This document shows positions 1 through 64,000 of a stretch of DNA of 64,000 nt, one piece after another (the stretch's first letter is position 1; each line of letters begins with the position of its first letter). Source of the DNA: Flammula alnicola (Eukaryota; Basidiomycota; Agaricomycetes; Agaricales; Strophariaceae); the NCBI GenBank assembly GCA_015499995.1, contig JADNRV010000007.1:62001-126000 (forward strand), written 5' to 3'. The translations under genes and the position numbers were made by a program. Under the pieces are notes generated by a model. That model saw only the letters and a program-made list of their open reading frames with translations. It was not told where the DNA came from and did not search any database.

Positions 1-1380
1 TTTCAAAGCTTTGGGCGTGGAAGCGCGCGACGGCGGGGTAACGACGACTCCAATTCTCCACTACCTAGTCAAGGCGATCAACACAAAAGGCACCAGTGAA
101 AGTTACGGCGAAGATTCAGAAGAAGGCTATTTCACAAAGCTCAGCGAATCATTCAAGAAGCTCGTCGTGCGTACTCTCTTCGTGAACTTTAGAACCATAA
201 TTTCATTGTTCTGAATATCAGGTCGGTAAAGCGAAGCCGGATCCGCTTATTATCGACTGCGCCAACGGCGTGGGGGCACACGCTGGTGCAAAGCTCGTCA
301 AATATCTAGGGGAAAGCTTTTCTTTGGTTCTGGAGAATACAGCCACTTCGACTCCTGGCGCGCTCAATGATTCTTGCGGCGCGGACTTCGTCAAAACAAT
401 GCAAAGATTGCCTCCTAGCCTCGTAGAACATATGAAACCCGGCCAAAGGGCATGCAGCCTTGACGGCGATGCCGACCGTTTGATGTATTACTACCTGGAT
501 GAGCGTGGTCAATTCCACATGCTAGATGGTGATAAAATAGCCACTCTCGTAGCTGCATTTATTGTGGAACTCGTCAAGCTCGCAGGTTTAGATTCAGAAG
601 TCAAGGTCGGAGTGGTTCAAACTGCCTATGCCAATGGAGCATCCACAAAGTATCTCGCAGAGGTATGTACTGCCCTTAGTATCGCATTGCAGAAATTGAT
701 ATTCGACGTAGCGACTGCCTGTCAAATGTGTCCCTACAGGTGTCAAGCACCTGCACCACGCTGCCGAACATTACAACATCGGCGTTTATTTTGAAGCGAA
801 CGGCCATGGCACTGTCCTGTTCTCCCGAGCTACCCAGGACATCCTCGCTAGCTACGAGCCTTCGACTCCAGCACAGTCAACTGCCCTGAACCACCTGATC
901 AACTTGACGCAGCTGATCAACCAGACTGTCGGAGATGCTTTGTCCGACATGCTTCTAGTCGAGGTCGTTCTCGCCCACAAATCATACTCTGGAGTGGAAT
1001 GGAACTCTCTGTATGCGGACTTGCCTAATCGACTCGTCAAGGTCGTCGTTGGCAATAGGAATGCGTTCAAGACAGAAGACGCTGAGCGTCGTCTTGTGAG
1101 TCCTCCTGGACTGCAGGCCAAAATCGACGAGCTCGTGAGGAGATACGAAGGTGGTCGATCCTTCGTCAGACCTAGCGGGACGGAAGACGTCGTGCGAGTT
1201 TATGCCGAGGCCGCATTAAAGGCGCAAGCTGACGGTGAGTAAAGATATTACTTTGCGTTCAAGGAGAAGTGCTCACAGGACTTCGCATCCTTGCCAGAGC
1301 TTGCTTTCCGTGTAGCTGGTCTCGTGTACGATGAAGCAGGCGGTGACCCATCGAAGCGTCCTAAGGAGTTCCTCCCGTGA
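1..1380 (+). CDS. PCM1: Phosphoacetylglucosamine mutase (3' part)
   Basis: Converts N-acetylglucosamine-6-phosphate to the 1-phosphate on the way to UDP-GlcNAc and chitin; cytosolic. The 5' end lies outside the window, so the catalytic serine loop is not seen. Visible are the metal-binding loop DGDADR, the segment TGVKHLHH followed by FEANGHGT, and the phosphate-binding RPSGTEDVVRVYAEA near the C-terminus, all typical of the AGM1/PCM1 branch of the phosphohexomutases. Reading frame and family conservation place introns at about 167-221, 663-711 and 1235-1297. The stop is at 1378-1380. The family assignment is firm; exact exon edges are inferred. Confidence 0.93.
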
Positions 1381-1827
1381 TAACCCAATTAGATATCCCC
1401 ATGTACATTAGGTTTGGCCAGGCAATTTTGGCGCAAATGTGAGAGTTTTTTTTGAAGGCCGAAGTTTGAGCAGGGCGGTGAATAAGTAACTGCAAGTTCT
1501 TTTAATTTGAATCATGTCAAAAAGTGATAGAAGGGATGCTCGAGGCTACGAACAAAGCGAGAAGTAGGCCGAATGTCACCGATAGAAGTCAGGAAGGGAA
1601 TGATTTGCTGTCTCTTGACCTCCGTGTGTGTTCGGTATTTGCCTCCGTTCGGCGCTCACGCGATCGCACGTAATAAGGAGGCACAAGTTGCAACAAAGGT
1701 CCGCTCCAATGTTAGCTGCTATATCGGAGTCATGAAATATGATATTCAACCTTGAGTGCATCCTTTCCAAGTCATTTCAACCTCTCCCTTAGCCTCTATA
1801 CCCTCTTCTGCGCCTGCGACCACCAAG
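1381..1827. other. Intergenic region, PCM1 to DUG3
   Basis: About 450 bp holding the 3' region of the mutase and the promoter of the next gene. A pyrimidine-rich stretch (about 1780-1815) lies just before the DUG3 start, as is common in fungal promoters. No further gene is apparent. Confidence 0.5.
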
Positions 1828-3514
1828 ATGTGCCGCTTTGTGATTTACAAGGGAACGTCGCCTGTGCAGTTATCCCATGTGTGTCATCGTTTGCGTTTGT
1901 AGCCCCGAATACACAGGCCGTTGCTGACCAGTTCTCTTTTCTTGCAGCTTCTTACACGACCATGCCATTCTATCATCAACCAAGCCTTCGATTCCCGTCT
2001 GCGACTCGACCGACGGAGGCCTATGAATGGAGACGGGTTCGGTGTCGGTGAGTTATAGCTGTCTTGCATTGCAGAGCGAGAGAGAAACTAAATTTCGACA
2101 GGATGGTATGACTCGGTGTATGATGAGGAGTTGGGCAGTCAACCGTGTATCTTCACGTCCGTCACTCCAGTGAGTCCCTTTTAAGGTCGCTCTTTCACTG
2201 CTTATGTCTAACTTGACGCCACGCCACCAAGGCTTGGAATAATATCAACTTGACTCGGCTGGCCGAGAAAATCAAATCGCCTCTCGTCTTGTATGTCTCC
2301 AGAGTTACTTCAACCAAGACTTCTACTGAGCAGGAGGGTTTGTCTCCAGCGGACACGTACGTGCCACGACAGCAGGGTCCTTATCTCTGGACAATTGCCA
2401 TCCCTTCGTCCATGGAAAACTCATGGTGCGTCTCTCGGTCCTTCCACCCACCGGTGTTGCATGCTGATAGCCGGAATTAGTTCATGCACAATGGCGGTAT
2501 TGCCGATTTCCATCTTATCAAACGACGCCTGCAGAAGGATCTTCCAGATGTGGCTTTCGATATGGTGCAGGGAAATACAGGTATGTATAACGACATCGGA
2601 CTGGCGTTCCGTTTCTCAGCCCCTGATTGTCTCTACTTGTCCCAGATTCGGAGTGGGCTTTCGCATTGTTCCTGTCCAAAGTGGGTATTTATCTCGAGTG
2701 TCGCACGACTTAGTTCTTCGACTAACGAGGCTGCATGTAGCTCCCTGACTGCAATGCCCGGTCGTTTACGTCCGAAACGTTGCGCAAGGCCATGGCGGAC
2801 ACGATTGCGACATTGAACGATTATGCCGAAGAATTCGACATCACCGAGGTGCCTCCTCATCTTATTTCCGCGAGTGGTGCTATTATTGACGCCAGTCTTG
2901 TTCTATTTCCTCCAGCCCAGTCTCATGAACTTCTGCGTTACCGATGGCGAGAGTGTTGTTGTGACGCGGTATATTTCATCAAGGAAAGACGAGGCCGCTT
3001 CCCTTGTAAGTCGTTGAATTTTGAGAATATTGGCATCTTTCGCTGACTATTTATCAGTGGTTTTCGTCTGGAACGGAGTTCAGTGAGTATGCTGAAGGTG
3101 GACACTATAAGATGTCGAAATGTGACAAGCGAGAGAACATCATTATGGTATGTAACCGGCTCAGCTCATCTCCGAAACGTAGCTAATACTGTAATTTTAC
3201 TTCAGATTGCAAGTGAACCCCTCACGTTTGAGAGAGGTAAGCTGACCTACATTTATTCCTCGTATTCAATACTTAACTTTTCTCCAGCGGATTGGATGGA
3301 AATCAAGACGAACCACATGGTGGTGATCACACCCAAGATGAACCTCCTGCAAATTCCGATCAAAGACAAGTTCTACGTCCCACCTTCTGATCCTGCGGCC
3401 TTGACACGAGCAACGGAGTTTGCGCAAGAAAAGGGGCTCCTCAACCCACGAAAGAGCATCTCTGTGAAAGAGAACCCACTTAAGAGCGGCGGACGCCCCG
3501 TTCAGACACATTGA
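1828..3514 (+). CDS. DUG3: Class II glutamine amidotransferase, DUG3-like
   Basis: Resembles the amidotransferase subunit of the Dug1-Dug2-Dug3 pathway, which degrades glutathione and gamma-glutamyl peptides in the cytosol. The protein starts MCRFVIYKG, so removal of Met exposes the N-terminal nucleophile Cys of class II (Ntn) amidotransferases. Further family motifs after splicing are RPMNGDGFGVGWY, the HVRATT segment followed by DNCHPF, and MHNGGIADF. The C-terminal part (IASEPLTFE, then MVVITPKMNLLQI) also fits Dug3. At least seven short introns interrupt it, for example 1879-1947 and one near 2291-2351 that joins a Phe codon to GHVRATT. Start chosen because the catalytic Cys must be residue 2. 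Confidence 0.93.
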
Positions 3515-3969
3515 TCCTGTCTCTCGCTTGTCTGGTGGGAATTTGTAGGCCTGAAAGTCTCTTGTTGGTGAAACGTCGTTCGCATTAATGGAAGGTGGAT
3601 TTTCGGGTTCTTCCTTGTAGCATATTTGTGGCTTGTAATTCATGTTTTGTGTTCCATAGTCTCGCACTTTTAGATGTTGTACCATATTCCATTTTAATGT
3701 TATTGTGATTCCAGACAGATAAGAAGAGGAGGAAGGACCGTTTTCCGGCAACACTGTTTTGTGGCAATGACATTTCATTGGGCAGGCCTGTCTGTAGTGA
3801 GGGCACTGTCGGTTTGGCCAGAAATGTAACTGGCTCAGTTATACGAATATTCGTTATTCCTTTGGATGAATTATTTAATCTTTCAAGAAAAAGAATCAAA
3901 TTGTCATACAGTACAAGTGAGTAATGAGAATATGGGACTGTAACGACGACGACGAAACAAAGAAAGATA
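3515..3969. other. Convergent intergenic region
   Basis: Shared 3' flank of DUG3 (+) and the TPR-CHAT gene (-). AT-rich, with no recognised coding or repeat signal. Confidence 0.5.
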
Positions 3970-6643
3970 TCAGTAGCCGAAGTGCACATATGGAACCCAT
4001 GTCAAGAATGCAGTATCACTCTCTCCAAGGCTCTCTCGAACCTTCCTCGTAGCGTAATCCAAGGCATAGGCTGCCTGAGTACTGTCCAATCCCTCCAACC
4101 CCTTCTCCCTAAGCAAATATTGATAGAACTCCGTTGCAAACTCTGGTCCATGCATATCGGAAATGCTCCACATCGTACCAACCACACCACGATAACCAGC
4201 AGCAAGCATACCAGCAGGGAAATGGACAACTTCCTCCGATAATTTGAGGTCTCCTTTGCTTGTCTGGCATGTTGGAAGGAAAGCCAAGTCCAGTTTCGGG
4301 ATTTGCTGCTTCATGATCTCGAGCAGCTCCAAGCGGCCATCGTGGAGACAGAGGCCGCTCTCGAGAGGCTGGTGGACATCTTGCACTCCATGGCAAGCAA
4401 AGTGAACCCAACTACGGGACTTGATCTCTGCCTTCACTTTCTCTCTAGTCGCCTTGTCGTCCTCCAACAGCAGCGTGTCGACAGCGGTTCCTTTCATCAA
4501 CTCTTGAAGGGCATGCACCTCTTTTCGGGCCGAGGGTATTGTGGAAAGACCCGGCGTGTTCGGTTGGCTGACAAGGACGAGGCTGGTACATCTGGAAGAC
4601 GTGGATGATGCAAGGAATTTATCGTTAAGGGAGCGGACAGTTGGTGTATATGACGAAACGACGAAATCGGAAACGCATGATCCTGGCTGGTATGCTGAAC
4701 CATATATCCCAGCTGCGTGGAGTGGAAGAAATGCGAGTGGGCCGGTCGGGCACCACCATATACGGCTGCGATTTGAAGGGTCGGAATGGTACTGAGAGTG
4801 CGAAAGATCAGTACAAACAAGTCGTCAATTAGCAACACCTTACAGAGTATGCTAGTGCTTCGAGAACTGGTTGGACAACTTTGCACCAAAGTTCTCTTAG
4901 AACAAACGACATGGATGGCGGATCACGGAAATAACGCCGAACAGCACGATCTCCGTCCTTCACCTCCCGTTGCTTGAGTAGGTCGAATTGAAGGGCCTTC
5001 TGCAGTTGCTCTGCTTGCACGAGACTGAAGTTCTCTAGAGGGATATGCAGAGGCTCATCGATCCCAGCTATAACAGCCAAGGCATCACATTGGGTGTTGT
5101 GAATGTTGAAGATGATAACTGGACCATCAGAGGGCAATGAGGAGAGGAGGTCGGTGGCCTTAGGTGGCTGAAGAAAGTTGTGGAAACCCGGAAGACCCCG
5201 AATCTCTTTGAGAAGTTGCCTATACTCTGTAGCGTGGAGGGCATGTGTAGTATGTGAAGAAGGAATGGACAAGGCTGAACGAGTTGCGTAGGACTCTAAG
5301 GCACTCGCGACCTTTATGAAGTGATCAGCCAAGGATGGACTTATTATGCAGAGATTGTCAATTGGTGTACGGAGTTGGTTGAGCTGATTCCACACCAAGC
5401 AGCGGCCTCGCTCCAGCCATTCGAGCGCGAGATCAGCTTTATCACAATGGAGAGCAGTAGACACAGCAGATCCTACGAGATCATAATGGCCATGAAGGTT
5501 AGCACGATGGCGATGGATCGGTTGTTCTGACCCAGCAACCTCCGAGAGCAGACTAATGGCAAGAGCAAAGTCGGTCAAGCAGCGAGAGTCATCATGAACT
5601 GAGGATAGCACGGCCGCAAGCCTGGCAGACTCCAAACGAATGGATGGGGTGCCATTTGCCTCAGCAGCCCGACGATATGAAGCAATGCTGTTCTGGACAT
5701 CAGGCAAATGATGGGTGCATTGGAAGCGGAGCTGGTAAGATCTGCCAAGATTTTTGAAGCAACCCAGAAGGTTGGCATTGCCGGGAGGAGTGGATTCAAC
5801 AGCACTCTGGTGGTAGGATATGGCATGGTCAATATCCTGGAGGTCGCCGGTGCGTTCAAAGCGACGAGTGTACAAATTTCCAAGGTTGCTGAAGTGACTC
5901 GGAAGGTTGGCGTGGCTGGAAGGAGTGGATTTTACAGCACTCTGGTGGTGGGATATGGCATGCTCAACATCCTGGAGGTCGCCTGTGCATTCATAGCGAC
6001 GAGTGTATGAACTTGCAAGGTTGCTGATGCGACTCGGAAGGTCAGGATGGCTGGAAGGAGTGGATTCAACAGCACTTTGGTGGTGGGATATGGCACAGTC
6101 AATATCCTGAAGGTTGCCGGTGCATTCAAAGCGACGTGTGTATGAATTTCCAAGGTTGTTGAACCAACTTGGAAGATCAGGATGGCCAGAAGCAGTGCAT
6201 TTGACAGCACTCTGGTGGTGGGATATGGCATGGTCAATATCCTGGAGGTCGCCGGTGCGTTCAAAGCGGCGTGCATATGAACTTCCAAGGCTGTTGAACC
6301 AACTTGGAAGGTCAACGTGGCCGGAAGGAGTGGATTCGACAGCACTCTGGTGGTAGGATATGGCACGGTCAATATCCTGGAGGTCGCCAGTGTGTTCGAA
6401 GCGACATAAGTACGAATTTCCAAGGTTGCTGAAGCAAGTCGGAAGGTTGGCGTGGCCAGAAGAAGTAGATTCAACAGCACTCTGGTGATGGGATATGGCA
6501 CGGTCAATATCATGGAGGTTGCCAGTGTGTTCGAAGCGACGAGAATAAGAGCTGCAAATGTAGTTTTAGACGACTGCCAGCCAAACACACAAATGTCAGA
6601 AACTCACCTAGAACTTGAAGATGGTGGGTCCATACCCATCTAG
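3970..6643 (-). CDS. TPR-repeat protein with C-terminal CHAT peptidase domain
   Basis: Large cytosolic-type protein of a family expanded in Agaricomycetes. The N-terminal half is an array of about six 45-residue TPR-like units (consensus RRFERTGDLQDIDHAISYHQ) plus a degenerate seventh. A helical linker follows, then a CHAT domain: WWCPTGPLAFLPLHAAG, DFVVSSYTPTV, SWVHFACHG with the presumed catalytic His, and DLAFLPTCQTSKGD with the presumed catalytic Cys, ending in TAFLTWVPYVHFGY. An intron at about 4796-4841 separates the linker (ending EALAYS) from the exon carrying the tryptophan motif. The first intron lies just after a 32-nt first exon that starts at 6643; an alternative Met is 6 nt downstream. 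CHAT belongs to the caspase/separase peptidase clan; the target is unknown. More upstream exons are possible. Confidence 0.85.
5740..6555 (-). repeat. 135-bp tandem repeats coding TPR units
   Basis: Six head-to-tail units of 135 bp each encode one 45-residue TPR-like motif. The units are very similar at DNA level, for example the recurring block around 5941, 6076, 6209, 6344 and 6479. This implies recent expansion or gene conversion inside the TPR-CHAT gene. The reading frame stays open through all units. Confidence 0.85.
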
Positions 6644-7296
6644 AAGGAGGTTCGGTATATATTAGTGGGAGGATGCAAAGCATTGACAGATAGTATCAAT
6701 TGAACCTCACCTCGCAACGCCCACAAACAAATTTTCGAGATTCAAGGGCAGAGAAGTTGACACAAGGCCGATGGTGGCACACAAAGTAGCCAGAACACCT
6801 GACTGTCGGCACAGATTCACACAGGCAAACATTGCGGCGTTTGAGATTTGGTCAGATATGTCCTCTCCATAAGCAAGGCATAGTAACTTCGCCCCCAGGG
6901 TTATAGTAAAATTCTGCGAGTCTTGCATGTCAAATAACATATTTATGAAGGTTCTTGGTGGTAGAAGAAATATTTTGACGTGCACTGACAACCGTGGATC
7001 TGGTTTGAGAGTTAGATATATCCTGCCTCCTCCCCCACTTCTGGCTGTCAGACTCAGAACTGTTCAGAATCAATGGCAGTTCCGATTCGGATTGGCCACG
7101 ACACGTCACACCACGCACCGTCACGAGTCACGAGTCACTTGAAGATTACCGACGAACACAATTTGGGGTGGAATGACTTGTTCATGACGGTGAACAGTGG
7201 CTCCGCACGCTGCAACAACCCACCAACCCCCGGGTCTTTCTGCAGCCACCCTTGACGACTACACGACTTAAACCTTTCCAACAACTAATAACGAGT
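6644..7296. other. Divergent promoter region, TPR-CHAT and ICE2-like
   Basis: About 650 bp between divergent genes. On the minus strand 6707-6991 is an open frame of 94 codons (FINMLFDMQDSQNFT near its start) that could be an upstream exon of the TPR-CHAT gene. I could not join it in frame with confidence. The rest looks like promoter sequence. Confidence 0.4.
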
Positions 7297-8680
7297 ATGT
7301 TGAACCCGTGGTTCATTTGGAGTGCCATTTACAATACAGCAAGGTACGCAAACTTCGTTACAGCAGCTAGTGGCGCTTTCCTGTGAAAGGCTAATTAATA
7401 CGCTCTCTAGACTGTCTACGGCCCTCCAGATCCTTATCTTCCTTCCTCTGACGCTCGCGACTATATCAACTCAGGCCTTTCTTTTGTTGTCGCTTCTGCT
7501 CACCATACACTCCCTCATCCATGGCACCATGATTCTCTTCTGGGGCTCGCACGCCCTGTCTGTGCTCCAACTGCCCATGCACCCCTTTTTACTGCTCGTT
7601 TGCTTCAACATCTTCTCCTCGTCGCCTAACCCGTGGCTCGTCGCCGCCGCGGATTGGTGGGGCACCCTCCTCACCCTCTCGGGCCCTTTGTTCATCACGA
7701 TGGAAGGACTCTCGAGCTTGTTGGTCGTGCAGAAGCTCGGTCAGGAAGGAAAGAAGCTGGTTGACAGAGGGGAGGTGTACCAGTTTGGCTTGCTGATTGC
7801 GACCGCCGTGGCATATGTCGCTTCTGCTTGGTGGATCGTTGATGTAAGTGGCTTTTTGGTTTTTGTTCCACTTATCAGGATCTGTGCATGATGCTCACAC
7901 GACCGTCTATCGTAGTCGTACCCAACTGCTGCATCATCGCCACTATCGTCTACTCTACTGGGAGTTGCTATTACTGCCTTTTTATTCCTGACTATCATCG
8001 GTTTCGTCCTGCGCCGGACAAATATCATCGAGTCATCTGGACTCGCGGTGTTCATCGCCTACAACGTTTGGCTCTGCGGCTTTGATCAAAAGTCGTTCAC
8101 AGACCCTGCGTCGTCATAGTAAGCCATTTTCATAGTGTTTGAGCGTGATGTTGAGTCCGTGCCATTTTTCTAGTGCCCCTCTTTTGCCGAATATCCTCCC
8201 TCATATTCAGACTTTGCTAAACTTTGTCATCAACACGCTACCCAAACCGGTTCTTATCGCTCTTTTATATCGACTCACTATTCTCCATCTTGCGTCGGGT
8301 ATCTTGCCTACCATCGGCGCTGACAGCTGGGAGTCGGAAGAAGGTGTTGATGATACTTGGAGTGATAGACCTGTAAGTTCGACTTTGTGATAATTTACGA
8401 ATCTTCGATGATTTAACGTGGCCTGCTTTAGACCTCTACGTTAACCAGGATCCTTTTGACTTACCGCCAGTCGATTTTTGTCACCGTGTACTCGCATCTG
8501 CTCTGTGAGTTCTTGTCTGATTTCGGGTTGTTCTTCCCTGATCAGTTTCCAGTGTTGGATCATTCGTCACAAATTTGGTGGAGGTGGATGAACATCTTCT
8601 TTACTTTGGTCATCTGGTCTATAGAGCTCATCGTCAGCTCTGAGGACGACATCGTGGAGAAAGAATGGAAAGTTGATTAA
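7297..8680 (+). CDS. ICE2: ICE2-like ER membrane protein
   Basis: Multi-pass membrane protein resembling fungal Ice2, which acts in cortical ER inheritance, lipid homeostasis and ER-associated processes. Several hydrophobic helices are visible (ALQILIFLPLTLATIST; AFLLLSLLLTIHSLIHG). Conserved spots align with yeast Ice2: the segment GPLFITMEGLSSLLVVQKLG and a C-terminal WWRWMNIFFTLVIWSIELIV. The start at 7297 begins MLNPWFIWSAIYNTA; an intron (about 7348-7411) then leads into LSTALQILIF. Further introns lie near 7843-7915, 8120-8173 and 8373-8432. One near 8502-8547 is optional, since the frame stays open with or without it. Confidence 0.8.
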
Positions 8681-8841
8681 TGGAGTGATGAGCAGACGAG
8701 CGTCACACAACCTTGGGCATGGCGGCCTTTTCTCCGTAACTGGACCACACTACGGCAGGACAGTACTATCGATATATGTATACATCGCCTTCATCGTAGT
8801 CGAAGTCGCACAAGGACGGCGCCGAAATATATATTTTTCCA

Positions 8842-9530
8842 CTATGTATTTGCCTTCCATGCTGCTTCGTTCTCGTCTTCTCCCTCGTAGTACTCCCTCT
8901 TCCATATCTGTGCTTTACGCTTTACTTCCTCTAGGATTTCCTCGCATGCGATAAAGGCTTCTTTCCTGTGGGGCGACGACACAGCGATGACTGGAAGGAT
9001 TGTCTGGATGGTCAGCACGGGAGACTGAGGGGGATCTGCATACCGATGGAGGGTTCGCCGATGGGTACCGTACCCAGACGGTGGTGGACGGCACACTTGA
9101 TGATGGGTGGGACAGTGCTCGATTCTGGGTGTGGTAGTTGTTGCTGGGGACGAGAGGCTGAGTTGATTGCATTTTGAGCGATAGTGGACATAGTTTTGAT
9201 CGCGAGCGAGGAGTAGGCTTGGTATTCTAAGCGTGTCACCGTTTTCCCTGTGGAATTGTGTTATAAGTACATGCTTCCGTGTTATGTTATGCCTCATACC
9301 TTTGAACGAATTGCGCGTGGTGCCTGCCGGTGCGATGGCAGAGTAAGCAAGGTGGAGGTCTATCACAGGGAGAATGTCACAGAACCGATGAAAATCGCAG
9401 TCGCTCCTGCCGCTCCATCTTGGACGGATGCGATGATGCGTTGGACATCGAGGCGGGTGTAAGTTAGGGCGCAAGTGATTTTGGGAGTCTCGAAGAACGC
9501 GTCAATGGATGCTGCCGGTGTTAGTGCCAT
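8842..9530 (-). CDS. MOCS2B: Molybdopterin synthase catalytic (large) subunit
   Basis: MoaE/MOCS2B homologue. With the thiocarboxylated small subunit it converts precursor Z to molybdopterin for the molybdenum cofactor. After splicing the protein reads MALTPAASIDAFFETPKITC, then AGATAIFIG, NSFKG, VTRLEYQAYSSLA, IKCAVHHRLGTVPIGEPSI, VIAVSSPHRKEAF and a C-terminal AQIWKREYYEG, which are the conserved MoaE blocks in order. Three introns are needed: after the FIGS codons, after NSFKG, and before the VIAVSSPHR block. It is divergent from NAA38 with under 100 bp between start codons. Confidence 0.92.
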
Positions 9531-9628
9531 GATATTGATGAAGGTCCAAGATGAGTCAGAGTAGAGGATCTGAATAAGAAGGATCTGTTATCTAATCTCG
9601 GGCGCGCTGGACGCTCCCACAGTCCATC

Positions 9629-10000
9629 ATGGCTTCTTCCTCTTCAACACCACTGCCGCCCCCTGCCTCTCCTTCTCCTTCGATCCCCTCGTCTCCTCGA
9701 TTCGAGACATCTGAGAAATCGCCATCGGCACTAGAGCGTCTTCACGGCCTCCTGCGCCAGCTGCTCCGCATAACAGTCACCGACGGACGCGTTTTCCTCG
9801 GCACATTCGCGGGCACCGATAAACCTCTCAACATCATCCTCATCAACGCAGAGGAATACCGCGTCGGCCCAGGACAGGACCCTGATGGACGCTATGTCGG
9901 GCAGGTTATGCTTCCATGGAAAGTAGTGGTAAAGGTAGAGGCGCATATTCCGGAGAGACCGACCAGAGCTATGGCCTTGGATGGAATGTACATCTGGTGA
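9629..10000 (+). CDS. NAA38: NatC auxiliary subunit, Lsm-domain protein
   Basis: Predicted small Lsm-fold subunit of the NatC N-terminal acetyltransferase (NAA38/LSMD1). A low-complexity Ser/Pro N-terminus (about 30 residues) precedes the Sm fold: LLRQLLRITVTDGRVFLGTF, then DKPLNIILINAEEY and YVGQVMLPWKVVVKVE. At 123 residues it is close to the usual size. A single exon is modelled, ending at TGA in the last codons of GMYIW; this TGA overlaps a possible GT donor, so a spliced longer C-terminus cannot be excluded. The last about 40 bp of the CDS lie inside the inverted duplication and recur at 44530-44573. Confidence 0.85.
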   Translation: MASSSSTPLPPPASPSPSIPSSPRFETSEKSPSALERLHGLLRQLLRITVTDGRVFLGTFAGTDKPLNIILINAEEYRVGPGQDPDGRYVGQVMLPWKVVVKVEAHIPERPTRAMALDGMYIW

Positions 10001-11286
10001 GTCGGATAATATTGGGAAAGATTGGGTTGGACTGATTGGATATGAAAACCCGAAGAAATTTCTCCACGTTCATAAACTCCGCTCCGATGAACTATTGCGA
10101 CAGCATATACCGCTGCAAGCACCTCTCCCTTCATTTTGATTGCGCACTTCATTTTTGGCGCAAAAATGTATGTGCATCAGGCCTCCTCCGGTCAGAATTG
10201 ATGTGGGACCCTATCCGCACCACCCAACGAACAGTCCTTCGGCGTTTCAAAGCATTACGACGAGCCCGTCCATTTACTGCCCACCAACATGGCAGCACGC
10301 ATCAGTGGGCAGGAACCGAATGTCCATCAATGCCGATCATTATATTAGTCTCGCTGACCAGCCTTTCGTATAAGACAAGATAATCCTTCTCTTTTAGAGA
10401 GTCTGGACACCTCACGTTCAGGATAAATATTTTATAAAAACTTGTGCATCAATGGTTATTTTTTGAAGGAATACATGTTATAATGGAAGTTGTGGTTTTT
10501 TGTTTTGAGAAATTATGCTCTACGGAACTTGGAAGGAAGGATTGGATTGATGGAAATAGAACTCATGAAATTGCGGGCTATAATCTGCCCGACTGGAATG
10601 CTTTGTTTTAATTTATTGAGACGAAAAGAAGGGAAAAGGGAACAGAGGAAGGAATTAGAAGAGAAGAGAGGAAGGAATGAGAAGAGAAGAAAGAAGTAAA
10701 AGAAGATTATTTAACTGTTCCATTAGGTGAGTAAAAGATAGGTGGATACGAAACATGAAAGACATTACCATATTATACGCCAATAAGGCGCCAAGACCCA
10801 TGAGTCTTGAAAAAAATGTTTTGAATGCTTTGGAACGTCCGAGGTGGTCTGGGCAATTAACTACGCGATGGACTATAGCCGAGTACCTTTATATAGGTAA
10901 CAATGTTGGTAAGAGACGTAACGAACCGACAGCGAGTTGTTGACTTACCAATGTCCAGTCAAGCCAGTAGAATATGCTTCATTGAATTACCATCGATGGT
11001 GAATGATGTTTGAAATGTTTGAGATATGGATCATAATGTGATGGACGTTACTCGGTCGGAGGAGGCTGATAAACAGAAGACGTGAGCCCAGATTTCGGAA
11101 ACAAACGTCTGAAAGTAGTAACAATACGCGACAATATTCCTCGCTGAGATGCAACGGAGCTAATCAGAGAATGTTAGCTAAATCAGATTGCGTAGAATTA
11201 TAACCAGAAACAACCCACCTCACTCCAAACATCGCTCGCCAAACGAGGGTACAAACGGGCGAGCCAACAACGCAGTGCCTCACCCC

Positions 11287-11401
11287 CGCGTTTCCCAACT
11301 AGCAGCGACGAGGGCATGCAAACTAGTGGTACTTCTCGCTCAGCGGTTCCCGACTAGAAGCGACGATGGCATACAACTAGCGGTACTTCTCGCTCAGGGG
11401 C
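11287..11401. repeat. Two-copy tandem repeat of about 55 bp
   Basis: Two imperfect adjacent copies, each containing GGTACTTCTCGCTCAG preceded by a CGACGA-GGCAT block. The same pair occurs inverted at about 43110-43225 in the other arm. Confidence 0.7.
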
Positions 11402-12584
11402 GCCACATCCGGGTAAGGCAGCTACACCGGATCGAGAGAAACACTCCTCTCGGAGGCCCCGCCGATGCAGCTGCCCCAATAAGGACATGAATTTAGTGTC
11501 TGTCAAGCCCGACCGCAGGCGTCATACCGCGTAGGCCCGGTCAACACCAGTGCCCAGGACTACGCGGCGGAATATGCGTGGTGCACGTTGTTGAAGGCTC
11601 GGGGACCGCTGCATGACCTCATCTACATTGGGCGATGTTTGTTAGTGACTCGGAGGGTATAGGGACTGACGATGCAGTGTATATTTTCTAGGCGTGGTCG
11701 CCAAAGTGGACGCATGGGCGATATCGCCGTCATTGGAGGGTTTGGCATTGAAGCGATGAATGTTGGGACAAGGCAAGCTAGATGACTAGGAATTTGGGGC
11801 TCTTTGTGTAATGGCGGTGATGGAAGAGAGCCAAGAGGCGATGGGGACAAATATATTTCGAGCGACCACTCTTATAGTCCAGGATCTGTTGGTCTTGTTT
11901 GTTCCCCCGCGAGAGCAAGTGGCTGACCTTAAAGGGCTGACCGTCATATGTCCACTGGCATCCAAAAGAGGCAACCAATCTTCCCAATTTGGGCGTGTCG
12001 GCTGACCCAACAAAAATCAGCCGCTTGTGCACGCGCGGCCTTTCATCCCGCAGGATCATATCCTCAAAAACGATTGGACATTTTTCGAAAGGCATGTAAC
12101 CGATAGTTGACTACTCGAGACAAATATTGACCAGTGCAAGTGGAATCTGGGTTATCCATATTCATGCGAGTAAACCTGTCAGCCTGACTCGGATGGAAGA
12201 TATTAAGCATTGAAGAATAAATTTAATTCAAGTTCCTGTTCTCTCCGCTAAACTCACATGCACGTAGTTCTACGTAGCATGGGGAAATCAAGAACCTTGA
12301 GCCCAATTATTGTGACTTGTCATTGAAAGTCTTCGGCGAGTCACCTTCGATTCGAGTCAGATGTTATGCGCCCATTGATCAAATAGGAAAGGCGGGCAGC
12401 GCGGGAATTTGCCGTTGCAATTGGGCGGGAACCGTCGGCAGCTTTTCGGCAATTGCCTTTTTCACAACAAACAGAGTCATTCTGCATCGTCCATCATGGC
12501 GCCCCGCCATTTTGCTAGTCTGCGACCCTGAATGTTGCTATTCCGCCTAATAAACAGCGCACTGATCTGCGGGGAGATATTTGC

Positions 12585-12591
12585 GTATTTA
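12585..12591 (+). promoter_or_regulatory. TATA-like core element of DUF4246 pseudogene
   Basis: TATTTAA about 50 bp upstream of the ATG at 12641. The equivalent element in the other arm is near 39080-39086, before the ATG at 39028. Confidence 0.4.
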
Positions 12592-12640
12592 AGATGCCTG
12601 AAGGCTGACTGATTTCCATTCTATTGTTCAACATCACCAA

Positions 12641-14807
12641 ATGGTTTCCGGAGAGTCGCCAGCGCAACCAGACCCAAACCCGTCGAGCAAGGCCTCTTCT
12701 AGGACTCTACTTCCAGGTTTTGGACGCCCTCTCAACTTCGTTCCCAGTAAACAAGATCCTGACTACATTGAAGACCTTTTCCGGAATGCGTTGAGCAGTA
12801 GGGATATCGCGAATGGGAGAGTCGCGTATGTTTTCAGTGTTCATATGGTGGGCTCATTTCAACACTGACTTAATGTCTAATCTACCAATAGATTGCGTAT
12901 GATTACTCTTCGCGAGTTTACCATGCTTCAGTTGATGAACAGCATCACCGACAAGCCAGACTGGCATGTCAAGGTATGTATATCAAAGATTCACAAGTTG
13001 CGACAGAGTCTTAACCCAATCTCAATTACAAATAGGTGAACAACCCAGAAATCACAACGAAATGGAGAGATGAGGCGCTTGCATCTGACAACGATATCAC
13101 CCCGAAGATGATCGACTGGTGTATTGAAGAGCTTCGCTACAAAGCGACCTTGGTTCCGAACCCTCCCGCAACCCCACCGCCCATTATCATTTATAATGGC
13201 GATGTGGTGAAGTCGGACGCTGCTCTGTCTACAGAATTCAAGCAAGCATTGCAGCAAGCTGTCGCAAAGTTTGAAAGCTCCATCCCTGACAAGTTCAAGG
13301 ATTGGCACCCAGGATCTGACGAGAAGGTTTGGGATTTGGTTCATCCTTCTCTCTTTCCACTCGTATATAGCCATACACGTGTCCTGGAGAACGGAGAGAC
13401 TACGACTTTGGACGATTGTATCGAGCGCTGTGGTCAAGGAAAGTCGCAGAGGTCCCTCCTGAAGACGCAACTACCGATATCGGGGCCGCCCACGGGCCTG
13501 GCTGGCGTCCCAATCCACTCCGGAAACCATATAGTGCAAAATTCCAATGGCTTCCTTGCGAAGTCGATATATCCGGAGAAGAAGCAAAGTGCGCTGAATG
13601 CTTGTTGGTCTCTTGTCGTAAATTCTCATGACCTTTCCAGGATAACGAGCTACATCAATAACCTTCATCCTATGACCGGAAAACCCCTCTATGAGCTTAT
13701 TGAGAAGCTTATTGACGCGTCCATTCCTCTCTGGGACTTGACTTTAGCTCCCCTTCAACAACCCTACTTCTACCATGACCGACGGATCGCGTACACAGGA
13801 TGTACTTATGATCCAGATCCTGAAAATGGTCCAGAGACAGATGGTCCACAGAGGATAACCGACGAAGATGAAGAAGGCTACGAAAGTGAAGACGAGTTCT
13901 ATGAGAGACGACAGAGGTGGTGCCAAGAAACTCGGCAAGTGGTGCGCCCTGAACCCGCAAAGCCATTTGCTCCACTATCTACCCCTCCGAAGTTCAGCTT
14001 AAGGGAAGAATATGGGAACAGGGGACTCCAAATAATCGTTAAATTGGCAAACATCGAGCTGACGCCTGAGAAGCCCGAGTACGATGGAGGCTCGTGGCAT
14101 GTTGAAGGTCAATTGGTAGGCAATGTTTCACTGTTAGATCTTGACCACTGTCTGATATAGGGCCTGCATAGAACGAGCACATTGTTGCTACCGCCCTTTA
14201 TTACCATTCTTGCTCCAATATTACACCTTCATCTCTGGCGTTCCGGCAGACATTTGACCGGGGAGATGCATCTGATATATCTCACGAACAAGATCATCAC
14301 GATTGGCTCAAGGTCGTTTTCGGTTGCGAGCAATATGGACCGGCAATCCAGGATGTAGGACGTGTGGAGACCCGCGAAGGTCGTCTCCTCACCTTCCCGA
14401 ATATCCTTCAGCATCGCGTCGGGCCCTTCAAACTCGCAGATCCCACGAAGCCAGGACACCGCAAAATCGTTGCGCTCTTCCTCGTGGACCCTAATATCAA
14501 GGTCATCAGCACCAGGCACGTCCCTTGCCAACGACAAGATTGGTGGTGGGAGTCATCTCAGTCGTTGCCCCAGAAACCAGGCCAAGCTTCGTCATCGTCC
14601 TCAGCCACAGTTCTCGGGAAGCATAGCTCGAATGCCGTAGAACTTCCACGCGAACTGCAAGATCATATTCTTGAAGATGTGGACTTCCCGATCAGCTTGC
14701 CAACAGCCGAGGCCTTGCGGAAGGAATTGATGGAGGAAAGAAAAGAATTTGTAGTTAACCACGGCACCGCCCTGACAAGTTCTATCATCTCTCTCTGCGA
14801 GCATTGA
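12641..14807 (+). pseudogene. DUF4246 gene, frameshifted copy
   Basis: Paralogue of the intact gene at 36868-39028. It has the same exon structure (MVSGESPAQPD..., LRMITLREFTMLQL, VNNPEITTKW, ITSYINNLHP, GSWHVEGQL, GRLLTFPNILQHRV) and matching introns, including 13588-13641. It lacks one base near 13440: the intact copy reads GGCAAAGTC where this one reads GGAAAGTC. The frame therefore shifts after DDCIERCGQGK and then hits foreign codons. Elsewhere the frame is kept, so inactivation looks recent. If the missing base were a sequencing error the gene would be functional. Confidence 0.8.
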
Positions 14808-14836
14808 ATTTTGAAGTCGTTATACGTTCACTATCA

Positions 14837-15319
14837 GTAAGTACCCGTTTGATTACGACCGGAGATGTATTCAATGTGCGGAAACCGATATGCTACAATG
14901 GGTCGTAAAAGGCGTAAAAAAAGGCGTGAATAGAAAAAATGCAGGTGGTGTGTATTAGAAGAACAAGGAAAGAGGAAATCCAAAAAATGAGGATGAATGT
15001 AAATGCCGATGATGCTGATGAATGAGAAAAGAAAAAAAATGCCTGTATCATGCATGTATCATCGTGAGGGTAATAAAAAAAAGCGTTAAAGCCAACGATG
15101 CATCTTGTGTCTAAAAGTACATACATCTGCCGTGCAGAAGAGAATACTCTAAATGGCGACCATTCTAAAATGTTGTTCGTAGCGTACAGTCTTCGAGGCG
15201 TCAAGTCCAACAGAGAAAGAACCCTATGGCCTCTGACCAAGAAAAAGAAGAAAAAATCCAGAGTTTCCATGCACACACAAGTCCATGTCCCGCGAACGGG
15301 ACGAGAAAGGAGGTTTGTC
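14837..15319. other. Junction flank of duplication arm 1
   Basis: Sequence beyond the end of arm 1 and 3' of the proline-rich gene. At about 14860-14908 (minus strand) it carries a short dispersed repeat, containing CATTGTAGCATAT, that also occurs at 44571-44620 and about 44925-44960. No gene recognised. Confidence 0.5.
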
Positions 15320-16772
15320 CTATCCAACGCTCCGCCGCAGATACTCCTTCCTACTCCGGCCCGTACTGAGATCGTACACCCTCCGATGCGCCCTATACGG
15401 GAGGACATACGGCCCGCCAGGAAGAGGCTGCGACGACGACGCCTGCACAGGCACAGGCGCATACGGAGACGGGCTCGTCACAGCAGAATGCAACTGCATG
15501 CTGCTGGAGTATTGCGGTTGAGGTTGAGAAGGAGGAGGGGGTATGCCGATGCCGGTGAAGTAATTCGACGCGTGCAGAGGGGGCGTCGACATGGCGGAGT
15601 GCGTCGCAGGCGAGCCGCCGCTGCCGTAGGTCGACCATGCTGGTGGGCCGGGTCCTATTCCTAGTCCTATAGGGGGCGGAGGGGCGAACGCAGAGCTGGG
15701 TCCTGCCGTTGAAGCAGACGCTGCTGTGTTGGAGAACACGCTGAAGGTCGATGCATTTGCTGGTGCGGAACGAGGCGGCTGGAGCAGGGACGCGTCCTGT
15801 GTCTGCAAGGGTTGTGTATGTGGGGTTTTGGTTGGTTGGTTGGTTGGTTGTTTTTGGATTGCGGATTGCGACGATTAAAGAACGGCCGATGGGATGAGGT
15901 TGAAGATGCGACCAAGCAAGCAGAAGATGCACAAAAAGAGGCAAATTTCAGCAAGGGCGGAGGTTACAGGTACTAGGAGAAGAGAGAGAGAAAGAGTAAG
16001 AATAGATTACAAACACGACATAATTTAAAAGGGGGAAACGTGAAAGGTTCGCCCATATGGGATGCTTGGAAAGTTATCGGAAGAAGTTACTCACCATGAC
16101 GGGTACCTGGGCTGCCCTGTGGGGGTGATGCATCATGAAATATCCCGGGTGGCCAGCGCTGCCGCCCATGACCGGTGGGTATCCGTACTGATACCCTGAG
16201 GAAACGGGGGGCGACGCCATGTTGTAGTACGCCGCCGATTGGTGCGAGCGCGAGCGCAATTGCGCCGAATGCGACCTGTGGCGGTGATGTGCTGACGGCC
16301 TATGATGCGGGGCAGTCATGTACGTCGGGGGCATCATCATCGGCGGAGGGGACACCATCGGCGGGGCCATATGATGGAACGCGCCTGGGGCGGCGCCGCC
16401 GTGCTGGGGTGCGAACATCATGCCTGGGCTTGCGAGAGGTAGAGGCATGGGGCCCGGACCATCGCCGTACTCCTCTGAGGACTCGGAGTCGGGCGGGGGT
16501 GGGGCATGCACGAAGAGCTGGCGCGGCTGCTGCTGCTGCCAGTGGTGGCCGCCATTTGCATACTGCTGACGCAGAGGCGAAGTCGGGGGCGAGCGCTTCG
16601 GTTTCGAATACGAGTCGTACGATGGTTGCCGAGGGCGCATTGCTGCTGAGGGACCAACGGCATGCTCGAACTGGGGCCTGTGCTGCTCGGTGGTGTCGAC
16701 CCAGTTCGCGATGCGGTTCTGAGTGGCGAGATGCCGCTCATAGGCCTCGGGGGAATAATCGTATTCGGTCAT
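15320..16772 (-). CDS. Proline/histidine-rich low-complexity protein
   Basis: Function not recognised. The first exon (16772 to about 16096) starts MTEYDYSPEAYERHLATQNR and continues as a disordered Pro/Met/His/Gln-rich chain with segments such as PPMVSPPPMMMPPTYMTAPH and HHRPSAHHRHRSHSAQLRSR. An intron of about 295 nt (donor after VPVM, acceptor before TQDASLLQPP) leads to a second Pro/Ser-rich exon, which includes AFAPPPPIGLGIGPGPPAW and ends SRKEYLRRSVG. There is no signal peptide or membrane segment. Composition suggests an intrinsically disordered regulatory or RNA-related protein, but that is speculation. Confidence 0.65.
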
Positions 16773-17413
16773 ATCGTCAGGGAGAGAAGGGGGGAATAAA
16801 AAAAGAAAAGGAGAAAAGGAAAAGAGAACGGGCTCGAGGAGCTGTTGACTCTGTGGGAGAAAGGAATGAGAGACGGCTGGATTTATACTCGACTGCACCC
16901 CCCGGTTCCCTAACGACCGGTGTGGCTGAGGCTCGCAGCTATGGGGACGATAGAGTCACAGATGAACAAACGCAGCGGGGCAGTGCCCTGTACCAGATCG
17001 GGTTTCTCCGCCCCTTGGTCCGGATCAACAAGTTGAACAACAACACGCACACAACACGCAGCAATGACGGCCAACCCGCAAAAAACAAAGGCCGTTGTCA
17101 TGTCCGACTACTCCCCGTACACCGCCTCACTCATCTTACGAACAAGACACCCGATAGTTCCGTCCAATCCGAGTCTTGAATTAAAAGAAGAGCCATGCGA
17201 CTATCAAATGACGACGTTCGACGCCAATCTACAACAATACACTAACTAAAGGGGCCAGCGTCCTCCAGCACGCGCAGTAACATACTAATAACACACTCCA
17301 CGAGTCCATCCATCCATTAAACAGCACGCACTCAAAAACCTATGCTATGAAGTAACGATGAGCTCAGAGCATTGCGCAGCGATGACGCAGTAAAAAAGCT
17401 ATTCACCAACACC
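16773..17413. other. Promoter of proline-rich gene and 3' flank of peptide gene
   Basis: No supported gene. The part near 16773-16900 is likely the 5' leader of the proline-rich gene, with purine-rich AAAAGAAAAGG runs on the plus strand. Confidence 0.45.
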
Positions 17414-18268
17414 TCAGTAGGGCACGATCTGGCCATTGGGGGACTTCACTGGGTCTTCCGCTGGGATTTGGCGGCGCTTGTAGGGCTCGATCGTGCCGTT
17501 GGGCGACTTTACGGGGTCCTCGGCGGGGATCTGACGACGACGGTAGGGCTCAATCGTGCCGTTAGGGGCCTTGACCGGATCCTCAGCGGGAATCTGGCGG
17601 CGCTTGTAGGGCTCGATCGTGCCGTTAGGGGACTTGACTGGGTCTTCTGCAGGAATCTGACGACGACGGTAAGGCTCAATGGTGCCGTTAGGGGCCTTTA
17701 CTGGGTCCTCGGCAGGGATCTGGCGGCGCTTGTAGGGCACGATCTGGCCGTTAGGGGACTTGACTGGGTCCTCAGCGGGAATTTGTCGACGCCTGTAAGG
17801 TATGATCTGGCCGTTGGGTGCCTTCACCGGGTCCTCAGCTGGGATTTGGCGGCGCTTGTAGGGTATGATCTGGCCGTTTGGCGACTTCACTGGGTCCTCG
17901 GCGGGAATCTGACGACGACGGTAGGGCACAATTTGACCGTTGGGTGCCTTCACTGGGTCCTCAGCAGGGATCTGACGACGCCTATAGGGTACAATCTGGC
18001 CATTGGGCGCCTTGACCGGGTCCTCGGCAGGGATCTGACGTTTGACGTAGACCGGGATGGTCTCCAGAGGTTCGGGCGAGCGCTGGGCTACGCTCCTCAT
18101 AGCGACCTGATGTATCATGATTTATGTCAGGTGATGGGAACTTGTTGTAAAAATATGATTGGATGGGTAAAGCTGACTGACCTTCATAGGCATGGGTATC
18201 GAAGCTGCCATTGCCTGGCCGGCGAGGGCGAACGTCAGGAAGGCAATGAGGGCTGTTCTGGAAAACAT
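17414..18268 (-). CDS. Secreted multi-copy peptide precursor (Kex2-type repeats)
   Basis: Two exons: 18268-18182 and 18106-17414, joined across a 75-nt GT-AG intron. Exon 1 codes a signal peptide, MFSRTALIAFLTFALAGQAM followed by AASIPMP. After a short pro-segment (SVAQRSPEPLETIPVYVKR) come ten head-to-tail 18-residue units of the form QIPAEDPVKAPNGQIVPY. Units are separated by RRR or KRR; the last ends directly at the stop. The total is about 259 residues. The basic triplets fit cleavage by a Kex2-like Golgi protease with trimming of the C-terminal basic residues, releasing 18-mers with N-terminal Gln. Position 10 is Ala or Ser, and positions 14-16 are QIV, QII or TIE, giving six distinct peptides. 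This architecture defines fungal Kex2-processed repeat proteins; I do not recognise the peptide. No peptide-modifying enzyme gene lies nearby. Confidence 0.88.
17417..18037 (-). repeat. Ten 63-bp coding tandem repeats
   Basis: Each unit codes 18 residues plus three basic residues (the last lacks them). Ala-type units are always followed by RRR. Ser-type units are followed by KRR, except the final unit. Units 2-9 alternate Ala, Ser, so the real amplification unit appears to be a 126-bp dimer. Units 6-9 carry TIE and units 1-5 and 10 carry QIV or QII. Confidence 0.92.
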
Positions 18269-18513
18269 GGTGGAAAAGCGTGCAAAAGTGAACGAAGGGA
18301 AAGAAGTGCTCCTGTGCGTGGGACGACGACGAAATGAAAGTGAAAAGAGTTGTAAAAAGGCTCAAGTCGGATAGGGCGCGCCTGCGGCCGGGGCTGAAAC
18401 GAAGAACTGGGTTGAAGAAAAAGTGGTCAGAAAAACCTAAGGGAGAGGAGGCAGAGACTTACAGGAAGGAAAAAGAAACGAAGAAGGGGGAAGAAAGAGA
18501 AGGAAAGGTGTTG

Positions 18514-18528
18514 GGGTATTTAAATAAA
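18514..18528 (-). promoter_or_regulatory. TATA-like element upstream of peptide gene
   Basis: An AT-rich TATTTAAAT box about 250 bp upstream of the ATG at 18268, consistent with a regulated TATA promoter and a leader of about 200 nt. Suggestive only. Confidence 0.3.
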
Positions 18529-18949
18529 AGACTCGGGCATGTTGGTCGACACACGACGACAGCGACACCAATCTGATATGATGGTCGCGACCACTCCATT
18601 TTTAGATCACACGTGATGCATTAGATTTTTATTTTTAGATGGTCCAGTAATATTCTTTAATTTCTTACCTCTTTTTCTATCCAATCCTGGCTCTGCTAAC
18701 AATGTTAGTGGGGACGGGCATTCACGGTTCGTCTGATGGCGCTTAGTCACATAGCACAGCCACCCAAGAACGCGCCGATCGCCACTTGCCTCTCTCATTC
18801 ATGTCTACATTGCTGTATCCACTCCCATTTGCTCCGAATACCACAAGAAATAAAGTATTAATGTATCTGCTACAAGATAAGTACATATTAGTTAGGTATT
18901 GCAGTGAAATATAGCAAAATTTACAAGATAATTAGTAGGTTTATAAATT

Positions 18950-19165
18950 TCAAGAGTAATCATCCATTTCGGCGTCGTCTTCAGCCTCCCAGTCATCACT
19001 TACTGGGATTGGCATATCAAAAGTAAGTCCCGGAATGCTTTCACCATGTTCCAAAACAAATGCCTGATAGCGAATAAATTCAGCTTCCAAAGCAGCCTGG
19101 AGATCGGCCTTCTTTTTAAATCGGCTCTTGGCTGGGACATCTGGTAAGCCTCGAAAGCGTAGCAC
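18950..19165 (-). CDS. Short SAP-like open frame, probably transposon-associated
   Basis: A 71-codon frame reading FRGLPDVPAKSRFKKKADLQ near its start and ending in an acidic tail (DDWEAEDDAEMDDYS). The arrangement (short basic motif, GLP, KADLQAAL) resembles a SAP DNA-binding helix pair. It abuts repeats, and the related sequence AAGCCTCGAAAG recurs at 20105-20117. There is no intron or upstream exon I can place, so it may be a fragment. Confidence 0.3.
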   Translation of the reverse strand: MLRFRGLPDVPAKSRFKKKADLQAALEAEFIRYQAFVLEHGESIPGLTFDMPIPVSDDWEAEDDAEMDDYS

Positions 19166-19235
19166 GGTCAGTCACGGTGTGACATACGTGTCTGCGTGAC
19201 TTCCACCTGCATCCAGAGTGACATTCGTAGTTGGC

Positions 19236-19919
19236 GACTTTTAGCCCCAAGCACGTGATTCTTTCCGTTATGTAACGCTCTTGAGCTGGTCAAATGCACG
19301 AACTGGTTTGTTTTACGGTGTGTGGCACGGTGGAACACAGAGAGGACTTGTAAATTCAAAGTCTCTCCGTTTATCTAGAGCATCTCTGACAAGTCTTTAT
19401 GCATTTATTATTCTTCATGCTTTAAAATAGGTGGAATTAAAAATATTATCATTATCTACATTGAAAACATAGTCTAATCATCATCTCTCTAATGCAAAGA
19501 GAGGACAAAACCACTACTAATCATATAACTACCTCCATAACAGTGGCATGGTTAAAATGGTGATGACTACCCCCACCAGACCATAAATCATATATATCTA
19601 CCTCAGAAGATGTATGGACATCATAACACCTCACAAAGAAGACGTACATTGATGGCCACTGATGGAGCAATGGGGGCCTATGGACTGTGGCGAGAGTGAG
19701 AGGGGCAAAGAGGTCAGGAGAATACATATAATGCTGTGAGGGGAGCTTGAACAGTGTGGTGGGCTTGGGAGGCTTGCAAACACAACGACGAGGAAGGTGA
19801 CGGTGGTAAGAGGAAAGATGAGCGGTGCCACCAATCATGCGGACGTGAACTGAGTTGGGAGCGTTCAATTTCCAGCATTACATAATGGTTTTAACATCAC
19901 GTGCATGGGGCTAAAAGTC
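19236..19919. mobile_element. Candidate non-autonomous TIR element (MITE-like)
   Basis: The ends 19236-19280 and 19874-19919 are inverted copies of each other: GACTTTTAGCCCCA, then GCACGTGAT and, after a variable gap, TTATGTAA. Length is about 680 bp. No transposase and no clear target-site duplication seen. Confidence 0.5.
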
Positions 19920-20006
19920 AAAAACTGACATTCGTCCGTCCCGCCTACAAAAGCGGCATCTCTCCGGATTCCTTCCATATTTTGCAGGCGCATATTTGAA
20001 ATGTAG

Positions 20007-20119
20007 ATCTTTCGAGGCTTGGCAAGCATTTTCATCCAAATTAAATTGGAGGATAATTTTAAAATTTATCTTTTGCTCATCATCTGCAGCATTCTTATAC
20101 TTGCCAAGCCTCGAAAGAT
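20007..20119. repeat. Perfect 20-bp inverted repeat (hairpin)
   Basis: ATCTTTCGAGGCTTGGCAAG at 20007-20026 is exactly inverted at 20100-20119, with a 73-bp AT-rich spacer. This could form a stem-loop or be the ends of a very small foldback element. Confidence 0.75.
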
Positions 20120-20287
20120 TATTATATGTTGATATATTTTATGCAAAGACATCACGAGCCCGGCCCAAAATAGGGCATACAGGCGGTACGGCGTTTTTGA
20201 ATTGGGTTTTGGCGGTACGGTCTTAGAAGTAAGCATGTACAAACAAAATGAGTGCTGAGCAGGTCATGCCCGTCCCCACTAACAACC

Positions 20288-22807
20288 ATGTCGGACCCTC
20301 GCTTCGCCAGACTAAAATCCGACCCTCGCTTCCGCCGCCCCAAAACCAAAAACACAAAAGTCGTCATCGACGAGCGCTTCAAAAGTGTTTTCAAGCAGGA
20401 CAAGAAGAAAAACGGCATGTTGATGCCAACCATCTCTCTCATTCGTGTTTGCTGATTGGGCGCAATGTTATTATTACAGCGGGCCGCAAGGTCGACAAGT
20501 ACGGGCGTCCCATCTCTGATACGCAGGAACAAGACAACCTACGACGGTATTACCGTTTGGAAAACGATGATGCCGAAAAGGACGACGACGTCGTCCCGCG
20601 AAAGCCTGATCTTGCGCGTGGAGAGGTCCTCCTCGAGTCATCGGACGAGGAAGACGAAGAAAACGCACTAGACTCTGATGAATCGGACGACGGAGGCTTC
20701 GTCACCCTCGGCGGCGATTCCTGCAGGCCCATAGCCGTGCCCAACGAGGAGGACGAGGACGCCGAGGTCGATTTGGACGAAGACGATGACGAGGACAACT
20801 TTGCCGACCTCGATGCGCAGGCAGCGAGTTATGCCAAAACCCACCGAGAGGAAGGAGACGACCAGGAGGCGGCAGAGCGCACGTCCCGGCTGGCTATCGT
20901 CAACCTCGACTGGGACCACGTCCGCGCGCACCACTTGTACAAGATCTGCGGGTCCCTCGTGTCTCCTACCGCGCCTGTCGTGCGTGCGTCCTCGTCTGCG
21001 ATAGTGGAACCCGCACCTGACCGGCGGCGAACCGGAAGAGGCCAGCCGGGCGCCCAAGTAAACGTCGCTCGAGGGAAGGTGCTCAGCGTGCGTGTATACC
21101 CGAGCGACTTTGGCAAGCAGCGGATGGCGCGAGAGGAGAGGGAAGGTCCGCCGCCGGAGATATTCAAGAAGAAAGATTTGGACGTCGACGATATCGACGA
21201 AAAGAACGTGTATGAGGTTGGAGGCGAGGACGAGTACGATGAGGATAAGTTGCGGAAATACCAGCTGGAACGATTGAGGTGGGTTTCTTTTCTTTTGTGC
21301 GTCGACGATAATTTCTTATTGAATATATCAGGTATTACTATGCGATCGTGACGTGCGATACGGTGGACGCAGCATCACATATATACAACGAGCTGGAGGG
21401 CACAGAGCTTGAACGCTCTGCGAACGTTTTTGATATGAGCTTCGTTCCTGAGGATATGTCCTTTGAAAACGAGCCACGGTAAGTCATCCATCCTTCAATA
21501 CATTTTCCCCCCAATTTCCTCATTCCATTCATAGAGACGAAGCTACCGATGAGGTAAACACACAATACAAAGCTGTCGAATTCGTTACCGACGTAAGTCT
21601 CTCCTATCTCTACAAAATTCTTAAATCCCTAAATAACCCATCACCCCAGGCTCTACGACACTCAAAAGTCAAACTGACATGGGACGACGACGACCCGGAG
21701 CGAAACCAAGTTACGCGACGTGCGCTGACACGGAAGGAAATCGAGGAGTCCGATTTCCGGGCGTACATCGCCAACACGTCCTCCGAGTCCGAGTCGGACG
21801 GTGCGGAAGGCAAGGGCGGCGCTCCGAAGCAACAGAAGAAGAAGGACAAGAAGGACAAGAAAGCGTCGAGGGATAAGTTGCGAGCGCTCCTGCTGGGCGG
21901 CAACGACGATGCCATGCCGGAAGGATGGGGAGACGATGCTGGGGGCGACGACGATGTGGATATGGAGATCACGTTCACGCCGGGCCTCAGTAAGAAGGAC
22001 GACAAGGACGAGACGACGCTGGAGAGGTATCAGCGGAAGATGAGGGAGAAGAGGAAGAAGAGGAAGGAGGAGGTCAAGGATAAGGATACGGATGAGCGTG
22101 AGGTTGGTGGTAAGAAAGAGACGAAGTTGGAAGACGACTTTTTCGAGGCGGGTAGCGACGACGAGCAGGGTCAAGCAGAACAGGAAAAGCCTGCTAAAGG
22201 CAAATCGAAGAAAGATAAGAAGCAGAAAAGCAAGAAGAGTAACCAGGATGGTGGGGATGATGATGAAGATAAACCCGCCGCTCGCGCAGAGGCGACTGCG
22301 GAGGAACTGGCACTGCTCGTCGCGTCTGACAACCCCAACGCGGAGCCGAAACACTTCAACCTCAAGTCCGTCATCAAAGCCGAGAAGCAGAAGAAGAGAA
22401 GAAAGGGGCGGAAAGGCAAGACGACGGAGGACGACAACGAGGCCCAGGAGGACTTTGTCATGGACGTCAAGGACGAGCGGTTCAAGGTCTTGTTCGAGGA
22501 TCATCAGTTCGCTATCGATCCTACCAATCCTCAGTACGTGTGTTTTCTGAAGGAAGTTCGCGTGGGTGCTGACGATATTTTCTTCTTTTCTTTTAGTTTC
22601 AAGAAGACGAAAGCCATGAGCGCGTTGCTTGACGAGCGTCAGAAACGCCAACGTGAACTGCGCGACGAGCACGTGGAAGGTGCTCCTAGCAGGCCGAAGA
22701 CCACAGGAGAGACTGGTCCGAAGAGTCTGCAGAGTTTGGTGGAGAGCGTGAAGAGAAAGAGTACGAATATAGAGCCATCGGGTCAGGGTAAACGTAGGAA
22801 GCTATAG
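20288..22807 (+). CDS. ESF1: Pre-rRNA processing protein ESF1
   Basis: Nucleolar protein needed for 18S rRNA maturation. It starts MSDPRFARLKSDPRFRRPK. After the first intron come KVDKYGRPISD, long acidic tracts, and the family core YYYAIVTCDTVDAASHIYNE followed by FVPEDMSFENEPR. The C-terminal NUC153-type block reads DERFKVLFEDHQFAIDPTNP. The tail is Lys-rich and nucleolar in character. The first intron (20415-20479) needs a GC donor (GCATGT) to keep the frame; further introns lie near 21280-21330, 21480-21540, 21595-21650 and 22535-22598. The long open frames on the opposite strand are composition shadows. Confidence 0.92.
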
Positions 22808-22960
22808 TAGAACCGACATCCGTACTATTCCTCATATTGTTCGATTTGCACGCTCCCATGAAGCATATTCTGGTTCCTCGGTAAAACAAACATCGCTATT
22901 AATTTGAGCGAGCACTCCATTATACATTGTGCGGTAACTATTGATATGGTGGCCGAGATA

Positions 22961-23897
22961 TTATGTGACCTTAGCGTTAGAGAAGTCGAGCTCGGGATGA
23001 GCAGCTTGGAATTTCTTGAGAGCCTGGAAGAGAAGACTCGGCATTAGTAACCCAAAAAGCAAACGAGGACCAGAATAAATTTCGCACCTCCATCTTCTTC
23101 AGCTCGTCAGACGTGGGCTTGCCCATTTGCTAGATAATGGGATCAATAAAGGAAGTAGGAGACTGGCTTTGTCAACTCACTTTCTGCTGGTTGTCAAACT
23201 GCGGTGGCGATAAACGGTTAGTACAGAATTACTAGAAAGTTCGGGGCGTCATACCATCATCTTCTCAACCATTCCTCTGTTAGGAGAAAGAGAAATGGGT
23301 TAGGCGTAATGTTAATCGATGAGTTTTGTGATGATACACTCACCGCGTCTCATTATCCAGATCGCTCAATTTGCTGTTCGCAGGCTCGATTTTCTTCGTG
23401 TCGATCTTGGGATGGTGTGTCAGGACGTTCTCCCACCAAGTTTGATCATTAATCTTTTCCAGATGGATGAGAACAGCTTTGTTATCCTCTAAAACACAAG
23501 TTGTTAGATCGAGTCAATAATTACATATAGGAGAATATATATATACTCACGGACGGTCCAAGTGCTATCTTCGACCTTGATCTCTTTGCATAATTCTCCA
23601 GCCATGATAGGCTCAGCACCCTTCAGTCCGACGCTGAGTTTCTTCTTCTGAATGACAACATGGAGGTCTTTGCCGCGAGTACCTTGTGGCACAGGTACGG
23701 TAACGTCGACCTCACCTAGTTCCTGGGTCCAGGTATACGGCAGCGCTAAAAGATCAAAAAGATGATGAGACAAGTAGTCCCCGTTACGGCAGGTGCATAC
23801 CAGCCTGCTCTTGTTCTTCATGGGCCTTGGCCTCCGTATCGAAAGCTTCGCGCTCCTCCGGGGAGAGCTTGTCGTAATCCTCTTGTGTAGTTGACAT
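22961..23897 (-). CDS. nudC: Nuclear movement protein NudC
   Basis: CS-domain (p23-like) co-chaperone that stabilises the dynein regulator Lis1/NudF and is needed for nuclear migration. It starts [20 protein letters not shown]. The CS domain begins [20 protein letters not shown] and continues [16 protein letters not shown], with [17 protein letters not shown] and [20 protein letters not shown] toward the end, then LDFSNAKVT. At least five short introns split it, several around very small exons at 23080-23290. It is divergent from the SUMO ligase gene. Confidence 0.92.
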
Positions 23898-24125
23898 GGT
23901 AAGGGAGAGATGAGTAAACTCGGGAGAAAAATGAATTTTGGATCATTCGGGAACGATTTGACATCTATAAATTAAGATACCGCTGACTAAGCTAACATCA
24001 GCGAAAGCGCGTCCGGTTATTTGACCATGTTTGCATTCGAGGGCTTACCTTGTACATTGGCTTTGCGGGCACATTGCGAACTCACTCCCTTCTCTGAGGG
24101 CAACAACACCGTAGGCTGGACTCCA
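23898..24125. promoter_or_regulatory. Shared bidirectional promoter, NUDC and SUMO ligase
   Basis: Only 228 bp separate the two start codons, so both promoters must lie here. No specific factor site recognised. Confidence 0.5.
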
Positions 24126-26666
24126 ATGGCTAGTACAGAAGCATGGCTCGAGTTTGAAGTATGTTTTCTTCCATTCTCCCCCTTTTATATTCCCTAATAG
24201 ATGACTTTGATAACAGCAAGTTCGCCACAATATCAAGAATAACACCGTGGACAGGTTGAAACAGATTTTATCCGGCATGAACGAAGAATGTGGCACGCAC
24301 TTCTCGAAAGGCGGCAAAAAGCAAGATATCATCGACAGAATTGTCAGCGTCCTCGATGCTTGGCGGGCTAGTAACTTTGAAGACAAGTGGATGAAAGCAA
24401 AGGCAATCGTCTATCAAGTGCGGACAACTGGGATGTGAGTGGTGTTTTTGATTGGCATTAGAGCCCGCGACGTCATTTATGCGCTTTGGTCATTCGATTC
24501 TCATGTCTCTGTTCTCTTTCAGCTATACGCCTAGCCGTTCACTACCACTATCCGGCGTTCTTCCAACTCCTCCCAGCTCTCACGCGACGTACGATCCTCC
24601 GAAGGCTAGCCATTATCTCTCCACACTTTCTGGCGGGAGTAGCATAAGTCATTACGACCCGTACGCGCCTCCCCGACGACCTGCTGCTGTTTCTGCACCC
24701 GGTCCTTCAACCTCCGGTGGCCAAAAAGTTGCAGGTACTTTGGACTTGCTTGTTTTTTTATATCTTCCTTGACCTTATCCTGCAGGAATTCGCTTTAGGG
24801 ATTCTCCATTTTTCACAATCGACCAGGCTGTAACTTCGGTGGTAGAATGTCCAGGTTTGTCAACGGCGTTTATGCAGCATTCGCACGTGCTAAGCTTTGG
24901 CGCTCAGAATCAACTAGTGCGACCGATCGCCGTCAACAAACGCTGTCTTTCACGTTGAATAATGACCAGATGATGAAGATGAAGGCTACTGGGTACTTGT
25001 CATCTTTTGCACGCTGTCTCCCTTGGTTCTTATCCGTTTTTGTCGATCAGATCGAAGTATCAGCTTCGGTTGTTCTGCACTTCGTCCATTTTCTATGCAG
25101 GGGTTAACTCGTTCAGATCGAACGCTGTCCCGTGTCCAATCGAGTTTCCTCCGACCTGCGAGGTTCGCGTTAACAACACGCAGATAACAGCGAGTCTGAA
25201 AGGGTTGAAGAAGAAGCCCGGCACAGCTCCTCCGCCGGATATTGGCAAGTATTCTCGGATTACAGGGTCCAACAGGGTGGAAATGGTGTACGTGAACAGC
25301 CAACAGCCCGTGCAATCGAAGGTTCGCAGCGTTTGCTTTCGGTAATAAGCGTATTGCTGAATAATTATCGTCAGAAGTACTATATGATTATCATGTTGGT
25401 CGAGACGACCACAATCGACGCATTGGTTGCCAACTTGAAATCGCAGCACCATCAAAGTGCACAAGACATCCGGCACAAAAGTACGTTTGTTCATCAGAAT
25501 TTTGGCTTGGTTAACGCATGTTCGCAGTGATCCAAGCCATGACGGAAGATGACGACATTGTAGCAGGGCCGCAGAAAATGTCATTAAAATGTCCAGTCAG
25601 TAGCCATGCACCTGATGGATGATCGTGAAGTACTGAGCAGCATTACAGCTCACTTTTGTGCGAATTACGACCCCATGTCGGTCGTCGAAGTGTGTTCACC
25701 CACAATGTTTTGACGCCACCTCGTGGTTCACCATGATGGAGCAAACGACGACATGGCTCTGCCCTGTGTGCGAACGAACTCTGGACCATAAGGATTTGAT
25801 CTTGGACGGGTAGGTTCAACTTTTTATGTCGTGATTTGTGGGTCTAATTCCTACATTCCAGTTATTTCGATGAGATCCTGCAGCAAACCCCAGAAAGTGT
25901 GGAGGATGTGATAGTGGAGGCTGATGGACAATGGCATACATCTGATAACAAGTATGGGTCAGCAGAGTGGAGAGCTGCTCACCCTCCAGCGGTTAAGCCC
26001 TCGCCATCCAAGAAACCTCAAGCGCCCTCTCAGAGCACATCCTGTCCACCCCCAAACGGAAATGGTTCAGCCCAAGCCAACGGCAAGGGCAAGGCTTCCA
26101 ATATCGAAGTCTTGGTGCTCGACGATTCTGACTCGGATGACGATGAAGGTCGTGTGAAACGAGAGCTATCCCCGTCATATGCATCTTCCGCCAACCACTC
26201 CTTTGAAGGGTCGCTGCCTCGATCGACGCAGACGCGCTCGCAAGCCAACAACGTAATCGACTTGACGTTGGATGACTCGGACGACGACGATGAGCCGATT
26301 GTGTCGAACTCGCATGGGAAGCGGAAGGCAACAGATGCCGAACTTGATAACTCAGTCGCGGATCATGATCAGATATGGAAAAAAGGAAGAATGGATCCGT
26401 CTCGTATCTTGCCCGTCCCCAGGGTGTCGTCGGGAGCCATCAATGGCGCTGCTCCGGTATTGCATGCGTCGTCGATAAACAACCACCCTCCATCATCCCC
26501 TCGCTATTCGTCGTCATTTTCGAATAACACTCTGCCTCCTCCTCCTGCGACGTATTCTAATTTTGTTGCAAGAAATGGGTCGAGCAATCCGTCTTTGCAG
26601 CTGCCGCCATTAACGAATTCGGCGTATCTTTCTCGTCCGTCGCAAAACTCGCGATGGCCAGCGTAG
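24126..26666 (+). CDS. SUMO E3 ligase, SIZ/PIAS family
   Basis: Nuclear E3 that promotes SUMO transfer from Ubc9. Starts MASTEAWLEFE. A SAP-like segment follows (VDRLKQILSGMNEECGTHFS, then GGKKQDIIDRIVSVLDAW). A PINIT-type region includes PCPIEFPPTCEVRVNNTQIT and ITGSNRVEMVYVNSQ. The SP-RING has CPLTFVRITTPCRSSKCVHP then QCFDATSWF and TTTWLCPVCERTLDHKDL. The tail carries two likely SUMO-interaction motifs, IEVLVLDDSDSDDDE and NVIDLTLDDSDDDDE. Many short introns split the 5' half; the last large exon begins near 25861. The gene could start upstream of the chosen ATG. Confidence 0.9.
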
Positions 26667-27237
26667 CCGTTTCTATTCGTAATAGTATTATCGATAACTA
26701 TACAGACTCTCAGATACTCGTAATATATTTACAGTGTACCGTTCTAATGTGGGGAAATTTGTCATATATTTTTATTAAAGCACATTTGCTGTTGCTCCAC
26801 CCACTGAAGAACATATTCGTTTTTCATCACAAAATTTGGAATATGAGTTTCAGGTATACAGTACATGCCATGCAAGAATTCAGAAAAATTGAGCTCTACG
26901 GGAGGACGCCTCTTGCTCGAGCAACCAGGGCGGACTCAATTTTGTTGCTTCAAGGCTGAGCAAAATTTCTGGTCGTCCGACGTCCATGACCATCTAATGC
27001 GGGGAATGTGTCATATCCTTTTATTTTACCGTCGATCGGGGTATACAATGGCGCACCAGTGGCGCACTGCCAGCAGAGATCACGAGGATCGGCAATCGTG
27101 CCGGGTAGGGAGGGAGCGGAGTTGAAAGTGATCCGGTGCTTCCCGAAAAGCCTTTTGACGCGAAGTTTTTCGCAAATCTTGTGCTCAACCTTTCACCTTC
27201 ACCACCTCCACTCCTCCTCTCCGGTTCCTTCTAAAAA
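26667..27237. other. Intergenic region before the ADP/ATP carrier
   Basis: About 570 bp: 3' flank of the SUMO ligase and promoter of the carrier. The last about 60 bp before the ATG are strongly pyrimidine-rich (CACCTCCACTCCTCCTCT), typical of highly expressed fungal genes. Confidence 0.5.
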
Positions 27238-28560
27238 ATGGCCGAAGTTAAGAAGGGCAAGTCGCCCCAGGAATTCGCTAGTCAGTGTATCTCTTGCTCT
27301 GTTATCCTTCTATTCCTCACCGTCCTTGATGTCCAGTCGATTTCTTGATGGGTGGTGTCTCCGCTGTAAGCATCTTTGGCGCTTATCTCTTCTTCCACTT
27401 CTCACTCGGTTTCTTCTAGGCTGTCGCGAAGACATCCGCTGCTCCCATTGAGCGTATCAAGCTCCTGGTCCAGAACCAGGATGAGATGGTCGGTTTAGTC
27501 GCCCTTTCGTTGCTATTTACGCTGACACGTCACGCGCTCAGATCAAGCAAGGTCGTCTCGCCACCCCCTACAAGGGCGTCGGCGACGCTTTCTCCCGCAC
27601 ATACAGGGAGGAGGGTATGCTCTCACTCTGGCGAGGAAACACCGCCAACGTCATCCGTTACTTCCCCACCCAGGCTCTTAACTTTGCCTTCAGTCCGTTT
27701 TTCCATCCTTTCCCACCCGTTATCAAGCGCTAATACCCTTTCCAGAGGACTACTTCAAGTCCCTGTTCGGTTTCAAGAAGAACGAAGGTTACTGGAAATG
27801 GTTTGCTGGCAATGTTGCTTCTGGTGGTGCTGCTGGTGCCTCGTCCCTTCTCTTCGTTTACTCTCTCGATTACGCCCGTACCCGTCTCGCCAACGATGCC
27901 AAATCCTCAAAGGGTGGAGGAGCCCGTCAATTCAACGGTCTCGTCGACGTTTACAAGAAGACCCTCGCTTCCGATGGTATTGCCGGTCTCTACCGTGGAT
28001 TCGTCCCCTCAGTCGTTGGTATCATCGTCTACCGTGGTCTCTACTTCGGTGTCTACGATTCGCTCAGTGAGTGTTCCGTGTTTTTGTTTATTTTAATCAT
28101 TTTAAAACATGTATTTGCAGAGCCCGTCCTCCTCGTCGGTGCCCTTGAGGGATCGTTCTTGGCTTCATTCGGTCTCGGTTGGGGTGTTACCGTCGGTGCT
28201 GGTCTTGCTTCCTACCCTCTTGATACCATTCGGTATGCTATATCTTGCAACAGTGTATGCTTTTTGCACAAACTGACCCACTCCATAGTCGTCGCATGAT
28301 GATGACTTCAGGATCCGGTGTTAACTACAAGTCCATGTTCGATGCTGGTTCGCAGATCATTGCCAAGGAAGGTATCAAGTCCCTCTTCAAGGGTGCTGGT
28401 GCCAACATTCTCCGTGGTGTTGCTGGTGCTGGTGTCTTGTCTCTCTACGACAAGCTCCAGGAGGTCATGTTCGGCAAGGTCTACTCCGGTGGTAAGCATA
28501 CGTCGTCCGTATCATTCCGAGACCCATGTGCTTACTCTGTTCTTCCCAGGATCCGGCTAA
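27238..28560 (+). CDS. AAC: Mitochondrial ADP/ATP carrier
   Basis: Inner-membrane antiporter exchanging ADP for ATP. Three mitochondrial-carrier repeats are visible, with signatures [28 protein letters not shown] and YPLDTIRRRMMM. The last holds the RRRMMM hallmark of ADP/ATP carriers. Further matches are [20 protein letters not shown] and [18 protein letters not shown]. The short start [14 protein letters not shown] and the end GKVYSGGSG fit fungal AAC length (about 310 residues). At least seven introns; the last splits a glycine codon before the stop at 28558. Confidence 0.96.
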
Positions 28561-28889
28561 AAAAGCTGTCATCTAGCAGTTGGCATAAGCTGGCGGTGAT
28601 AGAAGACTACGCATTATATACATTTATTACGCATAGACTCTCTTTTTCTCTATATTTTTCTTGCATTGGGTATGGCCATACTACACTATACCCTCGTAAC
28701 GGCCCATTATCAGTAGAGCAGATCAAATACTTAATGTGCTTCGCTGGATTCGCGTGCAATATTTCATCGACAATCTCTCAACAGATGTAAGTGGAGTACT
28801 TGCGTCGATCGGCCCTAGACATGTCCAGACCGACTCGTCGCTCTCATAAAGTGCTGAAATACGTACTGTCTCCTTGAACTCCGCATTCC

Positions 28890-31800
28890 ATGCCTTTCTT
28901 TCGAGGTCTGAGGCCTCCTCAAGCATTTGTACGGAGGAATCTTTCTTCTTTTGCACAACTTCGTTCGATTAGGGCGAGAGATGCCCCGCTAGACATACAC
29001 CCAGAAGTGGAGGACGCTCTCGCGCACAACAAACCAGTCGTAGCACTTGAAACAGCCCTTGTCACTCATGGGCTTCCCTTCCCGTCCAGCCTCGAGGTTC
29101 CGCTGGCTCTCGAAGAGATTGTTAGGTCCACTGGGTCTATTCCTGCTACCATCGGCATCATTGGAGGAAGAGTGAAAGTGGGATTGGAGCGGGATGAGCT
29201 GGAGAGGCTTGCGGATTATAAGAAGGTCAAGCCGGCCAAGGTGTCGCGGAGAGACATCGCTGCTGCTATCGCACTGGAGGCGGATGGAGGTGCGTTTCGT
29301 TACTGCTCGCATATATACAGTATGACTGACTTTGGACTTGGAAATGCGTTTAGGAACGACGTGCAGTGCTACTATGATCTTTGCGGCTTTGGCTGGAATC
29401 AAGGTGCGCCCGTTGGACCTCGAGTCCGTTTGTTAAGATTGCCTTGCCTCGATTTTGACCATTCATATTTTATGATATACAGGTATTCGCGACGGGCGGG
29501 TGAGCATTAACTTACCTGCGTAAATTGAATGAAAGTTCCTGACGTCTATTACTTAGACTCGGAGGCGTGCACCGTGGTGGCGAAACCTGTATGCCTTCTC
29601 TTGCCTCTCAATACAACGCGTTGTCGCTCATAACTGACGCCGCGCTTAACCAGCCATGGACGTATCTGCCGACCTCCATGAACTCACTCGTTGCCCTGTG
29701 GGACTCGTATCGTCCGGGGTCAAGTCCATCTTAGACATCAAGAGGTTGGTTTGCTATACGTCATGATTCGCGGTTTCAATTCTGAAGACTCTAATTCATC
29801 TTAGAACTCTTGAATATCTTGTGAGCCCAGTTCAAGATGTGCTCTTGGTTGGAATTTTCTTAGTGATATTTAGGAAACCCTTGGAGTGCCGGTGCTCTCG
29901 TATGGCGATTCTCGAGAATTCCCAGCGTTCTTCTCTCGTCATAGTGGACATACTGCAAGTCGTTTGGAAACTTGATTATATTCCTAAACCTGATTTTATC
30001 TAATCTCGCAGGTTCCTTGGAATGTGGACAACCCGGCTTCAGCAGCCCAGGTTCTGTGTAAGTCCTCGCAGATTATTTATATACCCGCAGCGCGCGCAGT
30101 CCATTTATCGACGACGTTTACTTGAATGTAGACACGCAATGGCAACTGGGAATGCAAAACGGGGCATTGATCGCGGTCCCTATTCCCGAAGAACACGAAG
30201 CCGTAGGAGAGCTGATCCAGAAATTCGTCAACCAAGCCGTCCTCGAGTCGGAGGAGAACGGGATAAGCAAGAGCGGCAAAGATGCGACGCCCTGGCTCCT
30301 CAATAGGATCGCAGAGCTGAGCGGTGGCCTGTCCTTGTCTTCGAATATTGCGCTGCTTAAAAACACGGCTCTGATCGGTAAGCAAGAGACATTTGCATGG
30401 TCGTTCGTAACTTGATGTATTTTTTTTCTCTAGGTGGCCAAATCGCCGTTCACTACCAGAAGTTGATAAATGAGTCGGTCGGTAAATCTCCAAATTTAAA
30501 TCTCACATTTATGCTGAAGTTTTCTCTTCTCTGTCTCTAGTTCCATGATTCTGGAGATCACTTTTTGTCGCACGCACTTTCTCATGGAAAGAAACCAACG
30601 CCTTCACCTCTTGGTCACTTCCCTGATCATAAGAATGCGGACCTCCATCAGGTTAGCACTTGTCCTGCCTTTAACTCAGTGCCTCCAATTCGTCTGAAAC
30701 GTGTGTTAGCCTTCAGCTTCCGTCGTCGTCATTGGTTCAGCAGCAGTAGATATTACTGCACAGGAATTGCCCAACACCAATGCTGCTCTTGCCGTACATT
30801 CCACCGCTCCAGGGCACATCAGAGTGTCCTTGGGTGGCGTCGGTCGCAACATCGCAGAAGCCTCTCATCGAGTGATGCAGGCCAAGTACCCCGCGCTTTC
30901 TTCGATCCTCCTCGCACCTGTCGGTTATGATGGGTTGGGCCACATCCTCGTCGACGAGATGACGCAGTTTGGAATGCGGACGGACGGCCTCGTGAGAACC
31001 GATAAGCAGACTGCGGTGTGCAATATGGTTCTTGATAGCAACGGGACTTTGGTCGGAGGCGTGGCAGATATGTCCATCATGGAATCAGTGAATCTCGACG
31101 AAGTAAGTTGTTCTCCTGGGTTCAATTTAACGTAAATCTCATTGGTCTGGCTAGATTATCCCTCATCTGCAAAAGCATTCGCCCAGTATTGTCGCCTTGG
31201 ACGGAAATCTGCCTACTACAACCCTCGAGGCCCTTGTGCATCATTGCAATCAACGTGCTATCCCAGGTATGCATATACTTCCAACATATCTACTTCGAGG
31301 CAGAAACTAACTTTTTGCAGTTCTTTTGTAGGTCATATATCTATCAAATTTCCGATAGCATGAATCGATACTAACCAGGGTCTTAGTGAACCGACATCAA
31401 CGATCAAATCCACCACTATCTTGCCTGCCATTTTGACTGCACTCAATGCACAAGAATCGAATGACGAGGGAAAAGCTTCGGATCAGGCTCCAATTGCATA
31501 CTGCACTCCTAATCTCCTTGAACTAACACAAATCTACGAAACAGCACAATCGGACCTATTTGACCTAATGAACCACCCTTCTTGGTGGTATGTCATCAAT
31601 GACCTTAACCTAGGATCAGCCTTCCGCATGGATCTCGAGCAACTCGCACGAAGGCCAGTATCCGACCACAGTGGAGTAAAAGGAGATTTGAACTTCCTCC
31701 TCGAAGAAGGCATAGCTCAGAAGGCCGTCCACCTCCTCCCGTTCTTCCAGCATCTCGTCATCAAATGTGGGGAACAGGGCGTGCTTATCGCAATGCGCAT

Positions 31801-32122
31801 AGCTGCTGAAGACGCCGCTGCCTCTGGATGGGCAAAGCTACGGAGCAATCCGCACCAACGATATATTGTTGCGCACGGAAACCATAAAGAGATCGTCGTC
31901 CTCCAGCACATCCCTTCCTTGCCAGTCGAATCGCTGGTTAACGTCACGGGTGCAGGGGATTCTTTCGTTGGCGCATTGTTGGCAGCTATAGCCCACAACC
32001 GCAACGTGCTGTATCATCCGACGAGCCTTCATGATGCCGTCTTAACCGCGCAGAAGGCGGCCACCTTGAGTTTACAGAGCCATTATGCCGTTTCGCCCCT
32101 GCTCTCTTCATTGGGCAGGTAA
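28890..32122 (+). CDS. Pseudouridine-5'-phosphate glycosidase / PfkB kinase fusion
   Basis: Bifunctional enzyme for pseudouridine catabolism. The N-terminal PsuG-like half splits pseudouridine-5'-phosphate to uracil and ribose-5-phosphate: VVALETALVTHGLPFPSSLE, IGIIGGRVKVGLER, the VSRRDIAAAIA segment, VSSGVKSILDIKRTLEYLET and PWLLNRIAELSGG then SSNIALLKNTALIG. The C-terminal PfkB half phosphorylates pseudouridine: SVVVIGSAAVDITA, VSLGGVGRNIAEASHR and the anion-hole motif VNVTGAGDSFVGALLA. The Arg-rich N-terminus (MPFFRGLRPPQAFVRRNLSS) suggests mitochondrial import. About ten introns. The stop lies only 28 bp from the convergent helicase stop. Confidence 0.92.
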
Positions 32123-32149
32123 TTGTCCAGTTTCCAGTTGTCGAGGAGT

Positions 32150-34696
32150 TTATTCGGGTAAAGGGCCGACCTTGACGACCTCTCGTGCTCGACGACGTGC
32201 TTCCTTCGCACTTGCTTCCAATGCTTTAGCTACCATTTTCAGCTTCCTTTTGGAGCGACCCTATTGTACCAATAAAATCTATTCAGTATTTCTTTTCTTT
32301 CTTGTATTATAGTGACCAATTTGCTTACCGCTGAACCATGTCGAAGACGTGTGATGATCGTGGCTGCTTGCCCTTTATTCATGTGAGGGAGCTCGTATGA
32401 CATGCCAAATTCAGGGTCGGCTCTCCGCCGTTGCAGGATGAGACGTCGCTGCGCATCACTTGCAGAGGCACGTCGCCATGGAGAAGAGCGAAGTAACCTG
32501 TCAATGTGTGTTCAGATACGATGTGATGTGTGATAGTGCGTGCGCTTAGATCCAACTTACATGAAGGTCGAGGAATTTCGAAAAACGTTCTGCATGACGA
32601 ATGTGTCGCAGGCACGTATGGCCTCGCTGAGAGGCAGGCTGGACATTATAAGCCGGCTCTGGAGAAAGGGCGAGAATTTCCTTGTCTCGAAGTGTGTATT
32701 TGCTGCTGTATAGCGAGCTCTGTAGAGAGTCACTCCCACATCTACGTCGACTTCATAAGGTTCGATGCGAATGAACCCTTTGCCGTGAAGTTCGAGCACG
32801 TAGATGCCGTCACTGCAATTGACCCAGCAAAATGAACTCGCTGATATATGGGGACTCGTCGGCCCATCTTCTTCGACCAACGAGAATGGATCGTCGTGAT
32901 CTGTATAGGTTATAGACGACGGGTTGGGCACAGACCCAACGGAAGTAGGAGCTGGTCCAGTTTGCGCAGCAACTGATGCTTCCATTTGTGCCATGCGTTT
33001 TGTTAGAGATTCGGGGGTCTCGTCTGACAAAAACAATTATTATTATTATTATTATTATTATTTGACGACAGTGCTGACAGACGACAGAAGGACGTACCGT
33101 CAATATCAATCTCGCTGGGATCCAAACCAAAGAGGGTCGGAACAGAAATGACACCGCCAACTCGAGTGTGGCTATCGACAAAATCAATTATCCGACAGTC
33201 TGTTTTCCCTGTGTTGGGTGATAGTCTCATTCCACGGCCAATCTAGCACATAATAGGAGTTATTGCAAAGGGTGTTGAGGTCAATAATTGCCAATACTCA
33301 CCATTTGAGCAAATAGGTTTCTCGAACGAGTCGGTCGAGCAAGAACGACACAGTCGATGTTGGGTATATCGGCGCCTTCAGTTAATATAGCTGATTTATA
33401 GTTGTCAATAATTATTAATAGAGACAGCGGTTTATTGACGAGATTACTCACCACAGTTGATCAACACAGGAAATTCGCCGTTCTTGAAAGAGTTTACTAG
33501 TTCTTTCCTTTCTGCATTTGGAGTAGCCGCGAAAATATATCGCGCGTCAATCCCATGATCTCGAAAGGCCTGGGTAAGTGCTTTCACATGAGCGATATTG
33601 ACGCAGAATACGAGTGTAGACTTCCGGTTGGCTGGAAAAGCTTGTTCAAAACATGGTTTTGGATGGAGAAAGACGGGAACGGCTTACATGCACGATCTAT
33701 CCAGGACCTTACGACTAGGTTGTTGATCGACTCTGAGTTTACGACTTGGGCGAGACTTGTAGCGTTAAAATCTCCAGTGCGACTGTTAATGGTGACTTTG
33801 TCCAAGTCGATCTTTGCGCGAACGGATGTAAAACGGACGTCACAGAGCCTGAAATACAACAGTCAAGCTGAGAAGAATAGTGCATAGGAAGACATCCTTG
33901 CCATTGTTCCTTGATCATGTCCAGGAAATCACGGTGATAGACTATGCGTTCAAACACTGATCCCAAGGCAAGTCCATCATGTCGGCTGAATGTAGCAGAA
34001 AATCCAATTATAGGGATTTTGTGGGGTGGCTTATCCACGACGAGACCGTCTGGGTGCTTGATGTCAGGATCGAACCGGGACAACAAGCGACGGTAGCTAA
34101 AGAGAACAATTAACATTGTGAAATAGTCGTAAAGTGGTTGGGCAAGACATACGATGGAGCAGCAGCATGATGAGCTTCGTCGATAATGATAGCTTTGAGC
34201 AGTTTACTGTCAAACTTCATCAGCCGTTGCTCGTTGTTGAGGGTTTGATAGGTAGCAATAGTCCTTAGGATGCACAAGCACGCGTCAATACATCATACGT
34301 TGGATAAATCACGATAAAAACATACACGTCGGCCGTTCCAGTAGCTTGATGCTTCGCTCCTTGCTCAATCTCGACCACCCAGTGCGGAAACATCCGCGCA
34401 ACATGGTCGGCAGACTGTCGCGCAAGCTCAACGCTGTTAACGATGATAAGCGACTTCGTGGCTGCCTCGTTCGTTGCGGGTACTGGGATACGAGAGAGGA
34501 GGGAAATAAAGACCGTTGTCTTCCCAGCGCCAGTCGGGAGAGAGACGCCTATACGCGTCGACCCCGAAGCAAGCGCGTCGGTGCATGAATCCAGACAGAG
34601 TTCTTGGTAAGGTCTGAGAATTAAAGGTGCGACGGTCGAGCTCTTCCGTTTAAGGGAGAGGAAGAGCGAAGAAATGGTCCTCCGACGACATTGCAT
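32150..34696 (-). CDS. IRC3: IRC3-like mitochondrial DNA/RNA helicase (superfamily 2)
   Basis: SF2 helicase resembling yeast Irc3, which acts on branched mitochondrial DNA. The start [20 protein letters not shown] is a good import presequence. Motifs in order: [12 protein letters not shown], Walker [31 protein letters not shown], Walker [62 protein letters not shown] and [13 protein letters not shown]. The C-terminal exons read [20 protein letters not shown] and, after the last intron, [19 protein letters not shown] then VGPLPE. Around ten introns, one containing an (ATT)n microsatellite. The 5' end is partly copied to 44656-44858. Confidence 0.88.
33036..33062. repeat. (ATT)n microsatellite in helicase intron
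   Basis: About nine consecutive ATT units inside an intron of the IRC3-like gene. Confidence 0.9.
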
Positions 34697-34898
34697 GGAA
34701 AAGAGGTGATGGACGTCGTCGAGCAAGTTGGTGTGGGCCGTGCGGTCGAAATTGTTCGTGCACGTGGGAGAAGGTCAGTAGCCATCATCACATTTTATGT
34801 AATCTTCAGCGTTCAACGTTCAGTGTTCAACGTTCAGCGCTCAGCGCTCAGCGCCAACCTGTTCTTTTTCCACGTACTTAGGCGCCCTAGCAGCTCCG

Positions 34899-34987
34899 AC
34901 CTTCCTCCTGAAATCTTGCAGTCATTCATCGACGAATTGGGCAGACGGCCGCGGAGGTTATTTTTCGATCAAGTAGAAATTTTATAA
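34899..34987 (+). pseudogene. F-box gene fragment
   Basis: Codes the start of an F-box (DLPPEILQSFIDELG), then stops after about 30 codons. The block CCTTCCTCCTGAAATCTTG with its following 30 bp recurs at 35879-35928. Upstream (34808-34852) are short GTTCAACGTTCAGCGCTCAG-type repeats. Confidence 0.65.
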
Positions 34988-35013
34988 CCTCTCCCTTTGT
35001 ACTTCCAACTTCC

Positions 35014-35763
35014 ATGGCGCCAACACCACCCATCCTGGGGCCTGACGATCTCCATTTCTGGTCCATGGAAACTACCGAAGACATGATCCGTGACGAACCT
35101 GGGGGATATCACCCTATTATTATCGGCGACATCCTCAGCCCATCTCCAGAAAACAGTGAGAGCGGGACACGCCAGTATAGGACCATGCACAAGCTAGGCT
35201 ATGGGTCATACGCGACAGTGTGGCTAGTCCAGACGACAGATTCAAGCAAAGATTTCGTTGCGGTCAAGGTCACAGCGGCTGATGGCGTTCGGACGAGGGA
35301 AGCCGCCATGCTCGAAGCCGCTCTAAGATGTAAACCAACGGCGAGCGGCCACCCCATGTCGTGACCCTGTTGGACCATTTCACTTTGCATGACCCCAATG
35401 GCACCCTTTCTGTCCTGGTGATGGATGTTGTCGTTCCGTTACTTTCACTTGGACCCCGTAAACGCCCCCCTACCTTGGCCCAAAGCTGCCGCGTATGGCC
35501 TTACGCAAGCTGTAGCACAATTACATGCTGCAGCAATCGTTCACGGAGGTGCGAGGATGGCAGAATTGGTATGCTGTCCTATCCAAACCAACAGAGATCT
35601 CGCCCAGCGGTGCAGATGCATGGTGGGCATCACATCGGGAATACCTCCGCCAGAATTGTGCAGATGAGGCAGACACGGACGCCTTGATTGCACTCTTGAG
35701 GAAGGTGCTGGTCCTCGACCCCACGGCGCGGCCGACAGCAGCAGAGGTCTTACAAGATTAAAG
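35014..35763 (+). pseudogene. SRPK-like protein kinase, truncated and frameshifted
   Basis: Starts like fungal SR-protein kinases (GGYHPIIIGDILSPSPENSE, then the Gly loop KLGYGSYATVWLVQ and VAVKVTAADG with the lysine). A one-base loss near 35347 breaks the frame after KPTASGHP; the correct continuation, HVVTLLDHFTLHDPNGTLSV, is in another frame. Another shift follows, with AAAYGLTQAVAQLHAAAIVH in a third frame. The catalytic loop, the DFG region and the activation segment are missing. The 3' part resumes with YLRQNCADEADTDALIALLR then VLVLDPTARPTAAEVLQD. It cannot encode an active kinase. Confidence 0.8.
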
Positions 35764-35874
35764 GTTCCTAAATGCTGTCGCTGAAACACATGAACGTTGC
35801 ACAATATCAGAGCCTCCAACACAGAATGGATAGCAAAGCGAGAGGTTTGAATACTGATGGGTTTGCACCCTAAT

Positions 35875-36640
35875 TAACCTTCCTCCTGAAATCTTGGAAT
35901 CATTCGTTGACGAGTTGGGCAGGCGACGGAGTAACTTGGACTCTCGGCACGCTCTCCAAATGTGCTGCTTTGTATCTTGGTCCTTTCGTAACAGAGCTCA
36001 TCACCACCTATTCTCTGAAATCTGAAATCGAATTTATCCAACTGCCGTATGCTATGCTGTCCGAGATCCTGTCTCGACTTTACTCCTGATGACCAGCTGC
36101 TCTACCATTTCTGCTCCTTCTAATTGGTGGTGGATGGCTCGCTATTCGAGGCATATGCGACCATGGAGAACGAAGACCTAGTGGACATCGTGCGGCTCAA
36201 GTTGCAAGGGCAAAGTTGGGACATCCACGCCCTTATAACGCAAGATTCTTCTTTTCCTGTCTTTTGGCCTTTTCATTTGCTTATCATGGGAAAATCAATC
36301 TTTGGTCAAAGTAGCAGCGATCCTCAGAAACCTCGGCGTCCCGCCGTCTCTTGACAGCATTGAGATCGCTTTCGAGGTCCGCTCGCAACCGCCCTGGCGC
36401 ATTTCTTTCCGGAGCCCAAGACGTGGGCCCTGCTCGATGCTGCACTCAACCACGAACGGTTTGCCTCTGTGCATAACATCACATTCAGATTGCAGTATTT
36501 CGCTCTCCAAGCGCAGCTGTGGGCTTTTGACGAACGAATTTTCGTTCAAAGGTGCCCTGGGTTTCTGATGGACGCTTTCCCGTTGCTCTCCTCTTCCAGA
36601 TCAAAGACGCTTAACGCGGTCGTCTCTGTCTGTCCTGTAT
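35875..36640 (+). pseudogene. Degenerate F-box gene
   Basis: Begins with the F-box LPPEILESFVDELGRRRSNL followed by HALQMCCFVSWSFRNRAHHH and LFSEI, then runs into stops. Later segments in scattered frames (for example SLDSIEIAFEVRSQPPW near 36345-36395) look like the C-terminal half of the same type of protein. No intact model can be built. Confidence 0.6.
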
Positions 36641-36867
36641 AGTTGGAGTTCGACTAGAGCTCTTGAGTAGGTAAATAGATTGCGCATCTCATCGTCTTCT
36701 TTCATAACAAGTACCAAGGTCGCAAAGGTCCTTCATCGCAATGAATCGATTGCAAAGTAAGTCAGTACAATGGGGTTCCAACTTGCAAGGCGACAATATT
36801 TATTCTTCCAAAAGTAAGGGTGCATGATCCATCCGAGATTGATAGTGAAGGTATAACGACTTCGAAT

Positions 36868-39028
36868 TCAATGCTCGCAGAGAGAGATGGTAGAACTTGT
36901 CAGGGCGGCGCCATGGTTAACTACAAATTCTTTTCTTTCCTCCATCAATTCCTTCCGCAAGGCCTCGGCTGTCGGCAAGCTGATCGGGAAGTCCACATCT
37001 TCAAGGATATGATCTTGAAGTTCGCGTGGAAGTTCTACGGCATTCGAGCTATTCCCGAGAACTGTGGGTGAGGACGATGACGAAGCTTGGCCTGGTTTCT
37101 GGGGCAACGACTGAGATGACTCCCACCACCAATCTTGTCGTTGGCAAGGGACGTGTCTGGTGCTGATGACCTTGATATTAGGGTCCACGAGGAAGAGCGC
37201 AACGATTTTACGGTGTCCTGGTTTCGTAGGATCTGCGAGTTTGAAGGGCCCGACGCGATGCTGAAGGACATTCGGGAAGGTGAGGAGACGGCCTTCGCGG
37301 GTCTCCACACTTCCTACGTCCTGGATTGTTGGTCCATCTTGCTCGCAACCGAAAATAACATTGAGCCAATCGTGATGATCTTGTTCGTAAGATATATCAT
37401 CTGCATCTCCTTCGTCAAATGTCTGCCGGAACGCCAGAGATGAAGCCGTCATATTGGAGCACGAATGGTAATAAAGGGCGGTAGCAACAATGTGCTCGTT
37501 CTATGCAGGCCCTATATCAGACAGTGGTCAAGATCTAACAGCGAAACATTGCCTACCATTTGACCCTCAACATGCCACGAGCCTCCATTGTACTCGGGCT
37601 TCTCAGGCGTCAGCTCGATATTTGCCAATTTAACGATTATCTGGAGCCCCCTCTTCCCATATTCTTCCCTTAAGCTGAACTTCGGAGGAGTAGATAGCGG
37701 AGCAAAAGGATTTTCGGGTTCAGGGCGCACCACTTGCCGAGTTTCTTCGTACCACCTCTGTCGTCTCTCATCGAATTCATCTTCACTTTCGTAGCCTTCT
37801 TCATCTTCGTCGGTTATCCTCTGTGGACCATCTGTCTCTGGACCATTTTCAGGATCCGGATCATAAGTACATCCCGTGTACGCAATGCGTTGGTCATGGT
37901 AGAAGTAGGGTTGTCGAAGGGGAGCCAAAGTCAAGTCCCAGAGAGGAATGGACGCATCAATAAGCTTCTCAATAAGCTCATAGAGGGGTTTTTCGGTCAT
38001 AGGATCGAGGTTATTGATGTAGCTCGTTATCCTGGAAAGGTCATGAGAATTTACGACAAAAGACCAACAAGCATTCAGCGCACTTTGCTTCTTCTCCGGA
38101 TATATCGACTTCGCAAGGAAGCCATTGGAATTTTGCACTATATGGTTTCCGGAGTGGATTGGGTTGCCAGCTAGGGCCTTGGTCGGCCCCGATCTCGGTA
38201 GTTGCGTCTTCGGGAGGGACCTCTGCGACTTTGCCTTGACCACAGCGCTCGATACAATCGTCCAAAGTCGTAGTCTCTCCGTTCTCCAGGACACGTGTAC
38301 GGCCATATACGAGTGGAAAGAGAGAAGGATGAACCAAATCCCAAACCTTCTCGTCAGATCCTGGGTGCCAATCCTTGAATTTGTCAGGGATGGAGCTTTC
38401 AAACTTTGCGACAGCTTGCTGCAATGCTTGCTTGAATTCTGTAGACAGAGCAGCGTCCGACTTCACCACATCGCCATTATAAATGATAATGGGCGGTGGG
38501 GTTGCGGGAGGGTTCGGAACCAAGGTCGCTTTGTAGCGAAGCTCTTCAATACACCAGTCGATCATCTTCGGGGTGATATCGTTGTCAGATGCAAGCGCCT
38601 CATTTCTCCATTTCGTTGTGATTTCTGGGTTGTTCACCTATTTGTAATTGAGATTGGGTGAATACTCTGTCGCAACTTGTAAATCTCTGATATACGTACC
38701 TTGACATGCCAGTCTGGCTTGTCGGTGATGCCGTTCATCAACTGAAGCATGATAAACTCGCGAAGAGTAGTCATACGCAACCTATTGGCAGAATAGACGT
38801 CAAGTGTTGAATTGAGCCCATCATATGAACACTGAAAACATACGCGACTCTCCCATTCGCGATATCCATGCTGCTCAACGCATTCCGGAAAAGGTCTCCA
38901 ATATAGTCAGGATCTTGTTTACTAGGAACGAAGTTGAGAGGGCGTCCAAAACCTGGAAGTAGAGTCCTAGAAGAGGCATTGCTCGACGGGTTTGTATCTG
39001 GTTGCGCTGGCGACTCTCCGGAAACCAT
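36868..39028 (-). CDS. DUF4246 protein (apparently intact copy)
   Basis: About 640 residues from five exons. Starts MVSGESPAQPDTNPSSNASS. Family motifs in order: LLPGFGRPLNFVPSK, WCIEELRYKA, YSAKFQWLPCEVDISGEEAK, ITSYINNLDP, NRGL-type KRGLQIIVKLANIELTPEKP, GGSWHVEGQ, NEHIVATALYYH, GRLLTFPNVLQHRVGPFKLA and DPTKPGHRKIVALFLVDPN, ending in ISLCEH. The spaced residues (W-H-x-E, then Q-H-R and G-H-R-K) resemble the metal and 2-oxoglutarate ligands of Fe(II) dioxygenases, with Glu instead of Asp. That is an inference; the family has no assigned reaction I know of. Introns fall after GRVA, HVK, EEA and EGQM. A TATTTAA box lies about 50 bp upstream. Paralogue at 12641-14807 is frameshifted. Confidence 0.85.
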
Positions 39029-39235
39029 TTGGTGATGTTGGACAATAGAATGGAAATCAGTCAGCCTTCAAGCATTTTAAATACGTAAATCTGCCCACAG
39101 ATCAGTTCGCTGTTTATTAGGCCTCGAATGGCAACATTCAGGGTCCCAGACTAGCAAAACGGCGGGGCGCCATGAGGTCGACCATGGACGATGACAGGAT
39201 GACGATGTATGACTCTGTTTGTTGTGAAAAAGACA

Positions 39236-39352
39236 ATTGCCGACGGTTCCCGCCCAACTGCGAATTCCCGCGCTGCCCGCCTTTCCTATGTGACCAACAG
39301 TGGCCCTGGGCGCATAATATCGGACTCGAATCAAAGGTGACCGATGATCGAT
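39236..39352. repeat. Repeat block A, copy 1
   Basis: Matches 42110-42206 in direct orientation (GAATTCCCGCGCTGCCCGCC, CCTAT, GGGCGCATAA, CGGACTCGAATCAAAGGTGA) and, inverted, the single copy in arm 1 at about 12342-12450. Lies just upstream of the intact DUF4246 gene. Confidence 0.8.
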
Positions 39353-39359
39353 GACTCGA

Positions 39360-40261
39360 GGACATCTGGGAGTTGGAAAAAACGGCATCAAAAAACGGCG
39401 ATCGCAACGGCGATCGCAGCGGCGGGACGACGGGCGACTTTCCACCCGGTCACGGGACTTGCACGATAGGGATAATCAGAATCTACTTAATGGGAGGCAT
39501 TGTCTGAATGCCTCTCCGTGAATGCTTTCGCGTTCTCTGGAATCACAATCACATCAATATATAATTCAATGACTGTATGCTACTACGTAACACTGAAAAA
39601 AGGGGGAAATAGTATTAAGGAAAGGCGGGTCCTAAGGTAGAGCTGTGTGGCGACGCAAGAGTGGCTGGCATTGCCAAATGAAGAGGGTGGATTGATGAAG
39701 TCGGGGAGACAGTAACAGCGCCTCGACGAGGAGGTAAGGGTGATGAGACGGCATGAAGATCCGGCTGGGACGAGCGCCAGCAGTATACAAATGCTGCTGC
39801 ACCTCGGGTCGCTTTGATCATATCCCAGCACCTTCGGTTTTACTCCTGCACCTTCGTCTCCGACCTCGCATCGAAACGGTGGTGGTGGGGCTTCTGCTTT
39901 GGGTTGCTGCTATATCTCCTGGTCGTGGGCCACTGCCGCTGTGTTTCTTCGTCGTACGTGCGCTGATGCCACTGCTGCCTCTCTTGGTCGTACGTGTATC
40001 GCCGCTACCTCTCCTCAATGCAATGATACTGCCGCCGCCGCCGCGTTCATTGTCGAGGATAACACGGACATCGAGGTAAATTCTGGTGCAAGTTTTGGCG
40101 GTTGTTCAGTTGGCATTGTGTAGGTATCGCAAATGAAGAGAGGCGGGAAAATGGACCGGAGGAGAAAGGAAGCGACGCGCGCTCACCTGACTGCCGGACT
40201 TTGCCGCCGTTCTGATCGCCGTGGGCACAGCCGTGTTTTCCAACTCCCAGATTTTATCGAT
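39360..40261. other. About 900-bp block interrupting A and B
   Basis: Absent from arm 1 and from the contiguous A-B copy at 42110-42365, so it is an insertion. Contains a short GGCGATCGCA(A/G)CGGCG repeat (39397-39425) and a Ser/Ala/Thr-rich plus-strand open frame (to 40123) with no recognisable domain. I cannot assign a function. Confidence 0.5.
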
Positions 40262-40405
40262 GACTCGGCGAAGATGATTCATTCTGATTCTCGCAGTTTC
40301 TCTTCTGAAATAAATCCGGTCCTAGCAGCTGCGTTTCTTGCTTGAAACACACTTTCAATGGCAAATGATTCGGCTCATGGTTCTCGATTTCCTCATGCGA
40401 CGTAG
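40262..40405. repeat. Repeat block B, copy 1
   Basis: Matches 42203-42365 in direct orientation (GAAGATGATTCATTCT, CCGGTCCTAGCAG, TGCGTTTCTTG, CACTTTCAATG, CGTAGAACTACGTGCACGTG). Only the outer part is left in arm 1 (about 12240-12330, inverted). In this copy B is separated from A by the inserted block. Confidence 0.8.
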
Positions 40406-40547
40406 AACTACGTGCACGTGCAATTAAGCAGAGCATGAACTTAAATTTATCGAGCTTAACCCACTCACATAAATATGCATAACCCTGATTCCACTTGCAC
40501 TGGTATTTGTTTCTCTTCTTTACTGTCAACCACCTCTCCATCTCATC

Positions 40548-41838
40548 ATGAAATCGTTCACTTCCCATCTCCAAAGAGTCCGGACCATCGTCCGTCGGAC
40601 TCTGTCTCCTCCACCTGAGGATCTCCTGGCTTTGTTAGGTACCTTTTTCTTTTTATCTTAGTCTAATCTTCCCTTCGCTAACAGCGTCTTGGCATAATAG
40701 ATGCACCCGATTTGGATCCTCGCGAGGAGCGTGCGTCTTCGCCGTCTCCTCCTCCTGCACCTGTAGCCACTAAACGAAAAGGCAAGGCTCGTGCTTTGGG
40801 CGCTGTTCTGCCTTGCCCACATGCACCCCAAACTGGAGCTGCCACTGCTAGGAAGCTGGAGTTCGGGCGACACGAAGCTCTGCCTGGGGTTGCTTCAAGT
40901 TATCGGGTCACCATGGATGAACCACAATCAACACCTCGGCCCCAAAAGCGCAAGGCGACTTCCCAGGCCAGGCCGAAGACTAAGCGCGCACGCACATCCC
41001 CGGACCCCAAAGCCCTGGAACCTGACTCGGTGTCCCCTGCTATCAACAACCTACTGGCGAGGTCCTTTTCTTTGGTAGAAAGGACCCATGTGCATAGCTT
41101 GTCGCCTCAAAGGCCTAAAGCCCAAGGACTGCGTGGTCACTGCTGGCACCAACCGCCAATGCCAGCGCTGCAAGGACGCCAAGCGTCCTTGTTCCTTGAG
41201 GCTGAAGCTCAAAGACCAGGTCCCAATGGTCGAGGCTGCCCATCTAGTAGCCCGAGGCTCGCTTACTAGTAAGCATTCTTTTTACTTTATCTTTTTGTAG
41301 CCCTTTTGAACTAATGTATCTTATCCTAGACATTGATCACTTATTTGGGCGCTTGCATCGTGCCAGTGCGGTGCAACTCATTCGTCAGGACCTCGTCCAT
41401 AATTACGAGCTCGAGATCATCGCACTGACGCGCGAGATCCTCTTCGCGTTGCACGCAGTCATGGCGTCGGACCCGGATGAGAACTTCTTCTCTCTGTACC
41501 TCAACAACAACACGGCCACTCTGCATGCACTGATCAATGCCCTGTCTACCATGTCCCCTGGCGCATTGTCCACCAATGACAATGACCCTGATACCTCGGC
41601 TTCCTTACTCAGACTAGCGCCTCTCTTGGAGGGGATTCCAGTTCCCGACTGGTATCCTCAGGCTGGACCTAGTCTCCCTCCTTTCCCGCGCTCTGTTGCA
41701 TACCAGGAGGTCGATTCCGAAGTCGAGGAAGCCCCTGCCACCGATGACTCTGGCATTGAATTCGTGGACCGCGAGGCTATCGAGGTCAATAAAGAAGGTG
41801 TGGACATTAGCGACGCTGAAGACTTCGACTCTGCATAG
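40548..41838 (+). CDS. Zinc-cluster-like protein of unknown function
   Basis: Four-exon model. Exon 1 starts MKSFTSHLQRVRTIVRRTLS. A basic Pro/Lys-rich region follows (TKRKGKARALGAVLPCPHAP; QARPKTKRARTSPDPKALEP). An intron near 41030-41079 restores the frame into a Cys-rich motif, MCIACRLKGLKPKDC, then QCQRCKDAKRPCSLRLK: six Cys in a C-x2-C...C...C-x2-C...C order like fungal Zn2Cys6 clusters. After another intron, a helical region (HLFGRLHRASAVQLIRQDLV) and an acidic C-terminus (DDSGIEFVDREAIEVNKEGV). It may bind DNA, but it lies in mobile, duplicated DNA and could be an element-borne gene. Arm 1 lacks it. Confidence 0.65.
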
Positions 41839-42109
41839 TCTTTTTCTTGAACCTTGGTAGGTCTTTTTATTTTCTTTACTAGCTCAATACTGACTCTATT
41901 TCCAAGGTCGTTTTGCTTAGCTTTTCTTGTCTTGTCTTGGGATCTATCCACTGTAGCATATAGCCATCCCCTTTTGTCCTGTGCTTTTGTAAGCTAGCTT
42001 AGTCTCTCTTAGATAGTTTTGAAGGGTCTATCTTTGTTAACTGAGCTATTTTGTCTTTATATCTTTCTTTTAATGTCAAAAACCCTTCTCTTGTTGCTTG
42101 ACTTAAGTT
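41839..42109. other. 3' flank of zinc-cluster-like gene
   Basis: T-rich sequence rich in CTTTTCTTGTCTTG-like runs. No gene. Confidence 0.4.
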
Positions 42110-42365
42110 GCTGACGGTTTCCGCCCTGCGAATTCCCGCGCTGCCCGCCTTCGGCCCTTTCCTATTTGACCAATGGGCGCATAACATCGGACTCGAATCA
42201 AAGGTGACTCGCTGAAGATGATTCATTCTTATCCTCTGAGGTGGATCCGGATCCGGTCCTAGCAGTTGCGTTTCTTGTTTGAAACTCACTTTCAATGACA
42301 AGTCACAATAATTCGGCTCACGGTTCTTGATTTCTCCATGCTACCTCATGCTACGTAGAACTACG
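42110..42365. repeat. Contiguous A-B repeat block, copy 2
   Basis: A (42110-42206) and B (42203-42365) adjoin without an insertion, as in arm 1. This copy lies 3' of the zinc-cluster-like gene, so that gene is bracketed by B (40262-40405) and A-B. Confidence 0.8.
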
Positions 42366-44529
42366 TGCACGTGAATTTAGCAGAGAGAGCATGAACTTGA
42401 ATTAAATTTATCCTCCAACGAGCTTGATATCCTCAGGCTGACAGGTTTACCGACTCATACATGATGAAAGGCCGCGCGTGCACAAGCGGCTGATTATTGT
42501 TGGGTAGTCGACGGGCCCAAATTGGGAAGATTGGTTACCTGTTTTGGATGCCAGTGGACATGACGGTCAGCCCTTAAGTTTAAGGTCAGCCACTTGATCT
42601 CGCGGGGGAACAAACAAGACCAACAGATCCTGGACTATAAGAGTGGTCGCTCGAAATATATTTTGTCCCCATCGCCTCTTGGCTCTCTTCCATCACCACC
42701 ATTACACAAAGAGCCCCAAGTTCCCGGTCATTCAGCTTGCCTTGTCCCAACATTCATCGCTCCAATGACAAACCCTCCAACGACGGCGATATCGCCCGTG
42801 CTTCCACTTTGGCGATCACGCCTAGAAAACATACACTGCATCGTCAGTCCCTCTACCCTCCGAGTCACTAACAAACATCGCCCAATGTAGATGAGGTCAT
42901 GCAGCGGTCTCCGAGCCTTCAACAACGTGCACCACAAATATTCCGCCGCGTAGTCCTGGGCACTGGTGTTGACCGGGCCTACGCGGTATGACGCCTGCGG
43001 TCGGGCTTGACAGACACTAAATTCATGTCCTTATTGGGGCAGCTGCATCGGCGGGGCCTCCGAGAGGAGTGTTTCTCTCGATCCGGTGTAGCTGCCTTAC
43101 CCGGATGTGGCGCCCTTGAGCGAGAAGTACCGCTAGTTGTATGCCATCGTCGCTTCTAGTCGGGAACCGCTGAGCGAGAAGTACCACTAGTTTGCATGCC
43201 CTCGTCGCTGCTAGTTGGGAAACGCGGGGGTGAGGCACTGCGTTGTTGGCTCGCCCGTTTGTACCCTCGTTTGGCGAGCGATGTTTGGAGTGAGGTGGGT
43301 TGTTTTTGCTTATAATTCTAGCAATCTGATTTTGCTAACATTCTCTGATTAGCTCCATTGCATCCCAACGAGGAATATTGTCGCGTATTGTTACTACTTT
43401 CAGACGTTTGTTTCCAAGATCTGGGCTCACGTCTTCTGTTTATTAGCCTCCTCCGACCGAGTAACGTCCATCACATCATGATCCACATCTCAAACATTTC
43501 AAACATCTCCCTTCACCATCGATGGTCATTCAATGAAGCATATTCTGCTGGCTTGACTGGACATTGGTAAGTCAACAACTCGCTCTCGGTTCGTTATGTC
43601 TCTTACCAACGTTGTTATTTATATAAAGGTACTCGGCTATAGTCCATCGCATAGTTAATTGCCCAGACCACCTCGGACGTTCCAAAGCATTCAAAACATT
43701 TTTTTCAAGACTCATGGGTCTTGGCGCCTTATTGGCGTATAATATGGTAATGTCTTTCATGTTTCGTATCCACCTATCTTTTACTCACGTAATGGAACAG
43801 TTAAATAATCTTCTTTTACTTCTTTCTTCTCTTCTCATTCCTTCCTCTGTTCTCTTCTCATTCCTTCCTCTGTTCTCTTCTAATTCCTTCCTCTGTTCCC
43901 TTTTCCCTTCTTTTCGTCTCAATAAATTAAAACAAAGCATTCCAGTCGGGCAGATTATAGCCCGCAATTTCATGAGTTATATTTCCGTCAATCCAATCCT
44001 TCCTTCCAAGTTCCGTCTCAAAACAAAAACCCATAACTTCCATTATAACATGTATTCCTTCAAAAAATAACCATTGATGCACAAGTTTTTATAAAATATT
44101 TATCCTGAACGTGAGGTGTCCAGACTCTCTATAAGAGAAGGATTATCTTGTCTTATACGAAAGGCTGGTCAGCGAGACTAATATAATGATCGGCCTTGAT
44201 GGACATTCGGTTCCTGCCCACTGATGCGTGCTGCCATGTTGGTGGGCAGTAAATGGACGGGCTCGTCGTAATGCTTTGAAACGCCGAAGGACTGTTCGTT
44301 GGGTGGTGCGGATAGGGTCCCACATCAATTCTGACCGGAGGAGGAGGCCTGATGCACATACATTTTTGCGCCAAAAAATGAAGTGCGCAATCAAAATGAA
44401 GGGAGAGGTGCTTGCAGCGGTATATGCTGTCGCAATAGTTCATCGGAGCGGAGTTTATGAACGTGGAGAAATTTCTTCGGGTTTTCATATCCAATCAGTC
44501 CAACCCAATCTTTCCCAATATTATCCGAC
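42366..44529. other. Non-coding part of duplication arm 2
   Basis: Reverse counterpart of 10001-12300. It shows a TATA-like CTATAAGAG at 42637, followed by a plus-strand 41-codon frame at 42765-42890 (MTNPPTTAISPVLPLWRSRL). A related short frame exists in arm 1. The tandem repeat pair is at about 43110-43225. CT-rich tracts at 43810-43920 mirror the purine tract of arm 1. Confidence 0.45.
42765..42890 (+). CDS. Short open frame shared by both arms
   Basis: 41 codons starting MTNPPTTAISPVLP and ending NKHRPM. The counterpart in arm 1 has similar codons and the same stop context. Sits about 120 bp after a TATA-like box. No signal peptide; could be coding or chance. Confidence 0.2.
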   Translation: MTNPPTTAISPVLPLWRSRLENIHCIVSPSTLRVTNKHRPM

Positions 44530-44573
44530 TCACCAGATGTACATTCCATCCAAGGCCATAGCTCTGGTCGACC
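44530..44573 (-). pseudogene. Copied 3' end of NAA38
   Basis: Codes only the last residues of the NAA38 protein (RAMALDGMYIW and stop), in inverted orientation at the very edge of arm 2. It marks the breakpoint and shows that the NAA38 locus is the parent side of the copy. Confidence 0.85.
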
Positions 44574-44645
44574 ATTGTAGCATATCATTTCCACGCATTG
44601 AATACACCTATTTTTTTTTTGCATTTGCAAATTCCGGGCATGATC
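44571..44645 (+). repeat. Dispersed repeat X, copy 1
   Basis: Contains GACC-ATTGTAGCATA, GCATTGA, a T-tract and TGCA(T/C)TTGCAAATT. A second direct copy lies at about 44920-45000 and an inverted partial copy at 14860-14908. Confidence 0.7.
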
Positions 44646-44655
44646 AGACAGTGCT

Positions 44656-44858
44656 TACTGGAATACGAGAGAGGGAAATAAAGACCATTGTCTTCCCAGC
44701 ACCACTAGTCGGAAGAGGGACGCTTAGACGCGTCGACTCCAAAGCAAACGTCTGCGTGCATGAATCCGGTCAGAGTTCTTGGTAAGGTCTGAGAATTAGA
44801 GTTGCGACGGTCGCGCTCTTCCGTTTAAGGGAGAGGAAGAGCGACGACATAGTCCTCC
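44656..44858 (-). pseudogene. Duplicated fragment of the IRC3-like helicase gene
   Basis: About 200 bp closely matching 34486-34683 in the same orientation, which is the 5' coding region with the Walker A motif. The copy has substitutions and small indels and lacks the rest of the gene, so it is non-functional. The GTTCAACGTTCAACG motif further right (45083-45105) echoes that upstream of the real gene (34808-34852), so the copied segment may have included the promoter. Confidence 0.85.
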
Positions 44859-44919
44859 TGCCTTTTTTCTTTTTCTTTTCTAAACACTTGCATTTTTCCT
44901 TTCACATTTTTGCACTTTT

Positions 44920-45000
44920 ACGACCCTATTGTAGCATACATGCATTGAGTGCAGTTTTTCTTTTTTTTGCACTTGCAAATTATGGTCATAATCAAAGCAT
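44920..45000 (+). repeat. Dispersed repeat X, copy 2
   Basis: Direct copy of 44571-44645. Together the two copies bracket the helicase fragment. Confidence 0.7.
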
Positions 45001-45104
45001 TCACTTGAACAAGATGGATACAAAACAAACAACACAAGGTATAAATACATCCGATATAACACACAACTCTGAATCATCGCCCTTCAACGTTCAACGTTCA
45101 ACGA

Positions 45105-47364
45105 TCATCCATCGTACCTCCACACCCACACACTTCCCTTCATACCAACACCAACAACCACCCGACCGCCCAACCCCATCGCACAGCTCATCAACCCCCT
45201 CCCATCCTCCTCGTCCTCATCTTCAACGCCAATAGTCCACCCTACAATCCCAGGCGGGACGATCTCCGCCCTCCTATTCACGAACCCCGAGATGCGCTCC
45301 TCCTCCTCCGCCTCCTGCTCGCCGCGCCGCGCCTCCTCATCCTCGTCGACGTCGACGTCGTCCTCATCTCCGCCGCCGCTCAGGTGCAGGTGCTCGGCGG
45401 TGGCGGAGGCGAGGGCAGCGCTGTCCGCGGCGTCTGCTGCTGCTGCTGCGTTTTGCGGCGGGTCCGCAGGGTCGGTGTTGTTTTGGAGCAGCTGTTGGGC
45501 CTCGCGCGGGAAGGGCGGCGGTGCGCGCGCAGACATGTGCGAGGCGTTGAGCATCGAGAACGAGAACGCCTTGGGGTAGACGAAGAGGATGAGCGGGTCG
45601 TGGGTGGGAGATTGGAACAGGCTTAAATTGGGGGCGACGAACGGTGATGAGACGGGAGGAAATGCGTGGATGGAGATTATGTTGAAAGATGCTGAGGTTG
45701 TAAAGAAAAAAGTTGTTGTTTAGTGTCAGTCAAATCGCTAGAATATCGGACAGTTGCGTACAGCTTTCTTGGTAGTCCTGTATAAAATCGATCAACCTAA
45801 AAATTTATGGAAAAAATGTTGAATGGTACACACCGACGAAACACCCCTTAGGACAGCCGGTGGGACGCCCTGTTGGTCTGCCGGGAAGAAACGATCAAGC
45901 CCGAGCCAGCGCCATATAATTAATTCTCCTGGCTCGATATGTGTAGCCTTATTTTTCGCGTTTAGTGGCTCGACCCGCACGATAGCAGGCGCACTGTGCG
46001 TCAACAAAAGGTCGTCCTGTAACCTGTCCAACAGATTTGTGTTTGTTAACGACGTAGTCTGAAGTTGCTCTAGAATGGCGCATATGTACCAAGATATGGA
46101 TAGCACTCGGGCTTTGTGTATCATTGAAGTCGTGAATAAGGGCTTGTCTTCGCGCTTGATCTGAACCTGCGAATTTGGTCGTACAGGCCAAATCTTCACT
46201 GTCCTGTCCATCTATCGAGGCATTAATTAGTCTCATGGCGCACACGGAAAAAGCAGGTCGAAGACTCACCCCACATGTTGCGATTACAGGAAATGATGGG
46301 TGAAAGGCCTGTACGTGCGTCAGATCGGTTCCTGACAGAAAAATCAAGAGAGCCTTTGTACATACAGCTCCTAGAACAGCAGCTTGATGTCCTCCCGAGC
46401 GCCCTCCCATTAACACGCAAACACATCTGCCCATACCTCTTCCTTCAACTTCTGAGAAAGGAAGACGCAACCCGTGAGCTGCACCCGCCATGCTTGGTTT
46501 ATTCCCCGGAGGCCAATGTGGGTTCGGGACCTTCTCGTCTTTCTTCTTCGATGTTGTTGCTTGTGGATCGTTTACAGGAATCTCTGCTGGTAGGGTTAAA
46601 TCGTATATCCGGGTTGTATAATCCCGAGATGTTGTACTAAATAAATGGGCAGTAGTTGGGTGGACGGAGATCGACGTTATTGCCTATAAATTGGTTGTAT
46701 ATTAATCAGCATTGTCCAGAAAATAAAAATCAGATTGCAACATACCCCGCCGTGCCCACGAAGGTAACCGCTGATACCCATACGTTCTGGATTATAGATA
46801 AAGAGCACGCTTCCCCGAGAGAAGATAATGAGTGGTTGAAAAGGCGCTGTATGGTCCAACGCCCATGCAACACACATCACATCATTCGGGAGTATTTTTT
46901 GGGCATCCTATATGCGCAACAAAGAACCTGAGCCCAAAGAACCAGTTTATCATAGAATGAAACAAACCTGGGGTAGCTTTACACACAGTGGTGCTCTCTT
47001 TTTCTGAGTGAAGAACACATAGAGACAATAATCAGATGTAACGGCTACCGCGTCCCAGTACTCAGACACAAGATTTTTCCATGGTGCTTGATTTTCCGGT
47101 GTGTCCAGACTGCCTTGCCAAAGCTTGCTTAGAGAATCAGAGTCCCAAGGAAATATCGCTAGACTGCGAAAAGCAGGCGCATCGTTGTTTTCTAGCTAAC
47201 AATCAGATATCAGAGTCCGCGACTGGTCGAGATCCAAGGCAAAAACCGACAGCGAATTTCCTAACGAGTTTGAAAGGATGCTCGTTGGTAGGGACTCGAT
47301 ACCAAGGCTGATATTCGTTTTCTTGTTCTTGATCTACAATGGAGTCGTACTCTCCTGGAGTCAT
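45105..47364 (-). CDS. EED/ESC-like Polycomb WD40 protein
   Basis: WD40 propeller resembling the H3K27me3-reader subunit of Polycomb repressive complex 2. Starts MTPGEYDSIVDQEQENEYQP. Matches to EED in order: VMCVAWALDHTAPFQPLIIF then RGSVLFIYNPE, GYLRGHGG|AITSISVHP, LFSTTSRDYTTRIYDLTL, the CVCVLMGG loop then GHQAAVLGA, FHPSFPVIATCGMDRTVKIW, IHKARVLSISW, DDLLLTHSAPAIVRVEPLN, and the final blade MGLGGRVVVGVGMKGSVWVW. A long acidic, Ala-rich insert (AAAAADAADSAALASATAEH) precedes the last blade. Around nine introns. Divergent from the complex I subunit gene, with 142 bp between start codons. Confidence 0.82.
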
Positions 47365-47506
47365 TGAGGAGACAAACGCGTCCTTGGTTGTGGTGGGTAA
47401 TGGCAGTCAGTGGTGAGAACAGATCGCGTCGGTTTAGATCCCAAAAAGGCAGTTGATCACCTGTATCCCGTTGTCCAATCCGCTCACCGCCGTTCGAAAA
47501 ACCACC
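47365..47506. promoter_or_regulatory. Shared bidirectional promoter, EED-like and complex I gene
   Basis: 142 bp between divergent start codons. No specific site recognised. Confidence 0.45.
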
Positions 47507-48125
47507 ATGTCAGAGGCAACAGATAGGGCGCCAGCATTCGAACCCAAATCTGCCGTCGAGGTTGCCGCCAAGGTCGGCCTGCAGGCAGGAGTAGTGGGCC
47601 TCGTTCTCAGCAGTATCCAAAACGCACTCGGCAAACACTCTCATGGCGCGATGGGTGTCCTGACGAGGACTGGGGGTACAATCGGGTTCTTTGGTGCGTC
47701 TACTTGTGACTCTGAACAACTCTGCGATACCATGATTTCGAAACTGATATGCTGTCCATTTTCCATTTTACCCAAATAGCTGCCATGGGAGGAACATTCG
47801 CATTCACAGAAACATTCGTCGCCAACCAAAGGCAGAAATACGATGCTGTCAACGGCGCAGCCGGTGGATGTGCAGCAGGCTTTTTGGCTGGCGTGAGATG
47901 TACGCTATGCACCTATCTTATGGAGTTCTCAGAATCTGATTCTGCTCTTTAGCACGCTCTTTACCAATGGCACTTGCTGGTTGCGCCCTTTTGGGTGGAG
48001 CGATAGGCACATTCGACTACTCAGGTCAACTAGCTGGAGACATGTCAGCTACAAGAGAGGAGAGACGCCTGAAATTCTTCAAGACACCACCAAAACCTCT
48101 CGTAGAACCAGCATCGAGTGATTAG
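47507..48125 (+). CDS. Complex I subunit NDUFA11-like (Tim17/22/23 fold)
   Basis: Small inner-membrane subunit of NADH:ubiquinone oxidoreductase (NDUFA11 / B14.7, nuo-21.3b in Neurospora). MSEATDRAPAFEPKSAVEVA, then VGLQAGVVGLVLSSIQNAL, GGTIGFFAAMGGTFAFTETF, the GAAGGCAAGFLAGVR helix and MALAGCALLGGAIGTFDYSG; ends VEPASSD. The Gly-rich helices match the Tim17-like fold. Introns at about 47694-47779 and 47897-47952. An in-frame ATG at 47453 exists, but MSEATDR matches the usual start. Confidence 0.88.
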
Positions 48126-48346
48126 CTTCCTTTCGAAATTCAAATCCTTCATAATAGACATCCCAGCGATTCAATTTCTCCTCACAACCCCCAATGAAGT
48201 CAAGGGTAAGAATTATCATTTATAACTTATGGTATGGTAAAAACAGACAGAAAGTACGGAAAGACGACGAAAACTCGTGGCCTGTCGTTCAACTTCTGGC
48301 TTAAACTATCAGGTGTGTATATACAATTTCAGGACCCAACGGCCCT

Positions 48347-50962
48347 TTACTGCTGTGCATCCACAAGTCGCTGGTAGCGAGTCTGGACTTCGTCACTATG
48401 CTGTTGATAAAAGTCTTCCCAACTGAGCCCGGTTTTGCATCGTGTCTAGAAAGCCGACATTCAATTAAAGCCATAAGAACAGTTTTCTGAGGCAGCATTA
48501 CCTGCGCAGTCAACCGGGCCCAAATGACATCCTCTGTTTCAGTCTGATCATCGTTTCCCTCTGCGAAAAACTGAGCAATGACGTTTAGATCCTCCTCCAA
48601 TGCCGCTCCGAAGTCGACCTGTGTATTTTGGAGGTTTATGGCTGGGGAAGCAGACATTGCAGACATTGCAGTGAGAGGTGGCTCTTCAACTTCAACATCA
48701 GAAACCTCTTGTTCTTCGCCATCGGGTATGGTTGATGTCGAAGCTTTACGAGCAGATACCATCTGCTTTGCATTCTGAGCCTTGCGGTATGCTATTCCAG
48801 CACGTTTTTTCCATTCATCAAACTCTTTCCCCGCTAACGTGGGAATGTGACTCCTCCATGACTGCATCGTGTGGTGTGGCATCTTACAGTAAATAACATT
48901 CAGTCAACCTTATCGGGAGAAATAGAAAAAAAATCTTTGCTTACCTTTCTGGTGAGTGCAGTAGCTACTGCACTCATAGTAACTTCATGATTACGCTCCA
49001 CAAGAAGTTTAGTGTACCGCAAGGCATACTCGTTTTCTTCAGGCGAGAACTTGTAGCCATTACCCCATAGCACTTGGTTGTCCGGCGGTGTCGGTGAACG
49101 CGGACCTACAATTATCACCTCGTCGGATAAACTCTTCTTGGGCGGACGGCCACGTTTCCTGGGTGTGGATAACTGACTGGAGGAGGGCTTCTTGGAGGTA
49201 GGTGCCTGAGTAGGCGTTGAAGCAATCTTCCCTTGGGCTGCCTCCTTCTCCAATTTGAGCCGTTTCCTGCGCACGGCTTCTCTTGCACATTTCGCTCTTC
49301 TTTTTCTTTCCTGCTCGCTAATATGCTCGGTAACAAACAAATCTGGCTCCGGCTCTGGCTCTGGCTCGTCCTCGTCCTCAGATTCGGGCTCTATAGGTGA
49401 TCCGCGTGTCGCCGTTGACAGAGTTTTTTTCCGTATCGTTTTGGCAATGGTTTCGAATAAATATGGTGTCGGATCGAGTAAAGCGTCCTGTTCCAAGCAG
49501 TCATTCACAAATCGTGCTGGAACCGCAGGTTGACCGGATGATTGCGCCAGTCGCACAAAGTTATCATGTGTCTTATCGGGCTTGGCTCCAGGAAAGAGAA
49601 CCACATAATCGGCGTCATTGATATTGCTTACAATGCTTCCGCCGTTTTTCTTTCGAAAAAGGATCATGAACATATTGTCAAGGACTGAAAAAAGGTTCTC
49701 CCACCTTTATAGACTGAACGAGGGGGAAACGGTTGTGTCCACCCACTTGAACGAAGAAGGCAATCTCTTTGCCTGTCGCGGACATAAATAATTTCTTGCC
49801 CGAAGGAGGTCCCATAGTAGACCCATTAGTTTTGGTATACTTCGTGACAGTCTCCTGGAGAGTCGTGGGTGATGTCTTGCGGCGCTTTGTTGGCGGAGAA
49901 CCTGCCCTCTCTTTTCCCTTGGTTTTTGCCGAGGGAGAATCGGTGAACCCCCTCATGGATCCGCCTGCCGAAGGAACAGGAGGGAAAGGCAGGACTTGCT
50001 GCTGCACGGGCGAGCTCGTTAACTGAGACGTCGGCAGCTGAGTTTGTGGTGTATAAAATCCCATGTTCATAATCGTGTCCTTCAATGCTATCAAGAAAGG
50101 ATCTGCTTGGGTGTTCTGTTGGGCCGAGCTAAATGGAAAACCAGCTTGGAATATTTGAAGCATGGCGGCCTGTTGTGGAGTCATCATAAGCGGGGGCTGG
50201 GGTGCTTGGGGTGCTTGGGGTATCGTCGGATTCGCATATTGTTGAACGAATTGCACCAGAGTAGACATATCCGTGCCACCGTACTGAGAGGTTGGCGGTA
50301 CATCGGGGTTCTGCTTGGACCAGGGTCTACAAGAGGTGTAGAGGCCTTGGGTGGTGGCTGGCTTGGAGTCGAAAAACGGTATGTATCCTGGCTTCCAGAT
50401 CGCGCTTTAGCAGGCTCGACGGGGGTAACGCGAGGTGTAGGCAGAGGACTTCTTAGAATAATCTGCTGAGGATTTGGTTCATGAATATGGATAAAATAGA
50501 AACTGACTTTGAGAGTTCTTCTTCACTTTCTTGATCATCATCACCCTCAATCGGAAGCCCATCATCATGCATCAAGCAGGCACCATAATGATCATCCTCA
50601 AGCAATGCCTTTTCTGCTTCAACACACTTCTTAACCCACACGGAGTCCAGGACAACTTTGTCTGTATCATTGCCCCAGTCGCGGACGAAGAGCCGCCCTT
50701 GATTTGACTCGGGATTTATGAGTATGACTTGGGCGCTCTTAGGATCGTGACAGATGGTCGCGCCATGTTTCTGATAAAGCTTTGTGAGTTACATATGCAA
50801 AGACAACAAAGAAGATAGAAAAACAACTTTTAGCTGTCTAACAAGCTGCGGTCGGTTTTGGATATGACCCGCTTCGGCAAAAACTTGAATTGAAGAACCA
50901 TCGATATTTCGGAAGATATTGGGATGGGTTTCAGATGGTTGAGTGGAGGGCGGAGGATCCAT
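48347..50962 (-). CDS. BRCT and Myb-like protein, Rap1-like
   Basis: Starts MDPPPSTQPSETHPNIFRNI. An N-terminal BRCT-like segment (QVILINPESNQGRLFVRDWG, VVLDSVWVKKCVEAEKALLE) is followed by a disordered Gln/Pro-rich linker. A second BRCT-like unit follows (GGSIVSNINDADYVVLFPGA, then ARFVNDCLEQ), then a basic region (RKRGRPPKKSL) and a Myb/Rap1-type helix bundle: KFSPEENEYALRYTKLLVER then HHTMQSWRSHIPTL. The C-terminus ends RYQRLVDAQQ. BRCT plus Myb recalls shelterin Rap1 (TERF2IP), so a telomeric or chromatin role is plausible but unproven. At least five introns, including short ones joining KVD-less frames to MPHHTMQ and QAQ to TRCKTG. Confidence 0.7.
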
Positions 50963-51359
50963 ACTAGCTCAAACGAGCTGGTACACGGAAAGAGGGCAAT
51001 GGATACTCTGGAAGCATCACAGGTTCGTATTTCCCCTTAATTTGGACTTGTGGCGCGCGGGCTGGTCACGGTCACGTTTCGTGGCACAAAAGACAGGACG
51101 AATTGGGCAACCAAGCTAATCGTTCTACCAGAGATAAAAAACCGACTGTTCATGAACAAATGATTCACAATCATAAACGGTTCTACATAGTGATCAGGGA
51201 TATATCAAGGCCATTTAGTAATGCCTCAAGCGCGTCTCATGCTTTACAATATCTCCTCATTTGATTTGACTATTCATGTTCATGGATTGCATAAGGTGCA
51301 TGGGCAAATGGAATAGGGAACATGATAATGCATGTGTATAGAATACAAGAGAAGACCGT
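50963..51359. other. Intergenic region
   Basis: About 400 bp: promoter of the Rap1-like gene and 3' flank of RPS16. No gene seen. Confidence 0.5.
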
Positions 51360-51916
51360 TTAACGGTAACTGGAATACAGAAAGAACAAAGTTAGTTGGC
51401 TCTCCAGGGAAAGGAAATCTGCGAGCAACACACCTCTTCTGTCTGCGAGCACGGGCACCATGACCACCGAACTTCTTGGGTTCCATCCGTCTGGGGTCGG
51501 CGATCAGGAGCGTTCGGTCATAGGCTACCAGTTTCTTCTTCAACTCCATTGCGCTATAGGCATCGATGTATTTGGCGTAGTAGGCAACGAGGGCCTTGGC
51601 GATGGCCTGTCGGATAGCATACACCTGCGAGGTGTGTCCTCCACCCTTCACGCGCACACGGATATCGAGGGGGGCGAATGCCTCTTCGCCGGCAACAAGG
51701 ACAGGTTCGTACACTTTCAGACGGAGGATTTCAGGTTGGACGAGGTTGATGGGCGAGCCATTGACACGGATGAGGCCACGACCTTCCCGGGCATGAGCGA
51801 CTGCTGTCGCGGTCTATATCAACCAATACGCTCAATTGACGCATCTCTATCTTCAGAAACGGTGGAACATGCCTTCTTTTTGCCGAACGTTTGGACGGCC
51901 TTGACTGATGATGCCA
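51360..51916 (-). CDS. RPS16: 40S ribosomal protein S16 (uS9)
   Basis: Cytosolic small-subunit protein. Start [15 protein letters not shown], then [60 protein letters not shown] and [12 protein letters not shown], all conserved in uS9. The first intron (51814-51872) has a GC donor (GCATGT): only this join gives the invariant KKTATAVAH. The last intron splits the serine codon before the terminal YR, leaving a tiny last exon (S-Y-R-stop) with stop at 51360-51362. Confidence 0.96.
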
Positions 51917-52203
51917 TTTTTTGAAGAAAATCCCAGCGGGTGGCGGGAGGTCAAAGTATTCTAACGAACAGCAATGGTAAGACGTGTGCGGCGAATGAGA
52001 CGGACGGCGCTTACCTTGTTCTTGAGGTCGTTGAGGCCAGCGCCGGTAATATTGTAAGAGGAAACTGAGTTGTGGCTTGATCAGCTATCCAGTTGCAAGC
52101 GGAACATTCCGGTCAGCCGCTGACTAATCATATTTTCTTCCGAACCGTCATCTGCCGGCCCAAGCCAGCGCCGCTGGTTGTCGTCGACGTTGAGCTCGTC
52201 ATC
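51917..52203. promoter_or_regulatory. Divergent promoter, uS9 and mitochondrial uL4m
   Basis: 287 bp between divergent start codons of a cytosolic and a mitochondrial ribosomal protein gene. May include a 5' UTR intron of RPS16. Confidence 0.45.
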
Positions 52204-53214
52204 ATGTTGAAAAAGGCTGTATCTCGCGTATGTCACTTATCATACTATTCTAGTCATTTACTTATTGTTCATCTAGGCCTCTCGCTTCTCTACCTCCAAA
52301 ACAAGCCGCGTGCCCAACGCCGTGACGAGGCCACTTGTAAACGTGAAGCCACGGCCATCTGTGTCAGTAACCGGTATGTTGCTGGAGTCCTACACAGGCA
52401 CTGTGTTACTCACGAGGAATGTCTAGCAAAACCAATTCTTGAACCTGTCTACCTCTCTCTTACTCCCTCTCTCAAACGCGGTCGCTGGGACCCCGCTGCC
52501 GAAAGCAGCGTTGCCGTTCTCGAGCCAACCGTCTTCAGACATCCAATAAGACGAGACATCCTTCATCTATGTGTCATCCATCACCTTGACTCTTTACGCC
52601 AGGGTTCCGCCAGCACGAAGACGCGCGGCGAGGTGCGCGGTTCAGGCATCAAAATCCGCCGGCAAAAGGGATCTGGCAAAGCTCGCTTGGGCGACGCTCA
52701 AAGTCCGATGTTAAGGGGTGGTGGTGTCGCTTTTGGTCCTAAACCACGAGACTTCAGCACAAAGCTGCCCCGGAAGGTCATCGAAATGGGCATGCGAGTT
52801 GCTTTAAGTTCTAAACTTAGAGAGCAACGACTCGGCGTCATGACTCGCTTATATTGGCCGAATGGTAAAACAAAACATCTGGCACAGAAGATCGACCTTC
52901 TCGGTTTGCGCAAAACATTGTTTGTGTCGGGAGAACCTGTGGTTCACGAAGGTCTACGACGCGCTATCGGCAACATCCCACTGGTGAAGTTGGCTACCGC
53001 GGACGAAGTAAACGTCTACGAGATCATGAAGTGGGAGAGAATAGTTCTGGATTTGAAGGCGGTAGAATACTTTGAACAGAAGCTCAAGAAAGAGAATGTT
53101 CCTCTGCTTCCCCTTCCTCTCCTGGAGGCTGAACCATCCGTCTCCGAACCATCCGTCTCCGAACCATTGATCTCTGAAGGCGTCTCCGAACAAGCCCAGT
53201 CTGTTCAGCTTTAA
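52204..53214 (+). CDS. Mitochondrial ribosomal protein uL4m
   Basis: Homologue of bacterial L4 / yeast Yml6. The start MLKKAVSRASRFSTSKTSRV is a clear mitochondrial presequence. Two introns join it to AKPILEPVYLSLTPSLKRGR, followed by FRHPIRRDILHLCV, the L4 signature GEVRGSGIKIRRQKGSGKAR then GGGVAFGPKPRDFSTKLPRK. The C-terminus has a repeated Ser/Glu/Pro motif (SVSEPSVSEPLISE). The presequence decides the start codon. Confidence 0.9.
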   Translation: MLKKAVSRVCHLSYYSSHLLIVHLGLSLLYLQNKPRAQRRDEATCKREATAICVSNRYVAGVLHRHCVTHEECLAKPILEPVYLSLTPSLKRGRWDPAAESSVAVLEPTVFRHPIRRDILHLCVIHHLDSLRQGSASTKTRGEVRGSGIKIRRQKGSGKARLGDAQSPMLRGGGVAFGPKPRDFSTKLPRKVIEMGMRVALSSKLREQRLGVMTRLYWPNGKTKHLAQKIDLLGLRKTLFVSGEPVVHEGLRRAIGNIPLVKLATADEVNVYEIMKWERIVLDLKAVEYFEQKLKKENVPLLPLPLLEAEPSVSEPSVSEPLISEGVSEQAQSVQL

Positions 53215-53501
53215 TATCTTGTACATTTTATATAGTCGTCTCGCCATACATTCTAGTTGCTCGTAATGCCATCCGATCATTATTTCAGGATTCACTGGTG
53301 TCACTATGGTTTTTTTATGGAGTACAGACTCATCATTCCATTGCTTTGCTCTCCTCAACCATGCTTCGTCATTGTCTATATGGCCCGTTTAAGAATTATG
53401 AATAGGTGGAATCGCACATTGCTATTATGATCAATACGAAGTCAACTTGCGCCAGAGAAGGCAGAATGGTACGAACAAAAATACAAAATTCTTTGAGTTA
53501 T

Positions 53502-55529
53502 TTACATGTACGGCAGTTGTCCGGATCCCTTCATACTGTTGTACATGCATTGGTGGATAGACTCTGTTTCAAGATGTTTAACGAGCTCTCCAGAAGTCAT
53601 CAACTGCATAGCGCCATAGTCCTCTTTGCTACCCAACTTCGAGAAAAGGTCGAACAATGGCGTCAACAATTCAGGCGCCGGTGGTGCCCTGCCTGCTAAT
53701 TCAAGCTGCTTGAAGAAGTCGCGGACATCGTACATCTGGTATATGCGGCTCGCATAGGCTTGCGCCACAATCTTGAGTTTGGCTTTAACTTCTTCTTTAG
53801 TGAGAGGGTTCTCTTCGTCCTTCATCCGCGACTTGACTTCTTTGCATTCTTTGGTATATTGACCATTCGCCTCCGAGTTGTACCGCACGAAAGCATATAG
53901 AAACTTGCTCTTCTCGGCGAAGACAAAATTCCATGCTTGACTATCTTGCAGTGCTTTCACAGGAAAGGTCAGGTTAGGGACGATCGAAACAACACGTTCT
54001 CCCCAGGGTTGGCCTTCTCTGCGGATCTGGGATGCGTACGCAGCCATGAGCGGCCCCTGCGGGAATCCCAGGCTTAGAGACTCGAGGAATTGGTATGGAT
54101 ATTCTGACGCCAATGGACTGAGATAGTCAATGAGGGCTTGGGCGACCTGGCCAGACGTGAAGTAAGGCAGGGAAACAGATGTAGGTCCTCCAACGGACAT
54201 GGACCTATGAAAGAAGACGTGGGTGAAGGCACTCGGGATTTTACTTTCGGCGGGCTCTTTCATAAACACTGGATGAATAAATGCTTCAATGTGACGAAAG
54301 AGTTCGGGTTTGTTCTGGAGCAACGCCACGACATCGTCATCCGTAACGCCAGTTTTCAAGAGAACCAAGCGTCGCAGGGATGGATACATGGTAATCACTT
54401 TCTCCACAGTGTCGACCTTGACCTGATCATTATGAGAAAGTTCGAGGACCTCGACATCGCCGTCTTGAGGTAGCACGGCAATTATCTGTGCACCTGTGAG
54501 ATGGAACCCAGATAAATTGATAACTTTATTGTCCTTGACTTCGGCATTGAGTAGTTTTGCGAGGAGAGAAACACCTGCGTCCGGCATTGGGCTTTGATTA
54601 CGAAGGGTGTCCATGATTTTTCTCGCTTTGTCAGGAAGAAAGAGAAGCCGCTCTAGTTGTTCCGTGCCAGCGTTGTCGTCGTTACGAAGTGCAAGTTCCA
54701 GTGCAGGTCCAAGAGTAAGATCAGCTAAGGAAGGAAGTTCGTCTGCGGCTTCAACAACTGTTTCCCCGGGTGCTGAATCCCTGGGTGCCTTGTATTCGCG
54801 TGGCCAAGCTTCCGCCAACTTATGGATAGATACGAGGGGGATGGAGTCAAAACCGCGGAAGGTAGATACCACAGTTTGCTCATGAAGCCAGTTTCGTTGA
54901 GCCTCATTGAGTTCAGTACCAGAAGCTTCAATTGCCTTGAGATCGACGACTTCTTCCATGTCTTCGGTTTCTGGATAATACGTGCGAATGTATTGCGTCG
55001 CTGATATTGGTTTCCTTTCGTCCAAGAAAACAAAACAATATGATGGGGTCTCGGGATCGGTGACATCGATCACAGTAATGCCGTCGTTGTTATCTGGAAA
55101 AGAATGATGAGTACTGTATCTTTCTGCAGTGGCTCCATCACGGAAGGAATACATACCTCCTTCAAGGGTGCCCACTTTCGCCGGCAGACGCATTGTGTTA
55201 CTCCCATACATGTTGTCTGGCTCGCTGAGATCCGTGGTCCAAGCTGACGATAGCAAGAAACTGGTGAAAGGACAAGGGGTGTTAGGGATCACAGGCACCT
55301 CGCGCATCGTGCTTCCATATAAACCATTGAGAGCGCGAACTTCCTCGCGGATGATCTCGGCGTTGTCTTTCTGCTTCATCAACGTCAGAAAACGAGTGGC
55401 GGCTTTGAGCGGTAGTGAGCCATAGCACCACTGATGGTGTAGTGCGCCAATGCAACGATAGTTGGGTTTATCAGGATTTCCATGGGGAACGACGCGAGCT
55501 ATGATGTAGACTTGGTGTCGCTGGCCCAT
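53502..55529 (-). CDS. Conserved fungal protein of unknown function with LRR-like segment
   Basis: Single 675-residue open frame starting MGQRHQVYIIARVVPHGNPD then RCIGALHHQWCYGSLPLKAA. I recall this start only as an uncharacterised basidiomycete family. The middle has leucine-rich-repeat-like turns (VINLSGFHLTGAQIIAVLPQ; VEVLELSHNDQVKVDTVEKV; SLRRLVLLKTGVTDDDVVAL). No signal peptide or membrane helix. The C-terminal third contains QLELAGRAPPAPELLTPLFD. Function is not assignable. Confidence 0.8.
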   Translation of the reverse strand: MGQRHQVYIIARVVPHGNPDKPNYRCIGALHHQWCYGSLPLKAATRFLTLMKQKDNAEIIREEVRALNGLYGSTMREVPVIPNTPCPFTSFLLSSAWTTDLSEPDNMYGSNTMRLPAKVGTLEGGMYSFRDGATAERYSTHHSFPDNNDGITVIDVTDPETPSYCFVFLDERKPISATQYIRTYYPETEDMEEVVDLKAIEASGTELNEAQRNWLHEQTVVSTFRGFDSIPLVSIHKLAEAWPREYKAPRDSAPGETVVEAADELPSLADLTLGPALELALRNDDNAGTEQLERLLFLPDKARKIMDTLRNQSPMPDAGVSLLAKLLNAEVKDNKVINLSGFHLTGAQIIAVLPQDGDVEVLELSHNDQVKVDTVEKVITMYPSLRRLVLLKTGVTDDDVVALLQNKPELFRHIEAFIHPVFMKEPAESKIPSAFTHVFFHRSMSVGGPTSVSLPYFTSGQVAQALIDYLSPLASEYPYQFLESLSLGFPQGPLMAAYASQIRREGQPWGERVVSIVPNLTFPVKALQDSQAWNFVFAEKSKFLYAFVRYNSEANGQYTKECKEVKSRMKDEENPLTKEEVKAKLKIVAQAYASRIYQMYDVRDFFKQLELAGRAPPAPELLTPLFDLFSKLGSKEDYGAMQLMTSGELVKHLETESIHQCMYNSMKGSGQLPYM

Positions 55530-56089
55530 GATGCAATGAGGGGGAAAAGAGAAGGCAGAATCATGTCAGTGACCATCCTTTTATACTTGTTCCAGGAATA
55601 CTTAGAAGGAAGGCCAAAAGCAGCCGCTGAGCCTCCTCGTTGTCCTTCACGTGATGTAGTTCATTGTATTCCAGCTTCAAGAGCTTGAACAGCGAACACC
55701 TCATTGCGAAGCTCTGGACCCCGACTTCATCCAAAATTGAAATATATATGCATCTTTGTAAGTAAACTCCTAATTAACCTTGGGCTGCGGCATTCCGATC
55801 AAAAGATAGCAGTACATACTGACTGCATGCTAATTTTAATTTTGTTCGAGAAATGCAAGAAATATTTTTGAGATCAAGATATAATACGAGTCCTAAGGTC
55901 TCGATGAAGATAGATCAAACGTAGCTGCAGAGTGGTTCGTCAGGCTCAGACGCGTGGCACCAAAAATGTTCCTGGCATCCTTTATATCAAGTCGGTAGCA
56001 CAGCAGAAGGAAGGCGGAACTGAAGGAAGGGGTGTCCTTATATGCTTCAAGATTCTGCCTTTTACGTTGCGCAGATCAAGCGATTGATG
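55530..56089. other. Intergenic region with F-box 3' flank duplicated elsewhere
   Basis: 3' flank of the F-box gene. The stretch 55665-55900 has a diverged counterpart at 60540-60790 (shared CTTCATCCAAAATTGAAAT and AAAAGATA blocks). 55900-56089 has one at 62960-63177. In the second locus these two halves are about 2.2 kb apart. Confidence 0.7.
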
Positions 56090-57744
56090 TTAGTCCCATC
56101 CGAGGCCGTCGGTAGTGTAGTCATCAGCGTATTCGCCATCATCGTAGTGATTGTACAGGTCAGAGTCGGAATACTCGTAGTCATCATCTTCCCGACGATA
56201 CTCGATAAATTCCAGAGAGTCGGAGTTGTAATCCGGATCTTCGTCGTAACTGTGCCCTCCGATGCTTTCATCGTCATCTGAGCGAAAACGGACATTCCGG
56301 GTGACGTCAAGAAAACCCTGCTCGCTCGGCGTTGTCGTAATGGTGAGAGAGTCACCAAGAATTGTTCTCAGCTGTGGATCTATTTTCTGGTCTCCAGGCA
56401 ATCGAAGGATGGTCGGACAACCCAACTTGGGCTTTTGTTGACAAACGATAGTTGACAACTCCTCGACGTCAAGGTATGGTTGATAGTCATGGTAAAATGT
56501 TTCTGAAATTGATGCCGCGGCTGGATCCAGATTGAAGGTAATTGAGTGAAGATTCGTCAAGCTGAGAACATACAGCAAGGCAAAGTCCACATTTTTTGGG
56601 AAATGTGTAATTTCCAAGTCTGTGGCCTTGGAAAGGGAGGAAAGGAACGAGATGTCGTCCATCCATACTTCACGACTGTCGATCTGAATCCGAAGTTTTA
56701 GCAGATGCGGTAAATTTGGCCATTGGGCGAATATCGAGGCATGGTGAGGGGTCAGGTCAGAAGAGAAATCGGCCACCTCGAGATACTCGAGATTCTTCAT
56801 AACCACAGACAGAAATGGAAGCATGCATCCACAGCTTTCGGTATGATCTGTGCCGAGATTGATCGCGAGCGAGCGCAGAGATGGTGCATTTAATTCTGAC
56901 AGGTTACTGTAATCCTGTTGAGACAGAGGAGGAGACATATCAGAGTTCTGGATGACGAGCGTATCCAGTAATGGGAATTTCTCGAAGAGCATTTGGAAAT
57001 TGGTCAGACTTAATTGCATCGTTTTGATGTCCAAGGAGGTCAAATTTGGAGCCGGAGGAAAGTCCTGAATGTCGAACGAACCAAGTTGGAGGAAGCGCAG
57101 GGCGCGGGCATCTATATCCCTCCATGAGCGCACACGGGGCATGGTTGAGTCGAGGATCTCAGTCCACGTTGCTGAAACGATCGACGAAATATCAAGTGTC
57201 GTTAAGTTGGGAGTTTCAAGACCCTTCCACCGGCTAAATATTGCTTCAACATCCTGCGATGTTACGACACGGACGGTCAAACTCCGGAGACGGGATACGT
57301 GTTTTGCAATGGTGTCGCGAATGAGTTCTAGTCTCTCAGGCTTGGGCTGGTTCCAAGTCGTGTCGAATTTGACATCGATCAACGCAGGTTTCGACCTTTC
57401 AAAGTGAACCAACGTATCATGGGAGGTGATGCTCGGAACGCCGATTTTGGTCCAAAGAAGTGGTGTGCCCATAACCGTGTCTCTCCACGAGCGACAAACG
57501 GCGATTAGGGTCTTTTGGAAAGGAGTGAGTAGCTCGTTCATGGCATCAAGCAAGAAAGTAGAAAATATTTCAAGGAGTATGTCGTCCGGGATAGATGCGA
57601 TGTAGCAAGTATGGGTATTAGTTTGGCTCTATCACGGTCGTACGTATCAGACGCTCGTTTCAATGAAGACGAGGACATTCCACAATAGATGGAACCGACC
57701 TTTCCTTTGGGAGCTCTATTTTGGCGTTCTTTTGACAGAGACAT
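56090..57744 (-). CDS. F-box / leucine-rich protein
   Basis: Substrate-recognition subunit type of SCF ubiquitin ligases, in a family expanded in mushrooms. The first exon (57744-57700) starts MSLSKERQNRAPKGK. After an intron comes an F-box, ASIPDDILLEIFSTFLLDAM with QKTLIAVCRSWRDTVMGTPL then LWTKI. Leucine-rich-like repeats follow (LTSLDIKTMQLSLTNFQMLF; NLEYLEVADFSSDLTPHHAS; DLEITHFPKNVDFALLYVLS). The C-terminal tail is very acidic and ends GEYADDYTTDGLGWD. Paralogue at 63178-64000. Confidence 0.85.
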
Positions 57745-57837
57745 CGTACCACGAAGTGAGTGTCGGTGTTTGAGTAGATGACGATTGGGAGTGGAAGTAG
57801 AGTCGGAGTCAAGCTGACTTATAGGCTTAGGCTGAGT

Positions 57838-58920
57838 AGTCACCCTCAGTAAAAAGCAAAGTTAGCCATAGTCAATGCAGAGTCATGCAAGGTCAGCAAA
57901 AGTCGGCAAAAGTCAGCAAAAAGTCTTGCCTTGTTGAAAAAGTTCTTGGCATCGCAGACACCTCCGTATCATAGTCGTAGCTCAGTCATACACTAGTCAT
58001 ACAAGTCTTACAAGTCTTACATTTGACAAAGTTTGGAGGAAGTGAACTCGGACAGATTTCGCGTTTGTCGGTGAACTGTGGGAAAGTTCCCATATATATC
58101 ACGTGAATACAATGTTCAAATTCGCAACTTGGCTGAATTCGCAACTTGTTCTCTTCGACCACTTCATGTAAGTTCCTGCTCTGCCTATCGGCATGGCCGT
58201 CTCTTTTCCATGGTATGTGGTCATCTTTATTACTTTATTTGCATGCACTTAAACCATTTAGTGCCACCCCAGAGGCATACAATGCCGATCAGCGACTTAA
58301 CGCTACGCAGAAGGCTCGAGGAGAGGGTCGACGGACAGGGATGGATTCCGAGACAAGGGTATGTCTCCTTTCCTTTTCTTGCGCGCCATTGACTCATACA
58401 TTGTGCAGACACCTCCACTCGCACCAAGCGCAGAATAAATCCTCGAGGGAATAGAATTCGTGGACCGGCATGGATGCGGTCATTGAGTCAAGTTAGGAAC
58501 GGGCAATGAGGCACTATGTTGGGTTTAGGATTATGGTAATACATCCCTCCATCTTTGTATTGGTACATATGTAGTATCTGGCCTAGGAATATACCTTTGT
58601 TCTTTGTGCTTTCTAAATGCCTGGAGTGAGGAATATTAAAGAGAATGACTGGGATCTGACTTTTCTATGACTATTTTATTTGCATTTTGCCGTCATCAGA
58701 GTTTTACTGATGTATGACTAGTGTATGATCAGCCACGACTAGAGAATACACTGTAATGACAATTTACTGACTATAGACAACATTGACCTGTTGCCGCAAG
58801 TCAAAAACGCGTTCCCCAAAGCAGATAATAGTCAGTGAAAGGTAAGTTTTTCTATTTCCGACTATTTCGTGACCAATTCACGACTAACTACCGACTTCAT
58901 TTTTTACTGAGAGTCACCTC
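57838..58920. mobile_element. Inverted-repeat element with a small spliced frame
   Basis: The outer motif CCTCAGTAAAAAG (57839-57856) is inverted at 58899-58917, and a longer imperfect pair (57973-58006 and 58711-58741, containing TGTATGACTAGTGTATGA) lies inside. AGTC/GACT words are frequent throughout. About 1.08 kb in all; no transposase. Confidence 0.45.
58112..58438 (+). CDS. Small three-exon candidate gene
   Basis: Exons 58112-58167, 58262-58358 and 58409-58438, with good donors (GTAAGT, GTATGT) and acceptors. Product of 60 residues: MFKFATWLNSQLVLFDHFIA then TPEAYNADQRLNATQKARGE, ending TPPLAPSAE. No CAAX box, no Cys, no signal peptide; function unknown. It lies inside an inverted-repeat element. 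Splicing is inferred, and the frame could be fortuitous. Confidence 0.3.
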
Positions 58921-59836
58921 AGAGTCAGGGCCCGATACTGGTGTTTGTGGGATGAAAATAAAAAAATAAAGAAAAATAAATCGAAATTCCCAAAAAGGAA
59001 AGGAAAAAAAGGAAAAAAGAGAGGGGAGAATGTACATACATCTACGAGGCATCTACTGTGCAATTTCCGTGGCCTGCCTCATGGAAAATGCTGTTCCAGC
59101 ACCAAAAAAGCGACCCAAAATCCAAATTTTTTCCTAGAATGGACATTTTTGATCGCCGCAGATGCGCCGCACAGCCGATGATACTCGCTTAGAGCCCATC
59201 ACCCGTGGTTTCTCACCGTTTTTTGCGTGTTTTAATTGGTCAACAAACGGATACTCGCTTAGATACGTTGGGCTCATCGGCAGACATCTTGAGTAGATTA
59301 GATTTCCCGCGGGATGCCATCTCATGAAATCTAATCGCATTCTAGCAAAATTTCGGCATTTTCCGCGACTTCACTCCGCTACACTCCGCCCTCATTGGCC
59401 TTGCACCATTCACTGCCCCTCATGTGTTTGGCATTTTATGAAGGCTCATTAAGTACATAATAATTGTTTCAATAGGCTTAGCACTCATTTGACATGACGA
59501 TTCACATTTAGTACAGAAAAAATGAAACAGAAAATAAGATTCTTAGTGCATGGGCTCAAATCACTCAAAAACCCATCAAGAACCACCGGTATGATGCTTA
59601 AACTTCAAGTAAGTATCTCTGAAGCATTATGGGTGTGAATTAATGCAATTTTATTTAAAAATTCTGCCTAGCATGAGCGCAATGGATGCGCAATCTAACC
59701 ATCCGCACTTTTTCAGGGGGCCTGGGAAGATTACGTCAGTGCCGAAACATCCGAGTATCAGTGTCAGTATCTGCCACAGACACGAGTAACGAGCCAGAGT
59801 CAGAGACTAGAGTAGGCGGTCTGACGTAGCCTTACT
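58921..59836. other. AT-rich repeat-like region
   Basis: No gene supported. Contains an A-rich tract (58955-59015) and the motif GATACTCGCTTAGA twice (59180 and 59250). The rest is unassigned. Confidence 0.45.
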
Positions 59837-60371
59837 CCCGATACGGTTCCCATACCAGGAGCCCTCCAAAGTTGTGTTTTTTCATATCCCGCTTGATCGC
59901 CGAGTCTCGGCGGCCGCACGTGAGCACGCGTTCTGACTGCGATCGTTGAATCAACAATTTCGAAGTTACCTGAAGTGACAAGTCCTTTACCCCGTTCTCG
60001 TTCAATCTAAGTACAACCATACATATTTGTAGGGATGGGATAGGGACTCCGTTGCGGTGTTTCTGGTGTTGTAAGGTGATTTGGTGTCCATCCGCCGGCA
60101 ATTAGAAATGGATATAGGTGAATAGATTGGACATTGTTGTGTTCCAAAGCATTTCGAGTTGGAGTTATCGGGATTTGAGGGGAGGAAATATCATCATTTG
60201 TCTCATTCTGAGTGAAAAATGCCTTATATTCTACTTCGACTGCTTTGTGCTATCCTCCAATGTTTGATAGAGGTGATTGCACAATCCTGAGAACCGGCAT
60301 ATGAGCGGCCATCGCACGGAGTCCGAAATTTCTCAACTTTGGAGGGCTTCCTATATCGTAACCGTATCGGG
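59837..60371. mobile_element. MITE-like element with 38-bp imperfect inverted ends
   Basis: The left end 59837-59874 (CCCGATACGGTT...GCCCTCCAAAGTTG) is inverted at 60334-60371. Total 535 bp. The minus-strand open frame inside (59832-60101) has no recognised domain. No transposase; a target duplication is not clear. Confidence 0.6.
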
Positions 60372-61557
60372 AACCAGGCGTTATATCAAGGAACGTCAGC
60401 ACGCTACTCAACGTCAGCATGTGCTACTTCCTTTGATCATGTGATCGCCTGGCTAGCGAGGCTAGGTCTGACGCTCTCTGACGCCATCACGTGCACGTGA
60501 CGAAGACGCGTTACTCTGTTCCGAATTCGCGTGTCTTGAAGTTACATCCCATTTGCCCCATTGTGAAGCTCCCAGCTTCATCCAAAATTGAAATTTATGT
60601 AAGTAACCTACAAGTCGGCCTTACTGGGCTATGGGAAGGTCCCAGCCAAAAGATAACATTGCAGACTACTAAGTACATCCCTGTATACTGAGGCTGTATA
60701 TCCCAAGTTTAGTACTCTAGGATATGCTTCGACTCACGAACAACGAAAGAAACATTTTTGAGGTCAAGGCTTCCAAGGCCTTAGCCGTCATTGGATAAGA
60801 TTAGATGTACTGCACGATGTTGTGATCGGTGACGAGGCTGACGATTGATCTCCCTCTAGCCGTCTTCGTTGTCCTCGTATCCTTCCAAATCTTCTTTCGA
60901 TCAAGTCAATATTCCCAGCATTCGGTGACCACCCGCTGCGATCCTCAACCGCATGTAGGCCGAGTGATCTGCATGCCCAGCGCACAAGCAGCCACGGAGA
61001 AGGCTGTAAGGATCCAGCACGGTGTAGTCTCATTCCATATGGGATTTATTTTTAGCGGGCAAGAGATGCTGGTTGGCGCTGAGGCCAGGCCAACATCCTT
61101 ATACATTGTCGAAATTTTTTACAGGATTTTTTGAGAGGTATGGCTAAAGAGGACGTCCGAACATAGGCGTGATCTTTACTCGAAAAAGATGTAGTGTATG
61201 TAACTTTCGTATGGAAATAATTATAGTGGCCTGGAAGACGGGTTTACCCATTTGCAGACGCCCAAGAATTTTTCGCGCAATGCTTCCAGTCGTTTGGTGC
61301 CCGTCTGCTTATTGAGTTTGAGGGTCCACTGACACTCACATTGGACGTCTATCCCTCTGCTGCTGTCTGTCACCACTCCTCTCCTTTCTTAACTTAATTA
61401 GTTTCATATTTGACCGTCAACCGACAAACTAATATCCCTAATAGTAATAGTAACAGACGCGTTGGGGCAGAGTCAAGGATCACGTGCAAGCGAACTCCCA
61501 TTAATATTGTCCTCTGCGGCTCTGCCACTCCTCTGCCCTGCTTTTGATATGGTTCGA
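60372..61557. other. Intergenic region and left part of an insertion
   Basis: 60540-60784 is a diverged copy of the F-box 3' flank (compare 55665-55900). From about 60785 the sequence leaves that homology, which resumes only at about 62960. No convincing gene to 61557. Confidence 0.5.
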
Positions 61558-62279
61558 TCAGTCCACGTCAGGGCCGCGGATGAAGATATTCGCCCCCTCT
61601 TCTGCGCCGTACATCGCACCCTGAACGAAACCGTTCTTATCCAGGATGGATTGTATAGCGTCGATGAAGGACTTCAAGAGGACTTGTGGCTCATTTGCAC
61701 CCTCAGAAACACACTTGTAAGACGGATTCCCAACTTTGAAGATGGAAACATAGGCTTGTCCAGTTGGTTCAGTTGAAGTAGATGGCTGACAATGAATGAG
61801 TAAGTCTATCTCCTTGATACGACAAGCAAGCGCTCACTTGGTCGATCGTCTGGACAGGGGCAATCTCTGCAACGTGCGCCTGTGAAGATGAAGAGCATCA
61901 ATGTAGGATAATCACTAAGAATGCCTGATTAAAGAAGTAACATACGTCCATCGATATTTTCTTCTTCACATCCTCAGGAACACTGTAGCTGCCATAGCAG
62001 TCGACATGGTCCGCCCAATCCTCGTCATCAGTATCAATGAAAACAGTTGCCCCTGCCGGTCCATACATTGCACCCTGAACTATATAATTCTTTTCTCGAG
62101 CTGAATTTAACGCATTGTTGAAGGACGGGAGCAGAAACCTCGCATCATCTGGAACCTCGGAAATGTGACGGCAACCTGCTTTCGAAACGTTGAAAACGAA
62201 AAGGGAAGGAACAAATGGCTAACAACGGGTAAGTTGAGAATTCTTAACACTGATTACTTTTGCTTACTTGGTCGGTCAT
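61558..62279 (-). CDS. Two-repeat protein of unknown function
   Basis: Four-exon model with phase-0 introns: 62279-62268, 62218-61946, about 61879-61838 and about 61787-61558. Roughly 185 residues. Repeat A reads PFVPSLFVFNVSKAGCRHIS, then RFLLPSFNNALNSAREKNYI then VQGAMYGPAGATVFID. Repeat B reads AYVSIFKVGNPSYKCVSEGA, then VLLKSFIDAIQSILDKNGF then VQGAMYGAEEGANIFIRGPD. Both share V-x-x-F-K/N-V, a helical L-P/K-S-F segment and VQGAMYG. Each repeat is entered through an exon ending in (T/I)DQ. No signal peptide. I recognise no known family. It lies inside an insertion between two halves of a duplicated F-box flank. Confidence 0.6.
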
Positions 62280-62294
62280 AGCGAGCTCCTTGAA

Positions 62295-62728
62295 TCAAGG
62301 AATTAGGACCCAGATATTGCGAATTTGAGCAGGTAGGTGGTAGTTCCTAAGGAGCCATTTGGGAGCGGTTTTGATAAAGGCTTCCGAGTCAGGCTTCTTG
62401 GATAAGGTGTCAGATCCATCGATCGTGGACGGAGTCACCTCTTGTTCTCTGTTGTACCCACAGCCATGAGCGCTGAGCGCTGATTGATGGTTAAAGTCAC
62501 AGGAGTCTAGCGAGTGCTTGGGACCCACAGCTCACCTTGGTTGGAACAATAGCTCGGTGTATACTTGGCACATAGGTCAGGAACCGAGCTAAATCGTCTA
62601 CGTGAAATGTACTCAATACAGACAATAAACAGAATACAACAAAAAAAGATAGCTCACCACACTTCCGAGTCAGCTTCAAATTCAAACTTGGTGGCCTTTG
62701 CCGCACTTATGGTAGCCGCTATGCCCAT
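62295..62728 (-). CDS. Possible upstream relative of the two-repeat gene
   Basis: Tentative exons starting MGIAATISAAKATKFEFEAD at 62728 and ending RNYHLPAQIRNIWVLIP at 62295. Splicing that keeps this frame passes through CSVPDLCAKYTPSYC. In other frames the DNA resembles the neighbouring repeat: DDLARFLTYVPSIHRAI recalls DDARFLLPSFNNAL, and NSLIQGARYDRP recalls NYIVQGAMYGPA. It may therefore be a decayed third repeat or upstream exons of the same gene rather than a separate gene. Confidence 0.3.
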
Positions 62729-63177
62729 GACACCCTAGCTCGTCGCTCGAGATCATGAATGTGGATTGACGACTCCGCTTCGATTTTCCCAGCAGCAACT
62801 CTTTTGTCAAGACCATACTGCCGAAATGGTCACGGTAATAGGCCCTGCCAGTTGAACCCACAGACTAATCGATGCAATCAAGTGTCGAATTTCCACGCGA
62901 TAACCGGCTGTGTATATTGTAGCTGTCGAAGGTTGTAATAGCTGTCTAGTATTACACATACTAGTCCCAGGGTCTCGGTGAAGATAAGTCAAATGTAACT
63001 GCAGAGTGGTTTCGTCAGGTTCAGACGTCACATGCGCGATAATCCAAATGTTCCTGGCATCCTTTATGTCAAATCGGTAGCACAGCTAAAGGAAGGCGGA
63101 ACTCGAGGAAGGGCCCGGGGTTCCTTATATGTTTGCAAGATTCTGCCTTCAACGTTGCGTACATTACGCGATCGATG
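62729..63177. other. 3' flank of partial F-box gene
   Basis: From about 62960 it matches 55900-56089 (CTGCAGAGTGGTT, CGTCAGG, TGTTCCTGGCATCC, CGGTAGCACAGC, AAGGAAGGCGGAACT), that is, the shared 3' flank of the two F-box genes. 62729-62959 holds no recognised gene. Confidence 0.65.
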
Positions 63178-64000
63178 CTAGTCCCATTCGAGGTCTTCGG
63201 CAGTGTAGTCGTCGGCGTATTCACCCTCGTCCTCGTGGTTTTCGTAAAGGTCGAAATACTCGTCGTCATTTTCCCATTGATACTCGAGAAAGTCCATGAA
63301 GTCGGAGTTGTAGTCCGATTCTTCGTCGGGAGTGTGTCCTTCTATGGTTTCGTCGTCGTCGCTGTCCGAGTAAAAAGGTCCACGCCGGATAACGTCGAGA
63401 AAAGCCTGCTCGCTCGGCGTTGTCGTGATAGCGAGAGAGTCGCCAAGAATTTCTCTCAGTTGAGGATGCACTTTCTCGTCTCTAGGCACTTGAAGGATGG
63501 TCGGGCACCCCAACTTGGGCTTTCGTTCATGAATGATCCTCGAAAATTCCTCGAGGTCAAGGAACAGGCCCTCAGTTAAAGATGGAGCCAGATTGAAGGT
63601 AATTGAGTGAAGATTCGTCAGGCCGAGAACGTACCACAGCATAGTGTCTGCTACCTGTCTTGGGAGATCTATAAGTTCCAGGTCCGTGGTCTTCGAAAGG
63701 GAAGAAAGGAACGAGATGTTGTTCTTCCATCCTTCGAGATCGCCGCCGGTGATCCGAATGCGAAGTTTTTGCAGACGCGGTAAATTTGTCCATTGGGCGA
63801 ATACCGAAGCAAGGTGGGGTGTCAATCGAGAAGAGAAAATGGCCACCTCGAGATATTCGAGATTCCTGAGGGCCACGGACAGAAATGGAAGTACGCATCC
63901 ACAGTTTTCGGAATGATCTGCTGGCTCGATATTGATTGCGAGGGAGCGCAGAGATTCTGCGTTTATTTTTGATAGGTTTATGGGATCTTCTTGAGATAGA
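63178..64000 (-). CDS. F-box / leucine-rich protein, paralogue (C-terminal part)
   Basis: Runs off the window end, so the F-box is not visible. The rest closely follows the gene at 56090-57744: NLEYLEVAIFSSRLTPHLAS, ISFLSSLSKTTDLELIDLPR, LTNLHSITFNL, KPKLGCPTILQVPRDEK, LGDSLAITTTPSEQAFLDVI and the acidic tail ending GEYADDYTAEDLEWD. Same orientation and shared 3' flank, so it is a direct duplicate about 7 kb away. One interval before the REPKLGCP-type segment is shorter than in the paralogue. Confidence 0.85.
   Translation of the reverse strand, partial: LSQEDPINLSKINAESLRSLAINIEPADHSENCGCVLPFLSVALRNLEYLEVAIFSSRLTPHLASVFAQWTNLPRLQKLRIRITGGDLEGWKNNISFLSSLSKTTDLELIDLPRQVADTMLWYVLGLTNLHSITFNLAPSLTEGLFLDLEEFSRIIHERKPKLGCPTILQVPRDEKVHPQLREILGDSLAITTTPSEQAFLDVIRRGPFYSDSDDDETIEGHTPDEESDYNSDFMDFLEYQWENDDEYFDLYENHEDEGEYADDYTAEDLEWD

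Follow-up and report, generated by a model that had tools for sequence, protein, structure and literature searches.

What might a mushroom-forming fungus release from a gene that spells nearly the same 18-residue peptide ten times over, and for whom might that peptide be meant? The question is raised by a locus of Flammula alnicola at positions 17414–18268 of the window, the whole stretch of 64,000 nucleotides analysed here. The initial annotation had read it as a secreted precursor cut at Kex2-type sites, and possibly as an undescribed peptide signal or surface peptide. Judged by its sequence, the precursor belongs to KEP 497993, a family of agaricomycete precursors that has already been described. 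We put the probability that both the membership and the processing of the Flammula precursor are correctly assigned at roughly 0.85.

The precursor and its repeat array

Two predicted exons on the minus strand encode a product of 259 residues (Table 1); the coordinates of the gene had been given exactly before, without a strand. The open reading frame joins the hydrophobic leader MFSRTALIAFLTFALAGQAMA only after removal of the intron, whose splicing in Flammula alnicola is predicted. Residues 1–21 would form a signal peptide, cut after AMA. The best 12-residue stretch in hydropathy covers residues 6–17 (2.3), the best value beyond residue 30 being 0.18, and residues 2–21 form a helix in the AlphaFold2 model; both predictions agree with the signal peptide claimed earlier. 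The remaining layout described at the outset, a pro-segment ending in VYVKR, ten units, RRR or KRR linkers and a last unit that runs to the stop, can be read directly from the translation.

Table 1. Positions in the window of the parts of the precursor gene and of its two neighbours.
Feature	Positions	Strand	Details
Exon 1	18182..18268	-	Start codon, leader, first 8 pro-segment residues
Predicted intron	18107..18181	-	75 bases, phase 0, GTCAGT...CATCAG; same splice motifs in second allele
Exon 2	17414..18106	-	Remaining pro-segment, ten units, stop codon TGA
Pro-segment, exon-2 part	18038..18106	-	VAMRSVAQRSPEPLETIPVYVKR; C-terminal KR is the first Kex2-type site
Array	17417..18037	-	Ten 18-residue units, 63-base period
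Unit 1	17984..18037	-	QIPAEDPVKAPNGQIVPY
Unit 10	17417..17470	-	QIPAEDPVKSPNGQIVPY; stop directly after, so no basic tail to trim
Downstream neighbour	16074..16772	-	232-aa frame beginning MTEYDYSPEAYERH; no Pfam match
Upstream neighbour, ESF1-type	20248..22807	+	RRM_ESF1 and NUC153 domains, two reading frames

The units follow the pattern QIPAEDPVK(A/S)PNG(QIV/QII/TIE)PY and comprise six distinct 18-mers: A-QIV, S-QIV, A-TIE and S-TIE occur twice each, A-QII and S-QII once each. Dibasic sites stand on the N-terminal side of all ten units and on the C-terminal side of nine, unit 10 ending in Tyr followed by TGA. The linkers are RRR in five cases (after units 1, 2, 4, 6 and 8) and KRR in four (after units 3, 5, 7 and 9). 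Each A-type unit is followed by RRR and each S-type unit by KRR, except unit 10, an S-type unit followed by the stop. From this alternation, the array appears to be built in part of a 126-base double unit. Tandem Repeats Finder scores it at 583, 721 and 714 for periods of 63, 126 and 189, respectively.

Over the 45 pairs of units, mean pS is 0.63 and mean pN 0.065. Codon differences between units amount to 0.442, near saturation when set beside a mean of 0.472 for synonymous shuffles (range 0.421–0.499). The high pS, the low pN and a codon choice close to random synonymous shuffling indicate that the units are old and constrained to one peptide. Calculated [M+2H]2+ values for the pyroglutamyl forms are 959.9991 (A-QIV), 961.4807 (A-TIE), 967.0069 (A-QII), 967.9965 (S-QIV), 969.4782 (S-TIE) and 975.0044 (S-QII), and those for the units with open Gln lie 8.513 higher.

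Pfam assigned an S4 domain (PF13275) to the precursor at 31.4 bits, above the cut-off of 24.6, yet no single stretch passes; DUF2188, DUF7330, DUF1648 and other labels on its relatives all fall below their cut-offs. Since these labels are short and differ between family members, they were taken as repeat artefacts.

Relatives and the KEP 497993 family

A homology search with the precursor, which had been proposed as a check, yielded at least 12 homologues at E<=1 among the best 8000 candidates scored. An alignment of 12 sequences, from which P0011 was omitted, brought this to at least 39 at E<=0.01 among the best 7994 candidates scored, for a family set of 40 sequences that includes the window's own precursor. 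Named sources are Amanita, Termitomyces, Hymenopellis, Macrolepiota, Lentinula, Tricholoma, Agrocybe, Mycena, Russula and Lactarius; many of the remaining relatives are unnamed metagenome proteins. Wherever an organism is named, the relative comes from a fungus; we take these fungi to be mainly Agaricales and Russulales, and all of them agaricomycetes except for the ascomycete P0040 (Naviculisporaceae). The latter carries a similar motif within a longer core, IPAEVPVRTDATGNIIPF, in place of the gapless core, its sequence hinting that the family may extend past the basidiomycetes.

A gapless core of 17 columns is present in 39 of the 40 sequences, with 146 cores in total and none in P0040. Weighted per protein, its best-kept columns are Gly13 (0.97), Pro3 (0.95), Glu5 (0.94), Ile2 (0.93) and Lys9 (0.90), and the last position is Tyr18 at 0.89 or Phe at 0.09. 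In 21 cores, no [KR]R precedes within 16 residues. Of the other 125, 96 have Gln immediately behind the closest preceding [KR]R, ten of these being the window's own; as the family sequences are related, such counts represent non-independent events. Where 2–13 residues separate the site from the Ile of the core, Gln comes first in 35 of 57, versus 4.6% Gln overall. Counted by protein, it is the commonest first residue in 24 of 39 and not in 15, several of which are ties involving cores without a basic pair. The protein ends exactly at the last residue of the core in 17 of 39 cases and elsewhere in 22. Four Lentinula proteins (P0010, P0011, P0015 and P0016) end in ...DIVPY with a core one residue longer, and some of the proteins not ending at the core appear to be fragments or questionable gene models. 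A conserved Gln start together with a conserved C-terminal end is what would be expected if the mature product were pGlu...PY.

The link to KEP 497993 comes from the Coprinopsis cinerea peptide QIPAELPTKSINGNIEPY. Left out when the family core profile was built, it scores 42.9 bits on that profile, and none of 20,000 shuffles exceeds 13.0. By eye, 14 of its 18 positions are the same as in the S-TIE unit. Both precursors are of the secreted type with Kex2-type sites, and both share an 18-residue core, QIPAExPxKSxNGxIEPY, that ends in Tyr. The Flammula precursor consists of short repeats flanked by dibasic sites, as is characteristic of KEPs (KEX2-processed repeat proteins), a class defined in PMC6339444. 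In addition to a core related to QIPAELPTKSINGNIEPY, it shares with the KEP 497993 family its occurrence as one locus, here with two alleles, and its agaricomycete distribution. What sets it apart is a regular array of ten units in which the tribasic linkers come immediately behind the Tyr.

According to the passages of the C. cinerea study on which we draw (Vogt et al. 2022, PMC9769878), mass spectrometry identified pyro-QIPAELPTKSINGNIEPY from KEP 497993 mainly in premature caps, where a form extended by K was likewise primarily found; when produced in Pichia, the peptide was also found with an extra KV. A second peptide, pyro-QVPVDEPA, occurred in culture fluid and mycelium and has, by eye, no Flammula counterpart. 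The KEP 497993 peptides were gone in a deletion strain, and the study counted 13 or more homologues among other agaricomycetes (PMC9769878). The peptide can thus no longer be called undescribed, its family having been published in 2022 (PMC9769878).

A survey by Umemura in 2020 defined, in the portions cited here, a KEP type #7 (G-1/P-2) found in 62 strains of 49 genera at 1.03 per strain (PMC7329392). These genera include Coprinopsis, Termitomyces, Pleurotus, Galerina and Gymnopilus, the core is Tyr-rich, and DUF3328 was found within 15 genes in 0 of 64 cases (PMC7329392). The Flammula family agrees with type #7 in genera, copy number, lack of DUF3328 and the chance labels DUF2188 and DUF1648, whereas the other Pfam labels reported there for type #7 are mostly unseen in it. 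We infer that it is probably this type, the most widespread in that survey. Among the papers listed in literature searches with peptide strings, only PMC9769878 matched the longer strings, the others containing QIPAE alone, and searches on KEPs and on Flammula gave no further title on the peptide within their coverage, which takes in few subscription journals.

Alleles and neighbours of the locus

The precursor was found at two places in the genome, on the contig of the window (C667) and on C679, and a distant relative used as the query gave the same result. Most likely these are two alleles of one locus, with C679 as the other haplotype, since the contigs share 95.9% identity over their largest matching stretch (14.6 kb) and 93.5% over the next largest (3.9 kb). 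The remaining matching pieces of the two contigs range from 87.5 to 98.8% identity when unit-against-unit matches are excluded, and a window frame at 53502–55565, which has further paralogues, is found again on C679 at 99%. Between the alleles, the precursor shows a pS of 0.088 and a pN of 0.013. At unit 6, the second allele has A-QIV with SRR instead of A-TIE with RRR, 10 of 54 bases being different, and this replacement is likely a conversion event; the second allele also has S-QII at unit 4 and Asp-Ala for Asp-Pro at unit 9.

The haplotypes differ in arrangement as well. A 20-kb segment bearing the precursor (window 14863–34818) is inverted at C679:178897–197238, although an assembly error is possible. 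The breakpoints lie at inverted repeats, at ~12.4–14.8 kb and 36.3–39.3 kb of the window with related pieces from 34.5 kb, and these repeats carry DUF4246 genes. The other haplotype also lacks ~1.6 kb (window ~18690–20278) of the interval that separates the precursor from the ESF1-type gene, including the first ESF1-type codons as read here.

The frame beginning MTEYDYSPEAYERH lies 641 bases downstream of the precursor on the same strand. It matches two Flammula alnicola proteins at 100% and 97%. The precursor, in contrast, has no Flammula entry among the matches listed, which were clustered at 90%, and seems, unlike its neighbour, to be absent from the protein database. At E<=0.01, the neighbour has 112 matching proteins, this genome's two alleles among them, and those with a named organism are presumably all from agaricomycete fungi. 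Gene order in other species was examined through fused gene models. In the Amanita thiersii model P0003, a homologous precursor runs straight into a relative of the MTEYDYSPEAYERH neighbour; this is probably a gene-finder fusion of two genes, from which we conclude that precursor and neighbour are adjacent in that species. P0003 is the only one of the 112 proteins that also bears the precursor core under a strict pattern, and this single case suggests that the MTEYDYSPEAYERH gene is probably a conserved neighbour of the precursor.

The ESF1-type gene on the other side, which we take to be a housekeeping gene, is outside the peptide system. Among 20 scanned window frames (of 45 stop-to-stop frames of >=180 aa), none has a UstYa, P450 or methyltransferase domain, and nothing in the frames scanned suggests a metabolite cluster around the precursor. 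At 3970–6565 of the window, on the minus strand, TPR repeats (135-base period, 5.8 copies) are followed by a CHAT domain.

Predicted processing and possible roles of the peptides

In the mechanism that we propose, the predicted leader would send the precursor into secretion. By analogy with the C. cinerea homologue, Kex2 would likely separate the ten units at their basic linkers, Kex1 would likely trim the basic tails, and the N-terminal Gln would cyclise to pyroglutamate, so that six linear peptides are released, likely as an extracellular signal. Cleavage, trimming and cyclisation in Flammula, although inferred from the gene, have good support in homology and in the constancy of the peptide ends. 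The release of six 18-mers whose Gln becomes pyroglutamate, as first suggested from the letters, thus appears likely. Their ends as given here are predicted from the genes, and the linear pyroglutamyl form would be that of the C. cinerea homologue, for which mass spectrometry has shown it (PMC9769878).

Genes for a kexin and a glutaminyl cyclase are present in the genome. Matches to the kexin domain P_proprotein occur at six places on four contigs, and the catalytic exon beside the best of them matches Kexin 2id4 with an E value of 2e-82. An M28 match on C35 has a counterpart on C385, and one C35 exon matches glutaminyl cyclase 4mhn (E 1.4e-22). For S10 carboxypeptidases, 43 exon matches were obtained with PF00450, which alone cannot separate Kex1 from others. 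Several points count against our explanation: if a tribasic linker were cut as RR|R, the Arg left at the N-terminus would block cyclisation, and the 15 proteins in which Gln is not the commonest first residue, like the 22 that do not end exactly at the core, fit it less well.

Once released, the peptides may act as a signal read by a receptor, a reading that we favour tentatively, and at less than even odds, because the core and both of its ends are conserved across distant fungi. We know of no receptor for a peptide of this family, and the signal envisaged in the initial annotation stands as one of several readings. The KEP 497993 deletion strain is described as having no phenotype, with normal growth, mycelium and fruiting bodies in pure culture (PMC9769878), which argues against an essential signal.

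Next in rank is a role towards other organisms, in which the same processing would supply peptides that act on competitors, bacteria, animals or plants; we consider it rather unlikely. Defence peptides tend towards fast change, whereas the core is common to fungi of several orders, and the peptide is, by eye, weakly acidic and without Cys, which also speaks against such a role. A deletion without effect on growth or fruiting in pure culture is, on the other hand, what it would lead one to expect, and the authors of the C. cinerea study lean towards a function aimed at the biotic environment, even though the synthetic KEP peptides inhibited none of the five bacterial strains reported in the sections cited (PMC9769878).

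It is distinctly unlikely that the peptides are, after the same processing, structural ones that assemble on the cell wall like those of Rep1. The many copies in each precursor would suit this purpose, and Ustilago maydis Rep1 provides a precedent in a basidiomycete, its repeats being likewise cut by Kex2 (PMC9769878, PMC6339444). The Rep1 peptides, as described there, are longer (37 residues) and control hyphal wall properties (PMC6339444). Against such a role, the Flammula unit is, by eye, rich in Pro and charged residues, and mycelium and fruiting bodies of the C. cinerea deletion strain are reported as normal (PMC9769878).

That the protein stays uncut, as a secreted repetitive component of wall or matrix, is very improbable. 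Purifying selection on the units would be seen in a structural repeat too, but a basic linker stands at every junction, Gln is common after it, the stop comes at the end of the core, and the C. cinerea homologue is, by the account available, cut in vivo (PMC9769878). Moreover, the array has no predicted fold (mean AlphaFold2 pLDDT of 47.5 with the 12-sequence alignment), as would be expected of a precursor meant for cutting.

Even less credible is a cyclic peptide of the dikaritin type (ustiloxin, phomopsin, asperipin), made by UstYa (DUF3328) oxidases. Dikaritin precursors have the same layout, all ten units finish in Tyr, and the genome has 23 exon-level UstYa matches, but all of them lie on contigs other than C667 and C679, which bears out the earlier remark that no such oxidase is nearby, and the C. 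cinerea peptide was identified, in the part of the study cited, as linear with pyroglutamate (PMC9769878). Four UstYa exon matches each are grouped at C767:76399–83957, C852:132995–141594 and C177:42997–51805. These are possibly dikaritin-type clusters, and the C852 and C177 groups look like two haplotypes of one cluster.

An alpha-type mating pheromone is just as hard to credit, despite the leader, pro-segment and short repeated peptides cut by Kex2 and Kex1 that ascomycete alpha-factor precursors share with this one, and despite the string QIPAE, which the S. cerevisiae alpha-factor leader likewise contains in the excerpts cited (PMC10203085, PMC10233622). The basic sites are not followed by the XA/XP dipeptides of STE13 processing, every unit starting with QI, and MF_alpha_N was not matched in the 10 family members scanned of 40. 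The genome has STE3-type receptors (43 matches, 42 above cut-off); a search for STE2 gave 0 matches, with control genomes likewise silent. Homology to the S. cerevisiae leader was rejected, as its score on the gapless family profile was reached by 3671 of 5000 of its own shuffles, leaving no detectable relation. A basidiomycete CAAX mating pheromone, already dismissed in the initial annotation, is excluded by a precursor that ends in IVPY and has no Cys anywhere.

The Flammula alnicola precursor is a clean and highly regular addition to a family of mushroom peptides with a product already detected by mass spectrometry, and the exact calculated masses of its six peptides allow a direct search. 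To this family our analysis adds a set of 40 sequences, one probably conserved neighbour gene and counts of the conservation of the peptide ends. A bolder proposal, which we hold to be unlikely, is that the family represents the most common peptide hormone in mushroom-forming fungi: ancient, near single-copy and linear, with pGlu at the front and Pro-Tyr at the back, with its neighbour gene retained in distantly related Agaricales, and sensed by a dedicated receptor in cap development. That the ends are fixed, the core conserved and every unit under selection speaks for specific recognition, and a search for a receptor would therefore be worthwhile.
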